Shown in pieces: positions 1 through 64,000 of a stretch of 64,000 nucleotides of DNA. The translations under genes and the position numbers were made by a program. The stretch lies in NCBI GenBank assembly GCA_949294555.1, contig CASFHP010000008.1, forward strand, positions 1 through 64,000, read 5' to 3'. Each line of letters starts with the position of its first letter. Position 1 is the first letter of the stretch. The stretch is from an uncultured Eubacteriales bacterium (GTDB lineage Bacteria; Bacillota; Clostridia; TANB77; CAG-508). The notes under the pieces were generated by a model. The model was given only the letters and a program-made list of their open reading frames with translations, did not search any database and was not told where the DNA came from.

Positions 1-744
1 GGAAGTGAAAGAATTACAAAGAAATTTTTAGAAGCGATACTAGATGAAGAACTAGAAGAAGTGGATTTAAGTAGAAACATTGTATTAAGAAGAGAAAATC
101 TAGAAGATAAAATGGGTATATTGGATGTGTTAGTAAAAATTAATAATGAAGAATATTGTAATGTAGAGATGCAGATGGTGGAAAAAGATAAATTATTAGA
201 AAGAATATTATATTATTGGTCAAGAATATATGGAAAAAATCTAAAATCAAGCAATGACTATATAGAGTTAAAAAAGACAATAGAAGTATTAATAGTAAAT
301 TTTGAAATAAAGAGATTAGAAGAGTTAGAATATCACAGTAGATGGAAGATAATAGAAGAAGAGAAGAGAAAACTGGTCTTGACAGAAGACTTAGAAATAC
401 ATATAATTGAGATACCAAAGATATATAAACTAGCAGGAGAAGAGCAAGAGGAAGAATTAGTGAAATGGTTAGAATTTATAGAAAATCCTGAAAGTAAGAA
501 GGTGGAAAAGTATATGAAAGAAAATAAAGAGATGAAAGAAGCAAAAGAAAAATTAAAAGTGATGAGTGAAGATGAAAGAATGCAAATATTGGCAGAGTTA
601 AGAGAAAAGGCAATAAGAGATGAAAAAGCAGTGGAAAGATTTGGAATAAAAAAAGTTGCAAAAAAAATGAAGGAAAAAGGTGCAGATATAAAATTTATTC
701 AGGAAGTAACAAATTTAACACAGGAAGAAATCGAGGAATTATAG
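1..744 (+). CDS. Rpn-family PD-(D/E)XK nuclease/transposase-like protein, 5' partial
   Basis: The reading frame is open from the first base, so the gene begins outside the window and only its last 247 codons are seen. The GILDVL and YCNVEMQM segments match the D...ExQ core of the PD-(D/E)XK nuclease fold of the Rpn/PDDEXK_2 family, whose members are DNA nucleases that promote recombination and are often labelled transposases. The C-terminal half is very rich in Glu and Lys and looks helical. It ends in an isoleucine/glutamate-rich helix that may be a small HTH-like tail. Such genes are often multicopy and mobile. It converges on dapB across a shared hairpin. Family assignment is fairly sure; activity is not known. 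Confidence 0.75.
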   Translation, partial: GSERITKKFLEAILDEELEEVDLSRNIVLRRENLEDKMGILDVLVKINNEEYCNVEMQMVEKDKLLERILYYWSRIYGKNLKSSNDYIELKKTIEVLIVNFEIKRLEELEYHSRWKIIEEEKRKLVLTEDLEIHIIEIPKIYKLAGEEQEEELVKWLEFIENPESKKVEKYMKENKEMKEAKEKLKVMSEDERMQILAELREKAIRDEKAVERFGIKKVAKKMKEKGADIKFIQEVTNLTQEEIEEL

Positions 745-800
745 ACAAGATAGTAAAATTGCATGTAAATTTGTAAAAATTTTATAATATATTTCAGAAT

Positions 801-840
801 ACCCTCAACATGAAGAAAGTTTGTATGTCATGTTGAGGGT
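801..840. terminator. Bidirectional terminator between the Rpn gene and dapB
   Basis: A perfect 13-base inverted repeat (801-813 and 828-840, arms beginning ACCCTCAACATGA) encloses a 14-base loop. It lies between two convergent genes, with T/A-rich sequence on both sides. It probably ends transcription from both directions. Confidence 0.7.
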
Positions 841-853
841 TATAAAAAATTAT

Positions 854-1627
854 TTAAAATGTCTCAAACAGAAACGTCCCCAATTGGACATCTTCCATAG
901 CATACATACCAGGTTGTTGGTTAACAATAAATTCAGCAGCTTTTAAAGCACCTTCTGCAAAGACATTTCTAGAATAACTAGTATGTTTAATTTCAAAAGT
1001 CTCAAAATTACCAATAAATTGAACTGTATGTTCTCCAACAATGTTTCCACCTCTAATAGAAGACATACCAATTTCATTTTTATCTCGTTTTTCATGTTTG
1101 TCATGTCTGTTATATTCACAATGAAGCGTATTTCCCAAAGACTCATTAATACTGTCCGCCAACATTTGGGCAGTACCACTTGGACTGTCAACTTTTCTAT
1201 TGTGATGTGCTTCAATAATTTCAATATCTGTGTTTTTTAAAAGTGGTGCTAGCCAAGAAACGATTTTTTTCATAATCATAATGTCAAAAGACATGTTTGC
1301 AGATTTGAATATAGGAATTGTTTTACTTGCTTCTTCAATAATTTTTGTTTGTTCATCTGTAAATCCAGTTGTTGCAATAACCATTGGTATTTTATTTGTT
1401 TTTGCATAATCTAATATATTTAATGTTGCAACAGGAAGAGAAAAGTCAATAATAACATCTGGCTTCACAGTGATATTTTCTATTTCTGTAAAGATTGGGA
1501 ATTTTGAGTCTGAATAGCTTACTTTGTCAAAACCACCAACCACTTGCATATTTTCATTTTCTGCTATCAAATCACATACAACATTTCCCATTTTTCCATT
1601 ACAACCATTTACAAGTACGTTTAACAT
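854..1627 (-). CDS. dapB: 4-hydroxy-tetrahydrodipicolinate reductase
   Basis: Cytoplasmic NAD(P)H-dependent reductase, the second committed step of the diaminopimelate/lysine pathway. The Rossmann loop NGCNGKMG is at residues 7-14. The family signature EAHHNRKVDSPSGTA is at 139-153, with catalytic His141/His142 and Lys145. Length (257 aa) is normal. A GGAGG site lies just upstream of the ATG. dapA is transcribed into it from the same strand with a gap of about 70 bases, so the two probably form one operon. The last residues (QLGTFLFETF) extend past the usual DV-L ending and are encoded by a CCAATTGGGGACG sequence resembling the palindrome family found elsewhere in the window. Confidence 0.96.
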   Translation of the reverse strand: MLNVLVNGCNGKMGNVVCDLIAENENMQVVGGFDKVSYSDSKFPIFTEIENITVKPDVIIDFSLPVATLNILDYAKTNKIPMVIATTGFTDEQTKIIEEASKTIPIFKSANMSFDIMIMKKIVSWLAPLLKNTDIEIIEAHHNRKVDSPSGTAQMLADSINESLGNTLHCEYNRHDKHEKRDKNEIGMSSIRGGNIVGEHTVQFIGNFETFEIKHTSYSRNVFAEGALKAAEFIVNQQPGMYAMEDVQLGTFLFETF

Positions 1628-1698
1628 TTTTATACCTCCATATTTTTTAGATTTATTACTTTGTATATTTGTTAGTTTATTTACTTAATAATTTCTAA

Positions 1699-2577
1699 TT
1701 AATTTAATTTATCTAATTCCTCAATTAATTTTTGCTCTTTGTCACTACTTAATTTTGTAAGTGGCAATCTAGGAATTCCAAAATCAAAACCAATATGATT
1801 TAAACCAGCTTTAACAGGTATAGGATTAACTTCTGAGAATAAAGCGTTTATCAAAGGTAAAGCATCTAATTGCATTTTTGTAGCTTTTTCAATATTACCA
1901 TCGAAAAAACTTTGAACCATGTCATGCGTATATTGTGGTTTTACATTTGATAAAACAGAGATAACACCAAGACCACCTAATGATAATACAGGTAGGACCT
2001 GGTCATCATTTCCTGAATAAATATATAGATTGTCTCCACATAGGTGGGCAATTTCAGCTACTTGTGATAAATTTCCACTAGCTTCTTTGATAGCAACAAT
2101 GTTATCAATTTTAGATAATTCTAAACAAGTTTCTGGTAAGATATTCACACCAGTTCTACTTGGCACACTGTATAGGATAATTGGTAAAGACACACTTTCA
2201 GCAATTACTTTATAATGTTCAATTAATCCTTTTTGCGTACATTTGTTATAATAAGGTGTAACAATTAAAAGTCCATCAACGCCCAACTCTTCTGCTTTTT
2301 TGGAATTTTCAATAACTTTTTTGGTGTTATTACCACCAGTGCCTGCAATAATTGGTACTTTTCCATTTGCAGTTTTGACAGCGCAAGAAATAGTAGCGTC
2401 TTTTTCTTCTTCTGTCATGGTAGAAGATTCTCCTGTTGTTCCACACACGATAATGGCATCTACACCATTTTCAATTTGAAAATTAATAAGTCTTTCAAAC
2501 TCTTTAAGATTAACACCATTTTCATCAAAAGGTGTACTGATAGCTGTTCCACAGCCTTTGAATAAAATGTTTTTCAT
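1699..2577 (-). CDS. dapA: 4-hydroxy-tetrahydrodipicolinate synthase
   Basis: Schiff-base aldolase that condenses pyruvate with aspartate semialdehyde, the entry to lysine and peptidoglycan diaminopimelate synthesis. The pyruvate-binding CGTTGES is at residues 45-51, Tyr136 lies in LYSVPSRTG, and the catalytic lysine is Lys164 in AIKEASGN. Length (292 aa) is standard. An AGGTGA ribosome site precedes the ATG. It is first in the dapA-dapB pair on the minus strand. Upstream lies a 280-base nested palindrome, and no lysine riboswitch was recognised there. Confidence 0.97.
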   Translation of the reverse strand: MKNILFKGCGTAISTPFDENGVNLKEFERLINFQIENGVDAIIVCGTTGESSTMTEEEKDATISCAVKTANGKVPIIAGTGGNNTKKVIENSKKAEELGVDGLLIVTPYYNKCTQKGLIEHYKVIAESVSLPIILYSVPSRTGVNILPETCLELSKIDNIVAIKEASGNLSQVAEIAHLCGDNLYIYSGNDDQVLPVLSLGGLGVISVLSNVKPQYTHDMVQSFFDGNIEKATKMQLDALPLINALFSEVNPIPVKAGLNHIGFDFGIPRLPLTKLSSDKEQKLIEELDKLN

Positions 2578-2686
2578 AAAATCACCTGATTTTCTTTAAT
2601 AGTAGATAAAAAATATATTTATATTTTTTATACATTGTCATTATATTACAAAAATAGCAAAAAGAGAATAGAAAATGAAAAAAACG

Positions 2687-2966
2687 CTTCTTAATCATGG
2701 TTATAACTTCAGGGTTTTACTTGATTAACTATAAAAAACAACGAATATATAAATATTTTTAAGAAATTCGAATGTGACCGGAATAGTTTTACAAATTCTT
2801 AAGATAAAACCGTAAAGGGTCCTGTTTTCGGGTATTGTTGCGGTTTTATCGTTAGAATTTGTTAAACGGGAATGGAGGGTAGCCGAGAATCTTAAAAATA
2901 TTTATATATTCGTTGTTTTCTAATAAATAATTTTTTAACCCTGAAGTTATAACCATGATTAAGAAG
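2687..2966. repeat. 280-base triple-nested palindrome
   Basis: This element fills most of the 405-base gap between dapA and the HD gene. Three stems are nested. The outer arms (2687-2716 and 2937-2966) are a perfect 30-base match. The middle arms (2735-2764 and 2890-2919) are perfect over 30 bases. The inner arms (2786-2812 and 2841-2867) are imperfect over 27 bases and contain ACAAATTCT. The apical part is GC-richer than its surroundings. The order of arms, spacers and an inner ACAAATTCT stem recurs in the elements at 15878-16086 and 18302-18492. No coding sequence is seen inside. Confidence 0.85.
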
Positions 2967-2982
2967 TGGTTTATAAACAAAT

Positions 2983-3522
2983 TTAAAATCGTATCATTAA
3001 TAAACTAAAGAATACATAAGCATATCTAAAGGCTTTTCTCATGAACATTCTAGATTTTATAACTTCCAAAGTCTCAGAAACAGCACAATATTTATCCACA
3101 AACGTCAAAATCAAACCTTCAATAGAAGTTGGAAATTGTAGAGTTACTGGCCACATATGGGTTATAATCATATCTTTTTCTTTCTGGCTTAAATCAAATA
3201 TTCGACTTGCATTTTCACAAGCAAGTTTACCATGTGTAAAAGCATGTAAGCCCTTTCTATCAGGTTGTCTAACTCTCCAATCATATAAAAACAAGTCATG
3301 TAACATAGCAGCTCTAGTTGCTGAAACATAATCTAAATGATATCTTTTACATATTAAATAACAATAATAAGAAACCATATAACAATGGTCAAAACAAGTT
3401 GTTTCATAATGTTGTCTATAATTTTTCATTTGTTGAACAGTTTCATTATTAATGAAATCATGTATAATATTTAAAAATTCTTTATTACTCAAAGTATTAC
3501 ATTCATTTTCAATTTTTTTCAT
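2983..3522 (-). CDS. HD-domain phosphohydrolase-like protein
   Basis: A 179-residue cytoplasmic protein with the metal-binding pattern of HD phosphohydrolases: FDHC near residue 45, LHD at 74-76, HAFTHG near 93-98 and FVDKYCAV near 132. Such proteins hydrolyse nucleotides or phosphoesters; the substrate here cannot be told. The second in-frame ATG (3522) is chosen because AGAGG lies 8 bases upstream of it but only 2 bases from the first ATG (3528). The C-terminal end is hydrophobic and runs close to the large palindrome. Confidence 0.75.
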   Translation of the reverse strand: MKKIENECNTLSNKEFLNIIHDFINNETVQQMKNYRQHYETTCFDHCYMVSYYCYLICKRYHLDYVSATRAAMLHDLFLYDWRVRQPDRKGLHAFTHGKLACENASRIFDLSQKEKDMIITHMWPVTLQFPTSIEGLILTFVDKYCAVSETLEVIKSRMFMRKAFRYAYVFFSLLMIRF

Positions 3523-3597
3523 AATCATACCTCTTACTATTCTATCATTTTTTAAAGTAAAGGTTCATTTCGTTAATAAATATATTCTCTACCTTTT

Positions 3598-3626
3598 ATT
3601 ATACTATAAAGAGTAAAAATAGTAAA
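3598..3626 (-). promoter_or_regulatory. Sigma-A type promoter of the HD gene
   Basis: On the minus strand TTTACT (3621-3626) and TATAAT (3598-3603) are separated by 17 bases, about 75 bases upstream of the chosen start. Confidence 0.55.
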
Positions 3627-3743
3627 TTAAATTTTTCTTAAATTATTGAAGGAAAATGAGAAATATATTATAATGGTTTTAAGTTTATATTGTATAAAAT
3701 GCAAATTAAGCTAATGTGCTTATATAAAGGGGATGAGATAAAA

Positions 3744-4064
3744 ATGACAGCAGGATTTAAAATTTTTTTAGGTGTGTTATTAATCATTTTAGGCATTGGA
3801 ATTTATATATACTTAAAAAGAAAAAAAGGAAATAGACAGGTAGATACATATAAAACAAATCAAATGGGAAATAATAGTACTAGAAATTCATTACAATATG
3901 ATAGAAAACATAATGATTTTGTAAAATCAATGAATATTACCCATCCTGAAAAAATTGTCTTAGGTAATATTTTGATAAATGGAAAACAAGAAGAATTGTC
4001 TGCAAAATTAAAAGATAATGGATATATTTATTATCTAAATGAACAACCAATCGGGCGGATATAA
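3744..4064 (+). CDS. Small single-pass membrane protein of unknown function
   Basis: 106 residues. The start at 3744 is supported by AAAGGGGATG a few bases upstream; the frame extends further back but without a site. One hydrophobic helix (about residues 5-22) is followed by a Lys/Arg-rich cytoplasmic stretch and a short globular tail (IVLGNILINGKQEE). I do not recognise the family. The last 26 bases overlap the next gene, so the two are probably translationally coupled. Confidence 0.65.
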   Translation: MTAGFKIFLGVLLIILGIGIYIYLKRKKGNRQVDTYKTNQMGNNSTRNSLQYDRKHNDFVKSMNITHPEKIVLGNILINGKQEELSAKLKDNGYIYYLNEQPIGRI

Positions 4065-5268
4065 TCCCAATGTTATGGGAGATAATAGGATTATTTTTAG
4101 GGAAAACACATTAGAAAATGCCCTTTCAGACCAAATAAAAGATGAAATTGTTCAAGTAATTACCAAGTCTAAAAGAAAATTAGAACAGGAAAGAGAAAGA
4201 CAAGAAATTGAAACAAAATTAAAAAACCAAAATTTTTATCAAAAAGAAATGGGATATCAACAAAGTATTGGTGTAAAAAAGGAAACGAGAGAACAACAAA
4301 ATAGTCAAAACAAGATAAAAGATAGAGAAAAAAATAATCGAAATCAATTTCAGGAACAGATTAGAGTACAACAAAAGAAAAAAGAAAATACAATCAAAGA
4401 TATTTCAATTAAACAAGAAGTAGATATGAATACAATGGCAACAGACATGGATACGATTGGAGAACGTTTAGAAGAAGCAGGAAAGATTAAAGGAAAAGAA
4501 AAAGAAGGAAAACTTGCTTTTGTAGAATCAGATGATTTGAAAAAATTAAAAGATGAAAATGGAAATCGCTTGCAGGGGCATTCTTCAAGATATGAGGCGG
4601 TTAGTATTGATAAACATGGAAATGTAAAAGCATTGGATTTGGAAGAAGATAAACAGAAAGGAACTAATCCAACAGAAAAAAATTATCAAGTAAAACAAAA
4701 TAAAAATGAGAGCGTAGAAAAGGGAGATGTTTTAACAAGATTACAAGTGCAAGGAAATGAAACCATTGGAATTAATAAAGGACAATATGGTGTTGTGGAA
4801 GTATATCATTCACATGATAAAACATTAGGCGGAAAAGGTGTTGAGGCCAATAGAAGTTTAGATAGAGAATTGGAAACAAAAGATGCAAAAAATCCAGTGG
4901 AAGGTACAGACCAAGCTACACAAAAATTAGCACAAAAAAATCAAGATGGATATCGTTCAGTAGAAGAGTCTTATCAAGAGGCAAAACAACATGAAAACGC
5001 AAAAGGAGAACCTTGTGAAGAATTGAAGGTAGAAGACATAGACGGAAGTCTAAATACAGTATCACATAGTCACACAGAAGATATTGTCGCAAAATTGATG
5101 CAAAACGGAGAAATCAGCGATAAGTTTACGGAAAGAGAGATTAGAGAAAGAGTGGAAAATGCATGGAATAACAAAGAGGAAGATATGAGTACCGCAGATT
5201 TTGAAAAAAATATAGAAGAAGACATAGAATTAGATGCTGAAAACATGCGAGGAGAGCGAGGAAGATAA
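4039..5268 (+). CDS. Hydrophilic Lys/Gln/Glu-rich protein of unknown function
   Basis: 409 residues with no membrane segment or signal peptide. Residues about 30-130 are highly charged and probably coiled coil. A more ordered part follows with His-Ser-His pairs (VYHSHD, VSHSHTED) and ends in an acidic tail. The frame overlaps the preceding membrane protein gene by 26 bases. The first ATG (4039) has no clear ribosome site; ATG 4075 (MGDNR) is an alternative, and either would rely on coupled translation. It may act with the small membrane protein as a partner pair. Family unknown. Confidence 0.6.
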   Translation: MNNQSGGYNPNVMGDNRIIFRENTLENALSDQIKDEIVQVITKSKRKLEQERERQEIETKLKNQNFYQKEMGYQQSIGVKKETREQQNSQNKIKDREKNNRNQFQEQIRVQQKKKENTIKDISIKQEVDMNTMATDMDTIGERLEEAGKIKGKEKEGKLAFVESDDLKKLKDENGNRLQGHSSRYEAVSIDKHGNVKALDLEEDKQKGTNPTEKNYQVKQNKNESVEKGDVLTRLQVQGNETIGINKGQYGVVEVYHSHDKTLGGKGVEANRSLDRELETKDAKNPVEGTDQATQKLAQKNQDGYRSVEESYQEAKQHENAKGEPCEELKVEDIDGSLNTVSHSHTEDIVAKLMQNGEISDKFTEREIRERVENAWNNKEEDMSTADFEKNIEEDIELDAENMRGERGR

Positions 5269-5304
5269 AATTTCTTAAAATTATATGAAATTTTGCTAAA
5301 AAAG

Positions 5305-5333
5305 TTGCATTATTTTGCCAATAATAGTATAAT
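5305..5333 (+). promoter_or_regulatory. Promoter of the GT2 glycosyltransferase gene
   Basis: TTGCAT (5305-5310) and TATAAT (5328-5333) with 17-base spacing, about 55 bases before the ATG. Confidence 0.6.
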
Positions 5334-5387
5334 GTAAAAGGTGGAATAATATTATATAGAAAGTATATTTTAAAGAGAGGTAAAAAA

Positions 5388-6650
5388 ATGGATTATTTAT
5401 ATATACTAAGAGAAGCTTTAGTATGGACAATAACAATATTTTGGTTGTATCAACTTGTTATTAGTTTATGTTCTTTGGTAAAATTAAAAGACAAACCTTT
5501 AAAAGTAAAAAAAGACCATCGTTTTATGGCAATTATACCAGCACATAACGAAGAAGCTGTGGTAGGAAATTTAATCGAAAGTTTAAAAAATCAAACCTAT
5601 AATAAAGACTTATATGATATTTATGTAATTGCAGATAACTGTACAGATAATACCGCAAAAATTGCAAAAGAAGCAGGTGCGATTGTTTACGAAAGATTTG
5701 ATGAAACTAAGAAAACTAAAGGTTATGCTTTAAATTGGTTTTTGCAACAAAAAATTGCAGAAGATGCACCATATGATGCTTTCTTTGTATTTGATGCAGA
5801 TAATATTGTAGATAAAAACTTTATCAAAAATATGAATAAAAAATTATGCCAAGGTGAAGAAGTGGTACAAGGATATAGAGATATCAAAAATCCATCTGAT
5901 AACTGGATAACAGCAGGGTATGCAATCTTCTATTGGCAAATGCATAGATTTTATCATTTAGCTAGATATAATGTAGGCTTATCTCCATTATTAAATGGTA
6001 CAGGATTTATGGTAAAATTTGATGTTATCAAACCACAAGGTTGGGATACAGAAACCTTAACAGAAGATATCGAATTTTCTTTAAAAAGAATTATCAAAGG
6101 TAAAAAATTAGGTTGGGCAACAGATGCAATTGTTTATGATGAACAACCTACAGGATTTAGACAAAGTTGGTCACAAAGAAGTAGATGGACAGTAGGACAT
6201 ATCCAATGTATCAAAAAATATACAAAGGATTTAGCAATTGCAGCAAAAGAAAATAAAAAGATGATTAATTTTGATGGATTACTATATATTGTAGGAAGTA
6301 TTCCAATGTTTATCATTACAATGGTATTATTATTTACAAACTTTGTCATGTATAATGCAGCATCTATTACAACAGCAGAATTAATCAAAAACTTAATTTG
6401 TTATTTAGTACCAACTTTCATATTGCCAATATTAGTTGGTATATTTGCAATGTGGTTAGATGGAAGAAAAATCAAACCAATGGCAAAAGGATTACTTTGT
6501 TATCCACTATTTTTACTAACATGGATATGTATCAACTTTAAGTGTTTATTTATTAGAAACACATCATGGGAGAAAATTAACCATGTAAGAAGTATAAAAA
6601 TAGCAGATGTTTCTAACGGTAAAACACAAACTGAGAAGGAATTAGTATAA
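5388..6650 (+). CDS. Membrane GT2 glycosyltransferase
   Basis: 420-residue family 2 processive-type glycosyltransferase. One N-terminal membrane helix (about 8-30) is followed by the catalytic GT-A domain: PAHNEE at 51-56, the nucleotide-sugar metal motif DAD at 136-138, the TED acceptor-site acid and QRSRW as the QxxRW motif. At least two more membrane helices lie at the C-terminus. The layout resembles poly-GlcNAc, hyaluronan or cellulose-type synthases that build and export a polysaccharide; the sugar cannot be deduced. A GAGAGG site precedes the ATG. Together with the next two genes it looks like a surface-polymer locus. Confidence 0.85.
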   Translation: MDYLYILREALVWTITIFWLYQLVISLCSLVKLKDKPLKVKKDHRFMAIIPAHNEEAVVGNLIESLKNQTYNKDLYDIYVIADNCTDNTAKIAKEAGAIVYERFDETKKTKGYALNWFLQQKIAEDAPYDAFFVFDADNIVDKNFIKNMNKKLCQGEEVVQGYRDIKNPSDNWITAGYAIFYWQMHRFYHLARYNVGLSPLLNGTGFMVKFDVIKPQGWDTETLTEDIEFSLKRIIKGKKLGWATDAIVYDEQPTGFRQSWSQRSRWTVGHIQCIKKYTKDLAIAAKENKKMINFDGLLYIVGSIPMFIITMVLLFTNFVMYNAASITTAELIKNLICYLVPTFILPILVGIFAMWLDGRKIKPMAKGLLCYPLFLLTWICINFKCLFIRNTSWEKINHVRSIKIADVSNGKTQTEKELV

Positions 6651-6756
6651 TCAAATAAGTAAGTGAAAAAGATAAGTGGACGTTTTAACTGTTATTTTTT
6701 CATAACAATTAGGATTGCTCCACTTATTATTGTTGAAAAAGAAAGGAACTAAACAT

Positions 6757-8278
6757 ATGGAAAAATTGAAAAATATTAATAAAAAATACATACATATAGC
6801 AATTATCGTTATTCGGAATTATATTCATATTTTTATCAGCATTTCATGAAGATATATGGTTTGATGAAAGCTATTCTGTAGCCATTGCGAAACATAGTTT
6901 TACTGAAATATGGACTATTACAGGAAATGATGTACATCCACCTTTATATTATTGGATGTTACACATTTTATGGCTTGTTTTTGGAAATAATGTAATTGTA
7001 TTTAGAGCATTTTCTGTTTTAGCAATTGCTATATTAGGTGTTTTAGGATATACCCATATACGAAAAGATTTTGGCGAAAAAGTAGGTATGTTATTTTCAT
7101 TTTTAGTCTATTTCTTACCAGTTATGTGTACATATAGCCAAGAAGTTAGAATGTATTCATGGTCATGCTTAATTGTTTCATTATTGGCGATTTATGGATA
7201 TAGATTATATAAAAATGTAAAAAATAAAGATAGCTTAAAAACGCAAAATAAAAACTTAATTATATTCGGAATTCTTAGTATAGCAGCATGTTATATACAT
7301 TACTATGCACTAGCAGTTGCAGGCATTGTCAACTTCTTCTTACTAATTTATTTTATCCGAAATCGAAAAGAAAATGCAAAATTATTACGTAATTTTATTA
7401 TTTTAGCAGTTATACAAATAATTTTATATATTCCATGGCTATTATACTTAAAAGGACAAGTAGCACATGTAGAAGGTGGGTTTTGGATAACATTTGGAAT
7501 TAGTACATTAGTAGAAGTACCAAGTTTCCAATTTAGAAGACAATTAGATAGTACATTTGTATTTGATGCCAATACGATTATTGCCTTAGTAGCAGCATTA
7601 GCAATGTATGTATATATTGGATATAGAATGTACAAAGCTAAAAAAGAAAAAGAAGAAATGAAACCAGGCGTATTTGCTATCATTTTATATATATTAGTTA
7701 TTTTAGCAGTGCTAGTGATTTCTCTTCTTATGAAACAATCTATTTTATTTGCTAGATATCTATTAGTTATAACTGGAATTTATGCTTTTGCCTTGGCATT
7801 TTTCATGGCAAAAGAAAAAAGAAAATGGGTAACAGGTCTTATCTATGGCATAATATTGGTATTAGGATGTATTAGTAATGTAACCAATATCATGATAAAC
7901 TATGATGAAAGCAATATGAAACAAATTGAATTTTTAAGAGAAAATATTCAGCCAGACGATATTATTGTTTATTCTAACATTGGAAATGGTGGCGTTGTTG
8001 CAGCATTTTTCCCAGATAATAAGCAATATTTCTATAATGGTGGTTATTGGGATGTAGAAGAAGCTTACAAAGCCTATGGACCTGGAATGGAAACCATATA
8101 TAATTATGAAGATATTTTAAAAGATTATCATGGAAGAATTTGGCTAATTGATTCAGAAAACTGTGGCTTATATAATGAATTCCCAAAAGAAGGTACAACA
8201 ACGGTTATTGAGCCAACAGAATTTAGAACAAAGTATCAGAATTATATTTATACTATTGTGTTATTGGAAAAAGAATAG
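6757..8278 (+). CDS. GT39-like polytopic glycosyltransferase with N-terminal frameshift
   Basis: The uninterrupted frame from ATG 6956 gives 440 residues with about ten hydrophobic segments. The natural start is probably ATG 6757, preceded by AAAGGAACT, but that frame stops after 31 codons. Removing one base (the C at about 6814) joins it to the long frame and restores IGIIFIFLSAFHEDIWFDE followed by VHPPLYYW, the acidic and HPPLYY motifs typical of Dol-P-mannose/ArnT-like GT39 enzymes. These use lipid-linked sugars on the outer membrane face. Either a recent inactivating mutation, phase variation or a sequencing error explains it. It sits between a GT2 enzyme and a zincin. Confidence 0.7.
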
Positions 8279-8279
8279 G

Positions 8280-8415
8280 GCTGGTTGAAAAATAATTACA
8301 ATTTTGGCTACGTCAAATTTCATTTAAAACGCGGTTACATACAAAAGTATGCGCCCTTGCCTTTTAAATAAAATTTTCCTTGCATTCTTTTCCAACCAGA
8401 GTGTGAAATCTCTGG
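8280..8415. repeat. Palindromic element with GGTTGAAAAATAATT ends
   Basis: The outer ends are CTGGTTGAAAA (8281-8291) and TTTTCCAACCAG (8388-8399). An inner pair built on AAATTTCATTTAAAACGC and GCCTTTTAAATAAAATTT follows, with an apical CATAC-AAAA-GTATG hairpin. A separate small hairpin (CCAGAG/CTCTGG, 8396-8415) overlaps the right end. The same ends occur at 38115-38140 and, in variant form, at 41758-41878. Confidence 0.75.
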
Positions 8416-8463
8416 AGCAAAGTGACATTTACAAAAACGAGTATTGAGAAAGGAACGTAATAA

Positions 8464-9813
8464 ATGCGAGGAAAAAGTGCAAAAGCATTAATCATTAATA
8501 TTATTACATTTATCATTTTATGTATTGCCTTGTATTTGGCATACCAATTTTATCAAGGAAATAATTTTAATGATTTTATACGAAGTGAAGCACAATTACA
8601 TACATCAGAATTTAAAAGAGATACAGAAGTGAAATATTCAGATGTGAATAGTTATAAAATTACTTCTACAGAATTCAATGATGCTATGTTTTCAAAAGTA
8701 GTACAAGTAGAACCAAATACACCCTATAGAGTTACTTGTATGATAAAAACAAGTGGGGTGACTGGAGACAAAACCTCATCAGGTATAGGAGCACAAATCG
8801 CAATATCAGATACAACAGAACGAAGTGTTGCCATTAGTGGAGATAGTGATTGGCAAGAAGTAGAATTTATCTTTAACTCTAAAAATAGAGAAACAGTAGA
8901 TATCGCATTTCGATTAGGTGGAACAGAAGGATATGCAAAAGGAGAAGCATGGTTTTCAGACTTTAAAATTGAGCAAGGACAAGCAGAAGAAGATAGCAAT
9001 TGGAATTTTGCATGTTTTATCTTTGAGAACACAAATGTCAATATAGACAATCAACAAATCAACATACAAGTAACCAACAACGATGTTACAGACATTAGAA
9101 ACACTATAGATAGATTTGAAACAGCTTGTAATGAACTATCAGAAGGAAAAATGACAGCCGAATGTGATATTTATCAAATAGAAGCACCAATAACCTCTTT
9201 ATCTTATGATGAAGAATTTGGATATTATGTATCTCCAGAGGATATCGAACAACAAATAAAAGATATTATAAATGAAAATAACTATGACCATATTTTTGCG
9301 GTTGTGAGACTAGGAAATGAAGAATATGAAGATGATATTGAAATAAAAGATTGGATAGGGTTAGGCTCTATGGATTACTATGGAATTGGATTTTCGAATA
9401 TTCGATTGCCAAATAGTTCAAAGAGTTATATTTATAAGTATGATAGAAGAGTAAACCAATTTCCAGAAGAAGTATTTTTACATGAATTTCTACATTCTCT
9501 AGAAAGAACGGCAAAAGAATATGGATATAGTATACCAGCATTACATGATTACAAAAACTATGGATATGAAAACGAATATTTAATAGGACAAAGAGAATGG
9601 TATAAAGACTACATGAACCAAGCAATTGCAACATCAGAAGGTTATGTAGGTCTACCAAATGAAATATACACCTTAAAACCAGCAAAAAAATCTAATTTTG
9701 AATATGCATACACATTAGAAGAAGTATACCAAGAACCACAAAATTTCATAGAAGAAATTAGAGGTATATTTGCGAATTTATTCAGGAATATTAGATTGAT
9801 ATTTGTAAATTAG
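8464..9813 (+). CDS. Membrane-anchored HExxH zincin with carbohydrate-binding-like domain
   Basis: 449 residues starting at an ATG with GAAAGGAACG upstream. One N-terminal membrane helix (about 9-28) anchors the rest outside the cell. Residues about 45-170 resemble a jelly-roll CBM/galactose-binding domain, with a typical ending WFSDFKIEQG. The C-terminal half contains FLHEFLHSLER, the HExxH zinc motif of metallopeptidases, with candidate third ligands downstream (ALHDY). The family could not be named. The position after two glycosyltransferases suggests a role in cell-surface maturation or processing. Peptidase activity is inferred from the motif only. Confidence 0.7.
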   Translation: MRGKSAKALIINIITFIILCIALYLAYQFYQGNNFNDFIRSEAQLHTSEFKRDTEVKYSDVNSYKITSTEFNDAMFSKVVQVEPNTPYRVTCMIKTSGVTGDKTSSGIGAQIAISDTTERSVAISGDSDWQEVEFIFNSKNRETVDIAFRLGGTEGYAKGEAWFSDFKIEQGQAEEDSNWNFACFIFENTNVNIDNQQINIQVTNNDVTDIRNTIDRFETACNELSEGKMTAECDIYQIEAPITSLSYDEEFGYYVSPEDIEQQIKDIINENNYDHIFAVVRLGNEEYEDDIEIKDWIGLGSMDYYGIGFSNIRLPNSSKSYIYKYDRRVNQFPEEVFLHEFLHSLERTAKEYGYSIPALHDYKNYGYENEYLIGQREWYKDYMNQAIATSEGYVGLPNEIYTLKPAKKSNFEYAYTLEEVYQEPQNFIEEIRGIFANLFRNIRLIFVN

Positions 9814-9916
9814 ACAATTGGGGCCAGGTTGCTTTTTGTATCTTTTTTGTCGAAAAAAGTCGTAATACATTATATTTAGTAAAAGATGATACCTTGAGAA
9901 AGGAATGATAGAAAAC

Positions 9917-10939
9917 ATGAAAGTGTCAGAATTTGATTATGATTTACCAGAAGAACTAATTGCACAAACACCAATAGAAAAAAGAGATGAATCTAGGTTG
10001 ATGGTATTAGACAGAAGTAAACAAACAATAGAGCATAAGATATTTAAGGATATTATAGAATATTTAGAACCAGGAGATTGTTTGGTTAGAAACAATACAA
10101 AAGTTATACCAGCAAGGATTTATGGAAAAAAAGAAACAGGTGCCCATGTAGAATTTTTATTATTAAACAATATAGAAGGCGATATATGGGAAAGTATTGT
10201 AAGACCAGGCAATAAGTTACATGTAGGCACAAAAGTAATTTTTGGTGATGGTCTATTAACAGCTGAAATTTTGGAAATTATGCCAGGAGGAACAAGAAAA
10301 GTAAAATTCACATATAAAGGCATATTTAATGAAATCTTAGATAAAATCGGTCTAATGCCTTTACCACCATATATTCATGAAGAATTAAAAGATAATGATA
10401 GATATCAAACTGTATATGCAAAATATGAAGGTTCAGCAGCAGCTCCAACAGCAGGATTGCATTTTACACCAAAGTTATTGAAACAAATAGAAGAAAAAGG
10501 TGTGAAAATTGCAAATGTTACATTACATGTTGGCATAGGCACATTTAGACCAGTAAAAGAAGAAAATGTAGAAGAACATCAAATGCATACAGAACATTTT
10601 TATATCAAACAAGAAGATGTTGACAAAATAAATGAAACAAAAAAACAAGGAAAAAGAGTCATTGCAGTAGGAACAACCTCTTGTAGAGTATTGGAAACCA
10701 TTGCAGATGAACATGGAATGGTAAAAGAAACAGAGGGAGACACGGGAATATACATATATCCAGGATATCATTTTAAATGTTTAGATGGATTAATTACCAA
10801 TTTTCACTTACCACAATCCACTTTGCTAATGCTTGTATCTGCATTAGCAGGAAAAGATTATATCATGAAAGCATATAATGAAGCAGTTAAAGAAAAATAT
10901 AGATTTTTTAGTTTTGGAGATGCAATGTTTATCAAATGA
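9917..10939 (+). CDS. queA: S-adenosylmethionine:tRNA ribosyltransferase-isomerase
   Basis: 340 residues. Transfers the ribosyl part of SAM to preQ1-tRNA to form epoxyqueuosine in the wobble position of GUN tRNAs. Recognised by [14 protein letters not shown] at the N-terminus, [12 protein letters not shown] in the middle and [17 protein letters not shown] near the C-terminus. The ATG at 9917 is preferred because the upstream ATG (9905) directly abuts the AGGA ribosome site. It is followed by tgt, its partner in the pathway, across a palindromic spacer. Confidence 0.96.
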
Positions 10940-10965
10940 AAAAACAAAAATAAGTTTGTCAATGG

Positions 10966-11069
10966 TGTCAATGGGGACGGAGATTTTGACAACTTAATAA
11001 AAGAATTAAAACTATATAATAAATAAGGAAAGAAAGAAGAAGTTGTCAAAATCTCCGTCCCCATTGACA
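10966..11069. repeat. GGGGACGGAG palindrome between queA and tgt
   Basis: A perfect 30-base inverted repeat (10966-10995 and 11040-11069) carrying TCAATGGGGACGGAG encloses an A/T-rich 44-base loop. The right arm ends 5 bases before the tgt ribosome site (GAGGAGG). The GGGGACGGAG core recurs at 25899-25955 and 32607-32732. I recall similar GGGGACGG repeats in other Firmicutes genomes but cannot verify that here. Confidence 0.85.
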
Positions 11070-11075
11070 ACTTGA

Positions 11076-12209
<1,134 letters not shown>

Positions 12210-12258
12210 ATGTGTATATTAATAGCTAACTATTTATAGATAGATAGGGGGAATACAA

Positions 12259-13737
12259 ATGAATTTATTAAATGAGGACTATTCAGAAACTAAAAAAAAT
12301 AAAACAAAAACACTAATTAAAGTAATTATTGTATTAATTGTTTTGGTTGTTATTGCTATTATTGGAATCATTTCTTATATGATGTATTTACAAAGAATGG
12401 AATTAAAAGTGCTTCTAAATGCACAACAAAATGATGATTTAAAAAATTTATTAGTTTTTGAAACAGATGGAACCATATATGTCCCAGTAAGAGCCATTTC
12501 TTCATTTTTAGGATATAGTTGTTATAATGGAGAATATACAGATAGATCCGAAGACAATAGTAAATGTTATGTACAAAGTGAAGTCGAAGTGGCAAATCTT
12601 ACATTAAATTCTAATAAAATATATAAATTAAATTTATCTGGAAATGAACAAGAATATACATATGTATATATGGATAAACCAGTAAGAGCTATTAATGGAC
12701 AATTATATATTACAACAGATGGTATGCAAAAAGTATTTAATACAACTTTTGAATATAATGAAGAAAGCAATACAATTACAATTGATACGATACCATATTT
12801 AACAAGTATATATCAAACTGCAGTTTTGGATTATGGTTATACCGGATTAAGTGATGTTCTTGAAAATCAAAAGGCAATGTTAAAAAATATGCTTGTTGTA
12901 ACAAATGGTAATGGATATGGTGTTATTAATGGATTAGATGGAACAGAAATATTGGAATGTAAATATGACAATATTCTTTATCAACAACTTGTAGGTGATT
13001 TTATTGTTGTAAGTGATGGAAAATATGGAATTATTGGCACAGATCAAAAAACAAAAGTTGAAATAAGTTATGATAATATTAAACTAATAGATTATGATGC
13101 AGGATTATATTTAGTACAGAGAAATGGTCGATATGGCATTATTGATTTGAATGGGAATACAGTTATATACCCAGAAAATGACCAAATTGGTGTAGATATT
13201 TCTCGATTTGAAGAAAATAACTTGAAAACAGGATATATATTGGTAGATAATTTAATACCAGTTATGAGAGATAATAAATGGGGACTATTCGACTTACGTG
13301 GAAATCAAGTAGTTGCTTTTGAATATGATAGTTTTGGATATATAGCTAATAATAGTAGAGATGCTATCAATTTATTAGTTATACCAAGCTATAATGTAAT
13401 TGTAGCTTGTTTAAATAATCGATATACATTATTAAATGCTTCTGGAGAACAAACTTTTAAAGCTTTTGTTGATGATATTTACATGACTAATAATGGTGGA
13501 GAAATACATTATACAATGATAGCAAATGATAGAACATATGATGTGGAGGATTATCTAGATAGATTAGGTGTACAACAAGTATCAACAAACAATACAACAA
13601 ATACTTCATCAAATACAACAAATACCTCATCAGGAACAACTGATCAAACAGTTAATGAGACTGTTGAAGAAAATACTCAAAACGGAGAAGAACAGTCAAG
13701 CAATGAGGGACAAACTATTCAGGAAGTAGAAGAATAG
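12259..13737 (+). CDS. WG-repeat membrane protein with copper amine oxidase-like N-terminal domain
   Basis: 492 residues. A short cytoplasmic N-terminus is followed by one membrane helix (about 20-45). A domain containing YVPVRAISSFLGY resembles the copper amine oxidase N-terminal fold that many Clostridia use as a wall- or ligand-binding module. Several WG-type repeats follow (GYGVINGLDG, KYGIIGTD, RYGIIDLNG, KWGLFDLRG; about 210-360). The tail (about 435-492) is Thr/Ser/Asn/Glu rich. It is probably extracellular and binds an unknown ligand. A GGGGGA site lies upstream. No enzymatic residues were recognised. Confidence 0.75.
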   Translation: MNLLNEDYSETKKNKTKTLIKVIIVLIVLVVIAIIGIISYMMYLQRMELKVLLNAQQNDDLKNLLVFETDGTIYVPVRAISSFLGYSCYNGEYTDRSEDNSKCYVQSEVEVANLTLNSNKIYKLNLSGNEQEYTYVYMDKPVRAINGQLYITTDGMQKVFNTTFEYNEESNTITIDTIPYLTSIYQTAVLDYGYTGLSDVLENQKAMLKNMLVVTNGNGYGVINGLDGTEILECKYDNILYQQLVGDFIVVSDGKYGIIGTDQKTKVEISYDNIKLIDYDAGLYLVQRNGRYGIIDLNGNTVIYPENDQIGVDISRFEENNLKTGYILVDNLIPVMRDNKWGLFDLRGNQVVAFEYDSFGYIANNSRDAINLLVIPSYNVIVACLNNRYTLLNASGEQTFKAFVDDIYMTNNGGEIHYTMIANDRTYDVEDYLDRLGVQQVSTNNTTNTSSNTTNTSSGTTDQTVNETVEENTQNGEEQSSNEGQTIQEVEE

Positions 13738-13829
13738 AATGAGCTTACATCTAATTACATCGAATAAAAAAACTTGTTAGATACGAAAAAATTTATATAT
13801 AGTTAAGATTAATTCCTATATAATAAAAA

Positions 13830-13866
13830 GGGTATTTGCTTGAAAAAAGGCAAATATCTTTTTTTG
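13830..13866 (+). terminator. Terminator after the WG-repeat gene
   Basis: GGTATTTGC and GCAAATATC pair around a short loop and are followed by seven T residues, before the fabH start region. Confidence 0.75.
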
Positions 13867-13956
13867 ACCAGTCATACTAATAGAAAAAATTAAAAAAATA
13901 GTATATAAATATATAAGGGAAAAAACGTGTATCAAATTCAAGAAAGAGGTATATAA

Positions 13957-14892
13957 GTGAAAAATATACAAATAGTAACCAATGGAATTTATTTCCCGAA
14001 AAAGCAAATAGCAAATGAAGAATTGGAAAATAGATTACATTTAGAAAAAGGATATATCGAAAAAAGAACAGGAATTAAAAAGCGATATTATGCAATTGAA
14101 GAAACAATAGAAGACATGGCATTAGAAGCTGTAAAAAATGCTTTGTCTAAAACAGAAGAAAAGGAAAACATCGGATTAATCATAACAGCAACAACCAGTA
14201 CAAATTTGCTAATGCCAGGAATATCAAATTATATTCAGAAGACATTAGAGCTTCCTCCTTGTATATGTTTAGATATACTAGCTGGCTGTGGAGGATATAT
14301 TAATGCTTTTGATATTGCTAAACTTTATATAGATTCAGGAACTATCGAAAAAGCATTAATCATTGGCGTAGATAAACTATCTGAAATTATCGACAAAGAA
14401 GATGTTGGGACAGCAGTTGTATTATCAGACGGAGCAGGAGCAACATTGATAGCAAAAGATGAAGAAAATAAAAAAGAAAGAATATATGTAACCCACATGC
14501 AATCAGACGGAGAAAAAAATGAAATCCTAACATATCAATATGGTCAAAAATTATATATGAATGGAAAAGAAGTATATAAATATGCAATAACAAACACAGT
14601 GAAAAATATTGATGGATTACTAAATAAAGCAAAAATTTCATTAGAAGATATTAAATACATAATTCCACATCAATCCAATTTAAAAATCATGAAAGCAATT
14701 GCTACAAGATTACATATTTCAATGGAAAAAATGTATACAAACATACAAACAAGAGGAAACACCTTTTGTGCAAGTATTCCAATTGCGTTATATGATATGC
14801 AAAATGAAGGACTTTTGAAAAAAGGCGATAAAGTCATTTTATTAGGATATGGTGGAGGATTAAATACAGGAAGTATTTTGATGGAAATGTGA
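13957..14892 (+). CDS. fabH: 3-oxoacyl-ACP synthase III
   Basis: 311 residues with a GTG start; AAAGAGGT lies 6 bases upstream. Starts fatty-acid synthesis by condensing acetyl-CoA (or a branched primer) with malonyl-ACP. The catalytic triad is visible: Cys in DILAGCGGYINAF (usually A-C-S/G-G), His in IPHQSN and Asn in RGNTFCAS. First gene of the fatty-acid cluster. An imperfect copy of the usual GNTSAAS (here GNTFCAS) is a small peculiarity. It is followed 33 bases later by fabD, with a GTCCAATTGGAC palindrome in between. Confidence 0.93.
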   Translation: MKNIQIVTNGIYFPKKQIANEELENRLHLEKGYIEKRTGIKKRYYAIEETIEDMALEAVKNALSKTEEKENIGLIITATTSTNLLMPGISNYIQKTLELPPCICLDILAGCGGYINAFDIAKLYIDSGTIEKALIIGVDKLSEIIDKEDVGTAVVLSDGAGATLIAKDEENKKERIYVTHMQSDGEKNEILTYQYGQKLYMNGKEVYKYAITNTVKNIDGLLNKAKISLEDIKYIIPHQSNLKIMKAIATRLHISMEKMYTNIQTRGNTFCASIPIALYDMQNEGLLKKGDKVILLGYGGGLNTGSILMEM

Positions 14893-14925
14893 TGTCCAAT
14901 TGGACAAAGAAAGGATGAAGGAAAG

Positions 14926-15852
14926 ATGAAAAAAGCTTTTTTATTCCCAGGACAAGGCGCACAAGTTGTTGGAATGGGAAAAGATATTTATGAAAAATAT
15001 GAAGAAGCAAGAAAAATTTATGATGAAGCTTCTAAGATTTCTGGAATAGATGTAAAAAAACTTTGTTTTGAAGGTCCAGAAGAAGAATTAAACAAAACAG
15101 AAAATACACAAATTGCAATATTAACAACAAGTTTAGCAATTTTAGAAGTATTAAAATCAAAAGGAATACAAGCAGATATAGCAACAGGATTAAGTTTAGG
15201 AGAATATGGTGCCTTAATTTATGCAGGAATTATTAGTTTTGAAGATGGCATTAAATTAATCCAAAAAAGAGGATATTACATGGGAAATCTTTTACCTAAT
15301 GAAACATTTTCTATGGCAGCAATTATTGGTTTAGACTCAGCAAAAATAGAAGAAGTTTGCAAAGAAATTGCAAAAGATAATCAATTTATTACAGTTGCAA
15401 ATTACAACTGTAGTGTACAAACCGTTATATCAGGAGAAGATATAGCAATAGAGATGGCTATGGAAAAATTAAAAGAGGCTGGTGCAAAAAGAGCCATCAA
15501 ATTAAATACAAGTGGACCATTCCATACGATTAAATTGGAAAAGGCAAAAGAAGCTTATGAGAAGGAATTAGAAAATATCGATTTTCATCTTGATACAAAG
15601 GTAAAAGTGATTAAAAATATTGATGGTACATATTACAATCCAAATGACAACATAAAGGAAATTTTGGCAAATCACATTATCAGTCCAGTAAGATTTGATA
15701 AAGCTATAAAATTAATGGAACAAGAACAAGTAGAAGAATATGTTGAAATTGGACCAGGAAGAACGTTAACAGGATTTGTAAAAAAAGATAATAAAGAAGC
15801 AAAAACAGTAAATATAAATAGCTTGGAAAGTTTGGAAAATTATCTAATATAA
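14926..15852 (+). CDS. fabD: Malonyl-CoA:ACP transacylase
   Basis: 308 residues. Loads malonyl groups onto acyl carrier protein. FPGQGAQ at residues 6-12, the nucleophile serine in TGLSLGEYGAL (GLSLGE instead of the textbook GHSLGE), and the catalytic His in SGPFHT. Start supported by GAAGGAAAG. Cytoplasmic, in the fab cluster; the following gap to fabG holds a large palindrome instead of the acyl carrier protein gene often found in such clusters. Confidence 0.95.
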   Translation: MKKAFLFPGQGAQVVGMGKDIYEKYEEARKIYDEASKISGIDVKKLCFEGPEEELNKTENTQIAILTTSLAILEVLKSKGIQADIATGLSLGEYGALIYAGIISFEDGIKLIQKRGYYMGNLLPNETFSMAAIIGLDSAKIEEVCKEIAKDNQFITVANYNCSVQTVISGEDIAIEMAMEKLKEAGAKRAIKLNTSGPFHTIKLEKAKEAYEKELENIDFHLDTKVKVIKNIDGTYYNPNDNIKEILANHIISPVRFDKAIKLMEQEQVEEYVEIGPGRTLTGFVKKDNKEAKTVNINSLESLENYLI

Positions 15853-15877
15853 AAATACGTTTACTATTATTCATAGG

Positions 15878-16086
15878 TTTTATCTGAGTAGAGGTAATGA
15901 TACTAGCCTATTATTTTATAAATTTTTCGGTTCAATACGATATTTAAGAATTTGTAACATAATTTATTTGAGCCTCTTTCACTCAGACCCTCACTACGTG
16001 AGTACCGTGAACATTCCTCAATAAATTATATAACAAATTCTAAAACATCTCCAATCACTAGTATCATTACCTCTATTTAGATAAAA
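15878..16086. repeat. Nested palindrome with 51-base conserved core (fabD-fabG gap)
   Basis: Outer arms 15878-15906 and 16058-16086 (near-perfect 29 bases), inner arms 15947-15968 and 16020-16041 carrying AGAATTTGT/ACAAATTCT. The apex (15970-16020) begins GAGCCTCTTTCACTCAG, contains the small hairpin CTCACTACGTGAG, and is identical over 51 bases to 19105-19155. The arms of the two elements are unrelated in sequence. This fills nearly the whole gap. Confidence 0.88.
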
Positions 16087-16120
16087 ATGTGAAATTTAAT
16101 TAAAGGAAAGGAAGATAAAA

Positions 16121-16861
16121 ATGGAAGAAAACAAAACCGTATTTGTAACAGGTGCTTCAAGAGGGATAGGAAAAGAAGTAGCCTTAAAATTTGCAGAAAA
16201 TGGATACAATGTTGTTATTAACTATGTTTCAAGTAAAACAAATGTAGAAGAATTAAAAGAAGAATTTGAAAATAAAGGTGTAAAAGCCCTTATTATGCAA
16301 GCAGATGTAACAGACAAAGACGCAATTGAAACATTAGTAAAAAAGGCAATTGAAGAATTTGGAAGTATTGATGTATTAGTAAATAATGCAGGAATTACAA
16401 AAGACAATTTATTAATGAGAATGAGTGACGAAGAATTTGATAAAGTGATAGAAGTTAATTTAAAAGGAACATATGTTGTTACAAAAGCAGTTACAAAATA
16501 TATGATGAAAAAAAGAAAAGGAAGTATTATCAATTTATCATCAGTAGTTGGTGTTGCTGGAAATGCTGGACAATGTAATTATTCAGCATCAAAAGCAGGA
16601 ATTATAGGATTTACCAAAAGTGTAGCAAAAGAATTGGCTTCAAGAAATATCCGTTCAAATGCAGTGGCACCAGGATTTATCGAAACAGATATGACCGCTG
16701 TTTTGTCAGATGAAATAAAAGAAAATATACATAATCAAATTCCATTAAAGAGAATGGGAAGTGCTAGAGAAGTGGCTAATTTAATCTATTTCTTGGGTTC
16801 TGACGAAAGTTCATATATTACTGGTCAAGTGATTAATGTTGATGGTGGAATGGTTATGTAA
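16121..16861 (+). CDS. fabG: 3-oxoacyl-ACP reductase
   Basis: 246-residue short-chain dehydrogenase using NADPH to reduce 3-oxoacyl-ACP. TGASRGIG at residues 10-17, NNAGIT near 87, catalytic Ser in LSSVVG and YSASKAG near 151 with Tyr and Lys, and the C-terminal INVDGGMVM. GGAAAGGAAG site before the ATG. Placement between fabD and fabF supports FabG over other SDRs. Confidence 0.95.
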   Translation: MEENKTVFVTGASRGIGKEVALKFAENGYNVVINYVSSKTNVEELKEEFENKGVKALIMQADVTDKDAIETLVKKAIEEFGSIDVLVNNAGITKDNLLMRMSDEEFDKVIEVNLKGTYVVTKAVTKYMMKKRKGSIINLSSVVGVAGNAGQCNYSASKAGIIGFTKSVAKELASRNIRSNAVAPGFIETDMTAVLSDEIKENIHNQIPLKRMGSAREVANLIYFLGSDESSYITGQVINVDGGMVM

Positions 16862-16986
16862 AAACAAATTGAAAGCAGCATCTTGCACATTTTTGATATC
16901 AAATTCAAACTTCGACGTACAAAGAGTACGTCTTCAGCTTGAATTTGATATCAAAAATGCACAATATACTACTTTGAATTTGTTTT
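16861..16986. repeat. Long hairpin element (fabG-fabF gap)
   Basis: Arms of 48-51 bases (16861-16911 and 16936-16986) containing TTTTTGATATCAAATTCAA pair with few mismatches. The apex is a second short hairpin GACGTAC-AAAGA-GTACGTC (16914-16932). It begins at the fabG stop codon and ends about 45 bases before fabF. Confidence 0.85.
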
Positions 16987-17029
16987 AAAACAGACGAATA
17001 TGTATTATAAAAATGAAAGGAAGAGAAAG

Positions 17030-18271
17030 ATGGAAAGAAGAGTTGTTATCACAGGTTTGGGAGCATTAACTCCAATAGGAAATACAACAAAAGATTTTTG
17101 GGAAGGAATAAAATCTGGAAAATGTGGAATTGATGAGATTAAGAGTTTTGACACAACAAATTTTAAAGTAAAACTAGCAGCAGAAATAAAAGACTATAAT
17201 CCAGAAGACTATTTTGACAGAAGAGAAGCTAAGAGATTAGACAAATTTTCTCAATATGCTATTATTGCTGCAAGAGAAGCATGGAAAGATAGTGGACTAG
17301 ATAAAGAAACAGAAAATATGGAAAGAGTAGGAATTATCATAGGTTCAGGAATTGGTGGGATTGAAACAACAGAAGTTGAACACGAAAAATACATGACAAA
17401 AGGACCAGATAGAGTATCTCCAATGTATATTCCAATGGGAATTCCAAACATGGCAACAGGAAATGTAGCGATTGAAATTGGTGCAAAAGGAGAATCTATT
17501 GCTATGGTAACAGCATGTGCTTCAGGTACACATAGTATTGGAGAAAGCTTTAGAATGATTAAACATGGATATCAAGATGTTGTTTTAGCAGGAGGAACAG
17601 AAGCAGGAATAACACCTCTTAGTATAGCTGGATTTACAAACATTAAAGCATTAACAAAAACAGAGGACAAAACAAGAGCAAGCATTCCATTTGACAAAGA
17701 AAGAAGTGGATTTGTCATGGGAGAAGGTGCAGGTGTTATTGTCTTAGAAGAATTAGAACATGCAAAAAAAAGAGGAGCAAAAATTTATGCAGAAATCGTA
17801 GGATATGGTGCTACATCAGATGCTTATCATATCACATCTCCTGCTCCAGGAGGAGAAGGTGGTGCTAGAGCAATGAAAATCGCCATGGAAGAAGCACATG
17901 TCAATCCAGAAGAAATTACATATATCAATGCACATGGTACATCAACACATCTAAATGACTCTTGCGAGACACAAGCAATTAAAACAGCATTAGGAGAAGA
18001 AAATGCAAAAAAAGTAATGGTAAGTTCAACAAAAGGACATACAGGACATCTATTAGGTGCAGCAGGTGGCGTAGAAGCAATTGTTTGTGCAAAAGCTATT
18101 GAAGAAGGATTTGTTCCAGCTACGATTAATTATAAAGTACCAGATGAAGAATGTGATTTGGATGTTGTTCCAAATGAAGGAAGAAAAGTAGATGTTAAAT
18201 ATGCAATGTCTAATTCATTAGGATTTGGTGGACATAATAGTAGTATTTTGTTGAAGAAATATGAAGATTAA
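17030..18271 (+). CDS. fabF: 3-oxoacyl-ACP synthase II
   Basis: 413 residues with start at 17030, after GAAAGGAAG; the frame runs 10 codons further back without a site. Elongating condensing enzyme: Cys in TACASGTHSIGE near 163, His in NAHGTSTHLND near 303, and His in STKGHTGHLLGAAGG near 340. Together they form the Cys-His-His triad of KAS I/II. Cytoplasmic, uses malonyl-ACP. Ends before the next palindrome-filled gap. Confidence 0.96.
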   Translation: MERRVVITGLGALTPIGNTTKDFWEGIKSGKCGIDEIKSFDTTNFKVKLAAEIKDYNPEDYFDRREAKRLDKFSQYAIIAAREAWKDSGLDKETENMERVGIIIGSGIGGIETTEVEHEKYMTKGPDRVSPMYIPMGIPNMATGNVAIEIGAKGESIAMVTACASGTHSIGESFRMIKHGYQDVVLAGGTEAGITPLSIAGFTNIKALTKTEDKTRASIPFDKERSGFVMGEGAGVIVLEELEHAKKRGAKIYAEIVGYGATSDAYHITSPAPGGEGGARAMKIAMEEAHVNPEEITYINAHGTSTHLNDSCETQAIKTALGEENAKKVMVSSTKGHTGHLLGAAGGVEAIVCAKAIEEGFVPATINYKVPDEECDLDVVPNEGRKVDVKYAMSNSLGFGGHNSSILLKKYED

Positions 18272-18301
18272 TAATTCATCATTCACAGCTATTTATTTGA
18301 A

Positions 18302-18492
18302 AAGCAAAAGTTATATTATCATATTTTATTCATTAAATGGCTGGCACTACGAAATATACAAATTCTAACATTATAAAGCAGGCACCTCTGAACCGCAAGT
18401 CTGAGATTCTCCTACTTGATAATGCAAGAATTTGTAATATTTCTCCATTAGCACATTTAATTTCATAAAATATGGTAATATAACTTTTGCTT
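18302..18492. repeat. Nested palindrome (fabF-accB gap)
   Basis: Outer arms 18302-18329 and 18465-18492 (28 bases, one mismatch), inner arms about 18352-18382 and 18411-18442 built around ACAAATTCT. The apex contains CACCTCTGAACCGCAAGTCTG. Same plan of outer arm, asymmetric spacer and inner ACAAATTCT arm as the elements at 2687 and 15878. It fills most of the 276-base gap. Confidence 0.85.
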
Positions 18493-18547
18493 AATTAGAC
18501 AAATTTTTAACTGTGAATTATAATAATATAAAAATGGAGGTAGAAAT

Positions 18548-19012
18548 ATGGATTACAAAGAAATTAAAAAATTAATGGATGATATGGGAAATTCTAAATT
18601 AGAGGAATTAGAAATAGAATTTCCAGATGGTGTAAAGATTAGCATGAAGAAAAGTGAAAAGAGAGAAGTCATTGTTGAACCACATGTGATAGAAGCAAGT
18701 GCTCCAATGACAGTTCCTGCTGTAAGACCTCAAGAAGAAAAAGGAATGGTAACTGTAGAAGAAAAGAAAGAAGAAAACTACAAAGTAATAAAATCTCCAA
18801 TGGTGGGAACATTTTATGCAAGTTCATCACCAGATAAAGATCCATATGTAAAAGTCGGAGATAAAATCTCAAAAGGACAAGTGGTATGTATCGTAGAAGC
18901 CATGAAATTAATGAATGAAATCGAATCAGAGTTTGATGGTGAAATCGTAGAAATCTGTGTTAAAAATGAAGATGTTGTAGAATATGGTACACCTTTATTT
19001 AAAATAAAATAA
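18548..19012 (+). CDS. accB: Biotin carboxyl carrier protein of acetyl-CoA carboxylase
   Basis: 154 residues. Carries biotin between the carboxylase and carboxyltransferase halves of acetyl-CoA carboxylase to make malonyl-CoA. N-terminal helical part, a charged/Pro linker (about 45-75), then the biotinyl domain with VEAMKLMNEIES, the biotinylated Lys near residue 120. GGAGG site before ATG. accC, accA and accD are not in the window. Confidence 0.96.
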   Translation: MDYKEIKKLMDDMGNSKLEELEIEFPDGVKISMKKSEKREVIVEPHVIEASAPMTVPAVRPQEEKGMVTVEEKKEENYKVIKSPMVGTFYASSSPDKDPYVKVGDKISKGQVVCIVEAMKLMNEIESEFDGEIVEICVKNEDVVEYGTPLFKIK

Positions 19013-19028
19013 GACATAGTATAAGATA

Positions 19029-19231
19029 GCAAAGGTAATATATATAATATTTTTTAAGTTCTCCTGTTCATTACATTCAAAAAGAATTCATAATGCTTTC
19101 TCATGAGCCTCTTTCACTCAGACCCTCACTACGTGAGTACCGTGAACATTCCTCATTTGAAAGCTAAATGAATTCTAATTTTCATTCCAATCAAGCGTCG
19201 AAACTTAAAAAATATTATATATTACCTTTGC
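19029..19231. repeat. Nested palindrome with 51-base conserved core (accB-fabZ gap)
   Basis: Outer arms 19029-19060 and 19202-19231 (GCAAAGGTAATATATA type), inner arms 19083-19107 and 19152-19176 (AGAATTCAT/ATGAATTCT). The apex 19105-19155 is identical to 15970-16020 over 51 bases. The paired arms differ completely from those of the other copy, so stems are kept while sequence changes. Confidence 0.88.
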
Positions 19232-19296
19232 GTACGAAAAAAAATATATATAAATTGTGATATTGTAAAAGTAACTATAAATGGAGGTTAAGATAA

Positions 19297-19719
19297 ATGT
19301 TAAGTAAAGAACAAATTAAAGAAATTATCCCACAAAGAGAACCATTTTTAATGATAGATGAAGTGGAAGAATATATACCAGGAGAAAGTGCCGTAGCATA
19401 TAAAAATGTGAGTGAAGATGAATATTATTTCAAAGGACATTTCCCAGGAAATCCAATTATGCCAGGTGTACTAATTGTTGAATCACTAGCACAAACTGGT
19501 GCAGTTGCTATCCTTTCTATGGAAGAAAATAAAGGAAGAAATGCTTTATTTGGTGGAATCGACAAACTACGTTTTAAAAGACAAGTTGTTCCAGGAGATA
19601 GATTAAAATTAGAAGTAAAAATCATTAAGAGAAAAGGTCCTATTGGAATTGGGGAAGCATTAGCAACTGTTGATGGAAAAGTAGCAGTCAAAGGAGAACT
19701 AACTTTTGCGATTGTATAA
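19297..19719 (+). CDS. fabZ: 3-hydroxyacyl-ACP dehydratase
   Basis: 140-residue hot-dog fold enzyme. Dehydrates 3-hydroxyacyl-ACP to trans-2-enoyl-ACP. The active-site stretch [19 protein letters not shown] has the catalytic His and, further on, Glu. GGAGG site 8 bases before the ATG. Last gene of the cluster, followed by a terminator. No enoyl reductase (fabK/fabI) is present nearby. Confidence 0.96.
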
Positions 19720-19737
19720 AATCTAATAATGTAAAAA

Positions 19738-19770
19738 AATAAATTGCAATTTTAAATTGCAATTTATTTT
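19738..19770 (+). terminator. Terminator after fabZ
   Basis: AATAAATTGCAATTT and AAATTGCAATTTATT form a perfect 15-base stem followed by T residues. Confidence 0.75.
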
Positions 19771-19782
19771 AAATCATAAAAA

Positions 19783-19991
19783 TTTTCTTAGAGTCCAATA
19801 CTTAAGGAATAAATAACTAAAAATATAATAGCAATAAAACATTGTGAAGTCAATACTTATAGGACAAAAAATAGAGAATTTTAAAATTTTATAAAATAAA
19901 AAAATAGAAAACAGAAATAGTTTGTAAAGTTAGATATAACAAGCTATTTCTGTTTTTTTATTTATTCCTTAAGTATTGGACTCTAAGAAAA
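19783..19991. mobile_element. MITE-like element with perfect 33-base inverted ends
   Basis: The ends (19783-19815 and 19959-19991, starting TTTTCTTAGAGTCCAATACT) are perfect inverted repeats over 33 bases and enclose 143 bases with no coding capacity. Inside, AACAGAAATAG/CTATTTCTGTT plus a T-run (19910-19959) forms a terminator-like hairpin. It occupies the fabZ to pilin-like gene gap. No clear target duplication could be read, because both flanks are A-rich. Confidence 0.7.
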
Positions 19992-20102
19992 ATAAAAGAA
20001 GTAAAAATGTAAAAAAGAAACAAAATAGAAAACGGATTGCTAAAATACAATTTAAGTGAAAAAGAGAAAATGAATAAACAGAAGAAGGAGGATTTTTGTA
20101 AG

Positions 20103-21752
20103 ATGAAAAAACCAGAAAGGCAAAGAAGTAATGGGATTACTTTAATCGCACTAGTCATAACTGTGATTGTATTGTTAATATTGGCTGGAATTACAATAAG
20201 TGCCATAACAGGAGAAAATGGAATTATAGGAAATGCTGGAAGAGCCAAAGAAGAAACAGAAATAGCCAATGAAAAAGACATTTTGGAAAAAGCAACCGTG
20301 CAGGCAATGGGAAATAACAAGTATGGAAATATTGAAGAAGAAGAATTACAAGAGCAACTAGACAAAGAAACAGGAGAAGGAAAAACAGAGGCAAGAGATG
20401 TTGGAGAAGAGTTTGAGGTATTATTCAAAGAAAGTAACAGATATTATACTATTGATAAAAATGGAAATGTAGGAGAAGCAAATACATATGAAGAAGACAA
20501 ATATCCAGGAGATATTACTGTTGGAAAAGATGGAGAAAAATTAGATGGAAATACAGAAGAAACAGCATATCAAATTTGGTGTATAGAAGATTTGGTGGCA
20601 TTTTGCAACATGGTAAATGGAGAAGGTATAAGACTAGAAAATGGAGAAGCAGTACCAATAACATATAGAAATAGCTTTGCTTCTAAATATGTTGTACTAA
20701 AAGCAAACTTAAATTTTAAATCTAATTTGTCATATCAGAATAGTGAAAGAACAGACTTTGGGGATATTAATGGAAATACAGAAGATGGGAATACTTTGAT
20801 AAATGAAATGACAACAGGAACAGGTTTTAAACCAATAGGAACAGGTGGTACTTTTGCAGGAAATTTTGATGGAGACAGTCATGAGTTAAAAAATATCCAT
20901 ATTAATTGTCCAGAAAGTACAGTAGGACTATTTGGAACAATAGGTGGAACTACTAATGAAGTGAATATACAAAATATAACGATTTCTGGAAATATGATAG
21001 GTAGTACGGGAGGTGGCATTGTTGGTTATGTGAATATGACTTCAGAAGCACCAACAGAAAATTTAATAACAATAGAAAATTGTATTAATAATGCAACAAT
21101 AGAAACGACAGATACAAGTGGAGGAATTGTAGGATATCGATCAACCAATAATGATACTAGAAGTCTAATTATTGCAAATTGTATAAATAATGGAACAATT
21201 GAAGGAACAACTTCAGGAGGAATAATAGGAATGGCTTATAGAACGGTAAAGATTATTAATTGTTGCAATAGTGGAAATATAATTAATAATCAAAATACAG
21301 GAAGCTACATTGGAGCAGGCGGTATTGTTGGAACCAGTATGTATAAAATTGCTATTATTAATTGCTATAATTTAGGAAATATAGAATCAAAAGGAAATGC
21401 AGGAGGAATTATAGGATATTCGTATTGGGCAGAAAAAAGTATAGAAAATTGTTATAGCATAGGAAAAATATCTGGAAGTGTTGCTGGTGGTATTATAGGA
21501 GGGTTAAACTTAAGTAATGATTTACTAACTACAAAAAATTGCTATTATTTGAATACCAATATTTCAAAAGGAATTGGTGGTTGGAATTCTAGTGCAGAAG
21601 CATTGGAAGATATCCAAGGGGTTACAGATACGGAAATGAAATCAAGTGAAATATTAGGAATATTCAATCAATATGTAACAGAAAATAAAACAAAAGAAGG
21701 AATTGATTTAAAAAGTTGGATACAAGAAAAAGATGGATATCCAATATTTTAG
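20103..21752 (+). CDS. Prepilin-like secreted protein with GLUG repeats
   Basis: 549 residues from ATG 20103 with AAGGAGG 11 bases upstream. The N-terminus (short basic leader, then GITLIALVITVIVLLILAG) resembles a type IV prepilin/pseudopilin methylation and membrane segment. Residues about 60-150 are charged. The C-terminal half has repeated GGIVGY/GGIIG-type strands with NCINNATI and NCINNGTI between them, as in GLUG domains, which build beta-solenoids. Export through a type II/IV pilin-like route and a surface or adhesive function are inferences. No pilus assembly genes are adjacent. Confidence 0.75.
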   Translation: MKKPERQRSNGITLIALVITVIVLLILAGITISAITGENGIIGNAGRAKEETEIANEKDILEKATVQAMGNNKYGNIEEEELQEQLDKETGEGKTEARDVGEEFEVLFKESNRYYTIDKNGNVGEANTYEEDKYPGDITVGKDGEKLDGNTEETAYQIWCIEDLVAFCNMVNGEGIRLENGEAVPITYRNSFASKYVVLKANLNFKSNLSYQNSERTDFGDINGNTEDGNTLINEMTTGTGFKPIGTGGTFAGNFDGDSHELKNIHINCPESTVGLFGTIGGTTNEVNIQNITISGNMIGSTGGGIVGYVNMTSEAPTENLITIENCINNATIETTDTSGGIVGYRSTNNDTRSLIIANCINNGTIEGTTSGGIIGMAYRTVKIINCCNSGNIINNQNTGSYIGAGGIVGTSMYKIAIINCYNLGNIESKGNAGGIIGYSYWAEKSIENCYSIGKISGSVAGGIIGGLNLSNDLLTTKNCYYLNTNISKGIGGWNSSAEALEDIQGVTDTEMKSSEILGIFNQYVTENKTKEGIDLKSWIQEKDGYPIF

Positions 21753-21838
21753 TGAATTGACATACTGTATTGTGTTACAGCAATAATCTCAAAATAAATC
21801 AACAAATTTTAATAAAATAAAAAAATCCTTCCAAAAAC

Positions 21839-21866
21839 TTGTAATTTTTCATAATATTGGTATAAT
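21839..21866 (+). promoter_or_regulatory. Promoter of pfkA
   Basis: TTGTAA (21839-21844) and TATAAT (21861-21866) with a 16-base spacer, 36 bases before the chosen ATG. Confidence 0.6.
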
Positions 21867-21901
21867 AATAAATGGACAAACAAGAGAAAGGGAGGATTTT
21901 T

Positions 21902-23044
21902 ATGTTAAAGAAAGTAGCAATACTAGCAAATGGTGGAGATGTATCAGGATTTAATGCTGTTATCAGAGCAATTAAGAAAACATGCGAAACAAACGGAATT
22001 GAATGTTATGGGTATATTGATGGATACAGAGGATTAGTAAAAAATAATTATATTCGATTAGATGGAAATGAAATTGCTTCAGGAATTTTGCCAAAAGGTG
22101 GTTCCATTATTGGTTCATCAACAAATGCAATTGTGTTCCATTACAAAGTAGAACATGAAGATGGAACAGTAACATATGAAGATTTATCAGACCAATGCGT
22201 AAAAAATGTAAAAGAAGCAGGATTTGACTGTGTATTTACATTAGGAGGAGACAGTACACAAAAATCTGCAAGAGACTTATTCTTAAAAGGAATTAATACA
22301 ATTGGTGTGCCAAAAACAATAGATAATGATGTTGCATGTACAGATATTACATTTGGATATAATACAGCAGTTCATGTAGCAACTGAAGCATTAGATAGAT
22401 TACACACAACAGCCGAAACACATGATAGAATTATGGTATTAGAAGTTATGGGAAGATTTGCAGGATGGATAGCCTTAGAATCTGCAATTTCTGGAGGAGC
22501 AGATGTTGCCCTAATTCCAGAAATACCATATGATATCAACAAAGCGGCAGAAGCAATTAATAAGAGAAAAGAACATGGAAAGAGATTTAGTGTTGTTGTT
22601 GTATCAGAAGGTGCACATCCAAAAGATGAAGAGGGAACAACACATTCAGCAGAAGGAATTGACAATAAAGCAGGAATCAGTGTTAAATTTGGAGGAGAAG
22701 GAAACAGAGTTGCCAAAAAACTTCAAGAATTAACAGGACTAGAATCAAGATGTACTATCTTAGGATATATGCAAAGAGGAGGAACACCAACAGCATATGA
22801 TAGAGTATTGTCAACAAAATATGGTGCCAAAGCAGTAGAACTTGCAATGGAAGGAAAATTTGGTGTTTTAACCGTTATCAAAAATGGAAAATTAGACTGT
22901 GTACCATTAGAAATTGTTGTTGGAGAAAACAAAGAAATTGGTGCAGTACAAGGTGGTACAGCAGAAAGTAATGTAAGATATGTAACAATGGATGATGATT
23001 TAGTAAAAACAGCAAGAGATATCGGAATTTGTTTAGGCGATTAG
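21902..23044 (+). CDS. pfkA: 6-phosphofructokinase, group III/PPi-type residues
   Basis: 380 residues from ATG 21902, with GGGAGG upstream. Phosphorylates fructose-6-phosphate in glycolysis. Recognised by LGGDSTQKSA, VPKTIDNDV, and EVMGRFAGWIALESA. The Lys in PKTIDND replaces the Gly of classical ATP enzymes and points to pyrophosphate-dependent or mixed-substrate group III enzymes. The discriminating residue after GGD is Ser, neither the Gly of ATP enzymes nor the Asp of PPi enzymes. The phosphoryl donor is therefore uncertain. It ends in its own terminator and stands alone with its own promoter. Confidence 0.9.
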   Translation: MLKKVAILANGGDVSGFNAVIRAIKKTCETNGIECYGYIDGYRGLVKNNYIRLDGNEIASGILPKGGSIIGSSTNAIVFHYKVEHEDGTVTYEDLSDQCVKNVKEAGFDCVFTLGGDSTQKSARDLFLKGINTIGVPKTIDNDVACTDITFGYNTAVHVATEALDRLHTTAETHDRIMVLEVMGRFAGWIALESAISGGADVALIPEIPYDINKAAEAINKRKEHGKRFSVVVVSEGAHPKDEEGTTHSAEGIDNKAGISVKFGGEGNRVAKKLQELTGLESRCTILGYMQRGGTPTAYDRVLSTKYGAKAVELAMEGKFGVLTVIKNGKLDCVPLEIVVGENKEIGAVQGGTAESNVRYVTMDDDLVKTARDIGICLGD

Positions 23045-23070
23045 GGACGTGTCGAAACGTTCCTTTTTTT
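23043..23070 (+). terminator. Terminator after pfkA
   Basis: AGGGACGT pairs with ACGTTCCT across the pfkA stop codon and is followed by a run of T. Confidence 0.7.
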
Positions 23071-23101
23071 ATTACATTTATATTACATTTTTATTTTTTT
23101 A

Positions 23102-23130
23102 TTGTGATAAAAAAATATTATTGGTATAAT
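23102..23130 (+). promoter_or_regulatory. Promoter of the FIST gene
   Basis: TTGTGA (23102-23107) and TATAAT (23125-23130) with a 17-base spacer. A second TATAAT lies 10 bases downstream. Confidence 0.55.
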
Positions 23131-23163
23131 TTGGGTATAATAAAATACGAAGGAGGAATCGTT

Positions 23164-24330
23164 ATGTTAAAATCAAATGTAGCATGGAGCACAAATGAAG
23201 ATAGTTATACACAAGGAAAAGAGGCTGCTGAGAAAGCAGTCGTAGATTTAGTGCAAACAAAAGTAGCATTTTTATATACATCAGTAGATTGTGACGTAAA
23301 CAAAGTTTTAGAGGGAGCAAAATCAGAATTGGGAACAGCCCCAATTATTGGATGTACTTCAAGTGCAGGTATTATTGTACCAGATGGATTTATTTCATCA
23401 GACCATGGATTTACAGGAATATTGGCTTTAGGAGACCCAGATACAGAAGTTGGTGTTGCAAGTTCTGAAAGAGGAAAAGACCCAAGAGAAACTGGTAGAA
23501 AAGTTGCAATGGAAGCTATGAAAATGGCAGGTAGAACAGATGCACCAGCATATTTCTATATGGTAGCTTCTCCTGCTGAAGAAGAATTCTATATTAAAGG
23601 AATTGAAGATGTTATCGGTAGAGTTCCAGTATTTGGTGGAAGTGCAGCAGATAACACAGTTGAAGGCAAATGGAGCATTTATACAAATGATAAAATATTT
23701 GCAGATGGTGTTGCAGTAGCATTTTTCTATACAGATAAAGAAATGAAAAACGTATACACAGGAGAATATCACGAAACAACAAATTCTGGTGTTATCACAA
23801 AAATCAAAGGAAATAGAACTTTAGTAGAAATTGATGGAACATCAGCACTTAAAAAATATTCTTCATGGACAGGCAAGAAAATGAAAGATTTAGAAGGAAA
23901 CAACTTATTGGTTTCAACAATAACAGCACCTCTAGGAGTAAAAGATAGATTAGGAGATTTAATAGCAATCCGTCATCCAATGTATGGAAATGAAGATGGT
24001 TCTATGAATATAGGTGCAAACCTAGCAGTTAATACAGCTGTTATTCAAATGGAAGCATCAGTAGATGAACTTATCGATTCTACAGGAAAAACAATGAAAG
24101 AATTAAATAAAGAAATGAATGGAGAAGTAGGAGCATATCTATTAGTTCATTGTGGTGGAAGAAGATTAGGCATTGGAGACAGAATTGATGAAGTAGCAAA
24201 ACAATTAAAGAAACAAGCAAAAGGTGTACCATTTATCACAATATTTACATTTGGAGAATATGGTGTAAAAGATCATGGAGCAAATACGACAGGAGGTTTA
24301 ATGCTATCATTTACAGCATTTGGTAAATGA
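23164..24330 (+). CDS. FIST-domain sensory protein
   Basis: 388 residues from ATG 23164 (GAAGGAGG upstream). N-terminal FIST domain with the glycine-rich GCTSSAGIIVPDGF near 60, then a FIST_C domain ending near LVHCGGRRLGIGDRI and FITIFTFGEYG. FIST domains are thought to bind small ligands such as amino acids and are usually fused to or encoded next to signalling enzymes. Here there is no kinase, cyclase or methyl-accepting domain in the protein or its neighbours. An aldehyde dehydrogenase gene follows after about 130 bases. Confidence 0.85.
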   Translation: MLKSNVAWSTNEDSYTQGKEAAEKAVVDLVQTKVAFLYTSVDCDVNKVLEGAKSELGTAPIIGCTSSAGIIVPDGFISSDHGFTGILALGDPDTEVGVASSERGKDPRETGRKVAMEAMKMAGRTDAPAYFYMVASPAEEEFYIKGIEDVIGRVPVFGGSAADNTVEGKWSIYTNDKIFADGVAVAFFYTDKEMKNVYTGEYHETTNSGVITKIKGNRTLVEIDGTSALKKYSSWTGKKMKDLEGNNLLVSTITAPLGVKDRLGDLIAIRHPMYGNEDGSMNIGANLAVNTAVIQMEASVDELIDSTGKTMKELNKEMNGEVGAYLLVHCGGRRLGIGDRIDEVAKQLKKQAKGVPFITIFTFGEYGVKDHGANTTGGLMLSFTAFGK

Positions 24331-24462
24331 AGAGCAGGGGAAAAACCACAATCCAAAGAAAATTATGAATGTACAACTGAGAATTACAAAACAAAAGACG
24401 GAAATACTGTAGAAGTAACCGTTTGTAAAAATAAAAATCTTGATAAGAAGGAGGGAACAACA

Positions 24463-25896
24463 GTGAAAAATTTAATCGGATATGAATGGAAAGAAGCTTC
24501 AAATGGAGCAAAAATAGAGGTTGTAAATCCTGCAACACAAGAATTAATTGATACAGTACCAAATGTATCAGAAGAAGATGTAGATGAAGCTGTAAAAGTA
24601 GCTATAGTAGAACAAAAGAAATGGGAAAAAGTATCAATCTATGAAAGAGCAGATATATTATATAAATTTGTTGATTTAGTAGAAGAAAATAAAGAAAGAC
24701 TAGCTGTTTTATTATCAAATGAAACAGGAAAACCAATCAAAGAAGCAAGAGGAGAAATTGCAAATGTTAGAATTGGTACAAGAGGATTTATTGAAAGAGC
24801 AAAACACTTATATGGAGAAAGTATACCAGCAGGAACAGAAGCTGGACAAGAAACAACAATGCAAATCACAAAAAGATACCCAATTGGTGTCATTGCTGCA
24901 ATTATCCCATTCAACTTCCCAAGCGACTTATTCTGCCAAAAAGTACCACCAGCATTAATGATGGGAAATAGTATTATTGTAAAACCATCAAATTATAACC
25001 CATTAACATTAATTGAATATGTAAAATTAATGATTGAAGCAGGTGTGCCAGCAGGATGTATTCAAATATTAACAGGAGATGGACCAACAGCAGGACAAGC
25101 ACTAGCAAGACATCCAGGAGTTCACTTAGTATCACTAACTGGAGGAACAGCAGCTGGAATTCAAACAATGGGAACAGCATCAAAAAATTTAACACATGTT
25201 ATGCTAGAATTAGGTGGAAATGATGCCTTTATCTTCTTAGAAGATGGAGACATGGACTTAGCAGTAAAAGAAACCATTTGGGGAAGATTATATAATGGTG
25301 GACAAGTTTGTTGTGCAAGCAAGAGATTTTTAATCCACAATTCTAGAAAACAAGAATTCATAGATAGAATGAAAGATGTAATCGCTAATTTAAAAGTGGG
25401 AGACCCAATGCAAGAAGATACAGATATGGGACCAATGATTAACATCAATGCAGCAAAAAGAATAGAAGAACAAGTAAATCAAATGGTAGCAGAAGGTGCA
25501 ACAATCGTTTGTGGCGGAAAGAGAGAAGATGCTTACTATTACCCAACAATTTTAGATAATGTAACCAAAGATATGGAAGTTGCAAAAGACATGGAAATCT
25601 TTGGACCAGTTATTTCTGTAATTGGATTTGATGATGTAGAAGAAGCTATTGAAATTGCAAACCAATCTTCATATGGATTATGTGGATGTGTCATTTCAAA
25701 AGATTATTCAAGAGCAATGAAAATAGCAGATAGATTAGAATGTGGTGGAGCAGTTGTTAATGGTGCAAGCTTCTATCGTTCATTCGAAATGCCATTTGGT
25801 GGATGGAAACATTCAGGAATTGGAAATGAAGGTGTTTTAACAACCTTGCAAGAAATGTCAAGAGTAAAAACAATTGTATTGAAAAATATATTATAA
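24463..25896 (+). CDS. NAD(P)-dependent aldehyde dehydrogenase, succinate-semialdehyde type
   Basis: 477 residues, GTG start with AAGGAGGG 6 bases upstream. The general base is in MLELGGNDAFI (near 248) and the nucleophile in GGQVCCASKRF (near 281). PFNFPSDLFCQKV and MPFGGWKHSGIG are also conserved. It best resembles short SSADH-like enzymes (YneI/Sad type), but the true aldehyde is not known. Two genes downstream is an iron alcohol dehydrogenase that could act on related aldehydes or alcohols. Confidence 0.85.
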   Translation: MKNLIGYEWKEASNGAKIEVVNPATQELIDTVPNVSEEDVDEAVKVAIVEQKKWEKVSIYERADILYKFVDLVEENKERLAVLLSNETGKPIKEARGEIANVRIGTRGFIERAKHLYGESIPAGTEAGQETTMQITKRYPIGVIAAIIPFNFPSDLFCQKVPPALMMGNSIIVKPSNYNPLTLIEYVKLMIEAGVPAGCIQILTGDGPTAGQALARHPGVHLVSLTGGTAAGIQTMGTASKNLTHVMLELGGNDAFIFLEDGDMDLAVKETIWGRLYNGGQVCCASKRFLIHNSRKQEFIDRMKDVIANLKVGDPMQEDTDMGPMININAAKRIEEQVNQMVAEGATIVCGGKREDAYYYPTILDNVTKDMEVAKDMEIFGPVISVIGFDDVEEAIEIANQSSYGLCGCVISKDYSRAMKIADRLECGGAVVNGASFYRSFEMPFGGWKHSGIGNEGVLTTLQEMSRVKTIVLKNIL

Positions 25897-25898
25897 TG

Positions 25899-25955
25899 TT
25901 CAACAAGGGAGATGATGATTTTTTCTCCGTCCCCAAATCATCATCTCCTGTTGAA
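25899..25955. repeat. Small palindrome with CTCCGTCCCC
   Basis: TTCAACAAGGGAGATGATGATTT (25899-25921) pairs with 25935-25955, with CTCCGTCCCC in the loop. Contains the GGGGACGGAG motif and the ATGATTT stretch also found at 32607-32732. It sits directly after the aldehyde dehydrogenase stop and may serve as its terminator. Confidence 0.7.
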
Positions 25956-25978
25956 TATCTAAGAAAAGGTGAGATAAA

Positions 25979-26623
25979 ATGGATAAGAAAAAGAAAATCA
26001 TAATTATTTCAGTAAGTGTATTAATCGCTATCATTATCATTTGTGTAGCAATTTATTTCATAACAAGAAATGTAGCAGAAGAAGCGAATGAAAATAAATT
26101 AGCAAAAATGTATAATCGAATGATGGAAAATGAAACATATAGCATCAATTTTAAATTAGATGATAACAATCAATATACGGTTTCAAGAAAAGAAAATGTG
26201 GCAAATATTGACACATATAGTGATGGAACACACACAGCAGACATTATTCGAGATGGAAATACCATGTTACTATTGTATAGCACTAACAGATATTATACGT
26301 ACCAAAATAATGAATTAGGATTAACACAATTATCAAACATGTTAGATAATATCATTCAAAGTCAAGAACCAGAAAAGGGCGAAGAAGAAATCAATGGAAA
26401 AAAATATCGCTATGAAGAATACAAAGGTGTTTCTGATTTCTTAATGAACACAGAAAATACGGTTTCTGAAGAAGAAACCAATACAAGATTTTATTTTGAT
26501 GGCGATGATTTGAAATATATCAGAACAATCATGGGAGAAGAATCTGAACTTGTTCAAGTAGATACATCTTACCAAGTAGATGATAGTATATTTGAAATAC
26601 CAGCAGACTTTGAAGAAGGCTAA
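25979..26623 (+). CDS. Membrane-anchored extracellular protein of unknown function
   Basis: 214 residues, AAAGGTGAG site before ATG. One N-terminal helix (about 5-27, rich in Ile/Val) leaves about 185 residues outside. The soluble part alternates strand-like segments (YSINFKLDDNNQYTVSRKE, RFYFDGDDLKYIRTI) and ends FEIPADFEEG. This pattern recalls the LolA/LppX-like fold of lipid-binding surface proteins, but no lipobox cysteine is present. Family not recognised with confidence. Confidence 0.6.
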   Translation: MDKKKKIIIISVSVLIAIIIICVAIYFITRNVAEEANENKLAKMYNRMMENETYSINFKLDDNNQYTVSRKENVANIDTYSDGTHTADIIRDGNTMLLLYSTNRYYTYQNNELGLTQLSNMLDNIIQSQEPEKGEEEINGKKYRYEEYKGVSDFLMNTENTVSEEETNTRFYFDGDDLKYIRTIMGEESELVQVDTSYQVDDSIFEIPADFEEG

Positions 26624-26668
26624 TTTTAGAAAGAAATAGTAGAAAAAAATGATTTTTCCTATTCAATA

Positions 26669-26736
26669 AAAAATGACGGACCAAAATTAATGAGTCCGCA
26701 TTTTCCTTGCATTATAGGAACTTGCATTTCCAATAA
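26669..26736 (+). terminator. Terminator-like hairpins after the membrane protein gene
   Basis: AAAATGACGGAC pairs with GTCCGCATTTT (26669-26704). A second imperfect pair CATTATAGGAA/TTCCAATAATG follows to about 26738. They fall in the gap before the alcohol dehydrogenase. Confidence 0.5.
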
Positions 26737-26802
26737 TGTAAAAAAACAAAATTGTTTAATTTGAAGTTTTATAAATAAAAAAAGTTAAGGAGGAAAAGCA
26801 AA

Positions 26803-27957
26803 ATGTCAATGAAATTTGTTTTAAATGAAACGTCATATTTTGGAAAAGGAGCAAGAGAAGAGCTTGCAGGAGAAATCCAAAAAAGAGGATTTAAAAAAGT
26901 ATTTTTAGTAAGTGATAAATCTTTAGTAGAAGCAGGTGTTGCAGCTAAAGTAGAAGAAGTATTAAATAAAGCAAATATACCATATGATTTATATGATGAA
27001 ATCAAACCAAATCCAACGATAAAAAATGTAACAGATGGTGTTGAAGCTTGTAAAAACTCAGGAGCAGATTTAATTGTTGCTGTAGGTGGAGGTTCAAGTA
27101 TCGATACAGCAAAAGGAATTTCAATAGTAATGACAAATCCAGATAGAGCAGATATTAAATCATTAAATGGAGCTTCTAATACAGTAAATAGAGGAATGCC
27201 AATAATTGCACTTCCAACAACAGCAGGAACAGCAGCAGAAGTTACTATAAACTATGTTATCACAGATGAAGAAGCAGAAATTAAAATGGTTTGTGTAGAC
27301 CCAAATGACATACCAATTTTAGCAATTATCGACTCAGAATTAATGGCAACAATGCCAAAGAGTTTAGCAGCAGCAACAGGTATGGATGCTTTAACACATG
27401 CAGTGGAAGGATATATCACATTAGCACATAATGAAATGTCAGATATGTTTCATATGAAGGCTATCAAAATGATATTCAAATATTTATCTGCAGCCGTTAA
27501 TGATAAAGATGATAAAGCAATTGAAATGATGGGAATGGCACAATATATTGCTGGAATGGGATTCTCAAATGTAGGTCTTGGAATTGTTCACTCAATGGCA
27601 CATCAATTAGGAGCTGTATATGACACACCACACGGAATTGCAAATGCGATGTTGCTTCCAACTGTTATGGAATTCAATGGCGAAGTTTGCTATGAGAGAT
27701 TTAGAGATATCTTAAAAGAATTAGGATATCCAGCTGATAAATATACAAAAGAAGAAGTTATTAAAACTTTTGTCAATAAAATTAAAGATTTATCAGAAGA
27801 AGTTGGCATTACAACAAAAATTACAGATTATGGAGCAAAAGAAGAAGATTTTGAAATGCTTGCTGAGAAAGCAATGAATGACCCATGTAAACCAGGAAAT
27901 CCAAGAGATGTTGATAAAGAAACTTTTGTAGAGTTATTTAGAAAAGCAGCAAAATAA
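26803..27957 (+). CDS. Iron-containing alcohol dehydrogenase
   Basis: 384 residues, AAGGAGG before ATG. Family III (FucO/DhaT/butanol-dehydrogenase type) NAD(P)-dependent oxidoreductase. The nucleotide-binding VGGGSSIDTAKG is near 98. The metal ligands are Asp in GMDALTHAVEGY (near 195) and His in IVHSMAHQLGAVYDTPHG (near 265-280). Probably a fermentative aldehyde reductase. The substrate cannot be told. Neighbour of an aldehyde dehydrogenase gene but separated by a hypothetical gene and hairpins. Confidence 0.9.
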   Translation: MSMKFVLNETSYFGKGAREELAGEIQKRGFKKVFLVSDKSLVEAGVAAKVEEVLNKANIPYDLYDEIKPNPTIKNVTDGVEACKNSGADLIVAVGGGSSIDTAKGISIVMTNPDRADIKSLNGASNTVNRGMPIIALPTTAGTAAEVTINYVITDEEAEIKMVCVDPNDIPILAIIDSELMATMPKSLAAATGMDALTHAVEGYITLAHNEMSDMFHMKAIKMIFKYLSAAVNDKDDKAIEMMGMAQYIAGMGFSNVGLGIVHSMAHQLGAVYDTPHGIANAMLLPTVMEFNGEVCYERFRDILKELGYPADKYTKEEVIKTFVNKIKDLSEEVGITTKITDYGAKEEDFEMLAEKAMNDPCKPGNPRDVDKETFVELFRKAAK

Positions 27958-28013
27958 AAAAGAATGCATTAATGAAAAAAACTATGAGTGGAAGACATTT
28001 TATTTAGCTTAAG

Positions 28014-28042
28014 TTGACAAATTACAGAAAAATGACTATAAT
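28014..28042 (+). promoter_or_regulatory. Promoter of the DUF4143 ATPase gene
   Basis: A consensus promoter: TTGACA (28014-28019), 17 bases, TATAAT (28037-28042). Confidence 0.7.
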
Positions 28043-28077
28043 AATATTAGATATTATATTAGTCAGGAGATGAAAAC

Positions 28078-29295
28078 ATGAAATATATAAAAAGATTAGC
28101 CGAAAATGTAATTCAAAAACAAGAAAAAATGTTTAAAACAATATTAGTGACTGGTGCAAGACAAGTTGGAAAAACAACAATGTTAAAAAACATAAAACCA
28201 GATATTAATTATATAACATTAGATGATATGCTTTTAAATCAATCAGCAATGGAAGAACCAGAATTATTTTTAAAAGCTAATAAACCTCCAATTATAATTG
28301 ACGAAATACAATATGCACCCAATTTATTAAGATATATAAAAATGGCAGTGGATAGCAGTGAAGAAAAGGCAATGTTCTATTTAACAGGGTCACAACAATT
28401 TGATTTAATGAAGGACGTTAGTGAAAGTTTAGCAGGGAGAGTAGGAATTTTAAACTTGTTAGGATTGAGCCTTAGAGAAGTAAAGGAAATTGATTTTAAC
28501 GAGCCATTTATACCAACAGAAGAATATTTAAATAAAAGAGAAAAGTGTGTAAAGGAAATTTCTTATGATGAAATATGGAATATGATTCATAAGGGAGCTA
28601 TGCCAGCATTATATCAAGAAGAAAGTGATGTTGACATGTTCTATGCAATGTATGTAAGTACTTATATTGAAAGAGATGTCAGAAGTTTAACACAAGTTGG
28701 AGATACACTTAGTTTTTTGAAATTTATGACGGCATTAGCAAGTAGAATTGGACAATTATTGAATTTGAATAGTATTGCGAATGAAGTGGGAATAACTATA
28801 CCAACAGCACAAAGATGGTTATCTATCTTAGTAGCTTCTAATATTGTCTATGTACTTGAGCCATATTATAACAACATTATGAAAAGAGCAGTAAAAACAC
28901 CAAAAGTATATTTTTTGGATACAGGATTAGCAGCATATTTAACGAAATGGAAAACCAGTGAAGTATTAGAAGCAGGGACAATGGCTGGAAATTTCTTTGA
29001 AAACTATGTGATTGTAGAAATTATTAAAAGCTATTACAATAGTGGAGAATTAAGACCACCAGTATACTTTTACAGAGATAAAGAAAAGAAAGAAATAGAT
29101 TTAATTATAGAACAAAATGGCAAACTATATCCAATAGAAATTAAGAAAACAGCCAATCCATCAAAAGTTATGATAGAAAACTTCAAAGTGCTTGAAACAA
29201 TAAAAGAAGTTGGAGAAGGCGCAATTATCTGTATGTATGATAAAATAATTAATTTAGATGAAAAAAATAAAGTAATTCCATATAAATATTTATAA
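28078..29295 (+). CDS. AAA-type ATPase with DUF4143 domain
   Basis: 405 residues, TCAGGAGATG site. Walker A TGARQVGKTTM (residues 23-33) and Walker B IIIDEIQYA (near 71-79) form an AAA domain. A winged-helix-like middle and a C-terminal DUF4143 region follow, with EIDLIIEQNGKLYPIEIKK, a PD-(D/E)XK-like D...ExK motif. Such proteins are common in bacterial and archaeal genomes, often in variable regions, with no settled role. It has its own consensus promoter and stands alone. Confidence 0.85.
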   Translation: MKYIKRLAENVIQKQEKMFKTILVTGARQVGKTTMLKNIKPDINYITLDDMLLNQSAMEEPELFLKANKPPIIIDEIQYAPNLLRYIKMAVDSSEEKAMFYLTGSQQFDLMKDVSESLAGRVGILNLLGLSLREVKEIDFNEPFIPTEEYLNKREKCVKEISYDEIWNMIHKGAMPALYQEESDVDMFYAMYVSTYIERDVRSLTQVGDTLSFLKFMTALASRIGQLLNLNSIANEVGITIPTAQRWLSILVASNIVYVLEPYYNNIMKRAVKTPKVYFLDTGLAAYLTKWKTSEVLEAGTMAGNFFENYVIVEIIKSYYNSGELRPPVYFYRDKEKKEIDLIIEQNGKLYPIEIKKTANPSKVMIENFKVLETIKEVGEGAIICMYDKIINLDEKNKVIPYKYL

Positions 29296-29302
29296 AAAAC
29301 AC

Positions 29303-29331
29303 TTGTAAAATTAAAAAAAATGTGTAATAAT
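29303..29331 (+). promoter_or_regulatory. Promoter of the T-box/valS unit
   Basis: TTGTAA (29303-29308), then about 17 bases and AATAAT (29326-29331). It is upstream of the T-box leader. Confidence 0.4.
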
Positions 29332-29359
29332 ATTAACATAAAAGAAAAAGACAATAAAA

Positions 29360-29622
29360 AAGAGGAGTAAGTTTACACATATTTTTAGAGAATAGAAGTC
29401 ACTGGCTGGAAGCTTCTTAAATAATGATAAACCGAAGGTAGCTTTTTTGTTGATATTCTGAAAACGATAGTAAGAATATCCGTTTAAGCAACGTTAAAGG
29501 CTAAAGAGATATATAATTGATTTTGTTTTTATCCAAAAATATATAAAAATGAATGATTATATAATTAAGGTGGTACCGTGAATATTATTCGCCCTTATGT
29601 TTTGCACATAAGGGCGTTTTTG
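29360..29622 (+). ncRNA. T-box leader (valine) controlling the small ORF and valS
   Basis: The antiterminator bulge sequence AAGGTGGTACCGTG (29567-29580) matches the T-box consensus. It is followed by a strong terminator: CGCCCTTATGT (29590-29600) and ACATAAGGGCG (29606-29616), then T residues. Upstream, 29384-29500 contains stem I-like sequence with GGAAGC and paired segments. A GTA at 29470-29472 is a possible specifier codon, not proved. The role is to sense uncharged tRNA-Val and allow transcription of valS. Confidence 0.88.
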
Positions 29623-29657
29623 GTATTTATAAACTAAGTGAATGGAGGAATGATAAA

Positions 29658-29951
29658 ATGGGAAAATTTCAAAAATTTGTGCCAGGAAGAGTGGACAAAG
29701 AGGCAGAAGAAAAGAAGAGATTAAGTGATTTAGAAATGTTAATCTTAAAACCACACACAGAAGGAATTGAAAAACTAACAAGAGAAGAGTTTAATAAATA
29801 TATAGATTTAGATGTGGAAGCATTAAAGAAGACAAAAATGAATATAAAAACAATTATTATTGCGCAAGAAACACAAAAAGTTTTAATAGAACATAAGCAA
29901 GAAGTATTAAATAAAATTAAAGAAAAGGAGGAAAAAGAAGATGAACGATAA
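29658..29951 (+). CDS. Small hydrophilic protein preceding valS
   Basis: 97 residues, TGGAGGAATG site. No membrane or signal segment; C-terminus Lys/Glu rich and probably helical (NKIKEKEEKEDER). The last 11 bases overlap valS, whose ribosome site lies in this gene, so translation is coupled. The T-box therefore controls both. I do not recognise the family. It could be an accessory to valyl-tRNA synthetase or an unrelated passenger. Confidence 0.65.
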   Translation: MGKFQKFVPGRVDKEAEEKKRLSDLEMLILKPHTEGIEKLTREEFNKYIDLDVEALKKTKMNIKTIIIAQETQKVLIEHKQEVLNKIKEKEEKEDER

Positions 29952-32601
29952 ATATAATCCAAGAGATTTTGAAGAAAAATTGTATCAAGAATGGGAGGAA
30001 AAAGGATATTTTAAACCAAGTATGGATAAAACCAAAGAAAGCTACTGTATTATGATGCCACCTCCAAATGTAACAGGAAAATTACACATGGGACATGCAT
30101 TAGATGGCACCATTCAAGATATTCTAATTCGTTTTAAGAGAATGCAAGGATATAATACTTTATGGCTTCCTGGAAGTGACCATGCTTCTATTTCTACAGA
30201 AATGAAAGTTGTTGAAAAATTAAAAAATGAAGGTAAGACAAAACAAGAACTAGGAAGAGAAAAATTTTTAGAAGAAGCTTGGGAATGGACAAGAATTTAT
30301 GGTGGAACCATTCAAGAGCAACAAAAGAAATTAGGATGTTCTTGTGACTGGGATAGAAGAAGATTTACATTAGATGAAGGGCTATCTGACGCTGTTTTAG
30401 AGCAATTTGTTGATTTATATAATAAAGGACTAATCTATAAAGGAAAAAGAATGATTAACTATTGTCCAAGTTGTAAAACCTCTATATCAGACGCAGAAGT
30501 AGAATATAAAGAAGAGGCCTCTCATTTATGGCATATCCGTTATCAAATAACAGGAGAAAAAGATAGATATATCATTGTTGCAACTACAAGACCTGAAACT
30601 ATGCTTGGAGATACAGCAGTTGCAGTTCATCCAGATGATGAAAGATATAAAGATTTAGTTGGAAAAACATGTATTTTGCCAATTATGAATAAAGAAATTC
30701 CAATTATTGCAGATGACTTTGTTGATAAAGAATTTGGAACAGGTTGTGTTAAAATCACACCAGCACATGATATGAATGATTATCAAGCAGGTTTAAAACA
30801 TAACTTAGAGATTGTAGAAGTATTTGACGAAGATTACAAAATGGGAGATTTAGTTCCAGAATATAAAGGAATGGATTTATTAGAAGCTAGAAAAGCAATT
30901 GTCAAAAAGCTTGAAGAAATTGGAGCTTTAGTAAAAACAGAAGACTATACCCATAATGTAGCAAAATGTGAAAGATGTAAAACAACCATAGAGCCTAAAA
31001 TCTCTGAGCAATGGTTTGTTTCTATGAAGGATTTAGCAAAAAGAGCAGCAGACTCTGTAAGAAATAATGAAGCTAGATTTATTCCTAAAAAATATGAAAA
31101 ACAATATTTTAACTGGTTAGATAATATACAAGACTGGTGTATATCAAGACAATTATGGTGGGGACATCAAATACCAGCATATTATTGTGAAGAATGTGGA
31201 CATATTAATGTTGCAAAAACAGCACCTGAAAAATGTGAAAAATGTGGAAGCACAAAATTACATCAGGATGAAGATACATTAGATACATGGTTTAGTTCTG
31301 CATTATGGCCATTTTCAACTTTAGGTTGGCCAAACACAGAAACAGAGGATTACAAAACATTCTATCCAACAAGTGTCTTAGTTACAGGATTTGATATTAT
31401 TACTTTCTGGGTATCAAGAATGATGTCACAAGGGTTAGAATTTACTGGCCAAGCACCATTTAAAGATATTTTAATCCATGGAATGGTACGTGATAGTCAA
31501 GGAAGAAAAATGTCTAAAACTTTAGGAAATGGTATAGACCCAATAGAAATTATTGATGAATATGGAGCAGATAGTTTGCGTTTTGCTGTTATATCAGGAA
31601 CCACAATGGGAAATGATATTAGATATATGCCAGAGAAACTAGAGCAAGCATCAAATTTTGCCAATAAAATTTGGAATGCAACGAGATTTATTAGAAATAA
31701 CGAAGTGAAAGATGAAGATATCATTGATTTCCATACAAAGGTATATGATAAAGAAACGAAAAGATACAAAAATGATTTATTAAAATTAGAAGATAAATGG
31801 ATTATTAACAAATTAGAAACCTTGATTACAGAAGTAACCAATAATATGGAAAATTACGATTTAGGAGTTGCACTTGATAAAGTATATAACTTTATTTGGA
31901 ATGAATTCTGTGATTGGTATATTGAAATGGTAAAACCAAGATTGTATAGTAATGATTATGAAGAAAAAGTAAAGGTTTGCTATGTTTTAGATTATGTATT
32001 TGGTATTTCAATGAAACTATTACATCCATTTATGCCATTTGTAACAACAGAAATTTATAGAAACTTAGTAAAATACAATGACAAAGAGTTAATGGTGTCA
32101 AAATGGCCACACGCAAAAACACAAAATCAATTTAAAGACGAAGAAGATTTTGTTGAAAGATTAAAGTCAATAATAACAGAAATCAGAAATACAAGAGCAA
32201 ATATGAATGTACACCCAACTAAAAAGGCAGAATTGATTTTTGTAACTGAAAAATATGAAAAAGAAATAGAGGAAGCAAAAGAATTCTTATTAAAATTAGG
32301 ATTTGGAAGTAATGTTCTTATTCAAAAAGATAAGACAGGAATTAAAGATAATGCAATTAGCATTGTAGAAGATGGAATAGAATTATATATGCCATTTGAA
32401 GGATTAGTAGATATGGAACAAGAAAGAAAAAGATTACAAGACGAAAAGAAAAGGCTAGAAGGAGAAGTAGCAAGATGTGAAAAAATGTTATCTAATCCAG
32501 GATTTATGAATAAAGCACCACAAAGTAAAATTGATGAAGAAAAAGCAAAATTAGAGAAATATAAAGATATGCTAGCAAAAGTAATGGAATCATTAAAATA
32601 A
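29941..32601 (+). CDS. valS: Valyl-tRNA synthetase
   Basis: 886 residues, AAGGAGG upstream of the ATG. Charges tRNA-Val. Class I signatures PNVTGKLHMGHAL (HIGH, near 40-52) and GRKMSKTLGNG (KMSKS, near 519-529). Between them lies the CP1 editing domain with TTRPETMLGDTAV and CxxC zinc-knuckle pairs (YCPSC, YCEEC, KCEKC). A C-terminal coiled-coil arm (about 810-886) with ERKRLQDEKKRLEGEV binds tRNA. Regulated by the T-box upstream. Confidence 0.98.
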   Translation: MNDKYNPRDFEEKLYQEWEEKGYFKPSMDKTKESYCIMMPPPNVTGKLHMGHALDGTIQDILIRFKRMQGYNTLWLPGSDHASISTEMKVVEKLKNEGKTKQELGREKFLEEAWEWTRIYGGTIQEQQKKLGCSCDWDRRRFTLDEGLSDAVLEQFVDLYNKGLIYKGKRMINYCPSCKTSISDAEVEYKEEASHLWHIRYQITGEKDRYIIVATTRPETMLGDTAVAVHPDDERYKDLVGKTCILPIMNKEIPIIADDFVDKEFGTGCVKITPAHDMNDYQAGLKHNLEIVEVFDEDYKMGDLVPEYKGMDLLEARKAIVKKLEEIGALVKTEDYTHNVAKCERCKTTIEPKISEQWFVSMKDLAKRAADSVRNNEARFIPKKYEKQYFNWLDNIQDWCISRQLWWGHQIPAYYCEECGHINVAKTAPEKCEKCGSTKLHQDEDTLDTWFSSALWPFSTLGWPNTETEDYKTFYPTSVLVTGFDIITFWVSRMMSQGLEFTGQAPFKDILIHGMVRDSQGRKMSKTLGNGIDPIEIIDEYGADSLRFAVISGTTMGNDIRYMPEKLEQASNFANKIWNATRFIRNNEVKDEDIIDFHTKVYDKETKRYKNDLLKLEDKWIINKLETLITEVTNNMENYDLGVALDKVYNFIWNEFCDWYIEMVKPRLYSNDYEEKVKVCYVLDYVFGISMKLLHPFMPFVTTEIYRNLVKYNDKELMVSKWPHAKTQNQFKDEEDFVERLKSIITEIRNTRANMNVHPTKKAELIFVTEKYEKEIEEAKEFLLKLGFGSNVLIQKDKTGIKDNAISIVEDGIELYMPFEGLVDMEQERKRLQDEKKRLEGEVARCEKMLSNPGFMNKAPQSKIDEEKAKLEKYKDMLAKVMESLK

Positions 32602-32606
32602 ATGTG

Positions 32607-32732
32607 AATGGGGACGAGCGATGATTTGGGGACGGAGCAAAAATCATCATTTCTATAAAGATTTTTTATAAAACTTTTTATAGAATAAATGATGATTTTT
32701 GCTCCGTCCCCAAATCATCTTCCGTCCCCATT
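32607..32732. repeat. GGGGACGGAG palindrome between valS and the XRE gene
   Basis: Two 46-base arms (32607-32652 and 32687-32732) match except for a 4-base patch. Each carries AATGGGGACG and TTTGGGGACGGAGC. The loop has a smaller CTATAAA/TTTATAG hairpin. The genes on both sides converge, so it can serve as terminator. The right arm overlaps the last codons of the XRE gene. Confidence 0.85.
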
Positions 32733-32993
32733 AATATCCATATCTTCTAAATTTTTAGAACGTGCATATGGTTTTGGCTCATCTGTTATTCCTAATAGAT
32801 AATCAATAGAAGTATCATAATAAAGTGATAAATTTATTAAAATCCTTGTAGGGATGTCATTTTCACCTGTTTCATATTTTGAATAACCTGTTTGTGACAT
32901 GTTTAAAATTGTCGCAATTTTTTTTTGTGTCAAATCATGGTCTTCTCGTAATGAACGAATTCGTGTGTAAACTTTAAAAAATTTGTTATTCAT
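32715..32993 (-). CDS. XRE-family transcriptional regulator
   Basis: 92 residues, AAAGGAGG site before the ATG. Helix-turn-helix with RIRSLREDHDLTQKKIATIL, then TGYSKYETGENDIP (residues about 10-50) and a short helical tail DYLLGITDEP. Such short XRE proteins act as repressors of neighbouring genes. The last residues (MDINGDGR) are encoded inside the palindromic repeat, so the tail seems acquired from it. A palindrome in the promoter upstream of the sortase gene is a candidate operator. Confidence 0.85.
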   Translation of the reverse strand: MNNKFFKVYTRIRSLREDHDLTQKKIATILNMSQTGYSKYETGENDIPTRILINLSLYYDTSIDYLLGITDEPKPYARSKNLEDMDINGDGR

Positions 32994-33136
32994 ATTTTTA
33001 CCTCCTTTAATAGTGTCCCCATTTATTTATTTTTAAAATGAAAATGAAAAAAGTTCTTAACAAAACTGTGAAAAAAACCTAAAAATGAGTAAAAAAAGAG
33101 TTTATAAAAATATTTTAAAATATTAAAAAATTACTA

Positions 33137-33191
33137 TTGACTTTTAACCTAAATTAGGTTAAAATATAAATCGAATAACCTGAAACAGATT
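33137..33191 (+). promoter_or_regulatory. Promoter with palindromic operator upstream of sortase
   Basis: TTGACT (33137-33142), 17 bases, TAAAAT (33160-33165). TAACCTAAATTAGGTTA (33145-33161) is a perfect odd-centred palindrome filling the spacer. A degenerate copy TAACCTGAAACAGATTA follows at 33175-33191, exactly 30 bases later. Binding there by the adjacent XRE protein or another repressor is an inference. Confidence 0.6.
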
Positions 33192-33215
33192 AAAATACAA
33201 AAGTGCGATACAAAT

Positions 33216-33252
33216 AAAATAGCCATACATGTTTCAGGAACGAGGCTATTTT
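33216..33252 (+). terminator. Hairpin in the sortase leader (possible attenuator)
   Basis: AAAATAGCC and GGCTATTTT form a 9-base stem with a loop of about 19 bases. It lies between the promoter at 33137 and the sortase start, followed by TTATGC rather than a long T-run. It could be a weak terminator, attenuator or the 3' end of an upstream transcript. Confidence 0.45.
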
Positions 33253-33328
33253 ATGCATTATTCTTAACTATAAATATAGTGGGGGAGACAAACACAATAG
33301 AAAAAATAAGGAGGTGAAGGAGGAAGAT

Positions 33329-33967
33329 GTGAAAAGAGTTATATATCGTCGAGGAAAAAGAGCGACCAAAAAGAAAATAAACAAGAAAAAACTATTTGGG
33401 CTAATCCTTCTTTTTGCAGTCTTTGTGATTATATGCATTGAAATGTATAGTAAAAAAGAAAGCAATGCACATGCAACTAGCGACACTTCGGTTGAAATTA
33501 CAAATGAAACTACGGACAATAACACAGTTTCTGAAGAAGAAAAAAATATTGTAGATGTGGATATCCCTGATACCGTAGGCGGTTATAATGTCTTAGGTCA
33601 ATTGGTACTAGAAAAGATAGGTGTAACACAAAATATTTTGGATAGAACTGAAGATGATTCTTTAAAAGTTGGGGTAACAAAATTTTATGGACCCAAGATT
33701 GATCAAGCTGGAAATTTTTGCATATGTGGTCACAATTACGCAGGTATCTTGAAAGATTTGAAAGAAATGAATGAAGGAGATGAATTTTATATCATCTCAA
33801 AAGATAAAAAAGAAAGAGTGGATTACAAAATTTATGATATGTATTCATGTGAGCCAACAGATTTATCTTGTTTAACGCAAAACCAAGACGGAAAGAGAGA
33901 AGTAACTCTGATAACATGTGATCCTGGGGGATTAACGAGGCTAATATGCAAGGCAAGAGAGATGTAA
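33329..33967 (+). CDS. Sortase (transpeptidase)
   Basis: 212 residues with GTG start (33329) after GGAGG; GTG 33314 is too close to its own site. One N-terminal membrane helix (about 20-37) precedes the catalytic domain. Visible catalytic residues: His in NFCICGHNYAG, Cys in TLITCDPGG and Arg in LTRLICKAR. This is the cysteine transpeptidase that cleaves LPxTG-like signals and joins proteins to peptidoglycan. The next gene encodes an LPQTG substrate. The class (B or D-like) cannot be fixed by eye. Confidence 0.88.
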   Translation: MKRVIYRRGKRATKKKINKKKLFGLILLFAVFVIICIEMYSKKESNAHATSDTSVEITNETTDNNTVSEEEKNIVDVDIPDTVGGYNVLGQLVLEKIGVTQNILDRTEDDSLKVGVTKFYGPKIDQAGNFCICGHNYAGILKDLKEMNEGDEFYIISKDKKERVDYKIYDMYSCEPTDLSCLTQNQDGKREVTLITCDPGGLTRLICKAREM

Positions 33968-34032
33968 CGTTAAAAAATGTATTGATAAAAGTACATAAGA
34001 TTATAAAAAAATAAGAAAGGAAAGTGAAAAAA

Positions 34033-34713
34033 ATGAAAAAGAAAATATTAGGAATAGTAATAACATTAGTAATAATGATGGGAATGATGGTAAGCCAAGT
34101 AAATGCTGCCACAATAAGTGCAAGTAATACAGAGGTAAATAAAGGAGATGAATTGACAGTAACCGTTAATTTAGATAATCCAACACAAGCAATCGATTTA
34201 GTTTTAACTTATGATGCAAATAGTTTTGAATATGTAAAAGGTTCAGTAACTTCAAGTATTGGAGACTTAACAGTAAATGACACAGTAGCTGGAGAAGTAA
34301 GATTATCAGCTGCAAGTGCAACAAATTCAACAACATCTGTAACATATACATTTGTTGCAACAGAAAACACAGATGCAGCAGCATTTAATGCTAGCGGATT
34401 AGTAACAGAAAGTGGAGAAGAATTTACAGTTGATTCTGTATCAGTTAGTGTTGTAGAAGCAGAAGAACCAACACAACCAGAAAATCCAGAACAACCAACA
34501 AATCCAGAACAACCTTCAACAGAAAATCCTGGAGAAACAACAAATAACGAACAAAATGGTAGTGAAACAAATACAGACGCTCCATTAGTAGATGAAAATG
34601 GAAATGTTATTACAAAATTACCACAAACAGGTGTAAATGTTTATACAGTAATTGCAGGAATTGCAGTAGTTGCAATCGCAACAGTTTTCGTGGTTAGAAA
34701 AGTTAGAAAATAA
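34033..34713 (+). CDS. LPQTG-anchored cohesin-domain surface protein
   Basis: 226 residues from ATG 34033 (AGAAAGGAAAG upstream). Signal peptide (about 1-25) ending in VNA. A cohesin-like domain (about 27-140) follows, with KGDELTVTVNLDN, AIDLVLTYDANSFEYV and later strands. Then comes a Pro/Glu/Asn/Thr-rich linker and a sortase signal: LPQTG near 196-200, a hydrophobic helix and KVRK. Cohesins bind calcium-loaded dockerins. The adjacent downstream gene encodes a dockerin protein and the upstream gene a sortase, so this protein is probably the wall anchor. Confidence 0.9.
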   Translation: MKKKILGIVITLVIMMGMMVSQVNAATISASNTEVNKGDELTVTVNLDNPTQAIDLVLTYDANSFEYVKGSVTSSIGDLTVNDTVAGEVRLSAASATNSTTSVTYTFVATENTDAAAFNASGLVTESGEEFTVDSVSVSVVEAEEPTQPENPEQPTNPEQPSTENPGETTNNEQNGSETNTDAPLVDENGNVITKLPQTGVNVYTVIAGIAVVAIATVFVVRKVRK

Positions 34714-34726
34714 GGAGGAAAAGAAG

Positions 34727-37700
34727 TTGAATAAGAGATTAAAAATAGTATCATCATTAGCATTAGCTGGAATGCTAGTAACAAGTAGTTTGGGTATGAA
34801 CAAAGTATTCGCTGCAACAGCAGAAGATAATTATACAACAAATCCAGTAGCTGTATATAGAAATTTAGTAGAAGGAAAAACAGTTGTACCATTTGTATTA
34901 GTAAATAGAGATGATGTATTAACTGTAAAAGATGTTGTAGAAAGTGATATGTTCAGCGGAAAAGTAGAAACAATCAATGGAACAGCAATTTCTTCACTAG
35001 ACACTTTAGTAGGTACAGGAGATAAATTTACAACAACAGACGGAACAGAATATACAATTGTTGTATATGGAGATGTTGATGGAGATGGAAGAATTAATGC
35101 ATTAGATGCTTTACAAGTAGAAAGAAGTAATGTAAATATGGTTACTTTAGATGATGTACAAAGAGAAGCAGCAGATGTAAAAAATGATGCTAGAGTAAAT
35201 TCATTAGATTCTTTAGCAATTAAGAGATATGTTGTAGGTTTAAGTGAAAGTGTAATAGATACATTACCAGAAAAAGAAGAAGTAGTAGAAGATTCTAATT
35301 ACACATTAAGTTTAAAAGATGCTAGCTATGTAAACAGCACAAATGTTGAAGGAGCTACATTAAAAATGGACTTGAAAGAAACATTAGATAAAGCTACAAA
35401 TCTAAAACTTGTTGTATCTGATGGAGAAAATAAAGTAGAACAAAATGTAACCGTATCAGCACATACAGATTATATGGAAATCGCTTTATCATCTTTAGCA
35501 GGATTAAAAGATGGAACATTAACAGTTGATTTATATGATGGAGAAACCATTGTAGGAACTGTTCAAGTTGTAAAAAATACAGTAGTTCCAGATGCTACAA
35601 ATGTAAATGCTAATCGTACAAGTACAAGAAATGCAACACTTTCTCTAGAAAAATGTGGAGCAAGTGATGTAACAAAAGTAAAATATGTAGTTAAAGGAAT
35701 GAATGATGCAACACCAGCATTAACAGAATTAACAAATTCTGTAGATGTTCAAAATGGAAAACTAACAGATGCTCAAATTGCTGACAATCTTCAAACAAAT
35801 ACAGCATATAAAGTATTCTATGTAGTAGAAAACCAATATGGTTCACAATCTGCAATTAAAGAAGCAGTTATTGCAAGTGATGCTGCAAATGTAGAAGCAG
35901 AAAAAGCATTACAAGAAGTTGTAGCACCAGATTTAACAGAAACTGCAGAAGCGAAATTTACTTGGTCAGAAACAGGAAACACATATGTTGCAACATTATA
36001 CAAAGATGGTTCAGCAGTTAGTGAAAAAACTGTAACAGCAAGTGAAGTAGACTTCTCAGCAGAAATGAAAGCAAATGGAACATATAAAGTTTCAGTTGTT
36101 GTAAAAGGTGCAGATGATGGTTCATCTACAAATTTTCCTGCTAAAGAATCAGCAGAAGTAACAGTAAGCACTTTAAAAGCAGTTGAAGATTTAAAATTTG
36201 AAAATAGAGAAAATGGAAAAGTTGTATTATCATGGACAAATCCAAATGGTAAAGATGACTTCAAAGCATATGACATCGACTTATATACTGTTGATGCAGA
36301 AGGAAAAGAAACAAAAGTGCAAGATGTAACTTGTAATAAAGTAAATGCAAATAATGAACTTGTAAGCGAAGTTGAAGTATCATTAAATACAAATACAATT
36401 TATGTTGCTAAAGTAAAACTTGAAGCAAATGATAATCAAGCAGGTGTATTAAGCACAAATTATGTTGCTTCAGAGCAATTCTATAAAGTTGCAGCTCCAA
36501 ATATGGATACAGCAACAAAAGGTTCAACAAGCGTTACATTCACAATTAATCCAATTAATATTGCTAATAAAGAAGTAACATATAAAGTTGAAGTATATGA
36601 TGTAAAAGTAAATAATGATGCAACAGAAGCAAGATATACATTAAATTCAACAAGAGATGTTACAGTAAGCAAAGATAACAAAATTACAGTTGATGGTTTG
36701 ACATCATTAAATACATATGCATTCAAACTAGTTGCCACAGTTGATGGAAACGAAGTTGAATCAGAATATAGTGATGAAATTAGAACATTACCAACAATTG
36801 AAAACTTAACAGTTGATACAGCAGTAGAAGCTGGAAAAGCAAATTCAGGAAAAATTGCTGTTGATGGTAATAACCTAGTAATCAATGGAGAAGCATTTGA
36901 TACAACAGAAATTACAGAATTAGCAACAGCTAAAACAGTTCTTGAGCATCTTGAAGTAGGAGATGTTGTAACAATTAATGATAATGCTACAAATGTTACA
37001 GTGAACTTAGCTGGTGCAGCTTCAACAACTACTGTTGCAGAAAGAGATTTTGGTGATTTATCAAATGCAACTGTAACAATTGAAAACAACCAATACAACA
37101 AAATCATTAAAGGAACATTTAAAGCATTAACATTAAATGGTAATGGAGCTATTTATACAGTTAATGATGTAACAAGTGAAAATCCTATTGTTGTTGCAGA
37201 TGGTGTAGAAGTTGTAGGAGATAAAGCTTACACAGTTCAAGCTGGTGCAAATGTTATCATAAATGATGTAAAAGTTAGTGCAACACAAGAAACTGCAATC
37301 AGTGCTTCTGGTAAAACATTAACAGTTACAGCAAATGAAAGTGCTAATAACTTAGTATTTGAAAACGCTTCAGACGAAGCAGCTACAATCGTATTTGATG
37401 GATTAGATAACAATACATCAGAACAAAAAGGAACAATCACCATTAAATCAAATGGTGGAAAAGTTACTGTAAAATCTGATAAAGTTAATGTAAGTGCAAA
37501 TATGAATGTTGAAGTTAATAACGGAACAGTAGATATTACTGCACCATCATTAACAGGAGATAAAACAGTTACAGTTTCTGCTGATGAAGGAAAACAATCA
37601 TCTGTTATCGCTCAAACAGAAACATCTGCTCCAGACGCAGTTAAAGCTAAAGGAACAGTTGAATTAAAAGCATATACAGATGACCAAATTAAAGAAGTAT

Positions 37701-37873
37701 TTGGCGTTACAGACCAAGATGAAATTATTGCAATTAGCGAATATATTGATTCTTTCGGTTTAAACGGAAAAGGTGCTACAATCACATTTACTACAACTGA
37801 TGAAGGTAAAGAAGCTGTTATCATCACAGTGAATGGTAATGTTGCAGATGTAGACATCAGTAATATTAAATAA
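34727..37873 (+). CDS. Large secreted dockerin protein with FN3-like and beta-rich modules
   Basis: 1048 residues with a TTG start (34727), placed 8 bases after AAGGAGG and just after the cohesin stop. No ATG, GTG or other signal fits better. Signal peptide LVTSSLGMNKVFAATA. A type I dockerin (about 114-176) has two Ca-binding repeats, DVDGDGRINALDALQVER and NDARVNSLDSLAIKRY. Dockerins are usually C-terminal; this one is near the N-terminus. FN3-like segments follow (VVLSWTNPNG near 490), and the last 350 residues are repetitive, beta-rich, Asn/Thr/Val rich. No catalytic motif or LPxTG is present. It probably docks to the neighbouring cohesin. Confidence 0.88.
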   Translation: MNKRLKIVSSLALAGMLVTSSLGMNKVFAATAEDNYTTNPVAVYRNLVEGKTVVPFVLVNRDDVLTVKDVVESDMFSGKVETINGTAISSLDTLVGTGDKFTTTDGTEYTIVVYGDVDGDGRINALDALQVERSNVNMVTLDDVQREAADVKNDARVNSLDSLAIKRYVVGLSESVIDTLPEKEEVVEDSNYTLSLKDASYVNSTNVEGATLKMDLKETLDKATNLKLVVSDGENKVEQNVTVSAHTDYMEIALSSLAGLKDGTLTVDLYDGETIVGTVQVVKNTVVPDATNVNANRTSTRNATLSLEKCGASDVTKVKYVVKGMNDATPALTELTNSVDVQNGKLTDAQIADNLQTNTAYKVFYVVENQYGSQSAIKEAVIASDAANVEAEKALQEVVAPDLTETAEAKFTWSETGNTYVATLYKDGSAVSEKTVTASEVDFSAEMKANGTYKVSVVVKGADDGSSTNFPAKESAEVTVSTLKAVEDLKFENRENGKVVLSWTNPNGKDDFKAYDIDLYTVDAEGKETKVQDVTCNKVNANNELVSEVEVSLNTNTIYVAKVKLEANDNQAGVLSTNYVASEQFYKVAAPNMDTATKGSTSVTFTINPINIANKEVTYKVEVYDVKVNNDATEARYTLNSTRDVTVSKDNKITVDGLTSLNTYAFKLVATVDGNEVESEYSDEIRTLPTIENLTVDTAVEAGKANSGKIAVDGNNLVINGEAFDTTEITELATAKTVLEHLEVGDVVTINDNATNVTVNLAGAASTTTVAERDFGDLSNATVTIENNQYNKIIKGTFKALTLNGNGAIYTVNDVTSENPIVVADGVEVVGDKAYTVQAGANVIINDVKVSATQETAISASGKTLTVTANESANNLVFENASDEAATIVFDGLDNNTSEQKGTITIKSNGGKVTVKSDKVNVSANMNVEVNNGTVDITAPSLTGDKTVTVSADEGKQSSVIAQTETSAPDAVKAKGTVELKAYTDDQIKEVFGVTDQDEIIAISEYIDSFGLNGKGATITFTTTDEGKEAVIITVNGNVADVDISNIK

Positions 37874-37915
37874 GGTCTCCACCTAAAAATTCATATAAAT
37901 TTGAGTGCCTATAAG

Positions 37916-37963
37916 GTACAAAGATAATAGAAGATATCATAAGATATCTTCTATTATTTTTGT
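37916..37963 (+). terminator. Strong terminator after the dockerin gene
   Basis: ATAATAGAAGATAT (37924-37937) and ATATCTTCTATTAT (37944-37957) pair perfectly, extended by GTACAAAG/TTTTTGTAC, and the 3' side is T-rich. Confidence 0.85.
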
Positions 37964-38056
37964 ACATAATTGGAAAGTCATACTGATTAAAATGTCATAA
38001 GCAAAGAAAATATTAAAAAGGCCCGCTATTGTTCTAACATCTTTTCAGCAAAATAG

Positions 38057-38086
38057 TTACAATAAATTAAATAAGTATGTTATAAT
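38057..38086 (+). promoter_or_regulatory. Promoter of the BceR-type regulator gene
   Basis: TTACAA (38057-38062) with TATAAT (38081-38086), spacer 18 bases. Rest of the gap 37874-38174 holds the terminator and the short palindrome. Confidence 0.45.
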
Positions 38087-38114
38087 AAAGTCGAATATAT
38101 AAAAGAGGTGAGAA

Positions 38115-38140
38115 GGTTGAAAAATAATTCTTTTCCAACC
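38115..38140. repeat. Minimal palindrome: the two ends of the 8280-type element
   Basis: GGTTGAAAAATAATTCTTTTCCAACC joins the left end and right end of the element at 8280-8399 with the interior missing. It stands just before the response regulator's ribosome site. Confidence 0.65.
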
Positions 38141-38174
38141 AGGTTTGTGCCTTAAGAAAGGAATGAGATAAATT

Positions 38175-38846
38175 ATGCAAAAAATTCTAATTGTTGAAGA
38201 TGATAAAAAATTAAGACAAGAATTAGAAACGTTTTTAAATAAAAATGGATTTCTAGCAAAAGGACTAGAAAAATTTGATAATACCATTTGCGACATCATA
38301 GATGAAAAAGCAGATTTGGTATTATTAGATATCAACTTGCCATATATGGATGGAGAATTTGTATGTAAAGAAGTAAGAAAACTATCTAATGTACCAATTA
38401 TTATGGTAACAAGTAGAGATAATGAAATAGATGAATTAATGAGTTTAAATTATGGGGCAGACCAATATGTTACAAAGCCATATAATTTACAAATATTACT
38501 TGCCAAAATAACAGGATTACTAAAAAGAAACCAAAATTCAGGAAGAAATCCAGAAAAGATTGACTGTAATGGATTTGTCTTAAACATAGCAGAAAGAGTT
38601 ATAGAAAAAGAGAATCAAAAGATAGACTTAACGAAAAATGAATATAGTATTTTATATTATTTAAGTAAACATAAAGAAAAAGTAGTATCAAGAGATGAGA
38701 TTATGGACTATTTATGGGAAAGTGAAGAATTTATTGACGACAATACACTAAATGTAAATATAAAAAGATTAAGAACAAAGTTAGAAGAATTAGGATTAAA
38801 AGATAGAATAGAAACTAAAAGAGGGCAGGGGTATATATTAAAATGA
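38175..38846 (+). CDS. OmpR-family response regulator, BceR-like
   Basis: 223 residues, AGAAAGGAATG site. Receiver domain with phosphoacceptor Asp52 in LVLLDINLPYMDG and conserved EDD at 8-10 and Lys near 104. C-terminal winged-helix DNA-binding domain with NEYSILYYLSKH and ETKRGQGYILK. Four bases overlap the sensor kinase gene, so both are co-translated. With the downstream BceAB transporter it probably regulates antimicrobial-peptide detoxification. Confidence 0.9.
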   Translation: MQKILIVEDDKKLRQELETFLNKNGFLAKGLEKFDNTICDIIDEKADLVLLDINLPYMDGEFVCKEVRKLSNVPIIMVTSRDNEIDELMSLNYGADQYVTKPYNLQILLAKITGLLKRNQNSGRNPEKIDCNGFVLNIAERVIEKENQKIDLTKNEYSILYYLSKHKEKVVSRDEIMDYLWESEEFIDDNTLNVNIKRLRTKLEELGLKDRIETKRGQGYILK

Positions 38847-39859
38847 AATTTAAGGATTTTATAAAAGATAAAGTCATATTAATTGTAACTATCATATTGG
38901 CATTAATCAGCATAGAAATATTATTGTTGGCATATCCTATTGGAATAGTTGTAAAAATATATATTACAGCTATTATTGTTATGGTTGTAGCTATTTCGCT
39001 ATTATTAGAATATAAAAGAAAACAACATTTTTATAATCAATTAAAAGCGAATATGGACGAGTTAAAAGAAAAGTATCTAATTTCTGAAATTATCAAAACA
39101 CCTAATTTTATAGAAGGCAAAATTTTAAAAGAAGTTATACAAGATACAGGAAAATCTATGCTAGAAAATGTAAATTACTATAAAAATATTCAAGAAGAGT
39201 ATAAAGAATATATAGAACTATGGATTCATGAAGTAAAAATACCAATTGCAGCAAGTAAAATGATTATTGAAAACCATAAAAATGAAATAACAAAAAGTAT
39301 AGATGAAGAATTAGATAAAGTAGAAAACTATACAGAACAAGCATTGTATTATGCAAGAAGTAATGCAGTCGAAAAAGATTATATTATTACCAAAACCAAC
39401 TTAAAAGAAATTGTAAATGGAGCCATATTAAAAAATAAAAGTACATTATTAAATGAAAGAGTTGTCTTAGAATTAAAAGATTTAGAGCAAGAAGTTTATA
39501 CAGATAGTAAATGGGCAACATTTATTGTTAACCAAATTATACAAAATGCGATTAAGTATTCAAAAGAAGAGAATAAAAGAATAGAAATATTTGCAAAATC
39601 AAAAAATGATAAAGTCATTTTATATATAAAAGATAATGGAATCGGTATCAAACAAGGTGAGATCACAAGAGTATTTGAAAGAGGATTTACAGGAGAAAAT
39701 GGAAGGAGAATAGGACAAAAATCAACAGGGATTGGTTTATATTTGTGCAAGAAATTATGTGATAAATTACGCCTTGGTATAGAATTAAATTCTAAAAAGG
39801 ATGAAGGAACAGAAGTAAGAATTATATTTCCTAAAAATAGTTATACGAATTTGAAGTAG
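38843..39859 (+). CDS. Intramembrane-sensing histidine kinase, BceS-like
   Basis: 338 residues. Two close N-terminal membrane helices (about 10-30 and 36-53) with almost no loop between, the pattern of intramembrane-sensing kinases that sense through an ABC transporter. H-box IHEVKIPIAA (His near 128), N-box VNQIIQNAIKYS, then GIGIKQGEI and STGIGLYLCKKL of the ATP-binding domain. The partner transporter (41912-44762) lies downstream but is separated by a toxin-antitoxin pair. Confidence 0.9.
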   Translation: MKFKDFIKDKVILIVTIILALISIEILLLAYPIGIVVKIYITAIIVMVVAISLLLEYKRKQHFYNQLKANMDELKEKYLISEIIKTPNFIEGKILKEVIQDTGKSMLENVNYYKNIQEEYKEYIELWIHEVKIPIAASKMIIENHKNEITKSIDEELDKVENYTEQALYYARSNAVEKDYIITKTNLKEIVNGAILKNKSTLLNERVVLELKDLEQEVYTDSKWATFIVNQIIQNAIKYSKEENKRIEIFAKSKNDKVILYIKDNGIGIKQGEITRVFERGFTGENGRRIGQKSTGIGLYLCKKLCDKLRLGIELNSKKDEGTEVRIIFPKNSYTNLK

Positions 39860-39928
39860 TTTGGATAAGAGTATAATGCTGGAGAATGTTAGGGTGTGAA
39901 AATAAATAAAGTATTTTATGAAATGTTA

Positions 39929-39990
39929 TTGACATAATTTTAAATATGTTATATAATGTAATCAACTATCAATTGATAGTTGATTACATT
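39929..39990 (+). promoter_or_regulatory. Toxin-antitoxin promoter with perfect 36-base operator
   Basis: Consensus TTGACA (39929-39934), 17 bases, TATAAT (39952-39957). A perfect palindrome AATGTAATCAACTATCAA plus its complement (39955-39990) covers the end of the -10 box and the likely start site, and ends at the ribosome site. It is a strong candidate for autoregulation by the HTH antitoxin. Confidence 0.75.
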
Positions 39991-40003
39991 AGGAGGTAAA
40001 AAA

Positions 40004-40408
40004 GTGGCAGAAGGATATCAAGCAACCAAAGGAAATGTAGAAATTTTTCTAAAAGAACTAAAAGAAATACTAGAAAACCCTAAATCAAAAGTGAATATTA
40101 TTCCAAGAGAAGATAAGCCAATAGAATATTCAACAGATTATTGTTTAACAGATTTAGGCATGAATAAAGAAGATATAAAAGAAGAATTAAAAAAATTGAA
40201 ACTTGATGAATATGTGGAATGTTGTCCTGATAAAAGAAACTTAAAATCAAGAGATTATTATATATTTTGTAAAATATATAATCAGAAACAAGTATACATA
40301 AAAATAAAAATACAAAGTTATGATAATAAAATTATATTATGTATGTCATTTCATTATGCGGAATATGAAATAACTAAATTTCCATACAAGGGAAAGGAGG
40401 TAGAATAG
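40004..40408 (+). CDS. MqsR-like toxin
   Basis: 134 residues with GTG start (40004) after AGGAGGT. The tail YIKIKIQ...ILCMSFHYAEYE and the segment LTDLGMNKEDIKEELKKL match type II MqsR-family ribonuclease toxins (RelE-like fold, mRNA cleavage). The next gene, 6 bases later, encodes a two-domain antitoxin. Toxin-first order is typical for mqsRA. Activity not proven; assignment rests on motif pattern and context. Confidence 0.7.
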   Translation: MAEGYQATKGNVEIFLKELKEILENPKSKVNIIPREDKPIEYSTDYCLTDLGMNKEDIKEELKKLKLDEYVECCPDKRNLKSRDYYIFCKIYNQKQVYIKIKIQSYDNKIILCMSFHYAEYEITKFPYKGKEVE

Positions 40409-40413
40409 ATAAA

Positions 40414-41439
40414 ATGAAAGAATTAAAAAAAGTAAATATGTTTTGTTCTATTTGTGAAGAAAAACATGATGTTAGTTTAATTGAAGAAGAAAGAGAAACA
40501 ATTATAAAGGGAGAAAAGATTAAATATAAAGAATTACATTATAAATGTGATAAATATTCAGACAATAATATATTTATGTCAGATGATCTGTGGAATATCA
40601 ATTTGATTAATAGTTTAGACGAATATAGAAAGAAAAAAGATTTATTAACATCAAAAGAAATAAAAGAAATAAGAGAGAAATATCAATTAACACAAAGTGA
40701 AATGGCATATTTATTAAATTTAGGCGAGATTACTATAACAAGATATGAAACAAAGCAGATTCAAGATGCTAGTGTTGATAATATGATTAGAGAGTTGAAT
40801 GATAATCCATTATTTGCTTTAAAATTATTAGAAAAGAATAAGAATAAGTTTAAAAGATACAACGAAATAGATAAAAATATCAAAGATGTAATTGATAAAA
40901 ATATTATTAATTTTTTAAATGAACAAGAATTAATTGCAAAGTATGTAAAATATGATGAGAAATCTATTATAAATGGTAATACAGTCTTAGATATAGGAAC
41001 TTTAACAAATGTATTAGGATATATTACTAAAGAAATGGGACCAACGAAAAAAGTTGTATTAATGAAGTTATTATGGTATATAGATAGTTTGAGTTATAAA
41101 AATAATGGACATACAATTACAGGATTGGTTTATGAGCATATGCCATATGGAGCTTTGCCAATAGGACATAGAGAGATTATTGAATTATCATCAATAAAAT
41201 CGGATTTGTTTATCAATGAAAGTGAATATGAGGAATATAGGATTCAATTTAATGAAAAATATAAAATAAAAAAACTGAAAAAAGAAGAAAAAGAAATTAT
41301 AGATAAAGTTATCCATAAATTTAAGAATTATAAAAGTTATGAAATTTCTAATTATATGCATAAAGAAAAAGCATATATGGAAACAAAGGATAATGAAATT
41401 ATACCATTTTCATTCGCAAAAGAAATTAATGAATTTTAA
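40414..41439 (+). CDS. MqsA-like antitoxin fused to a Panacea (DUF4065) domain
   Basis: 341 residues, GGAGG site. The N-terminus has MFCSICEEKH, the first half of an MqsA-type zinc finger; the second CxxC is reduced to one Cys (YKCDKY), so metal binding may be lost. An XRE HTH follows (IREKYQLTQSEMAYLLNLGEI, about 87-135). The C-terminal region about 190-330, with KLLWYIDSLSYKNNGHTITG and EHMPYGALP, matches the Panacea domain known to neutralise many toxins. It probably binds the toxin and represses the palindromic promoter. Ends in a terminator. Confidence 0.78.
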   Translation: MKELKKVNMFCSICEEKHDVSLIEEERETIIKGEKIKYKELHYKCDKYSDNNIFMSDDLWNINLINSLDEYRKKKDLLTSKEIKEIREKYQLTQSEMAYLLNLGEITITRYETKQIQDASVDNMIRELNDNPLFALKLLEKNKNKFKRYNEIDKNIKDVIDKNIINFLNEQELIAKYVKYDEKSIINGNTVLDIGTLTNVLGYITKEMGPTKKVVLMKLLWYIDSLSYKNNGHTITGLVYEHMPYGALPIGHREIIELSSIKSDLFINESEYEEYRIQFNEKYKIKKLKKEEKEIIDKVIHKFKNYKSYEISNYMHKEKAYMETKDNEIIPFSFAKEINEF

Positions 41440-41458
41440 AATGTTATAATAGTTTATA

Positions 41459-41486
41459 GGTAAGATACAAAATATCTTGCCTTTTA
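41459..41486 (+). terminator. Terminator after the Panacea antitoxin gene
   Basis: GGTAAGATA and TATCTTGCC form a 9-base stem with a short A-rich loop, followed by TTTT. Confidence 0.75.
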
Positions 41487-41490
41487 ATTT

Positions 41491-41652
41491 ATGCATAGAA
41501 ATCTTTGATTTCGTTATGCATGCTTTTCTTATTACGAAAGAAAAATTGTTAGATTTTTCTGAAGTAACAAGGTTAATTTTCCTTGGACTGTGCATATTTG
41601 CGAAGCAAAATGCACATAAAGTGCGTCGAAAGCTATGCTTTCGTTAACGCAC
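41491..41652. repeat. Cluster of hairpins, copy 1 of an inverted pair
   Basis: Four hairpins in a row: ATGCATAGAAATC/GATTTCGTTATGCAT, GAAAAAT/ATTTTTC, GTGCATATTTGC/GCAAAATGCAC (41590-41615) and GTGCGT-CGAAAGC/GCTTTCG-ACGCAC. TAACAAGGTTAATTTTCCTT (41565-41584) sits between the second and third. The same order (hairpin, AACAAGGTTAA, GTGCATATTTGC hairpin) appears reversed at 49431-49512. No coding sequence is seen. Confidence 0.75.
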
Positions 41653-41757
41653 AATTATCTTACAAAAATGTAATGTAAATGTAAGATTAATCAATGGAAA
41701 GAAAAAAGAATAAGCCGTATAATAAATATAAATAAAAGATAAATAGAGGTTTACAAG

Positions 41758-41878
41758 CTTGAAAAATAATTGCGTTTTGGCGTTGTTAGACTTCATCCAA
41801 AATCAAATCAACGTGCAAAAGCACACCTCATTGATTTTGGACTTGGTTGCCTAGCCAAAAGCACAATTCTTTTCTAAG
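41758..41878. repeat. Palindromic element upstream of the BceA gene
   Basis: Outer arms 41758-41781 and 41854-41878 with TTGAAAAATAATTG and CAATTCTTTTCTAAG ends, inner perfect-type arms 41797-41816 and 41821-41840 (CCAAAATCAA), apex GTGC-AAAA-GCAC. A relative of the element at 8280. It ends about 15 bases before the GAAAGGAATG ribosome site of the transporter. With the repeat above it fills the 472-base gap. Confidence 0.75.
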
Positions 41879-41911
41879 CAATTTGTGCCTAAAGAAAGGA
41901 ATGAAACTAAA

Positions 41912-42679
41912 ATGAGTCATGTATTAGAAGTTAAAAATATCGAAAAATATTATGGAAACAAATCCAACTTAACAAAAGCAATTGCAGGAATTAGCTTTAA
42001 TGTAGAAAAAGGAGAATTTGTTGGAATCATGGGAGCATCAGGTTCAGGAAAAACAACTTTACTAAATTGTATTTCAACCATTGATAGAGTCACTGCAGGA
42101 AAAATTATGATTAACAATCAAGATATTACCAAATTAAAAGGAAATCAATTAAACAAATTTAGGAGAGAAGAATTAGGTTTTATCTTTCAAGACTTTAACT
42201 TGCTTGATACTTTAACAGCTTATGAAAACATCGCATTAGCACTTACCATTCAAAAGGTAAATCCTCATGAAATTGATAAAAGAGTAAAAGAAGTAGCTGA
42301 AAAATTAGAAATATTAGAAATTTTAAATAAATATCCATATCAAATATCAGGAGGACAAAAGCAAAGGGTAGCGTCAGCAAGAGCCATTATTACAAATCCC
42401 AAAATGGTACTTGCAGATGAACCAACAGGAGCCTTAGATTCAAAATCTGCAAGACAATTATTAGAAACATTTGAACACTTAAATAAAAACTTAGGAGCAA
42501 CGATTTTAATGGTTACACATGATGCCTTTACAGCAAGTTATGCAGATAGAATTATCTTTATTAAAGATGGAAAAATCTTTAATGAGCTTGTAAAAGGAGA
42601 AGATACAAGAAAACAATTCTTTGAAAAAATCATCGAAGTACAAACACTTCTTGGAGGTGATTTGAACGATGTTATTTAA
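41912..42679 (+). CDS. BceA-type ABC transporter ATP-binding protein
   Basis: 255 residues from ATG 41912, AAAGAAAGGAATG upstream. Walker A GASGSGKTT (near 40), signature ISGGQKQRVASARA (near 145) and Walker B MVLADEPTGALD (near 168). This is the MacB/LolD-like subfamily that works with an FtsX-type permease. Overlaps the permease gene by 11 bases. Predicted to remove peptide antibiotics from their membrane targets. Confidence 0.92.
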   Translation: MSHVLEVKNIEKYYGNKSNLTKAIAGISFNVEKGEFVGIMGASGSGKTTLLNCISTIDRVTAGKIMINNQDITKLKGNQLNKFRREELGFIFQDFNLLDTLTAYENIALALTIQKVNPHEIDKRVKEVAEKLEILEILNKYPYQISGGQKQRVASARAIITNPKMVLADEPTGALDSKSARQLLETFEHLNKNLGATILMVTHDAFTASYADRIIFIKDGKIFNELVKGEDTRKQFFEKIIEVQTLLGGDLNDVI

Positions 42680-44762
42680 ATTATCTATTAAAAATATGAA
42701 AAAGAGCTTTAAAGACTATGCCATATATTTTTTAACATTGGTATTAGGTGTTGCCATCTTCTATATGTTCAACTCTTTAGATAGCCAACAAGCAATGCTT
42801 GAAGTTTCCCAATCTACAAGAGATATGATACAACTCATGATTAGCATGTTAGGAATGGTATCTGTATTTATTGCCATTATCCTTGGATTTCTAATTGTCT
42901 ATGCAAATAACTTCTTGATAAATAGAAGAAAAAGAGAATTTGGAATTTATATGACATTAGGCATGGGAAGAAGACAAATATCACAAATTATATTAATAGA
43001 GACCATACTAGTAGGGATTATCTCTTTAATCGTTGGTATTTTTATAGGTGTATTTGGTTCTCAATTTATGTCTATATTAGTGGCAAAACTTTTTGAAGCA
43101 GATATGAGTGAATTTACCTTTGTATTTTCAAAGGATGCTTGTATCAAAACATGTATCTATTTTGCGGTTATGTATCTAGCAGTTATGATATTTAACACAT
43201 TTACCATTTCAAGATATAAATTAATTAATTTGCTAACTGCTGTTAGAAAAAATGAAAAAGTCAAAATTAAAAATCCAATTATATCTATATTGGTATTTCT
43301 AATTTCAGCAGTATTATTAGGATATGCATATTATATTGTTACAGGAGGCATTTATGAATTAAATACAGAAGAAAAAATGCTAGTACCAATTTTAATGGGA
43401 ATTGTGGGAACAATAGGTGTATTTTGGTCTTTATCAGGATTTATATTAAGAATTATCCAAACAAGAAAAAAGATATATCTAAAAGGGACCAATATGTTTG
43501 TATTAAGACAATTGAATAATAAGATTAATACAACAGTTGTGTCAATGACTGTAATATGTTTAATGTTATTTATGACAATCAGTGTGTTGTCTAGTAGTTT
43601 ATCTATTCAAACAACATTAGATTCAGAATTAGAAGAAATGACACCAGTAGATGTCAATTTATATAAAACAGCAAACTTACCAGAAAGTTATGAAGATTCT
43701 TATACAGGTAAGATGATATATCCTACTGAAGAACAAATTGAAGATTCCAAACATCCAATCACCTACACACTGGAAACTAATGGTTATGATATGAAACAAT
43801 TAAAAGATATTGTAGAAATTCCAATATATGCAATTCCAGAATGGACTTTAAAATATAGTCTAGGAAATTATTATGAAACAGCAAAAGCACAATTTTCAAT
43901 GCTTATGTATGATACACCAGAAGAAGTTATAAAAATATCTGATTATAATAAAATTGCAAAACTCTATGGGGAAGAACAATATAGCTTAAATGATGATGAA
44001 TATATTGTGCTTTGTGATTTTGATAACATGATAGAACTAAGAAATCAAGCATTAAAAGAAAATTCAACGATAGAAATAGAGGGAAAAACCTTACATGCTA
44101 AATATGATGAATGCAAAAGTGGATTTATAGAAATGTCTGCAAGTCATGTAAACACAGGAATTATATTAGTACCAGATAGCTTTGAATTAAAAGAAGAATG
44201 GAAAGAAGAACAATTTTTAGTAGCAAATTATAATGCCGAAACAGATGAAGAAAAAGAAGAAATAGAAAAAGTGTTTACAGGAGAAAATGCGGCATTATCT
44301 ACGAATTTAAATGAAAAAGGCATAGAACTAGAAGGTATGACAAAGATTAGTATAATAGAAGCAAGTAAAGGATTAGCAACCATTATTATATTTATTGCGA
44401 TTTATTTAGGTGTTATCTTCTTAATTGCAAGTTCTGCAATTTTAGCATTAAAACAATTAACAGAAAGTTCTGATAACAAACAAAGATATATGATATTGAG
44501 AAAAATTGGTTGTGATGAAAAAATGATAAATCAAGCTCTATTTAGACAAATATTCATATTTTTCATGTTACCATTAGTCTTAGCCATTATACATTCTATA
44601 TTTGGAATAAAATTCATATTATCAATGCTTGCTACACTAGCATCTCCAGATGAATTATTACCTTCTGTTGTTGTAACAGCAGTGATTATTGGTGTGATAT
44701 ATGGATTGTATTTCTTAGCGACGTATATAGGAAGTAAGAATATCATCAAAGAGGAGGATTGA
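42669..44762 (+). CDS. BceB-type FtsX-family permease
   Basis: 697 residues, GGAGG site inside the preceding gene. About ten membrane helices. A large extracellular domain (about residues 310-560) lies between helices, the hallmark of BceB permeases, which bind peptide antibiotics and signal to the kinase. FtsX-like segments occur near 55-160 and 560-690. Its kinase partner is the upstream sensor gene. Substrate cannot be predicted. Confidence 0.9.
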   Translation: MLFKLSIKNMKKSFKDYAIYFLTLVLGVAIFYMFNSLDSQQAMLEVSQSTRDMIQLMISMLGMVSVFIAIILGFLIVYANNFLINRRKREFGIYMTLGMGRRQISQIILIETILVGIISLIVGIFIGVFGSQFMSILVAKLFEADMSEFTFVFSKDACIKTCIYFAVMYLAVMIFNTFTISRYKLINLLTAVRKNEKVKIKNPIISILVFLISAVLLGYAYYIVTGGIYELNTEEKMLVPILMGIVGTIGVFWSLSGFILRIIQTRKKIYLKGTNMFVLRQLNNKINTTVVSMTVICLMLFMTISVLSSSLSIQTTLDSELEEMTPVDVNLYKTANLPESYEDSYTGKMIYPTEEQIEDSKHPITYTLETNGYDMKQLKDIVEIPIYAIPEWTLKYSLGNYYETAKAQFSMLMYDTPEEVIKISDYNKIAKLYGEEQYSLNDDEYIVLCDFDNMIELRNQALKENSTIEIEGKTLHAKYDECKSGFIEMSASHVNTGIILVPDSFELKEEWKEEQFLVANYNAETDEEKEEIEKVFTGENAALSTNLNEKGIELEGMTKISIIEASKGLATIIIFIAIYLGVIFLIASSAILALKQLTESSDNKQRYMILRKIGCDEKMINQALFRQIFIFFMLPLVLAIIHSIFGIKFILSMLATLASPDELLPSVVVTAVIIGVIYGLYFLATYIGSKNIIKEED

Positions 44763-44765
44763 AAA

Positions 44766-44869
44766 ATGGAAGATATTAAAGAAAAAATCCCAACGATTAT
44801 TGCGGTAATTATTAGAAAACATGCCTCTTGAAGAAAAAGTTACAGAAATAAAGGCAAATTATTTTGAAT
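44766..44869 (+). pseudogene. Degenerate small ORF after the BceB gene
   Basis: ATG 44766, with GGAGGATTG upstream, reads MEDIKEKIPTIIAVIIRKHAS then stops. A second frame continues LLENMPLEEKVTEIKANYFE to a stop at 44868-44870. One base removed would give a 34-residue protein. This looks like a small gene broken by an insertion, but it could be chance. Confidence 0.3.
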
Positions 44870-44870
44870 A

Positions 44871-44908
44871 GAGTTACTAGAAATAGTAGCTCTAGTTTGA
44901 TTTTTTTA
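44871..44908 (+). terminator. Terminator after the Bce operon
   Basis: GAGTTACTA and TAGTAGCTC form an 8-of-9 stem followed by TTTTTTTATT. Confidence 0.65.
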
Positions 44909-45000
44909 TTAAATTATTACTTTGTGGTAATTGTAAAAAAATAAACTGTTATGATAAAATAAAAATGCTTAATTGAGATTGATAGGAGGATTATTTGACG

Positions 45001-45504
45001 ATGTATGACTATGTATTGCAATATGGTTTTGACAAAGAAACAGAACAATTTGTTCAAAACATAAAAAACTATTTAAAAGAAAATAAAATTAAAGATGAAG
45101 AAAGAAATTGGTTACCACATATAACAATTGATTTATATAACTGTAAAGACCAAGAAACTTTTATAAATAAATTAGATAACATTATAAGTAACATAAAGAG
45201 ATTTAATGTTAGATTTATAAATTTGAATGATTTTAATGGTAAAATATTATATATTGAACCATTTGACACAAAAGAATTAATTACATTAAAACAGATTTTT
45301 AATAAAGCATTATATGAATATAGATTAGAAAATACAAGAAATCGAATATATAAACCACATATAACACTATGCAAAAATGATGATATAAATCAAAATACTT
45401 ATGATTTAGCTCATAATGTATTTCATTCATTTATTGGAGAGATAACAGATATATGGGTATATAATCAGAATATGGAATTATTAAAAGAATATGAGTTAAA
45501 GTAG
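45001..45504 (+). CDS. 2'-5' RNA ligase/cyclic phosphodiesterase-like protein
   Basis: 167 residues. Two HxT motifs of the 2H phosphoesterase fold: PHITID near 36 and KPHITLC near 118. These hydrolyse or ligate 2'-5' or cyclic RNA phosphates. The ATG at 45001 is chosen; TTG 44995 is closer to AGGAGG (5 bases) and is possible. A nucleotidase gene follows 9 bases later, forming a probable operon. Confidence 0.78.
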   Translation: MYDYVLQYGFDKETEQFVQNIKNYLKENKIKDEERNWLPHITIDLYNCKDQETFINKLDNIISNIKRFNVRFINLNDFNGKILYIEPFDTKELITLKQIFNKALYEYRLENTRNRIYKPHITLCKNDDINQNTYDLAHNVFHSFIGEITDIWVYNQNMELLKEYELK

Positions 45505-45513
45505 AGGTTATTT

Positions 45514-46101
45514 ATGAGAATTGGAATAGATATTGATGGGGTCTTAACAGATATAGAGCAATGGCAATTAGATTACGGAAGTAAAGTTGTATTTGAAAAA
45601 TACCATAAAGGAATTGTAAATCCAGAAGGATATGACATTAAAGAAATATTTGATGTAGATAAAAATCTAGATGATGAATTTTGGAGAAAATATTTATTTG
45701 ATTATGCCAAGAATGAACCAGCAAGAAAATTTGCAAATGAAGTAACCAAAAAATTAAGTAATGATGGAAATAAAGTATATATTATAACTGCAAGATTTTT
45801 AACTGATAGAGATACAGATGAAGGTCAAAAGATGAAAGAAATCGTAAGAAACTGGTTAAAAGAAAATGAAATTTACTATGATGAAATTATATTTAGTCCA
45901 GATGATAAACTAGAAATATGCTTAAATAATAATATTGATGTGATGATAGATGATAAAGTAGAAAATATAAATGAAATATCAAAACATATACCAGTAATAT
46001 GCTTTAATGCAGGATATAACAAAGAATGTAAAGGAGAAAATATTTATAGAGCTCATTCTTGGTATGATGTATATAATAAGATAAAGAGAAAAAAGGAATA
46101 A
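45514..46101 (+). CDS. HAD-type 5'(3')-deoxyribonucleotidase-like protein
   Basis: 195 residues. Catalytic motif GIDIDGVLTDI at residues 3-13 (DxDGxxT), then ITARFLTDRDTDEG and IDDKVENI as the later HAD motifs. Cytoplasmic phosphatase of nucleotides or similar small molecules; the substrate is unknown. AGAGG site 6 bases upstream. Directly follows the RNA-ligase-like gene. Confidence 0.78.
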   Translation: MRIGIDIDGVLTDIEQWQLDYGSKVVFEKYHKGIVNPEGYDIKEIFDVDKNLDDEFWRKYLFDYAKNEPARKFANEVTKKLSNDGNKVYIITARFLTDRDTDEGQKMKEIVRNWLKENEIYYDEIIFSPDDKLEICLNNNIDVMIDDKVENINEISKHIPVICFNAGYNKECKGENIYRAHSWYDVYNKIKRKKE

Positions 46102-46109
46102 AAGAAGAT

Positions 46110-46376
46110 ATTGAAGAAATAAATGATACAATAGAAGAAATTGAAAAGCTAGATGATGGTCATATAAAGATAGAGGCAGTTGGCGCAGAGAGTAAAACAG
46201 AAGCATTAGCAATACAAATTGTTGCAACACTATTTTTAGCTATATATCTTTTAGTAAGTTTTTTAACTGGAGCTTGGCATATTACTTGGATATTATGGAT
46301 TGTATTTATATTTGTTGAACTAATTATAAAATTGATTTTTAGTATGAAAGGGGAAAAAGAAAATAATGAAAAATAA
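46110..46376 (+). CDS. Small membrane protein, no standard start codon
   Basis: An open frame of about 88 codons with no ATG, GTG or TTG at its start. ATT at 46110 (12 bases after AAAGGA) or ATA 46098 are candidates. The coding pattern is good: acidic N-terminus (IEEINDTIEEIEKL), then two hydrophobic stretches (about 37-60 and 64-80) and a Lys/Glu tail. It overlaps the DUF4097 gene by 11 bases. A real gene with an unusual start, or one whose start codon was lost. Confidence 0.45.
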   Translation: MEEINDTIEEIEKLDDGHIKIEAVGAESKTEALAIQIVATLFLAIYLLVSFLTGAWHITWILWIVFIFVELIIKLIFSMKGEKENNEK

Positions 46377-47373
46377 GGGAGTTAAAATTGTACTTATTAT
46401 AATATTAGCGATAATAGTTATAGCATTAGTTAATTTTATGATTTATGCAATTATAAATAGAAATAATGATTATAGTGTAAAATTTTCTTTAATTGCTTTT
46501 GGTGATAATACAGAAAAAATATTTGAAAAAGAATATGAACTAGAAGAATTAGATAAAATTAATGTAGATGTTTTATCTTCAAATGTACTTATTGAAAAAG
46601 CAGATATAGATAAAATAAAAGTTACAGCTTATGGAGAGAAAGATGAAAAGATCAATGAAACAATTAATAATAATGAACTTTCAATTACAAAAAGTAAAAC
46701 AAAAGTATTTATATTCGCAATGTTTTATTGGTGTGATGAAAAAATAATAATACAAGTTCCAAATGATTGTGATGAAGAATTTAATATACAAACATCAAGT
46801 GGAGATATAGTAGCACCTAATTTAGAAAATAATGTTATTAATTTAGAATCATCATCTGGAAAAATTGAATGTGGAAATATTAATACTGGTAATTTCAAAA
46901 GTTCTTCAGGAGATATTACAGTTGGAAGTGGTAATGAAATTACATTACAAGCAAGTTCTGGAAATATAAAAGCAGGTAACTTTAATAAATTATCAGCTGA
47001 AGCATCATCTGGTGATATTGAAGTAGGAACAATAAGTGAAGATGCAACAATAAAAACTGCATCGGGGAAAATAACACTTAACAGAGCAAATAAATTAAAA
47101 GCAGAAGCAATTTCTGGAGATATAAAAATAAATAGTATAGAAAATCATTGTGAAATATCTTCAACATCTGGAAATATCATAGTTGATACAATAAATATTA
47201 TTGAAAATTCTTCAATAAAAGCTAATTCTGGTAATGTAGTTATAAATAATAAAAATGATATATATGTAGAAACAGAAACTAATTCAGGAGATGAAGATGT
47301 GAAAAATAATAACAGAATGGCTGAAATTGTATTAAAAATAACTACTACATCTGGAAGTATTAGAGTAGATTAA
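46366..47373 (+). CDS. DUF4097-type beta-repeat surface protein
   Basis: 335 residues. N-terminal membrane helix (about 6-28), then an extracellular region with strongly repeated TSSGDI / SSSGKI / ASSGNI strands every 18-22 residues (about 140-335). This is the beta-helix pattern of DUF4097 adhesin-like proteins, often linked to stress sensing. AAAGGGG site upstream. Overlap with the small membrane protein suggests one unit. Function in the cell is unknown. Confidence 0.82.
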   Translation: MKNKGVKIVLIIILAIIVIALVNFMIYAIINRNNDYSVKFSLIAFGDNTEKIFEKEYELEELDKINVDVLSSNVLIEKADIDKIKVTAYGEKDEKINETINNNELSITKSKTKVFIFAMFYWCDEKIIIQVPNDCDEEFNIQTSSGDIVAPNLENNVINLESSSGKIECGNINTGNFKSSSGDITVGSGNEITLQASSGNIKAGNFNKLSAEASSGDIEVGTISEDATIKTASGKITLNRANKLKAEAISGDIKINSIENHCEISSTSGNIIVDTINIIENSSIKANSGNVVINNKNDIYVETETNSGDEDVKNNNRMAEIVLKITTTSGSIRVD

Positions 47374-47457
47374 TTTTATATAAATTATAGATTATTTTCC
47401 TCTTAAATGATATACTGTATCAAGAGAGAGAAAATATTTTCTAAAAAGGAGGATGCT

Positions 47458-47673
47458 ATGAAAATAAATAAATGGAAAGTGTTTCAAACTATTCAATTAT
47501 TATTATTTATAGGAGTTAGTATATTTCTTCTTACAAGAAGTGTTGATGGAAGTGGAACAACAAATACTTGGAATGTAAAATTAGTTAGTTTTGCTGTATG
47601 GTTAGGATTTTATCTTTTTGTATTAGCTCTTGAATATGGAATACGATTTTTGACAGTGATAAAGAAAAAATAA
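47458..47673 (+). CDS. Small two-helix membrane protein
   Basis: 71 residues from ATG 47458, preceded by AAAAAGGAGG. Two hydrophobic helices (about 9-25 and 42-62) separated by a short loop, and a basic C-terminus VIKKK. No family recognised. It lies between a DUF4097 gene and a hydrolase gene. Confidence 0.65.
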   Translation: MKINKWKVFQTIQLLLFIGVSIFLLTRSVDGSGTTNTWNVKLVSFAVWLGFYLFVLALEYGIRFLTVIKKK

Positions 47674-47699
47674 AAAAGTGATTTTAGTGGAGGGCTTTG

Positions 47700-48317
47700 A
47701 TGAAAAAAATTTTAATTCACGGATCAGGACATAAAGCAGATAGTTGGAACAAAGTAATTGAATATATGAATAATGATAAAGATATACTATGCCCAAATTT
47801 AGATACAATTCTAAATGGAAAAGAAGCAAATTATACCAATTTATATTCTTCTTTTGTAGAATATTGTAATAAAATAGATGGAAAAATAAATTTGTGTGGT
47901 CTTTCGCTAGGTGGTATATTAGCATTAAATTATGCTATTGATTATCCAGAAAAAGTGGAAAGATTAATTTTAATTGGAACACCACATAAAGTCCCTAAAG
48001 TAATGTTTAGTATTCAAAATGTTGTTTTTAAACTTTTACCGAAATCTATCTTTAAAACAATGGCTTTTGATAAAAAGAATACTTTTATTTTAGGGAAGAC
48101 AATGAAAAAATTGGATTTTAGTAATAGCGTTCATAAAGTTCAATGTCCAACTTTAGTTATTTCGGGAGAAAAGGATAGTGCTAATATTAAATCAGCATAC
48201 TATTTATCAGAAAATATAAAAAATGCAGAATTAAAAATTATTGCAAATACGGGACATGTTGTAAATGAAGAAAATCCAAAAGAATTAGCAAGTATAATAA
48301 GTGAATATTGGAAATAG
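47700..48317 (+). CDS. Alpha/beta hydrolase
   Basis: 205 residues, GGAGGG 5 bases before ATG 47700. Nucleophile elbow LCGLSLGGILA (near 65-75), GEKDS with the acid near 156 and NTGHVV with the catalytic His near 185. A small cytoplasmic esterase/lipase-type hydrolase with unknown substrate. Confidence 0.85.
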   Translation: MKKILIHGSGHKADSWNKVIEYMNNDKDILCPNLDTILNGKEANYTNLYSSFVEYCNKIDGKINLCGLSLGGILALNYAIDYPEKVERLILIGTPHKVPKVMFSIQNVVFKLLPKSIFKTMAFDKKNTFILGKTMKKLDFSNSVHKVQCPTLVISGEKDSANIKSAYYLSENIKNAELKIIANTGHVVNEENPKELASIISEYWK

Positions 48318-48377
48318 AAAAAGAGGATTGGTTATATTTTATCTTAAAATTCAAGGAAAATGAACTTGTATAGGTAT

Positions 48378-48412
48378 AAAAACAGTTTGAAATATAGCTG
48401 TTTTTTGTGTTT
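48378..48412 (+). terminator. Terminator after the hydrolase gene
   Basis: AAAACAGTT pairs with AGCTGTTTT, followed by further T residues. Confidence 0.6.
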
Positions 48413-48420
48413 TTATAAAC

Positions 48421-48498
48421 TATTTAGATAAATGTCTAAATAACTATTGACATTACAAAATTGAAAGAGTAAAATCTATTTAGATAAATATCTAAATA
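48421..48498 (+). promoter_or_regulatory. Promoter flanked by twin operators of the ArsR-SdpI operon
   Basis: TTGACA (48447-48452), 17 bases, TAAAAT (48470-48475). Two near-identical 22-base inverted repeats TATTTAGA-6-TCTAAATA lie at 48421-48442 and 48477-48498, one above the -35 box and one just after the -10 box. The second one ends 15 bases before the regulator's ATG. Autorepression is likely. Confidence 0.75.
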
Positions 48499-48513
48499 GT
48501 GAAGGTGAGTATA

Positions 48514-48813
48514 ATGGGAATGTCGGAAACATTAAAAGCTATATCAGATCCTGTTAGAAGAAATATACTGGAAATGTTAAGAAAAGGAAAGATGACAGCA
48601 GGTGATATAGCAGACAAATTTAATATAACAAACGCATCAGTATCTTATCATTTATCATATTTAAAGAAAGCAGATTTAGTAAAAGAAGAGAAATATAAAA
48701 CTTATATCTATTATGAACTAAATACATCTGTTTTTGAGGAGATACTAGTTTGGATTTATCAATTTAAGAATGAAGACAAGGAAGGGGATAAAAATGATGA
48801 AGAAGAAAATTGA
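48514..48813 (+). CDS. ArsR-family transcriptional repressor (SdpR-like)
   Basis: 99 residues from ATG 48514 (GAAGGTGAG upstream). Winged HTH: LKAISDPVRRNILEML, MTAGDIADKFNI and ASVSYHLSYLKKADLV. No metal-binding ELCVCDL-type cysteines, which suits SdpR-type regulators that respond to a membrane partner. It overlaps the SdpI-like gene by 20 bases. The two operator copies in its promoter suggest autoregulation. Confidence 0.88.
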   Translation: MGMSETLKAISDPVRRNILEMLRKGKMTAGDIADKFNITNASVSYHLSYLKKADLVKEEKYKTYIYYELNTSVFEEILVWIYQFKNEDKEGDKNDEEEN

Positions 48814-49429
48814 TTGGAAGATTTTAATTATAACAAGTTTAATATGCTTGATACCAATAATATTTGGAGTAATATTATATGACCAGTTACCAGAGCAAAT
48901 GGCAGTACATTTTGGAGTTAATAATGAACCAAATAGCTTTGCACCAAAAGAATTTGCTTTGTTTGGTATTCCACTATTGATGTTTATATTGCAGGTATTT
49001 TGTTGCATATCTAGTGATTTCATGGAAGAAAAAAAGCAAAATAAAAAATATATTACAATTTATAAATGGATAATACCAATAATTGAAATGGTGGTTTATT
49101 TAACAATGTTAGCTTATGGAGCTGGAATAGAATTAGATATGCGAATGATAGTATGTATTACATTAGGAATTGTTTTTACGCTTATAGGAAATTATATGCC
49201 AAAAACTGAACCTAACAAACTTCAAATGAATTATATAAGAGCAGATTTTTGGAAAAAGGTTAAAAGACCAGCAGGATATTTCTTTGTAATAATAGGTTTG
49301 GCATTTATAATTTCAGCATTTTTAAATTCAATGGTGTCTTTAATATTATTAGGAATTATTATAGTTGCTGCTATTTTAATTTCAATATATTCAATATATT
49401 TATTTTATAAGAAAAGTGGCTTCGCCTGA
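48794..49429 (+). CDS. SdpI-like immunity/DUF1648 membrane protein
   Basis: 211 residues, GGAAGGGG before ATG 48794. About six membrane helices. The N-terminal part WKILIITSLICLIPIIFG and YDQLPEQMAVHFGVN is the DUF1648 signature, followed by an SdpI-type region. In Bacillus, SdpI gives immunity to the SDP toxin and sequesters SdpR. The ArsR partner directly upstream makes the same logic likely here. Confidence 0.85.
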   Translation: MMKKKIDWKILIITSLICLIPIIFGVILYDQLPEQMAVHFGVNNEPNSFAPKEFALFGIPLLMFILQVFCCISSDFMEEKKQNKKYITIYKWIIPIIEMVVYLTMLAYGAGIELDMRMIVCITLGIVFTLIGNYMPKTEPNKLQMNYIRADFWKKVKRPAGYFFVIIGLAFIISAFLNSMVSLILLGIIIVAAILISIYSIYLFYKKSGFA

Positions 49430-49430
49430 T

Positions 49431-49512
49431 GTGCATTTTGCTACGCAAATATGCACGATCTAAGGAAACTTAACCTTGTTGCTCCGGAAATTTCTAGCGA
49501 AATTTCCTATGC
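49431..49512. repeat. Hairpin cluster, copy 2 of an inverted pair
   Basis: GTGCATTTTGCTACGCAAATATGCAC (49431-49456) is the reverse complement, with one mismatch, of 41590-41615. AAGGAAACTTAACCTTGTT and a GGAAATTTC/GAAATTTCC hairpin follow in the same relative order. It starts immediately after the SdpI-like stop. Confidence 0.75.
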
Positions 49513-49541
49513 AATAAAGATAGAAAGTAGGGGGAAGAAAA

Positions 49542-50264
49542 ATGATTGAAATAAAAAATGTTTCAAAATCCTATGTAAAAGGAAAAAAGTCAGTAGATGA
49601 CTTAAATCTTGAAATTAAAAATGGAGAAATATTTGGATTTTTAGGACCAAATGGAGCAGGAAAAACAACAACAATAAGAATGATAACAGGAATATTAAAT
49701 ATTGATGAAGGAGATATTTTAATAGATGGTAAAAGTATAAAAAAGGAGCCATTAGAAGCAAAGAAAAACTTTGGATTTGTACCAGATAGTCCTGATATGT
49801 TTCTAAAATTAAAGGGAATAGAATATTTAATGTTTATGGCAGATGTTTATGATGTACCACAAAACAAGAGAAAGGAAAAGATAGAAGAACTTACTAAAAA
49901 ATTTGGAATATATAATGAGCTAAATAACCAAATACAAAGCTATTCACATGGTATGAGGCAAAAAATAGTTATATGTGGAGCTTTACTTTCAGAACCAAAG
50001 AATTGGATATTAGATGAACCAATGACAGGACTAGATCCGAAATCATCTTATGATTTAAAAGAAATGATGAGAGAACACGCAAAGTCAGGAAAAACAGTAT
50101 TCTTCTCAACACACATATTAGAAGTAGCAGAAAAATTATGTGATAGAGTAGGAATTATAAACAAAGGAAAATTAGTATTTGTAGGAACTTTTGAAGAAAT
50201 GAAACAAAAATTCAAAGAAAACGCATCATTAGAAGATTTATTCTTGGAAATAACAGAAAAATAA
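49542..50264 (+). CDS. ABC transporter ATP-binding protein
   Basis: 240 residues, Walker A GPNGAGKTT (near 37), signature YSHGMRQK (near 132), Walker B WILDEPMTGLD (near 152). Belongs to the DrrA/CcmA-like ABC exporter ATPases. The next gene, 21 bases later, encodes a polytopic partner. Substrate unknown; drug, peptide or lipid export are the usual roles. Confidence 0.9.
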   Translation: MIEIKNVSKSYVKGKKSVDDLNLEIKNGEIFGFLGPNGAGKTTTIRMITGILNIDEGDILIDGKSIKKEPLEAKKNFGFVPDSPDMFLKLKGIEYLMFMADVYDVPQNKRKEKIEELTKKFGIYNELNNQIQSYSHGMRQKIVICGALLSEPKNWILDEPMTGLDPKSSYDLKEMMREHAKSGKTVFFSTHILEVAEKLCDRVGIINKGKLVFVGTFEEMKQKFKENASLEDLFLEITEK

Positions 50265-50285
50265 TATTGGAAAGGAAGAAAGAAT

Positions 50286-51947
50286 ATGGATAAAGTAATA
50301 AAATTAACAAAAATATTTCTTAAAAATTCCTTTTCTAATATGGATGCAAGAATGGGAATTTCTACGAAATCAAAAAATAAAATTTTAATTTATGGAATAC
50401 TATTCTTATATTTTGCAGGACTTATTATATTTTTAGGTTATAACTTACTTGATGGCTTAATTGCAATACATCAAGAAACAATATTTGTTGGGATGATTTT
50501 ATTTATGATATTTGGATTAGCAATTATTCAAACTATATTTTCAAGTATAAATATTTTATACTTTACAAAAGATAGCGAATATTTATTACCATTGCCTTTA
50601 AAACCTTATCAAATTATACTTGCAAGAACAAATGTAATGTTAATTGCTGAATATTTAATTATCTTTTTACTAGGCTTTATTCCTCTTGTAATGTATGGAA
50701 TATTAACTGGAGCAGGAATAATTTACTATTTAACAATGATTTTTGCAGTTATTTTAATACCAATATTACCAGTATTATTTATTAGCATAATAGTAATGTT
50801 CATAATGAGTTTTGCGAAACTTACAAAGAACAGAAATAGATTTCAGTTATTTGCTACATTATTGGTTTTAGCAATTATTATAGCCTTATCAATTTCAACA
50901 AGTGGAATGCAACAAGATTTAACAAATGAAGAAATGGCACAAATGGTAGTTAAGGCAAATGGAATGGTAGAATTAATTAAAGGATATATTCCAACAATAG
51001 ATTATTTAATGGAAGCATTAACAACAAATTCTCTATTTACAGCAATAGTAGAAGTTTTAAAAACACTAGGAATTACAATAGTAGGATTTATTATATATAT
51101 GCTAATTGCTCAAAAAATATATTTTAAAGGTTTAGTAGGTAATCTGTTTGGAGGAGGGGCATCTAGCTCAAATAAAAAAATAAATCAAAAAGAATACAGA
51201 AATAGTAAATTATATAAAAGCTATGTTGGAAAAGAATTTAAGAACTTGGCTAGAAATCCAGTATTTCTAATGCAATGTTTAATACCAGCAATTTTAATAC
51301 CAATTGTCATGGTGGTTGTAGTTTATGCAGGATTAAATAGCGAAGGAATGGGACTAGAACAAATTACCCAGATGTTACAGCAAATGCCTACAAATACATT
51401 CTTAATTGCTTGTGCTATTTTAGGAATTATACAATTCTTTACAATGTTTATCTATATTTCAATTACAGCAATATCAAGAGATGGAGAAAATGCAGTATTT
51501 ATGAAGTATATACCAGTATCACTATATAAACAATATATGTATAAAATAATTCCAAATATTGTCATGAATATTGTGACAATAATTATCACACTTGGAATGG
51601 CAGAGTATATTTTACATTTACCAATAACAACCTTAATTGCATTATTTGTTGTTGCAACTATAATGGGAATTTTGCAAAGTATAGCAATGATTATTGTAGA
51701 TTTAAAAAGACCAAAATTAAATTGGGATTCTGAATATGCAGTCGCAAAACAAAACTTAAATCTAGTTTTTCCAGTATTACTTGCAATGCTTAATATTGCA
51801 ATAATGGTAGGAGCAGTCTTTTTATTAAAAGACATAAATGTATATTTAGGAATGGGATTATTAGGAATATTATATATAGTAGCAACAGTTGTAACAAATA
51901 AATATCTATATAATAAACAATATGAATTGGCAAATAAAATAATATAA
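50286..51947 (+). CDS. ABC exporter membrane subunit
   Basis: 553 residues with about twelve hydrophobic segments and no extracellular domain. Segment TKDSEYLLPLPLKPYQIILARTN (in shorter form DSEYLLPLPLKP) is typical of the large permeases that pair with DrrA-like ATPases. GGAAGG site upstream. Forms a two-gene transporter with the preceding ATPase. Confidence 0.82.
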   Translation: MDKVIKLTKIFLKNSFSNMDARMGISTKSKNKILIYGILFLYFAGLIIFLGYNLLDGLIAIHQETIFVGMILFMIFGLAIIQTIFSSINILYFTKDSEYLLPLPLKPYQIILARTNVMLIAEYLIIFLLGFIPLVMYGILTGAGIIYYLTMIFAVILIPILPVLFISIIVMFIMSFAKLTKNRNRFQLFATLLVLAIIIALSISTSGMQQDLTNEEMAQMVVKANGMVELIKGYIPTIDYLMEALTTNSLFTAIVEVLKTLGITIVGFIIYMLIAQKIYFKGLVGNLFGGGASSSNKKINQKEYRNSKLYKSYVGKEFKNLARNPVFLMQCLIPAILIPIVMVVVVYAGLNSEGMGLEQITQMLQQMPTNTFLIACAILGIIQFFTMFIYISITAISRDGENAVFMKYIPVSLYKQYMYKIIPNIVMNIVTIIITLGMAEYILHLPITTLIALFVVATIMGILQSIAMIIVDLKRPKLNWDSEYAVAKQNLNLVFPVLLAMLNIAIMVGAVFLLKDINVYLGMGLLGILYIVATVVTNKYLYNKQYELANKII

Positions 51948-52074
51948 TTTTCATAGATCAGTTTTTAAACTGGTCTATTTTAATACGTTAAAAATATTAA
52001 ACATATATCTTGTTTTTAATTTTATAATATGTCATAATGTTACCTGGAGAGAATAAAAAGGGAAGGAGAAAGTG

Positions 52075-52833
52075 ATGATTAAAGTAGAGCATATAACAAA
52101 GAAATTTGTTAGAAACAAAAACAAAAAAGAAAAAGAAGTTTTTTTAGCAGACAATGACATCACCTTTGAGGCAAATGACGGAGAAATTATTGGGATACTT
52201 GGACCAAATGGAGCAGGGAAAACAACGCTATTAAGAATGATAGCAGGAATATTAGAACCAACAGAAGGAAAAATTACTTTTGATGGAAAAAATTATAAAG
52301 ATAATGAAATTGAAATTAAGCAAAATATTGCTTATCTATCAGGAAATACAAAAATATATGATACATTATCAACTTATGAATTATTAAAAATGTGTTGTGA
52401 TATATATGGAGTAGATAAGGAAAATAGCGAAAAGAGAATAAAAGAAATTACAAAAGTATTAGAAATGGAACAATTTTTGTATAACAAAATTGCAAACCTA
52501 TCAACAGGTCAAACTCAAAAAGTAAATTTAGCAAGATGTTTAGTTCATAACCCAAAATATTATATTTTAGATGAAGCAACAACAGGATTAGATATTATAT
52601 CTAGTCAAATTATATTAAACTTCATAAAAGAAGAAAGAGAAAAAGGAAAAACAATACTATACTCTACTCACTACATGGAAGAAGCAGAAAATATATGTAA
52701 TAGGGTAATCATGATGAATAAAGGAAAAATTATTAAAGCTGGAACACCAGAAGAAATTAAGAAGGATACCAATACAACAAATTTAAGAGATGCGTTCTTT
52801 GCAATGATTGGAGGTGTTTCAGATGAAGAATAA
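52075..52833 (+). CDS. NatA-like ABC ATP-binding protein
   Basis: 252 residues from ATG 52075; GTG 52072 is a possible start. GGAAGGAG upstream. Walker A GPNGAGKTTL (near 46), signature LSTGQTQKV, Walker B YILDEATTGLD. Overlaps the permease by 11 bases. Resembles the ATPase of the NatAB sodium/antibiotic exporter. Confidence 0.9.
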   Translation: MIKVEHITKKFVRNKNKKEKEVFLADNDITFEANDGEIIGILGPNGAGKTTLLRMIAGILEPTEGKITFDGKNYKDNEIEIKQNIAYLSGNTKIYDTLSTYELLKMCCDIYGVDKENSEKRIKEITKVLEMEQFLYNKIANLSTGQTQKVNLARCLVHNPKYYILDEATTGLDIISSQIILNFIKEEREKGKTILYSTHYMEEAENICNRVIMMNKGKIIKAGTPEEIKKDTNTTNLRDAFFAMIGGVSDEE

Positions 52834-53971
52834 TTTATGGAATATATTAAAAAAGGAGCTTCGAGAATTATTTAGAGATAAAAAGTCTTTAGCCATGATG
52901 CTTGTTATACCAATATTTATACCACTTTTAGTTATCGGAATGTCAGCTTTATTTGAATCACAAATAAGTAAAGATGTAAGTGAATATAATAAAATTGGTT
53001 TCGCATACGAAATGACAGATGTAGAAAAAAGTATAGCAGAGGAAATGGATATAGAAATTGTAAATGGAAATGATGAAGAACTAAAACAAAAATATGATGA
53101 AGGAGAAATTGACCTTTATATTACAAAACAAGACAATAAATATATTATAAATACAGATGGTTCTGATAATAGTACATTTGCAAGTGGTTTAATGGAAACA
53201 TATTTTAATACATATAAACAATACTTACAACAAAGTTATTTACAAGAGAATAACCTAAATCCAGATGAAGTATTAAATATAATTACAGTAGAAGAAAATA
53301 TGATTGAACAAGATAATTACTTTGCAAACTACATTAAAAACTATGCTTTCTTGTTTATAATGATGGCAATAACAGTATCTGCTACATATCCTGCAACTGA
53401 TACAACAGCAGGTGAAAGAGAAAGAGGAACATTAGAAACATTACTAACATTTCCAATAAAGAGTAAAGATATCATTGTGGGAAAATTTTTAGGAGTTACA
53501 GTATCTTCAATTATTACAGGAATAATAAGTTTAGCGTTAGCAATCGTATCTTTGGTGGTTACAAAAAATATGTTTTCAATATATGACGGAATAGATGTAA
53601 TGTTTTCACCAATTACAATAGTATTTGCAGTAATAGTAATTATTGCATACTCATTCTTTATAAGTGGACTATGTATTGCTATTGCAAGTACATCTAAAAC
53701 ATTTAAAGAGGCACAAAGTGCATTAACACCTCTAACATTTATATCATTCTTTCCAGGGATGATTGCATTTATGATGGGTATAACTTCAACACCAATACTT
53801 TCAATAGTACCATTCTTAAACTTTACATTGATTTTTACAGATATAAACAATGGAACGATAGATTTGTTAAATATTGCATTAATGACAATATCTACAATTG
53901 TTTATATAAGTTTAGTATTGGCATATATCATAAAACAATATAAATCTGAAAAAGTATTATTTGCAAAATAA
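52823..53971 (+). CDS. NatB-like ABC-2 permease
   Basis: 382 residues, GGAGGTG upstream of ATG 52823. An N-terminal helix, an extracellular domain of about 150 residues, then five or six C-terminal helices with the ABC-2 signature PATDTTAGERERGTLETLLTFP. NatB partners export Na+ or peptides. With the ATPase it forms a complete exporter. Confidence 0.88.
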   Translation: MKNNLWNILKKELRELFRDKKSLAMMLVIPIFIPLLVIGMSALFESQISKDVSEYNKIGFAYEMTDVEKSIAEEMDIEIVNGNDEELKQKYDEGEIDLYITKQDNKYIINTDGSDNSTFASGLMETYFNTYKQYLQQSYLQENNLNPDEVLNIITVEENMIEQDNYFANYIKNYAFLFIMMAITVSATYPATDTTAGERERGTLETLLTFPIKSKDIIVGKFLGVTVSSIITGIISLALAIVSLVVTKNMFSIYDGIDVMFSPITIVFAVIVIIAYSFFISGLCIAIASTSKTFKEAQSALTPLTFISFFPGMIAFMMGITSTPILSIVPFLNFTLIFTDINNGTIDLLNIALMTISTIVYISLVLAYIIKQYKSEKVLFAK

Positions 53972-53979
53972 AATTATAA

Positions 53980-54017
53980 AATATTCTATATTTAGTAATA
54001 AGTATAGAATATTTTTT
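53980..54017 (+). terminator. Terminator after the NatAB-like pair
   Basis: AATATTCTATA (53980-53990) and TATAGAATATT (54003-54013) pair and T residues follow. The rest of the gap to 54300 is A/T-rich with only a tandem TTTTAAGAATA repeat at about 54102-54123. Confidence 0.7.
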
Positions 54018-54300
54018 ACTAATTTATATATAGAAGAATAAAAAATAGGCTAATATAAAAGTCTAAATGTTGGTTCACAATTAATTTATTTAATTACAAA
54101 ATTTTAAGAATATTTTAAGAATAAATAATAGCAATAGCAATAAAAAATTGATATAATATAAAAAATAATATTAAAAGTATTTATCAGAAATTAGGCAATA
54201 GTTAATAAAACTATATATAAATGTTTTAGCAAAAAGTTAAATAACTATGCAAGAAATCACACACAAATTTATTGATGTTTATAGAAAAGGAGAATGGAAC

Positions 54301-54660
54301 ATGAGTCTAATCGGAAACATCTTATGGTTTATTTTTGGAGGTCTATTTAGTGGACTTTCATGGGTATTGTCAGGAATAATATGGTGTATAACTATCGTTG
54401 GAATTCCATATGGTAAGCAGTGTTTTAAATTTGCATCAATGTCATTTGCACCCTTTGGAAAGGAGATTGAATATGGAGGAGGAGTTCCATCATTATTTGC
54501 CAATATAATTTGGATTATCTTTTTTGGTATTCCAATGGCAATAGAGAACTTCATATTTGGTTGTATTTGGTGCATAACAATTGTTGGAATACCATTTGGA
54601 TTGCAATTTTTTAAGATTGCCAAACTTGCTTTAGCACCATTTGGAGCAAGAATCGTTTAG
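54301..54660 (+). CDS. YccF-domain membrane protein
   Basis: 119 residues from ATG 54301 (AAAGGAG upstream). Two tandem copies of IWCITIVGIPxGxQxFK...APFG, each with a membrane helix, define the YccF (DUF307) inner-membrane family. Function unknown. Followed by a terminator. Confidence 0.85.
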   Translation: MSLIGNILWFIFGGLFSGLSWVLSGIIWCITIVGIPYGKQCFKFASMSFAPFGKEIEYGGGVPSLFANIIWIIFFGIPMAIENFIFGCIWCITIVGIPFGLQFFKIAKLALAPFGARIV

Positions 54661-54725
54661 AACATAAGGAACAATGAAATTTTGGGATTTTAAAACATCA
54701 ATTTAAGTCTAGTGTGATTTTAAGG

Positions 54726-54755
54726 GAGGGTAGCAGATGCTATCCTCTTATTTTT
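54726..54755 (+). terminator. Terminator after the YccF gene
   Basis: GAGGGTAGC and GCTATCCTC form an 8-of-9 stem with a 4-base loop, followed by TTATTTTT. Confidence 0.75.
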
Positions 54756-54775
54756 AAGAATTTTTATAATTTATA

Positions 54776-54815
54776 TTGACATATTGTTATAAAGTGTTAT
54801 AATAAGAATATAACA
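54776..54815 (+). promoter_or_regulatory. Promoter with TGTTATA operator for the GntR-ABC operon
   Basis: TTGACA (54776-54781), 16 bases, TATAAT (54798-54803). TGTTATA and TATAACA (54795-54801 and 54809-54815) form a perfect inverted repeat with 7-base spacing that covers the -10 box. This fits autorepression by the YtrA-type regulator. Confidence 0.7.
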
Positions 54816-54840
54816 GATAACAACAGTAAGGAGGGAAAAT

Positions 54841-55218
54841 ATGAATATAATAATTAGTAATAATAGTAGTGTTCCAATTTATGAACAAATAGAAAATGCT
54901 ATAAAAGAAGCTATATTTTCCAATGAATTGAAAGAAGAAGATATGTTACCATCTGTAAGAAATTTAGCTAATGATTTAAAAATTAGTTTTTTAACAGTTA
55001 AAAGAGCTTATGATGAATTAGAACAAGCAGGATTTATAAAAACAGTACAAGGAAAAGGAAGTTTCGTTGCTCCTAAAAATTTAGAAATAATCAAAGAAGA
55101 AAAGCTAAAAGAAATTCAAGACCATATAGAGAAAGTTTATAATATTTCAAAAATAGCAAATATATCAGAAGATGAAGTGAAAGAATTATTTAGAATGATA
55201 TTTGAGGGGGATTTTTAG
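54841..55218 (+). CDS. GntR-family regulator, YtrA subfamily
   Basis: 125 residues, AAGGAGGG upstream. Winged HTH PIYEQIENAIKEAI, MLPSVRNLANDL and FLTVKRAYDELEQAG, with a short C-terminal helical domain instead of a ligand-binding domain. YtrA-type repressors control ABC genes in their own operon. The operator sits in its promoter. Confidence 0.9.
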   Translation: MNIIISNNSSVPIYEQIENAIKEAIFSNELKEEDMLPSVRNLANDLKISFLTVKRAYDELEQAGFIKTVQGKGSFVAPKNLEIIKEEKLKEIQDHIEKVYNISKIANISEDEVKELFRMIFEGDF

Positions 55219-55219
55219 T

Positions 55220-56077
55220 ATGGAAAATAATATTGAATTACAAAATGTTTCAAAAAAATATAAAGATTTTGAACTAAAAAATATTAGCTTCAATGTACCA
55301 CAAGGTTGCATTGTAGGATTAATAGGAGAAAATGGAGCAGGGAAAACAACCACTATTAAATCAATATTAAACATTACTAAATCAGAAGGAAGTATAAAGA
55401 TATTTGGAAAAGATAATAAAAAGAATGAAAAAGAGATAAAGGAAGAAACAGGAGTTGTACTAGACGATAGTTTCCTTTCAGAGTATTTAACTGCAAAACA
55501 AGTTAATTCTATCATGAAAGATTTTTATAAAACTTGGGATGAAAATAAATATATAAGACTTTTAAAACAATTTAATTTACCAACAGATAAATTACTAAAA
55601 GATTTTTCAAGTGGAATGAAAATGAAATTAAAAATAGCAACAGCAATATCTCATAATCCTAAACTTTTAATATTAGATGAGCCGACAAGTGGTCTTGATC
55701 CAGTTGTAAGAAATGAAATACTAGATATTTTTAGAAAATATATTGAAGAAGATGAAAAAAGGTCAATATTGCTATCAACACATATTACAACAGATTTAGA
55801 GCATATATCAGATTATATAGTATTTATAGAAAAAGGAAAAATAATTTTCAATTTACCAACAGATGAATTGCTTGAAAACTATGGAATAATTAAATGTAGC
55901 AAAGAGGACTTTATTAAATTAAATGAAAAAGATTATATTGCTTATAAAAAAGGAAAATATCAATATGAAGTTTTAACACATGCTAAAAGTGTTATAAGAA
56001 GCAAGTACAATATTACAACTATTGATAAACCATCTATTGAAGATATAATGCTATTTTATATTAAGGGGGAAAAATAA
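55220..56077 (+). CDS. ABC transporter ATP-binding protein, YtrB-like
   Basis: 285 residues from ATG 55220, GAGGGGG site 9 bases upstream, after the regulator. Walker A GENGAGKTT (near 37), FSSGMKMKL (signature degenerate), Walker B LLILDEPTSGLD (near 155). A C-terminal extra domain (about 215-285) is typical of this subfamily. Predicted to export cell-wall-active antibiotics or take up acetoin; substrate not known. Confidence 0.9.
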   Translation: MENNIELQNVSKKYKDFELKNISFNVPQGCIVGLIGENGAGKTTTIKSILNITKSEGSIKIFGKDNKKNEKEIKEETGVVLDDSFLSEYLTAKQVNSIMKDFYKTWDENKYIRLLKQFNLPTDKLLKDFSSGMKMKLKIATAISHNPKLLILDEPTSGLDPVVRNEILDIFRKYIEEDEKRSILLSTHITTDLEHISDYIVFIEKGKIIFNLPTDELLENYGIIKCSKEDFIKLNEKDYIAYKKGKYQYEVLTHAKSVIRSKYNITTIDKPSIEDIMLFYIKGEK

Positions 56078-56079
56078 TT

Positions 56080-56754
56080 ATGATAAAAGGATTATTAAAA
56101 AAAGATTTGTATAATTTAGCAACTTACAAGGCATCATTGATTATAATAATTTTATTTTGTGGAATTGCAATAATAGGAACGGATGCTGTTACTATTGCAC
56201 CTACTGTGATTTGTGCAATAGTTGGTATGATTTCACTTTCAACATTTAGTTATGATGATATGTCAAAGTCAAATAGATACATTTTAACATTACCAACTAA
56301 TAGAAAAGAATTAGTAAGAGAAAAATATATTTTAGCAATAGGAGCAACTATATTAGGTGGCTTATTAGGAATGTTACTAACTATAATAGTTGTAAATATC
56401 ATGAATTATTTAAGACCTGAAGATATAATAAATCTTGATTACCAAAGTTTAATTATAGCAACAATGGGAGGTATTTTTGGAATATCTTTTATACAATCAG
56501 TTCAAATTCCTAGTATGTATAAATGGGGAGCAGAAAAAGGAAGAATCCAAATGTTTATATTAGTTCTTATTATAGTTGCAATACTTGGAGGAACATACTT
56601 TTTCATAAATAAAGCCAATATCAATATTGATATGGAGATGTTAAATAATTTTCTAACTAGATTTGGTCTAATAATATTAATTATAAGTACAATAATTATG
56701 TATTCAATATCATATAAAATTGCATATAAAATATATAAAAATAAAGAAGAATAG
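56080..56754 (+). CDS. ABC-2 type permease of the GntR-linked exporter
   Basis: 224 residues with six membrane helices. GGGGGA site. Resembles the small ABC-2 permeases paired with YtrB-like ATPases (FSYDDMSKSNRYILTLPTNR). Third gene of the operon. Confidence 0.85.
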   Translation: MIKGLLKKDLYNLATYKASLIIIILFCGIAIIGTDAVTIAPTVICAIVGMISLSTFSYDDMSKSNRYILTLPTNRKELVREKYILAIGATILGGLLGMLLTIIVVNIMNYLRPEDIINLDYQSLIIATMGGIFGISFIQSVQIPSMYKWGAEKGRIQMFILVLIIVAILGGTYFFINKANINIDMEMLNNFLTRFGLIILIISTIIMYSISYKIAYKIYKNKEE

Positions 56755-56794
56755 TTTATAAATAGAGTTTGTTTTTATAAAGGAGAGAAATGTT

Positions 56795-57025
56795 ATGATA
56801 GTAAATAAAATGACATTAATAAGAATGAAAAAAATTGCCTATGAATTAAAACAAAAAGGTGCAACTGATGAAACTACAAGTATAACAATAGAAACAAGAG
56901 GCAAAGGGGAAGAAGCTGCTTTAAATTCACTAATTGGAAATAATTTTGTAGGAAGAACAGAAGATGGAAAACTTTATTTAAAACAAAGAGAAAAAGAGGA
57001 AAAACAAGAAGATATGGAAAGATAA
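56795..57025 (+). CDS. Small protein of unknown function
   Basis: 76 residues, AAAGGAGAG before the ATG. A Met-rich start, a mixed core (IETRGKGEEAALNSLIGNNF) and a highly charged tail (KQREKEEKQEDMER). No family recognised. It may still belong to the GntR-ABC operon. Confidence 0.5.
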   Translation: MIVNKMTLIRMKKIAYELKQKGATDETTSITIETRGKGEEAALNSLIGNNFVGRTEDGKLYLKQREKEEKQEDMER

Positions 57026-57128
57026 ATTATATAATATATAAAAATGACTAGCTTATAATCTGCAACAAGCAGTTTATATATAAATGTAGCAACAATAGTC
57101 TATTAAATAATTTTAAGGAGGAATGGAT

Positions 57129-57374
57129 ATGAACAGAAAGTTATCTTATAATGGAAAAGAATTATATCAAATGACGATTAGTGAACTGGAAACACAGCTA
57201 AAAACGAACCAAACAAGGATACTTATAAGAAGTTTGTTTTTGCTTTTAGTAACATTAGCTGCTGGATTTGCTATGCCGATTTTGGTTATTTTTCCAATTG
57301 CAGTTCTTGTGATTACAGACTACTGGTTATTACAAAATAACAAAGAAATTAGAAGAGAGATTGAAAGAAGATAG
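57129..57374 (+). CDS. Small membrane protein of unknown function
   Basis: 81 residues from ATG 57129, AAGGAGG upstream. Two hydrophobic helices (about 36-48 and 51-65) inside charged ends. Not recognised. Confidence 0.6.
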   Translation: MNRKLSYNGKELYQMTISELETQLKTNQTRILIRSLFLLLVTLAAGFAMPILVIFPIAVLVITDYWLLQNNKEIRREIERR

Positions 57375-57430
57375 TTAAAGTTCGGTATGCAACTGGTTAA
57401 GGTTGTATATGTTGCTACATTAAAAAGAGT

Positions 57431-57454
57431 TCTAATTGATTCTTTTTCAATTAG
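57431..57454 (+). terminator. Small hairpin after the 81-residue gene
   Basis: CTAATTGA and TCAATTAG pair around a T-rich loop; probable terminator or part of one. Confidence 0.45.
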
Positions 57455-57479
57455 TATAAAACATCCCCTTTTATTTTCG

Positions 57480-57512
57480 AGAGAATCATTAGAAATAGTG
57501 ATTCTCTTTTTG
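57480..57512 (+). terminator. Terminator
   Basis: GAGAATCATT (57481-57490) and AGTGATTCTC (57497-57506) pair (one wobble) and T residues follow. Confidence 0.7.
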
Positions 57513-57516
57513 CAGT

Positions 57517-57678
57517 AAATACAGAAGAAATCATAAAGAATATAGGAAATATATTAGAAATAGAACTAGAATAAATACCACATTATGATACGATAAATAA
57601 TGTATTTGAAAAGATAAATATAGAAGAACTAGGAAAAATACAAAAATATATGGTAAATAGAGAATTCAATATACAACA
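57517..57678 (+). pseudogene. Transposase remnant
   Basis: The frame reads NTEEIIKNIGNILEIELE, a stop, then IPHYDTINNVFEKINIEELGKIQKYM and ends after about 15 more residues. The PHYDTIN...EELxKIxKYM block is typical of a DDE transposase family, as I recall it. It has no start, an internal stop and no catalytic acids, so only a short decayed piece of an insertion sequence remains. Confidence 0.5.
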
Positions 57679-57715
57679 AAAAACTAATGAGAACAAAAGT
57701 ACTCATTAGTTTTTT
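57679..57715. terminator. Terminator between the transposase remnant and the ankyrin gene
   Basis: AAACTAATGAG and CTCATTAGTTT (57681-57691 and 57702-57712) form a perfect 11-base stem with a T-run. It can serve both directions. Confidence 0.75.
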
Positions 57716-57738
57716 GAACAACCGAAATAAAAAAACAA

Positions 57739-58635
57739 TCATGATGCTAATATCTTTTTCAAAATTGATATTGCTATTTCATTGTTGCTACATTCTGAAA
57801 GAGCTTGTATTTTTTCTTCTTTACTAGAAACAAATCCACCAAAAGAGGTTAACAACTTTTGCATAGAAATATCTTGGTTTATTACTGCTATATCCATTGG
57901 GGTTAATGCAAAACTTTTACTTCCTATAGAAATACCGGTGAAAGGATCGCGGTATTCAACTCCACCATCGTATACAAATCTAGCATCCGCCTTTAATTTT
58001 GCATTAACACTTGCATTATATTTTAGTAAAATTTGTGCTGTCTGAATATCTTTATATAATGTTGCCATATGAAGTGGTGTTGTACCTTCGCGAGAGTAAA
58101 AGTTAGGAGTAGCACCTTTCTGCAAAAACAACTCTACAATATTAGTCTGTTTACCCAATATTGCACTAGAAAATGAATCGTTGTCGTCTTTTAAATCATC
58201 TTCTGATTCTAACAATATTTTTACAATTTCATAATTTTTTCCGTATACAGCAGCAGACAAATCTTTTTTTGTGATTTTCATGCCTTTATCTATAAAATAT
58301 TTAGCACTCTCAAAGTTTCCTTTGTAGCATGATATAGTTAAATTTGTCTGCCCACATGCGATAGGGAGATTTATATCGGCTCCTTTTTCTATGAGCCAAT
58401 CTGCAACTTCAGTTGTAAATTTACCATTCTCTGCTAACTTGTAAAGCAATGTGTACCCATAACTACTTTCAGTAATATTAATATCAGCTCCTGCATCTAA
58501 ACAAATTTGACAGATTTGCAAGCTACCATTCTCACAAGCACTTAGAAAAAAATAAAAAAGATTATCTTTTCCGACGTTACTCAAACTCCGAACAACATTA
58601 AGCAGTTCTTGATACTGAATTGTTTTTTTACTCAT
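57739..58635 (-). CDS. Ankyrin-repeat protein
   Basis: 298 residues from ATG 58635 on the minus strand (AAGGAGG upstream); the frame continues 17 codons further without a site. At least six ankyrin repeats are seen: LQICQICLDAGADINI, TTEVADWLIEKGADINL, FESAKYFIDKGM, YEIVKILLESEDD, TNIVELFLQKGATPNF and IQTAQILLKYNASVNA. Cytoplasmic, no signal peptide. Ankyrins bind other proteins. It is the only minus-strand gene of the last 31 kb, so perhaps acquired. Confidence 0.85.
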   Translation of the reverse strand: MSKKTIQYQELLNVVRSLSNVGKDNLFYFFLSACENGSLQICQICLDAGADINITESSYGYTLLYKLAENGKFTTEVADWLIEKGADINLPIACGQTNLTISCYKGNFESAKYFIDKGMKITKKDLSAAVYGKNYEIVKILLESEDDLKDDNDSFSSAILGKQTNIVELFLQKGATPNFYSREGTTPLHMATLYKDIQTAQILLKYNASVNAKLKADARFVYDGGVEYRDPFTGISIGSKSFALTPMDIAVINQDISMQKLLTSFGGFVSSKEEKIQALSECSNNEIAISILKKILAS

Positions 58636-58900
58636 AATAATTTGCCTCCTTAAAATAATTATTTTATAGTAACTGTCTATTATCAATCTGAAAAACAGGA
58701 TTAAAAGAATTTAATACAAATATTTTATCACATTTTTGGCTTGTTTTCAAGCATTTTTTAGGTAGCGACTTTTTGATAAATTGATATTTAATAAATTTTT
58801 GCTTTAATAAGAAATATTGGTCAAAAATTCAAATTATTTTAGATATTTTATATCTTTTAACATAAAAAAGTAGATTATTTATATATTTTATAGTATTATT

Positions 58901-59134
58901 ATGAAGACAAGTTTATTTTTGAAGAAGGGAGAAGAAAATTATCATTACAATCTAAAAGGACCATACAGCGAAAGATTTTTAGAAATTAATGAAGATAATT
59001 TTGAAGAATATATGAAAAGAAAATATAAATCAATTGTATATGTTGTATCAGGTGGAAATGAAAAAGTAATGAAATTTTATGAAAATAATGGATTTAAAAT
59101 GACAGGATATACAATGAAAATGCAAACGGAGTAA
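58901..59134 (+). pseudogene. C-terminal fragment of a GNAT acetyltransferase
   Basis: 77 residues. The second half (VVSGGNEKVMKFYENNGFKMTGY) matches the C-terminal acetyl-CoA-binding part of GNAT enzymes, but the preceding N-terminal GNAT core is missing and no ribosome site precedes the ATG. Probably a deletion remnant. The surrounding 534-base space otherwise shows no gene. Confidence 0.5.
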
Positions 59135-59169
59135 TAAATTTAAAATTGAACATAAAAGGAGAGTTTAAT

Positions 59170-59868
59170 ATGAAGCTAGTTGTAAAGAATTTAAAGAAAA
59201 GTTTTGAGAAAAAAGAAGTATTAAAAGATATTAATTTTGAATTTGAAAAAGGAAAAATATATGGTTTACTTGGAAGAAATGGAGCAGGTAAAACAACATT
59301 TTTTAATTGCCTAAATGAAGATATAGATATAAATGAAGGAGAATTCTATATCGAAGATAATGGTAGCAAAAGAAAAATGGAAGCTGAAGATATAGGATAC
59401 GTTCTATCTACACCAAATGTTCCAGAATTTTTAACAGCAAGAGAGTTTTTAAAATTTTTCATAGACATCAATAAAAAAAGAATTAAAGATTTAAAAACAA
59501 TAGATGAATATTTTGATTTTATGAAAATTGAGGAAGAAGATAGGGATAGATTATTAAAAGATTACTCACATGGTATGAAAAACAAAATGCAAATGTTAGT
59601 TAATATTATTGCAAATCCTAATGTATTACTTTTAGATGAACCTTTAACTTCATTTGATGTAGTAGTTGCTGAAGAAATGAAACAAATGCTACGAGAAATT
59701 AAACAAAATCACATTATCATATTTTCAACTCATATTATGGAATTGGCATTAGATTTATGTGATGAAATCGTTATCTTAAATAAAGGTGTTCTAGAGGAAG
59801 TTGATAAAAACAATTTGAATAATGAACAATTCAAAAATAAAATAATAGAAGCATTAAAGGAGGAATAG
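59170..59868 (+). CDS. ABC transporter ATP-binding protein
   Basis: 232 residues from ATG 59170 (AAAGGAGAG upstream). Walker A GRNGAGKTT (near 34), signature YSHGMKNKM, Walker B VLLLDEPLTSFD (near 156). Belongs to exporter-type ATPases. Four bases before the permease gene. Confidence 0.88.
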   Translation: MKLVVKNLKKSFEKKEVLKDINFEFEKGKIYGLLGRNGAGKTTFFNCLNEDIDINEGEFYIEDNGSKRKMEAEDIGYVLSTPNVPEFLTAREFLKFFIDINKKRIKDLKTIDEYFDFMKIEEEDRDRLLKDYSHGMKNKMQMLVNIIANPNVLLLDEPLTSFDVVVAEEMKQMLREIKQNHIIIFSTHIMELALDLCDEIVILNKGVLEEVDKNNLNNEQFKNKIIEALKEE

Positions 59869-59872
59869 AAAG

Positions 59873-61450
59873 ATGATAGAAACATTTATAACTTCCTTTA
59901 AATTGCAAAATACATATAGAACAAATAGCATTATTTATTCTTTAAAACAATTACCACTAATAAAAAGAATATTACCAAATAGCTTATACAAAAATAGAGG
60001 ATTAAAAATATTTGCAAGTATCATTAGTATCTTGTGGGAAATAATAAATATTTTTATTGGAAAAATTTTATATATTTTATTAATGATTTTTACGACGTTA
60101 ACCTGGTATCATACAAATCAAGCAGATACATTTATACATATATTTGTATTTCTAACATTTGCTGGAGGAATGCTAAATACATATATGTTAAATCCTACAA
60201 AAGATAAATATTATGCAATTATTCTAATGAATATAGATGCAAGAAAATATGGATTATCTAACTATTATTACCAATTAATAAAATTAGTTGTTGGATTTTT
60301 ACCATTTACTATACCTTTTGGAACGATAGCAGGTGTTCCGTTATGGATTCAAATAGCATTACCATTTTTTGCACTAGCAATAAAACTAATCGTAATGAAT
60401 TACAGCATATATGATTTTAGAAAAACAAACAAAGCATCAAATGAAAATTTACCTACAAAAATTGTATGGGGATTTGTAGCAGTTTGCTTGGTACTTGCTT
60501 ATGGCTTACCTGCAATAAATTTTGTAATAACTCCAAGCATTTTCCTATGTGTATTTATTATCTCAATCATACTTGGAATATATAGTTTAGTGAAAATACA
60601 TAATTTTAAAGATTATAGAAGAATGTATAAACAAGTATTAACAGAATCTAATGTATATATGCAAGAAAGAAAAGCTGGAACACAAGTGATAAAAGATACA
60701 AGTTTAAAACAAATAGAATTAGACAAGAATTATACAAGTAATAAATCTGGATTTGCATATTTTCACGATTTATTTGTAAAAAGACATAGTAAGATATTAA
60801 CAAAAGCAGTAAAAAAACAATCTATTGTTATATTAGGCTTATTTATTGCAATGATTATTGGAATAAGTGTAAATGATACTTTTAAAAGTAAAACAAATGA
60901 AATATTGATGGTATATTTACCATACTTTGTGTTTATCATGTATTGTATAAATAGAAGTTCATCAGTTACACAAGTAATGTTTATGAATTGCGATCATAGT
61001 ATGCTAACATATAGAATATATAGAACACCAAAAGTTATTTTAGGAATATTTAAAGAAAGATTAAAAACATTGATAAAAATAAATCTTTTACCAGCAGTAT
61101 TAATGGGTGGAGGATTAGCATTGTTATTATATTTATCTGGAGGAACAGATAATCCACTTAATTATGCAATATTATTTATATCAATTATAGCAATGAGTAT
61201 ATTCTTTTCTGTTCATTATTTGGTAATGTATTATTTATTGCAACCTTATAATGTAAGTACAGAAATGAAAAGTAGTACATATAAAGTAGTTCAAGGTTTA
61301 ACTTATATTGTTTGTTGGTATATGATACAAATTCAAATGCCTATATTTTCTTTTGGTATAGCAACAATAGTATTTTGTATAGCATATTGTTTAATTTCAT
61401 TATTCTTGGCATATAAGTATGCACCTAAAACATTTAAGTTAAGAGTATAA
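59873..61450 (+). CDS. ABC exporter permease
   Basis: 525 residues, GGAGG site. About twelve hydrophobic segments with no large domain; the N-terminal TSFKLQNTYRTNSIIYSLKQ is similar to permeases paired with such ATPases. Substrate unknown. Ends in a hairpin terminator. Confidence 0.8.
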   Translation: MIETFITSFKLQNTYRTNSIIYSLKQLPLIKRILPNSLYKNRGLKIFASIISILWEIINIFIGKILYILLMIFTTLTWYHTNQADTFIHIFVFLTFAGGMLNTYMLNPTKDKYYAIILMNIDARKYGLSNYYYQLIKLVVGFLPFTIPFGTIAGVPLWIQIALPFFALAIKLIVMNYSIYDFRKTNKASNENLPTKIVWGFVAVCLVLAYGLPAINFVITPSIFLCVFIISIILGIYSLVKIHNFKDYRRMYKQVLTESNVYMQERKAGTQVIKDTSLKQIELDKNYTSNKSGFAYFHDLFVKRHSKILTKAVKKQSIVILGLFIAMIIGISVNDTFKSKTNEILMVYLPYFVFIMYCINRSSSVTQVMFMNCDHSMLTYRIYRTPKVILGIFKERLKTLIKINLLPAVLMGGGLALLLYLSGGTDNPLNYAILFISIIAMSIFFSVHYLVMYYLLQPYNVSTEMKSSTYKVVQGLTYIVCWYMIQIQMPIFSFGIATIVFCIAYCLISLFLAYKYAPKTFKLRV

Positions 61451-61460
61451 AATATTAAGT

Positions 61461-61491
61461 GAGAGTGATTTATTGATAATTACTCTCATTT
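61461..61491 (+). terminator. Terminator after the last ABC exporter
   Basis: GAGAGTGATT pairs with AATTACTCTC (one wobble). The T-run is short. Confidence 0.55.
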
Positions 61492-61538
61492 ATGATATTA
61501 TCTAGGCAATAAGTAGAATTTTTAAGTGAGTGGTAGCA

Positions 61539-61928
61539 ATGGATAATAATATAGAAATAGAATATTTAACACCAAATCATTATAATATGGCAATTACTTC
61601 TAATATAGAAAAAGAGTTAGATAGAGAACATGAAATATATACTGAAGAACCAGAAATAAAGGATTGTTTAGTAATTAAACATTTAGTAGTGAAAAAAGAA
61701 TATAGATGTCTAAATATTGCAACTCAACTAATAGAAAATCTAAAGGAATATTCTAAACAGAATAAAATAAAAAATCTATATTTATGGACTACTCCAGATA
61801 ATAAAGTGGCACTAAAATTTTATAAAAAAATAGGATTTTATAAAATGGGAGATTATAGACCAGCAAATGGAACTTTTCAAGGATTAAATAATTTTCATTC
61901 AATAATGATGGTTTATAAAGTGAAATAA
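61539..61928 (+). CDS. GNAT-family N-acetyltransferase
   Basis: 129 residues from ATG 61539. The acetyl-CoA loop VKKEYRCLNIATQLIENL (near 51-68) and the LWTTPDNKVALKFYKKIGFYKMG ending are typical of GNAT. Substrate unknown. Ribosome site weak (GTGAGTGG). A HAD phosphatase gene follows after 18 bases. Confidence 0.8.
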   Translation: MDNNIEIEYLTPNHYNMAITSNIEKELDREHEIYTEEPEIKDCLVIKHLVVKKEYRCLNIATQLIENLKEYSKQNKIKNLYLWTTPDNKVALKFYKKIGFYKMGDYRPANGTFQGLNNFHSIMMVYKVK

Positions 61929-61946
61929 AATATAAAGGAGAAAGTC

Positions 61947-62645
61947 ATGAAATTGAATAATATAAGAGCAATATTTTTTGATGCAGATGATACGATAGTA
62001 GACCATAAAGAATGTGAAAGACAAGCATTATTATTTTTATTTAGTAAAATAGACAAGGAATACAAAGAACAATATCAAAGTATTTTTAGACCATTAGATA
62101 GAGAATTATGGGATAGTGCTGAACATGGATTAAATACTATTCCAAAGAAAGATATACCTGAATATAGATTTAAAGAATTTTTTAAACGAATAGATTTAAA
62201 CTATAATGATTATAGAAAAGCAAATGAACTTTTTAAAGAAGGATTAGCAAATTCAACAGCTTTAACAGAAAATGCTTATGAGATAACACAATATTTATAT
62301 TGCAAAAATTATAAATTATATGTAGTTACGAATGGAATAGTTGAATTACAAAAACCACGAATTAGAAATAGTAAAATATCAAAATTTATTTCTGATATTA
62401 TTGTGTCAGAGGAAGTGAACAGTTGCAAACCTGATTCTAAAATATTTAGAGTGCTATTAGATAAAATAAATATGAAATCAAATGAAGTAATTATGATTGG
62501 TGATAGTTTAGAAAAAGATATACAAGGGGCGAAAAATGCTAATCTAAAAGCAATTTGGTATAATCCTGATAATAAAATAAATAACACAAAGATTGAGCCA
62601 TATTATCAAATTACAAATTTAATACAATTAAAAGAGATATTATAA
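61947..62645 (+). CDS. HAD-family hydrolase, YjjG-like
   Basis: 232 residues, AAAGGAG upstream. FFDADDTIVDH (motif I, near 10-20), TNGIVELQKPR (motif II) and MIGDSLEKDIQGAKNANLKAIWYN (motif III/IV; here MIGDSLEKDIQGA). Helical cap between. A nucleotidase or phosphoglycolate-type phosphatase of unknown substrate, cytoplasmic. Confidence 0.85.
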   Translation: MKLNNIRAIFFDADDTIVDHKECERQALLFLFSKIDKEYKEQYQSIFRPLDRELWDSAEHGLNTIPKKDIPEYRFKEFFKRIDLNYNDYRKANELFKEGLANSTALTENAYEITQYLYCKNYKLYVVTNGIVELQKPRIRNSKISKFISDIIVSEEVNSCKPDSKIFRVLLDKINMKSNEVIMIGDSLEKDIQGAKNANLKAIWYNPDNKINNTKIEPYYQITNLIQLKEIL

Positions 62646-62699
62646 ATAATTAAATGAATCGAGAAACAAATTATAGAAAAGAATGGAGATGAACTAACC

Positions 62700-63176
62700 A
62701 TGGCAAATGAAAACAAAAAAGATTTTAATGCTATGATGCAAGATAATAAGGATATGCCTAAAACACAAATTATAACTGATGAAAAAACAATTAAAAGATA
62801 TGGTGGAACTAAAATGTTTTTTGCACCACCACTTTATTATGATGAATTGATGAAGAAAGTGCCTAAAGGAAAATTAATTACAGTAGGTCAGATGAGAGAT
62901 TATCTTGCAAAACAAAATAATGCTGATTTTACTGATCCTATGACAGCTGGAATATTTGTAAATATTATAGCTTGGGCAAGTTATCAAAGAAGTGAAGATA
63001 TAACACCATATTGGAGAACATTAAAAACAGATGGAGAATTAAATATTAAATATCCAGGAGCAATTGAATTGCAAAAAAGATTACTAGAAGAAGAAGGACA
63101 TACAATTATTTCAAAAGGAAAAAAGAATATTAAATACTATGTTAAAGACTTTGAAAAAAGTTTAGTAGAATTATAA
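62700..63176 (+). CDS. Alkyltransferase-like (ATL/MGMT family) protein
   Basis: 158 residues, GGAGATG site. The middle KKVPKGKLITVGQMRDYLAKQ and DPMTAGIFVNIIAW are the Ada/MGMT DNA-binding wing. The region GELNIKYPGAIELQKRLLEEEG matches the family end. The Cys of PCHR is absent (TPYWRTLK instead), so alkyl transfer is not possible. ATL proteins bind O6-alkylguanine and recruit nucleotide excision repair. Confidence 0.75.
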   Translation: MANENKKDFNAMMQDNKDMPKTQIITDEKTIKRYGGTKMFFAPPLYYDELMKKVPKGKLITVGQMRDYLAKQNNADFTDPMTAGIFVNIIAWASYQRSEDITPYWRTLKTDGELNIKYPGAIELQKRLLEEEGHTIISKGKKNIKYYVKDFEKSLVEL

Positions 63177-63198
63177 TAATGTGAAAGTGAGAAATATT

Positions 63199-63744
63199 AT
63201 GAAATATATAGCGTTATTACGAGGAATAAATATAAGTGGCAAAAATAAAGTTCCAATGAGTGAATTGAAATTAGAATTAGAAAAAAATAAATATCAAAAT
63301 GTTTCTACTTATCTTAATTCTGGCAATGTTATTTTTGAAACTAATATAGATAATAAAGAATCTATAATGGAAGATATTTATAAAATTATCAAAAGTAAAT
63401 TTAATCTTGAAATACCTGTTTTTGTTATGACTGCATTTGAACTTGAAGATATATTAAATAATAATCCTAGCTGGTGGGGAACGGATAATAAGGAGATATA
63501 TGATAATTTGATTTTTATTATTCCACCTACAAAATATGAAGAAGTATATAATGCTATTGGAAAACCAAAAGAAGATATAGAAAAAATAAAAAAATATAAT
63601 AATTCTATATTTTGGTCGTATGATTTAAAAAATTATAGAAAATCAAATTGGTGGAACAAAACAGCAAGTACAAATATTAGTGATAAAATTACTATAAGGA
63701 CTGCTAATACCATGAAAAAAGTATTAGAAATATGTAAAAAATAA
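63199..63744 (+). CDS. DUF1697 family protein
   Basis: 181 residues from ATG 63199; GTG 63181 is possible but the family begins MKYIALLRGINISGKNKVPM. Soluble, no known enzymatic motif. DUF1697 proteins are widespread small proteins of unknown function. Possible operon with the ATL gene (22 bases apart). Confidence 0.85.
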   Translation: MKYIALLRGINISGKNKVPMSELKLELEKNKYQNVSTYLNSGNVIFETNIDNKESIMEDIYKIIKSKFNLEIPVFVMTAFELEDILNNNPSWWGTDNKEIYDNLIFIIPPTKYEEVYNAIGKPKEDIEKIKKYNNSIFWSYDLKNYRKSNWWNKTASTNISDKITIRTANTMKKVLEICKK

Positions 63745-63792
63745 TATAGTGTTTTATAGAAAAATAGTAAAATTTGTAGGGGAGACTAGAAT

Positions 63793-64000
63793 ATGAGATT
63801 AATTAATAAACAAGATTTAGATAAATATAAAAAAGAAGATTATGTATGGTATGCTTGTTATGGATCTAATATAAACTATGAAAGATTTATGTATTATATA
63901 AATGGTGATATAAAAGGAAAATATAGTACAATAAATGGTTGCGAAGATAAGTCAGAACCAATAGAAGAAAGAAAATATATATTTGAATGTCCTATTTATT
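63793..64000 (+). CDS. Gamma-glutamylcyclotransferase-like protein, 3' partial
   Basis: ATG 63793 with GTAGGGGAG upstream; the frame is open to the window edge (69 codons). WYACYGSNINYERFMYYI near 24-41 is the YGSN motif of GGCT-fold enzymes, followed by a GC.D...P pattern (NGCEDKSEPIEER). Probable amide- or peptide-derived cyclotransferase; the rest lies outside. Confidence 0.65.
   Translation, partial: MRLINKQDLDKYKKEDYVWYACYGSNINYERFMYYINGDIKGKYSTINGCEDKSEPIEERKYIFECPIY

Follow-up and report, generated by a model that had tools for sequence, protein, structure and literature searches.

The sortase, cohesin and dockerin genes of an uncultured Eubacteriales bacterium appear to form a regulated, plug-in cassette for surface display whose cargo is exchangeable in relatives, a reading to which a probability of roughly three in four is given. 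In the window, that is, the whole stretch of 64,000 nucleotides that was analysed, positions 33314-37873 encode a sortase, then a cohesin protein with an LPQTG signal, then a secreted protein whose dockerin is N-terminal. Profile and fold matches confirm this side-by-side arrangement, which had been proposed in a preliminary description of the DNA; absent from that description were a divergent XRE regulator and palindromic operators, which are part of the locus. The features are as follows.

32715..32993, minus strand: XRE-family (HTH_3) regulator of 92 aa, divergent (PF01381, 46.4 bits, cut-off 23)
33137..33165, plus strand: predicted promoter, TTGACT - 17 bp - TAAAAT, read from the sequence
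33145..33161, no strand: candidate operator 1, palindrome TAACCTAAATTAGGTTA, in the -35/-10 spacer and covering the first two -10 bases
33176..33192, no strand: candidate operator 2, imperfect palindrome TAACCTGAAACAGATTA, read from the sequence
33314..33967 (possible later start 33329), plus strand: sortase (PF04203, 65 bits, cut-off 26.6; TIGR01076, 44.4, cut-off 39.35)
34033..34713, plus strand: secreted protein carrying a cohesin, a proline-rich stalk and an LPQTG wall signal (profile and fold matches)
34618..34632, plus strand: LPQTG sorting motif (PF00746, Gram_pos_anchor, 21.0, cut-off 20; TIGR01167, 18.5, cut-off 15.9)
34727..37873, plus strand: secreted dockerin-headed protein of 1048 aa, TTG start behind aaggagg
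34838..35065 (boundaries approximate), plus strand: conserved X-like module before the dockerin, the two making an X-dockerin head (alignment of 36 heads)
35066..35233, plus strand: type I dockerin (PF00404, 45.9 bits, cut-off 22.9)
35234..35284, plus strand: head/body junction, the position of a 13-bp recombination site in relatives, with no such site in the window genome
35285..37870, plus strand: body (cargo) of FN3-like and beta-rich modules, ending ISNIK (body profile; fn3)

The sortase displays the His, Cys and Arg that we take to be the usual triad, in CICGHN, LITC and LTRLIC, and none of the class-specific models reaches its own cut-off for 33314-33967. The cohesin protein that follows has what is expected of a sortase-anchored protein: a signal peptide (seen by eye only), the LPXTG motif, a hydrophobic stretch and a basic tail, with a sortase present. 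At full length it has no Pfam cohesin match, and by its own sequence alone the assignment is marginal, at 24.3 bits in the genome search and 25.0 when trimmed against a cut-off of 24.1. Among the cassette cohesins of the family, 15 of 16 match PF00963 at E 0.01, and a profile built from all 16 retrieves cohesins first from the PDB (best 2jh2, E 1.4e-7), its best matches being the NagJ cohesins of C. perfringens. The first 11 Foldseek matches of the low-confidence window model (pLDDT 57) are likewise cohesins, one of them at E <= 0.001, and a NagJ cohesin is again among the top fold matches. The cohesin fold on which the preliminary description depended is therefore supported by the family profile, Pfam and Foldseek. 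Judging from these protein families, the sortase, once expressed, would anchor the cohesin protein in the wall by its LPQTG motif.

The dockerin-headed protein has no sorting signal of its own that could be seen. Calcium loops had been read in its dockerin earlier; this stands for loop 1, DVDGDGRINALD, which is canonical, and is weakened for loop 2, DVKNDARVNSLD, which is degenerate with K at position 3 and A at position 6. PF00404 is matched at E 0.01 by 32 of 36 heads, not all of them above the cut-off (the head of genome G213, for example, scores 19.0 against 22.9), and dockerins occur in 110/117 sampled genomes of the family. The body contains an fn3 match of 28.7 bits (cut-off 25). The suggestion that it builds a fibrous or S-layer-like coat remains a guess, because the structural model of the protein is too poor (pLDDT 44); a Pfam search of the window protein gave no SLH module, and the apparent exchange by inversion behind the dockerin in relatives speaks for a variable cargo more than for a uniform coat.

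The arrangement was compared across 41 dockerin-headed ORFs from 36 sources, six of the ORFs coming from genome G374 and two loci, L015 and L016, being near-copies of the window; this set covers retrieved loci, omitting a head on contig C12 of G165 that has both sortase and cohesin, and copy numbers per genome are lower bounds. A cohesin gene lies within 1.2 kb upstream in 38/41 ORFs, or 38 of the 39 with that much sequence, and a sortase lies upstream in 32/41. Its retention as a unit supports the earlier proposal of a non-cellulosomal display route ending in a non-catalytic dockerin protein. Conservation of the gene order suggests that the beta-rich protein, once secreted, would dock on the cohesin by its N-terminal X-dockerin head, with a body of ~860 residues held outward.

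Binding between this cohesin and this dockerin is what we infer for the window locus, and it has to be weighed against a reading in which the three genes are an operon and not a bound pair, the head binding another cohesin, for example on contig C21 or C28. The six cohesins of the genome and a similar head on the C21 dockerin protein (35% identity over window residues 58-174) leave room for this, but it is unlikely given how regularly a cohesin lies just upstream of the testable heads. Moreover, the cohesin covaries with the X-dockerin more closely than the members of other gene pairs do, the identities of the two being the best correlated of six gene pairs (Spearman 0.57, from 435 non-independent pairs of pairwise identities), and in G044 the two lie within one ORF. 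Alongside the cognate binding preferred here, pairing could cross among the several cohesins and dockerins of the genome.

Expression of the cassette is probably governed by the divergent regulator, and the conserved operators suggest that the XRE protein would bind the promoter palindromes and repress the operon. A divergent XRE gene is found upstream in 26/41 dockerin-headed homologues, including those at L015, G062, G037, G039 and G001. The motif AACCTN5AGGTT is present in all 26 regions that separate an XRE from a sortase match, 19 times perfectly and 7 times with one mismatch, where mononucleotide shuffles lead to an expectation of 5.1 regions at up to 2 mismatches. At one mismatch or fewer, the operator pattern occurs in the draft genome only at 33145 and 33176, the two sites from which it was itself built. 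At up to 2 mismatches it is not enriched genome-wide (14 matches against 56 for a reversed control), and the window holds 3 such matches, a number reached in 5/100 shuffles.

A riboswitch-like leader RNA, with interleaved pairings at ~33179-33252, was also considered and dropped: Rfam has no match there, the folding is unremarkable (z -1.6), and, judged by eye, the hairpin does not keep its place in G062 and G037. The conserved portion of the leader is the promoter and operator. A search of the family with the leader DNA matched 97/117 genomes at E 0.1, nearly all the matches being short and chance-like, and those used were the ones in G062 and G037 (E ~1e-12), with a short match upstream of the G039 cassette serving as a pointer.

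In sister genomes, what follows the dockerin is one cassette out of several that lack a start and are delimited by a 13-bp site, in frame, with the core GAMCAAGAWGTTC. The relatives are draft assemblies, and orders were read from assembled contigs. Of 51 site matches, 44 fell in retrieved pieces and were analysed, one of these (contig C6 of G213, position 41273) being a 13-mer in an unrelated gene; the other seven lie on G374 C2, G244 C14, G143 C1, G347 C117, G335 C11 and C46, and G234 C1. Adjacent sites are in opposite orientation in 24/24 pairs, and of the 44 sites the 36 that had sufficient flanking sequence are all open in the DQEV frame, with none open in the other frames. A tyrosine recombinase adjoins the arrays (PF00589, 108 bits): in 7/7 genomes whose integrase is at least 76% identical, a site follows the integrase match at a distance of 106-193 nt, that of G143 carrying one mismatch, and near more distant integrase loci the 13-mer was absent at all 13 inspected. 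Alternating inverted sites bounding in-frame alternative C-termini, next to a tyrosine recombinase, are the marks of a shufflon, and the arrangement looks like one that selects the dockerin cargo. As comparative genomics of the relatives would have it, the body is picked from silent cassettes by site-specific inversion at the 13-bp site just behind the dockerin, beside the recombinase.

Old duplications or mixed-strain assembly artefacts might produce such alternating cassettes in place of active inversion, which is considered improbable. All relatives being drafts lends this some weight, as does an identical 5942-bp piece in G079 and G347, which are labelled as different genera. In G213, two bodies share a common start of 60/60 nt, yet are 67% identical overall, so identical 60-nt starts are not proof of the same body, and the double junctions of G139 (59/60) and G234 (53/60) are weakened for the same reason. 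Against it stand the strict alternation, the in-frame sites and the recombinase beside the site, together with the 15/44 sites found no more than 80 nt from a contig end, even though a repeat of 13 nt falls well short of the 77-nt overlaps between contigs. The latter are seen in G321, where the body contig C90 has in common with the head contig C76, and likewise with the integrase-side contig C33, exactly the final 77 nt of each, so that both merge into one body contig (across the C76 and C33 junctions, 60/60 nt are identical downstream and 15/60 upstream), and they occur in G165 as well. The head contig C28 of G095, proposed to continue into C55 with its bodies, was not counted, as the head ends without the site of C55; the bodies of G380 lie behind another head, presumably ChW-like, and were not counted as headless.

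Active inversion is thus preferred for the relatives. Cargo exchange was not seen in the window genome itself, where the counts are one body, 0 sites and, at E 1e-50, no relative of the integrase; the window locus is apparently an XRE-controlled, locked form with a single cargo. The regulator was not found at 15/41 headed loci, and at inversion loci it was likewise not found at any of the 8 heads examined; its presence at 26/41 headed ORFs versus 0/8 inversion heads suggests two alternative modes of control over one display platform. The likeliest use of the cargo would be as a variable adhesin or antigen. A fuller account, which is rather probable, is variation of this kind on a constant sortase-anchored cohesin socket, where a chromosomal shufflon swaps bodies of ~3 kb behind a constant X-dockerin head, and lineages of the window type instead rely on a single cargo under an XRE on/off switch.

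Ruminococcal cellulosomes make use of dockerins, cohesins and sortase anchoring alike, and the cassette could be taken as the anchoring end of a polysaccharide-degrading scaffold of that type, with the body as its substrate-binding part; despite a ScaE cohesin at rank 44 among the Foldseek matches of the window cohesin model and a weak match on contig C28 that leaves a pectin-type enzyme possible there, this is very improbable, as the anchor bears a single cohesin, the cassette profile is closest to NagJ, and none of the dockerins in the genome accompanies a plant-polymer enzyme model above cut-off. The draft genome (96% complete) encodes 5 dockerins, where dozens would mark an ordinary cellulosome, and 6 cohesins; no multi-cohesin scaffoldin with dockerin-bearing plant-polymer enzymes was found in it. 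Other cohesin-dockerin sets exist in this genome, and the word minimal, used in the preliminary description, does not hold. The C28 match is to a rhamnogalacturonidase model (19.4 bits, far below the cut-off of 500). The C29 dockerin protein alone matches SagB, with a score of 92 bits that does not reach the cut-off of 425, and the glucosaminidase label of the C21 protein is based on its 35% identity over 403 aa to the C29 protein.

Cohesin-dockerin pairs are familiar chiefly as a means of holding enzymes together. Outside cellulosomes, NagJ-type modules of C. perfringens join secreted glycoside hydrolases, and the present locus resembles them in joining secreted proteins by a cohesin and a dockerin; it differs in that the cohesin is sortase-anchored, is accompanied by a regulator and a sortase of its own and is predicted to display a non-catalytic body, and in that the relatives of the window appear to exchange that body. 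Like the cassette, the ruminococcal ScaE-type scaffoldin has one cohesin, fixed to the cell wall by a sorting signal, whereas here no enzyme-laden scaffold is seen, the dockerin is N-terminal on a beta-rich body, and a dedicated sortase and XRE gene adjoin. In the R64/IncI2 shufflon (PilV tip adhesin, Rci), a constant N-terminus is followed by alternative C-terminal segments in opposite orientation, with short conserved sites, a tyrosine recombinase beside the array and difficult assembly (PMC5430464, PMC11852207). The relatives are alike in all of these respects, but what they swap are bodies that follow a dockerin, not a pilin, and their core is not the same as the IncI2 repeat given in PMC5430464. 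Their integrase is likened to Rci by position and recombinase family, and unlike in R64/IncI2 the shufflon is absent from the window genome.

A literature search found no report joining a dockerin with a shufflon or with invertible DNA and a recombinase, an absence that weighs little as subscription journals were mostly uncovered. In these small-genome Clostridia, the cohesin appears to be the socket and the dockerin the plug of a large surface protein that can be exchanged, and if the cargo of relatives is shuffled, the dockerin would be the constant adaptor of a surface repertoire. The set of cassettes is, further, a source of numerous natural cohesin/X-dockerin pairs and provides a display cassette that is both compact and regulated. 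As a separate observation, the dockerin protein on contig C28 of the same genome carries an SLH module.

The preliminary description placed three genes side by side, for a sortase, an LPQTG-bearing secreted cohesin protein and an N-terminal-dockerin protein; this arrangement was confirmed, and the set of three proved incomplete in that a divergent XRE regulator had been overlooked.

Features of the cassette locus in the window
32715-32993, minus strand: XRE protein, 92 aa, transcribed away from the operon
33314-37873: sortase, secreted cohesin protein with LPQTG, and secreted 1048-aa protein with N-terminal dockerin

The window genome is a draft of 1.90 Mb in 68 contigs, 96% complete, and its closest named relatives, judged by dockerin-protein identity (97% and 92%), are metagenome assemblies labelled 'uncultured Clostridia bacterium'. 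From its own sequence the window cohesin is marginal: the full-length protein gave no Pfam cohesin row, and its other scores (24.3 and 25.0 bits) lie only just above the cut-off (24.1). The family evidence for a cohesin is firmer, as PF00963 is matched by 15 of 16 cassette cohesins, their profile ranks cohesins first in the PDB (Clostridium perfringens NagJ, E 1.4e-7), and the first 11 fold matches of a low-confidence structure model of the window protein are all cohesins. The dockerin is clear from its sequence (45.9 bits), although the second of its Ca-binding loops is degenerate. The structure model of the dockerin protein is too poor in quality to tell the nature of the body, the FN3-like, beta-rich cargo behind the dockerin.

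A body profile built from 11 sequences (A1) matched 42/390 family genomes at E 1e-25 and, at E 1e-20, 41/385 genomes of the order; of the latter 41, two lie outside the family. Synteny was counted over 41 ORFs matching both X-dockerin and body, with a cohesin just upstream in 38 (38/39 where at least 1.2 kb of upstream sequence was present) and a sortase upstream in 32. In one genome (G044, locus L116, 3319-5868) a single 849-aa ORF behind a sortase combines cohesin and X-dockerin, with no LPXTG visible in the protein. Among six gene pairs, cohesin and X-dockerin identities correlated best (Spearman 0.57) and body and sortase identities worst (0.15); genomes G037 and G062 share 87% in the head, the N-terminal X-dockerin part, and 52% in the body. 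Genome G374, from the window's genus, has several tail-to-tail cassettes (L176, L193), in which every body comes with a separate X-dockerin head and cohesin, and is an array of complete cassettes, not of silent bodies. Related bodies or heads also occur with a different module, presumably ChW-like repeats, in G380 (L181, L200) and on G082 contig C29 (L138). For the cassette-adjoining sortase, the match falls on two distinct ORFs in G225, G201, G234, G152, G151 and G043 (L178, L179, L192, L201, L205, L120).

Two palindromes, TAACCT..AGGTTA and TAACCT..AGATTA, lie between the XRE gene and the operon; the first overlaps the putative promoter, in the spacer that separates its -35 and -10 boxes, and the second stands just behind it. 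They are the sole matches at one mismatch or fewer in the window genome; because the pattern was derived from these very sites, what informs here is that no others exist. With two mismatches allowed there is no enrichment (14 matches against 56 for the reversed control). Other genomes provide a check independent of this derivation: a divergent XRE gene stands at 26 of the 41 dockerin-headed homologues examined, and the palindrome occurs in all 26 XRE-to-sortase match regions, perfectly in 19 and never with more than one mismatch, where 5.1 would be expected even if two mismatches were allowed. The end of the regulator (32715-32760) reads DINGDGR, resembling a dockerin Ca loop, probably by chance. 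In the 5' leader, a set of interleaved inverted repeats (33179-33252) had no Rfam match, and their position is not the same in relatives.

In sister genomes the cargo appears to be exchanged by inversion. Small contigs of three genomes (G095 C55, G079 C56, G082 C60) consist solely of two start-less bodies, tail to tail, with both ends open; single-contig cases are G143, G343, G347 and G315, and a stop codon lies just upstream of a silent body on the same contig in G143, G343, G165, G315, G234 and G082. Additional silent ORFs, located via the integrase in G139 and G213, gave no match to the body profile, so the cargo spans more than one family. A 13-mer, GAMCAAGAWGTTC, forms the junction and codes for (D/E)Q(E/D)V; it stands behind the dockerin in seven heads, at codons 171-184, and silent ORFs carry it close to their start. 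In a selected set of 20 genomes it matched 51 times, in 14 genomes, against 12 for the reversed pattern. Of these matches, the 44 in fetched pieces were analyzed: the (D/E)Q(E/D)V frame is open at 36/36 sites with enough sequence and other frames at none, the remaining eight ending within 67 nt. Adjacent sites are opposite in orientation in 24/24 cases, a contig end lies within 80 nt at 15/44 sites, and one site (G213 C6) falls in an unrelated gene.

A tyrosine recombinase (PF00589) adjoins the array. Its relatives at E 1e-50 occur in 31/390 family genomes, seven of them at least 76% identical, and in all seven the site lies 106-193 nt behind the integrase match (with one mismatch in G143). 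The 13-mer was absent near more distant integrases (33-63% range) at all 13 loci inspected, those with fetched loci.

Signs of rearrangement are seen in G321, in which the site's final base is also that of the head contig (C76), whose terminal 77 nt recur as the opening 77 nt of a body contig (C90). The integrase-side contig (C33) has its terminal 77 nt, and no more than these, within C90, beginning three bases ahead of the site. A single body start thus connects with the dockerin head as well as with the integrase-side site; the two junctions agree at 60/60 nt downstream and 15/60 upstream, the pattern expected where reads branch. Head and silent copies agree at 59/60 nt in G139 and 53/60 nt in G234, figures limited by two G213 bodies that share 60/60 nt at the start yet are 67% identical overall, so that identical starts prove no single body. 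G079 C56 is part of G347 C96 (100% over 5942 bp; L122, L172), where the identical piece is bounded by two perfect 66-nt inverted repeats; given the different genus labels, a binning error or very recent transfer is to be kept in mind. One paper (PMC5430464) describes shufflons as some of the hardest regions to assemble, even when the DNA comes from a single clone, and the contig breaks in the relatives' draft genomes fit this.

As the window genome has one body, no 13-bp site and no close integrase relative (none at E 1e-50), its locus is apparently a single-cargo form under XRE control. At the eight inversion heads examined (G139, G165, G213, G234, G315, G321, G343, G143) no XRE match was found in the pieces searched, so XRE switching and inversion may be alternative modes of one platform, a correlation over few loci. 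Among these heads, the G213 dockerin scores 19.0 bits, under the cut-off, the G143 locus has no sortase match and the G315 head neither a sortase nor a cohesin match.

The search for further dockerin genes called for in the preliminary description gave at least five in the window genome, with at least six cohesins, and no plant-polymer enzyme model exceeded its cut-off on any dockerin protein there. On contig C21 (L013 = C21:46001-66000, 8679-14264) four genes follow in a row, for a cohesin-LPKTG protein, a sortase, a dockerin protein with SH3 and Big_2 domains, and a TM protein that is cohesin-like (21.0 bits, under the cut-off). Over 403 aa the dockerin protein shares 35% identity with that of C29, which has a sub-threshold SagB glucosaminidase match; the row is a second non-cellulosomal set, which might tether a peptidoglycan hydrolase. 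Contig C28 (L012 = C28:1-20000, 4273-10216) encodes an SLH protein with a C-terminal dockerin, then three cohesin proteins, including a possible adaptor that bears a dockerin as well; the SLH protein has a weak rhamnogalacturonidase match (19.4 bits against a cut-off of 500) and a sub-threshold GDSL match. In a family sample at E 0.001, dockerins occur in 110/117 genomes and cohesins in 97/117, and dockerin ORFs of about 750 aa turn up repeatedly among the family matches.

Around the cassette, a T-box leader (29345-29599, 97.4 bits) lies upstream of what by eye is a valine tRNA synthetase-like gene, and such a gene also adjoins the sortase-cohesin genes in G100. The genes just downstream of the cassette (38175-44762) look by eye like those for a response regulator, a histidine kinase and an ABC transporter; such sets are often tied to the antimicrobial-peptide response.
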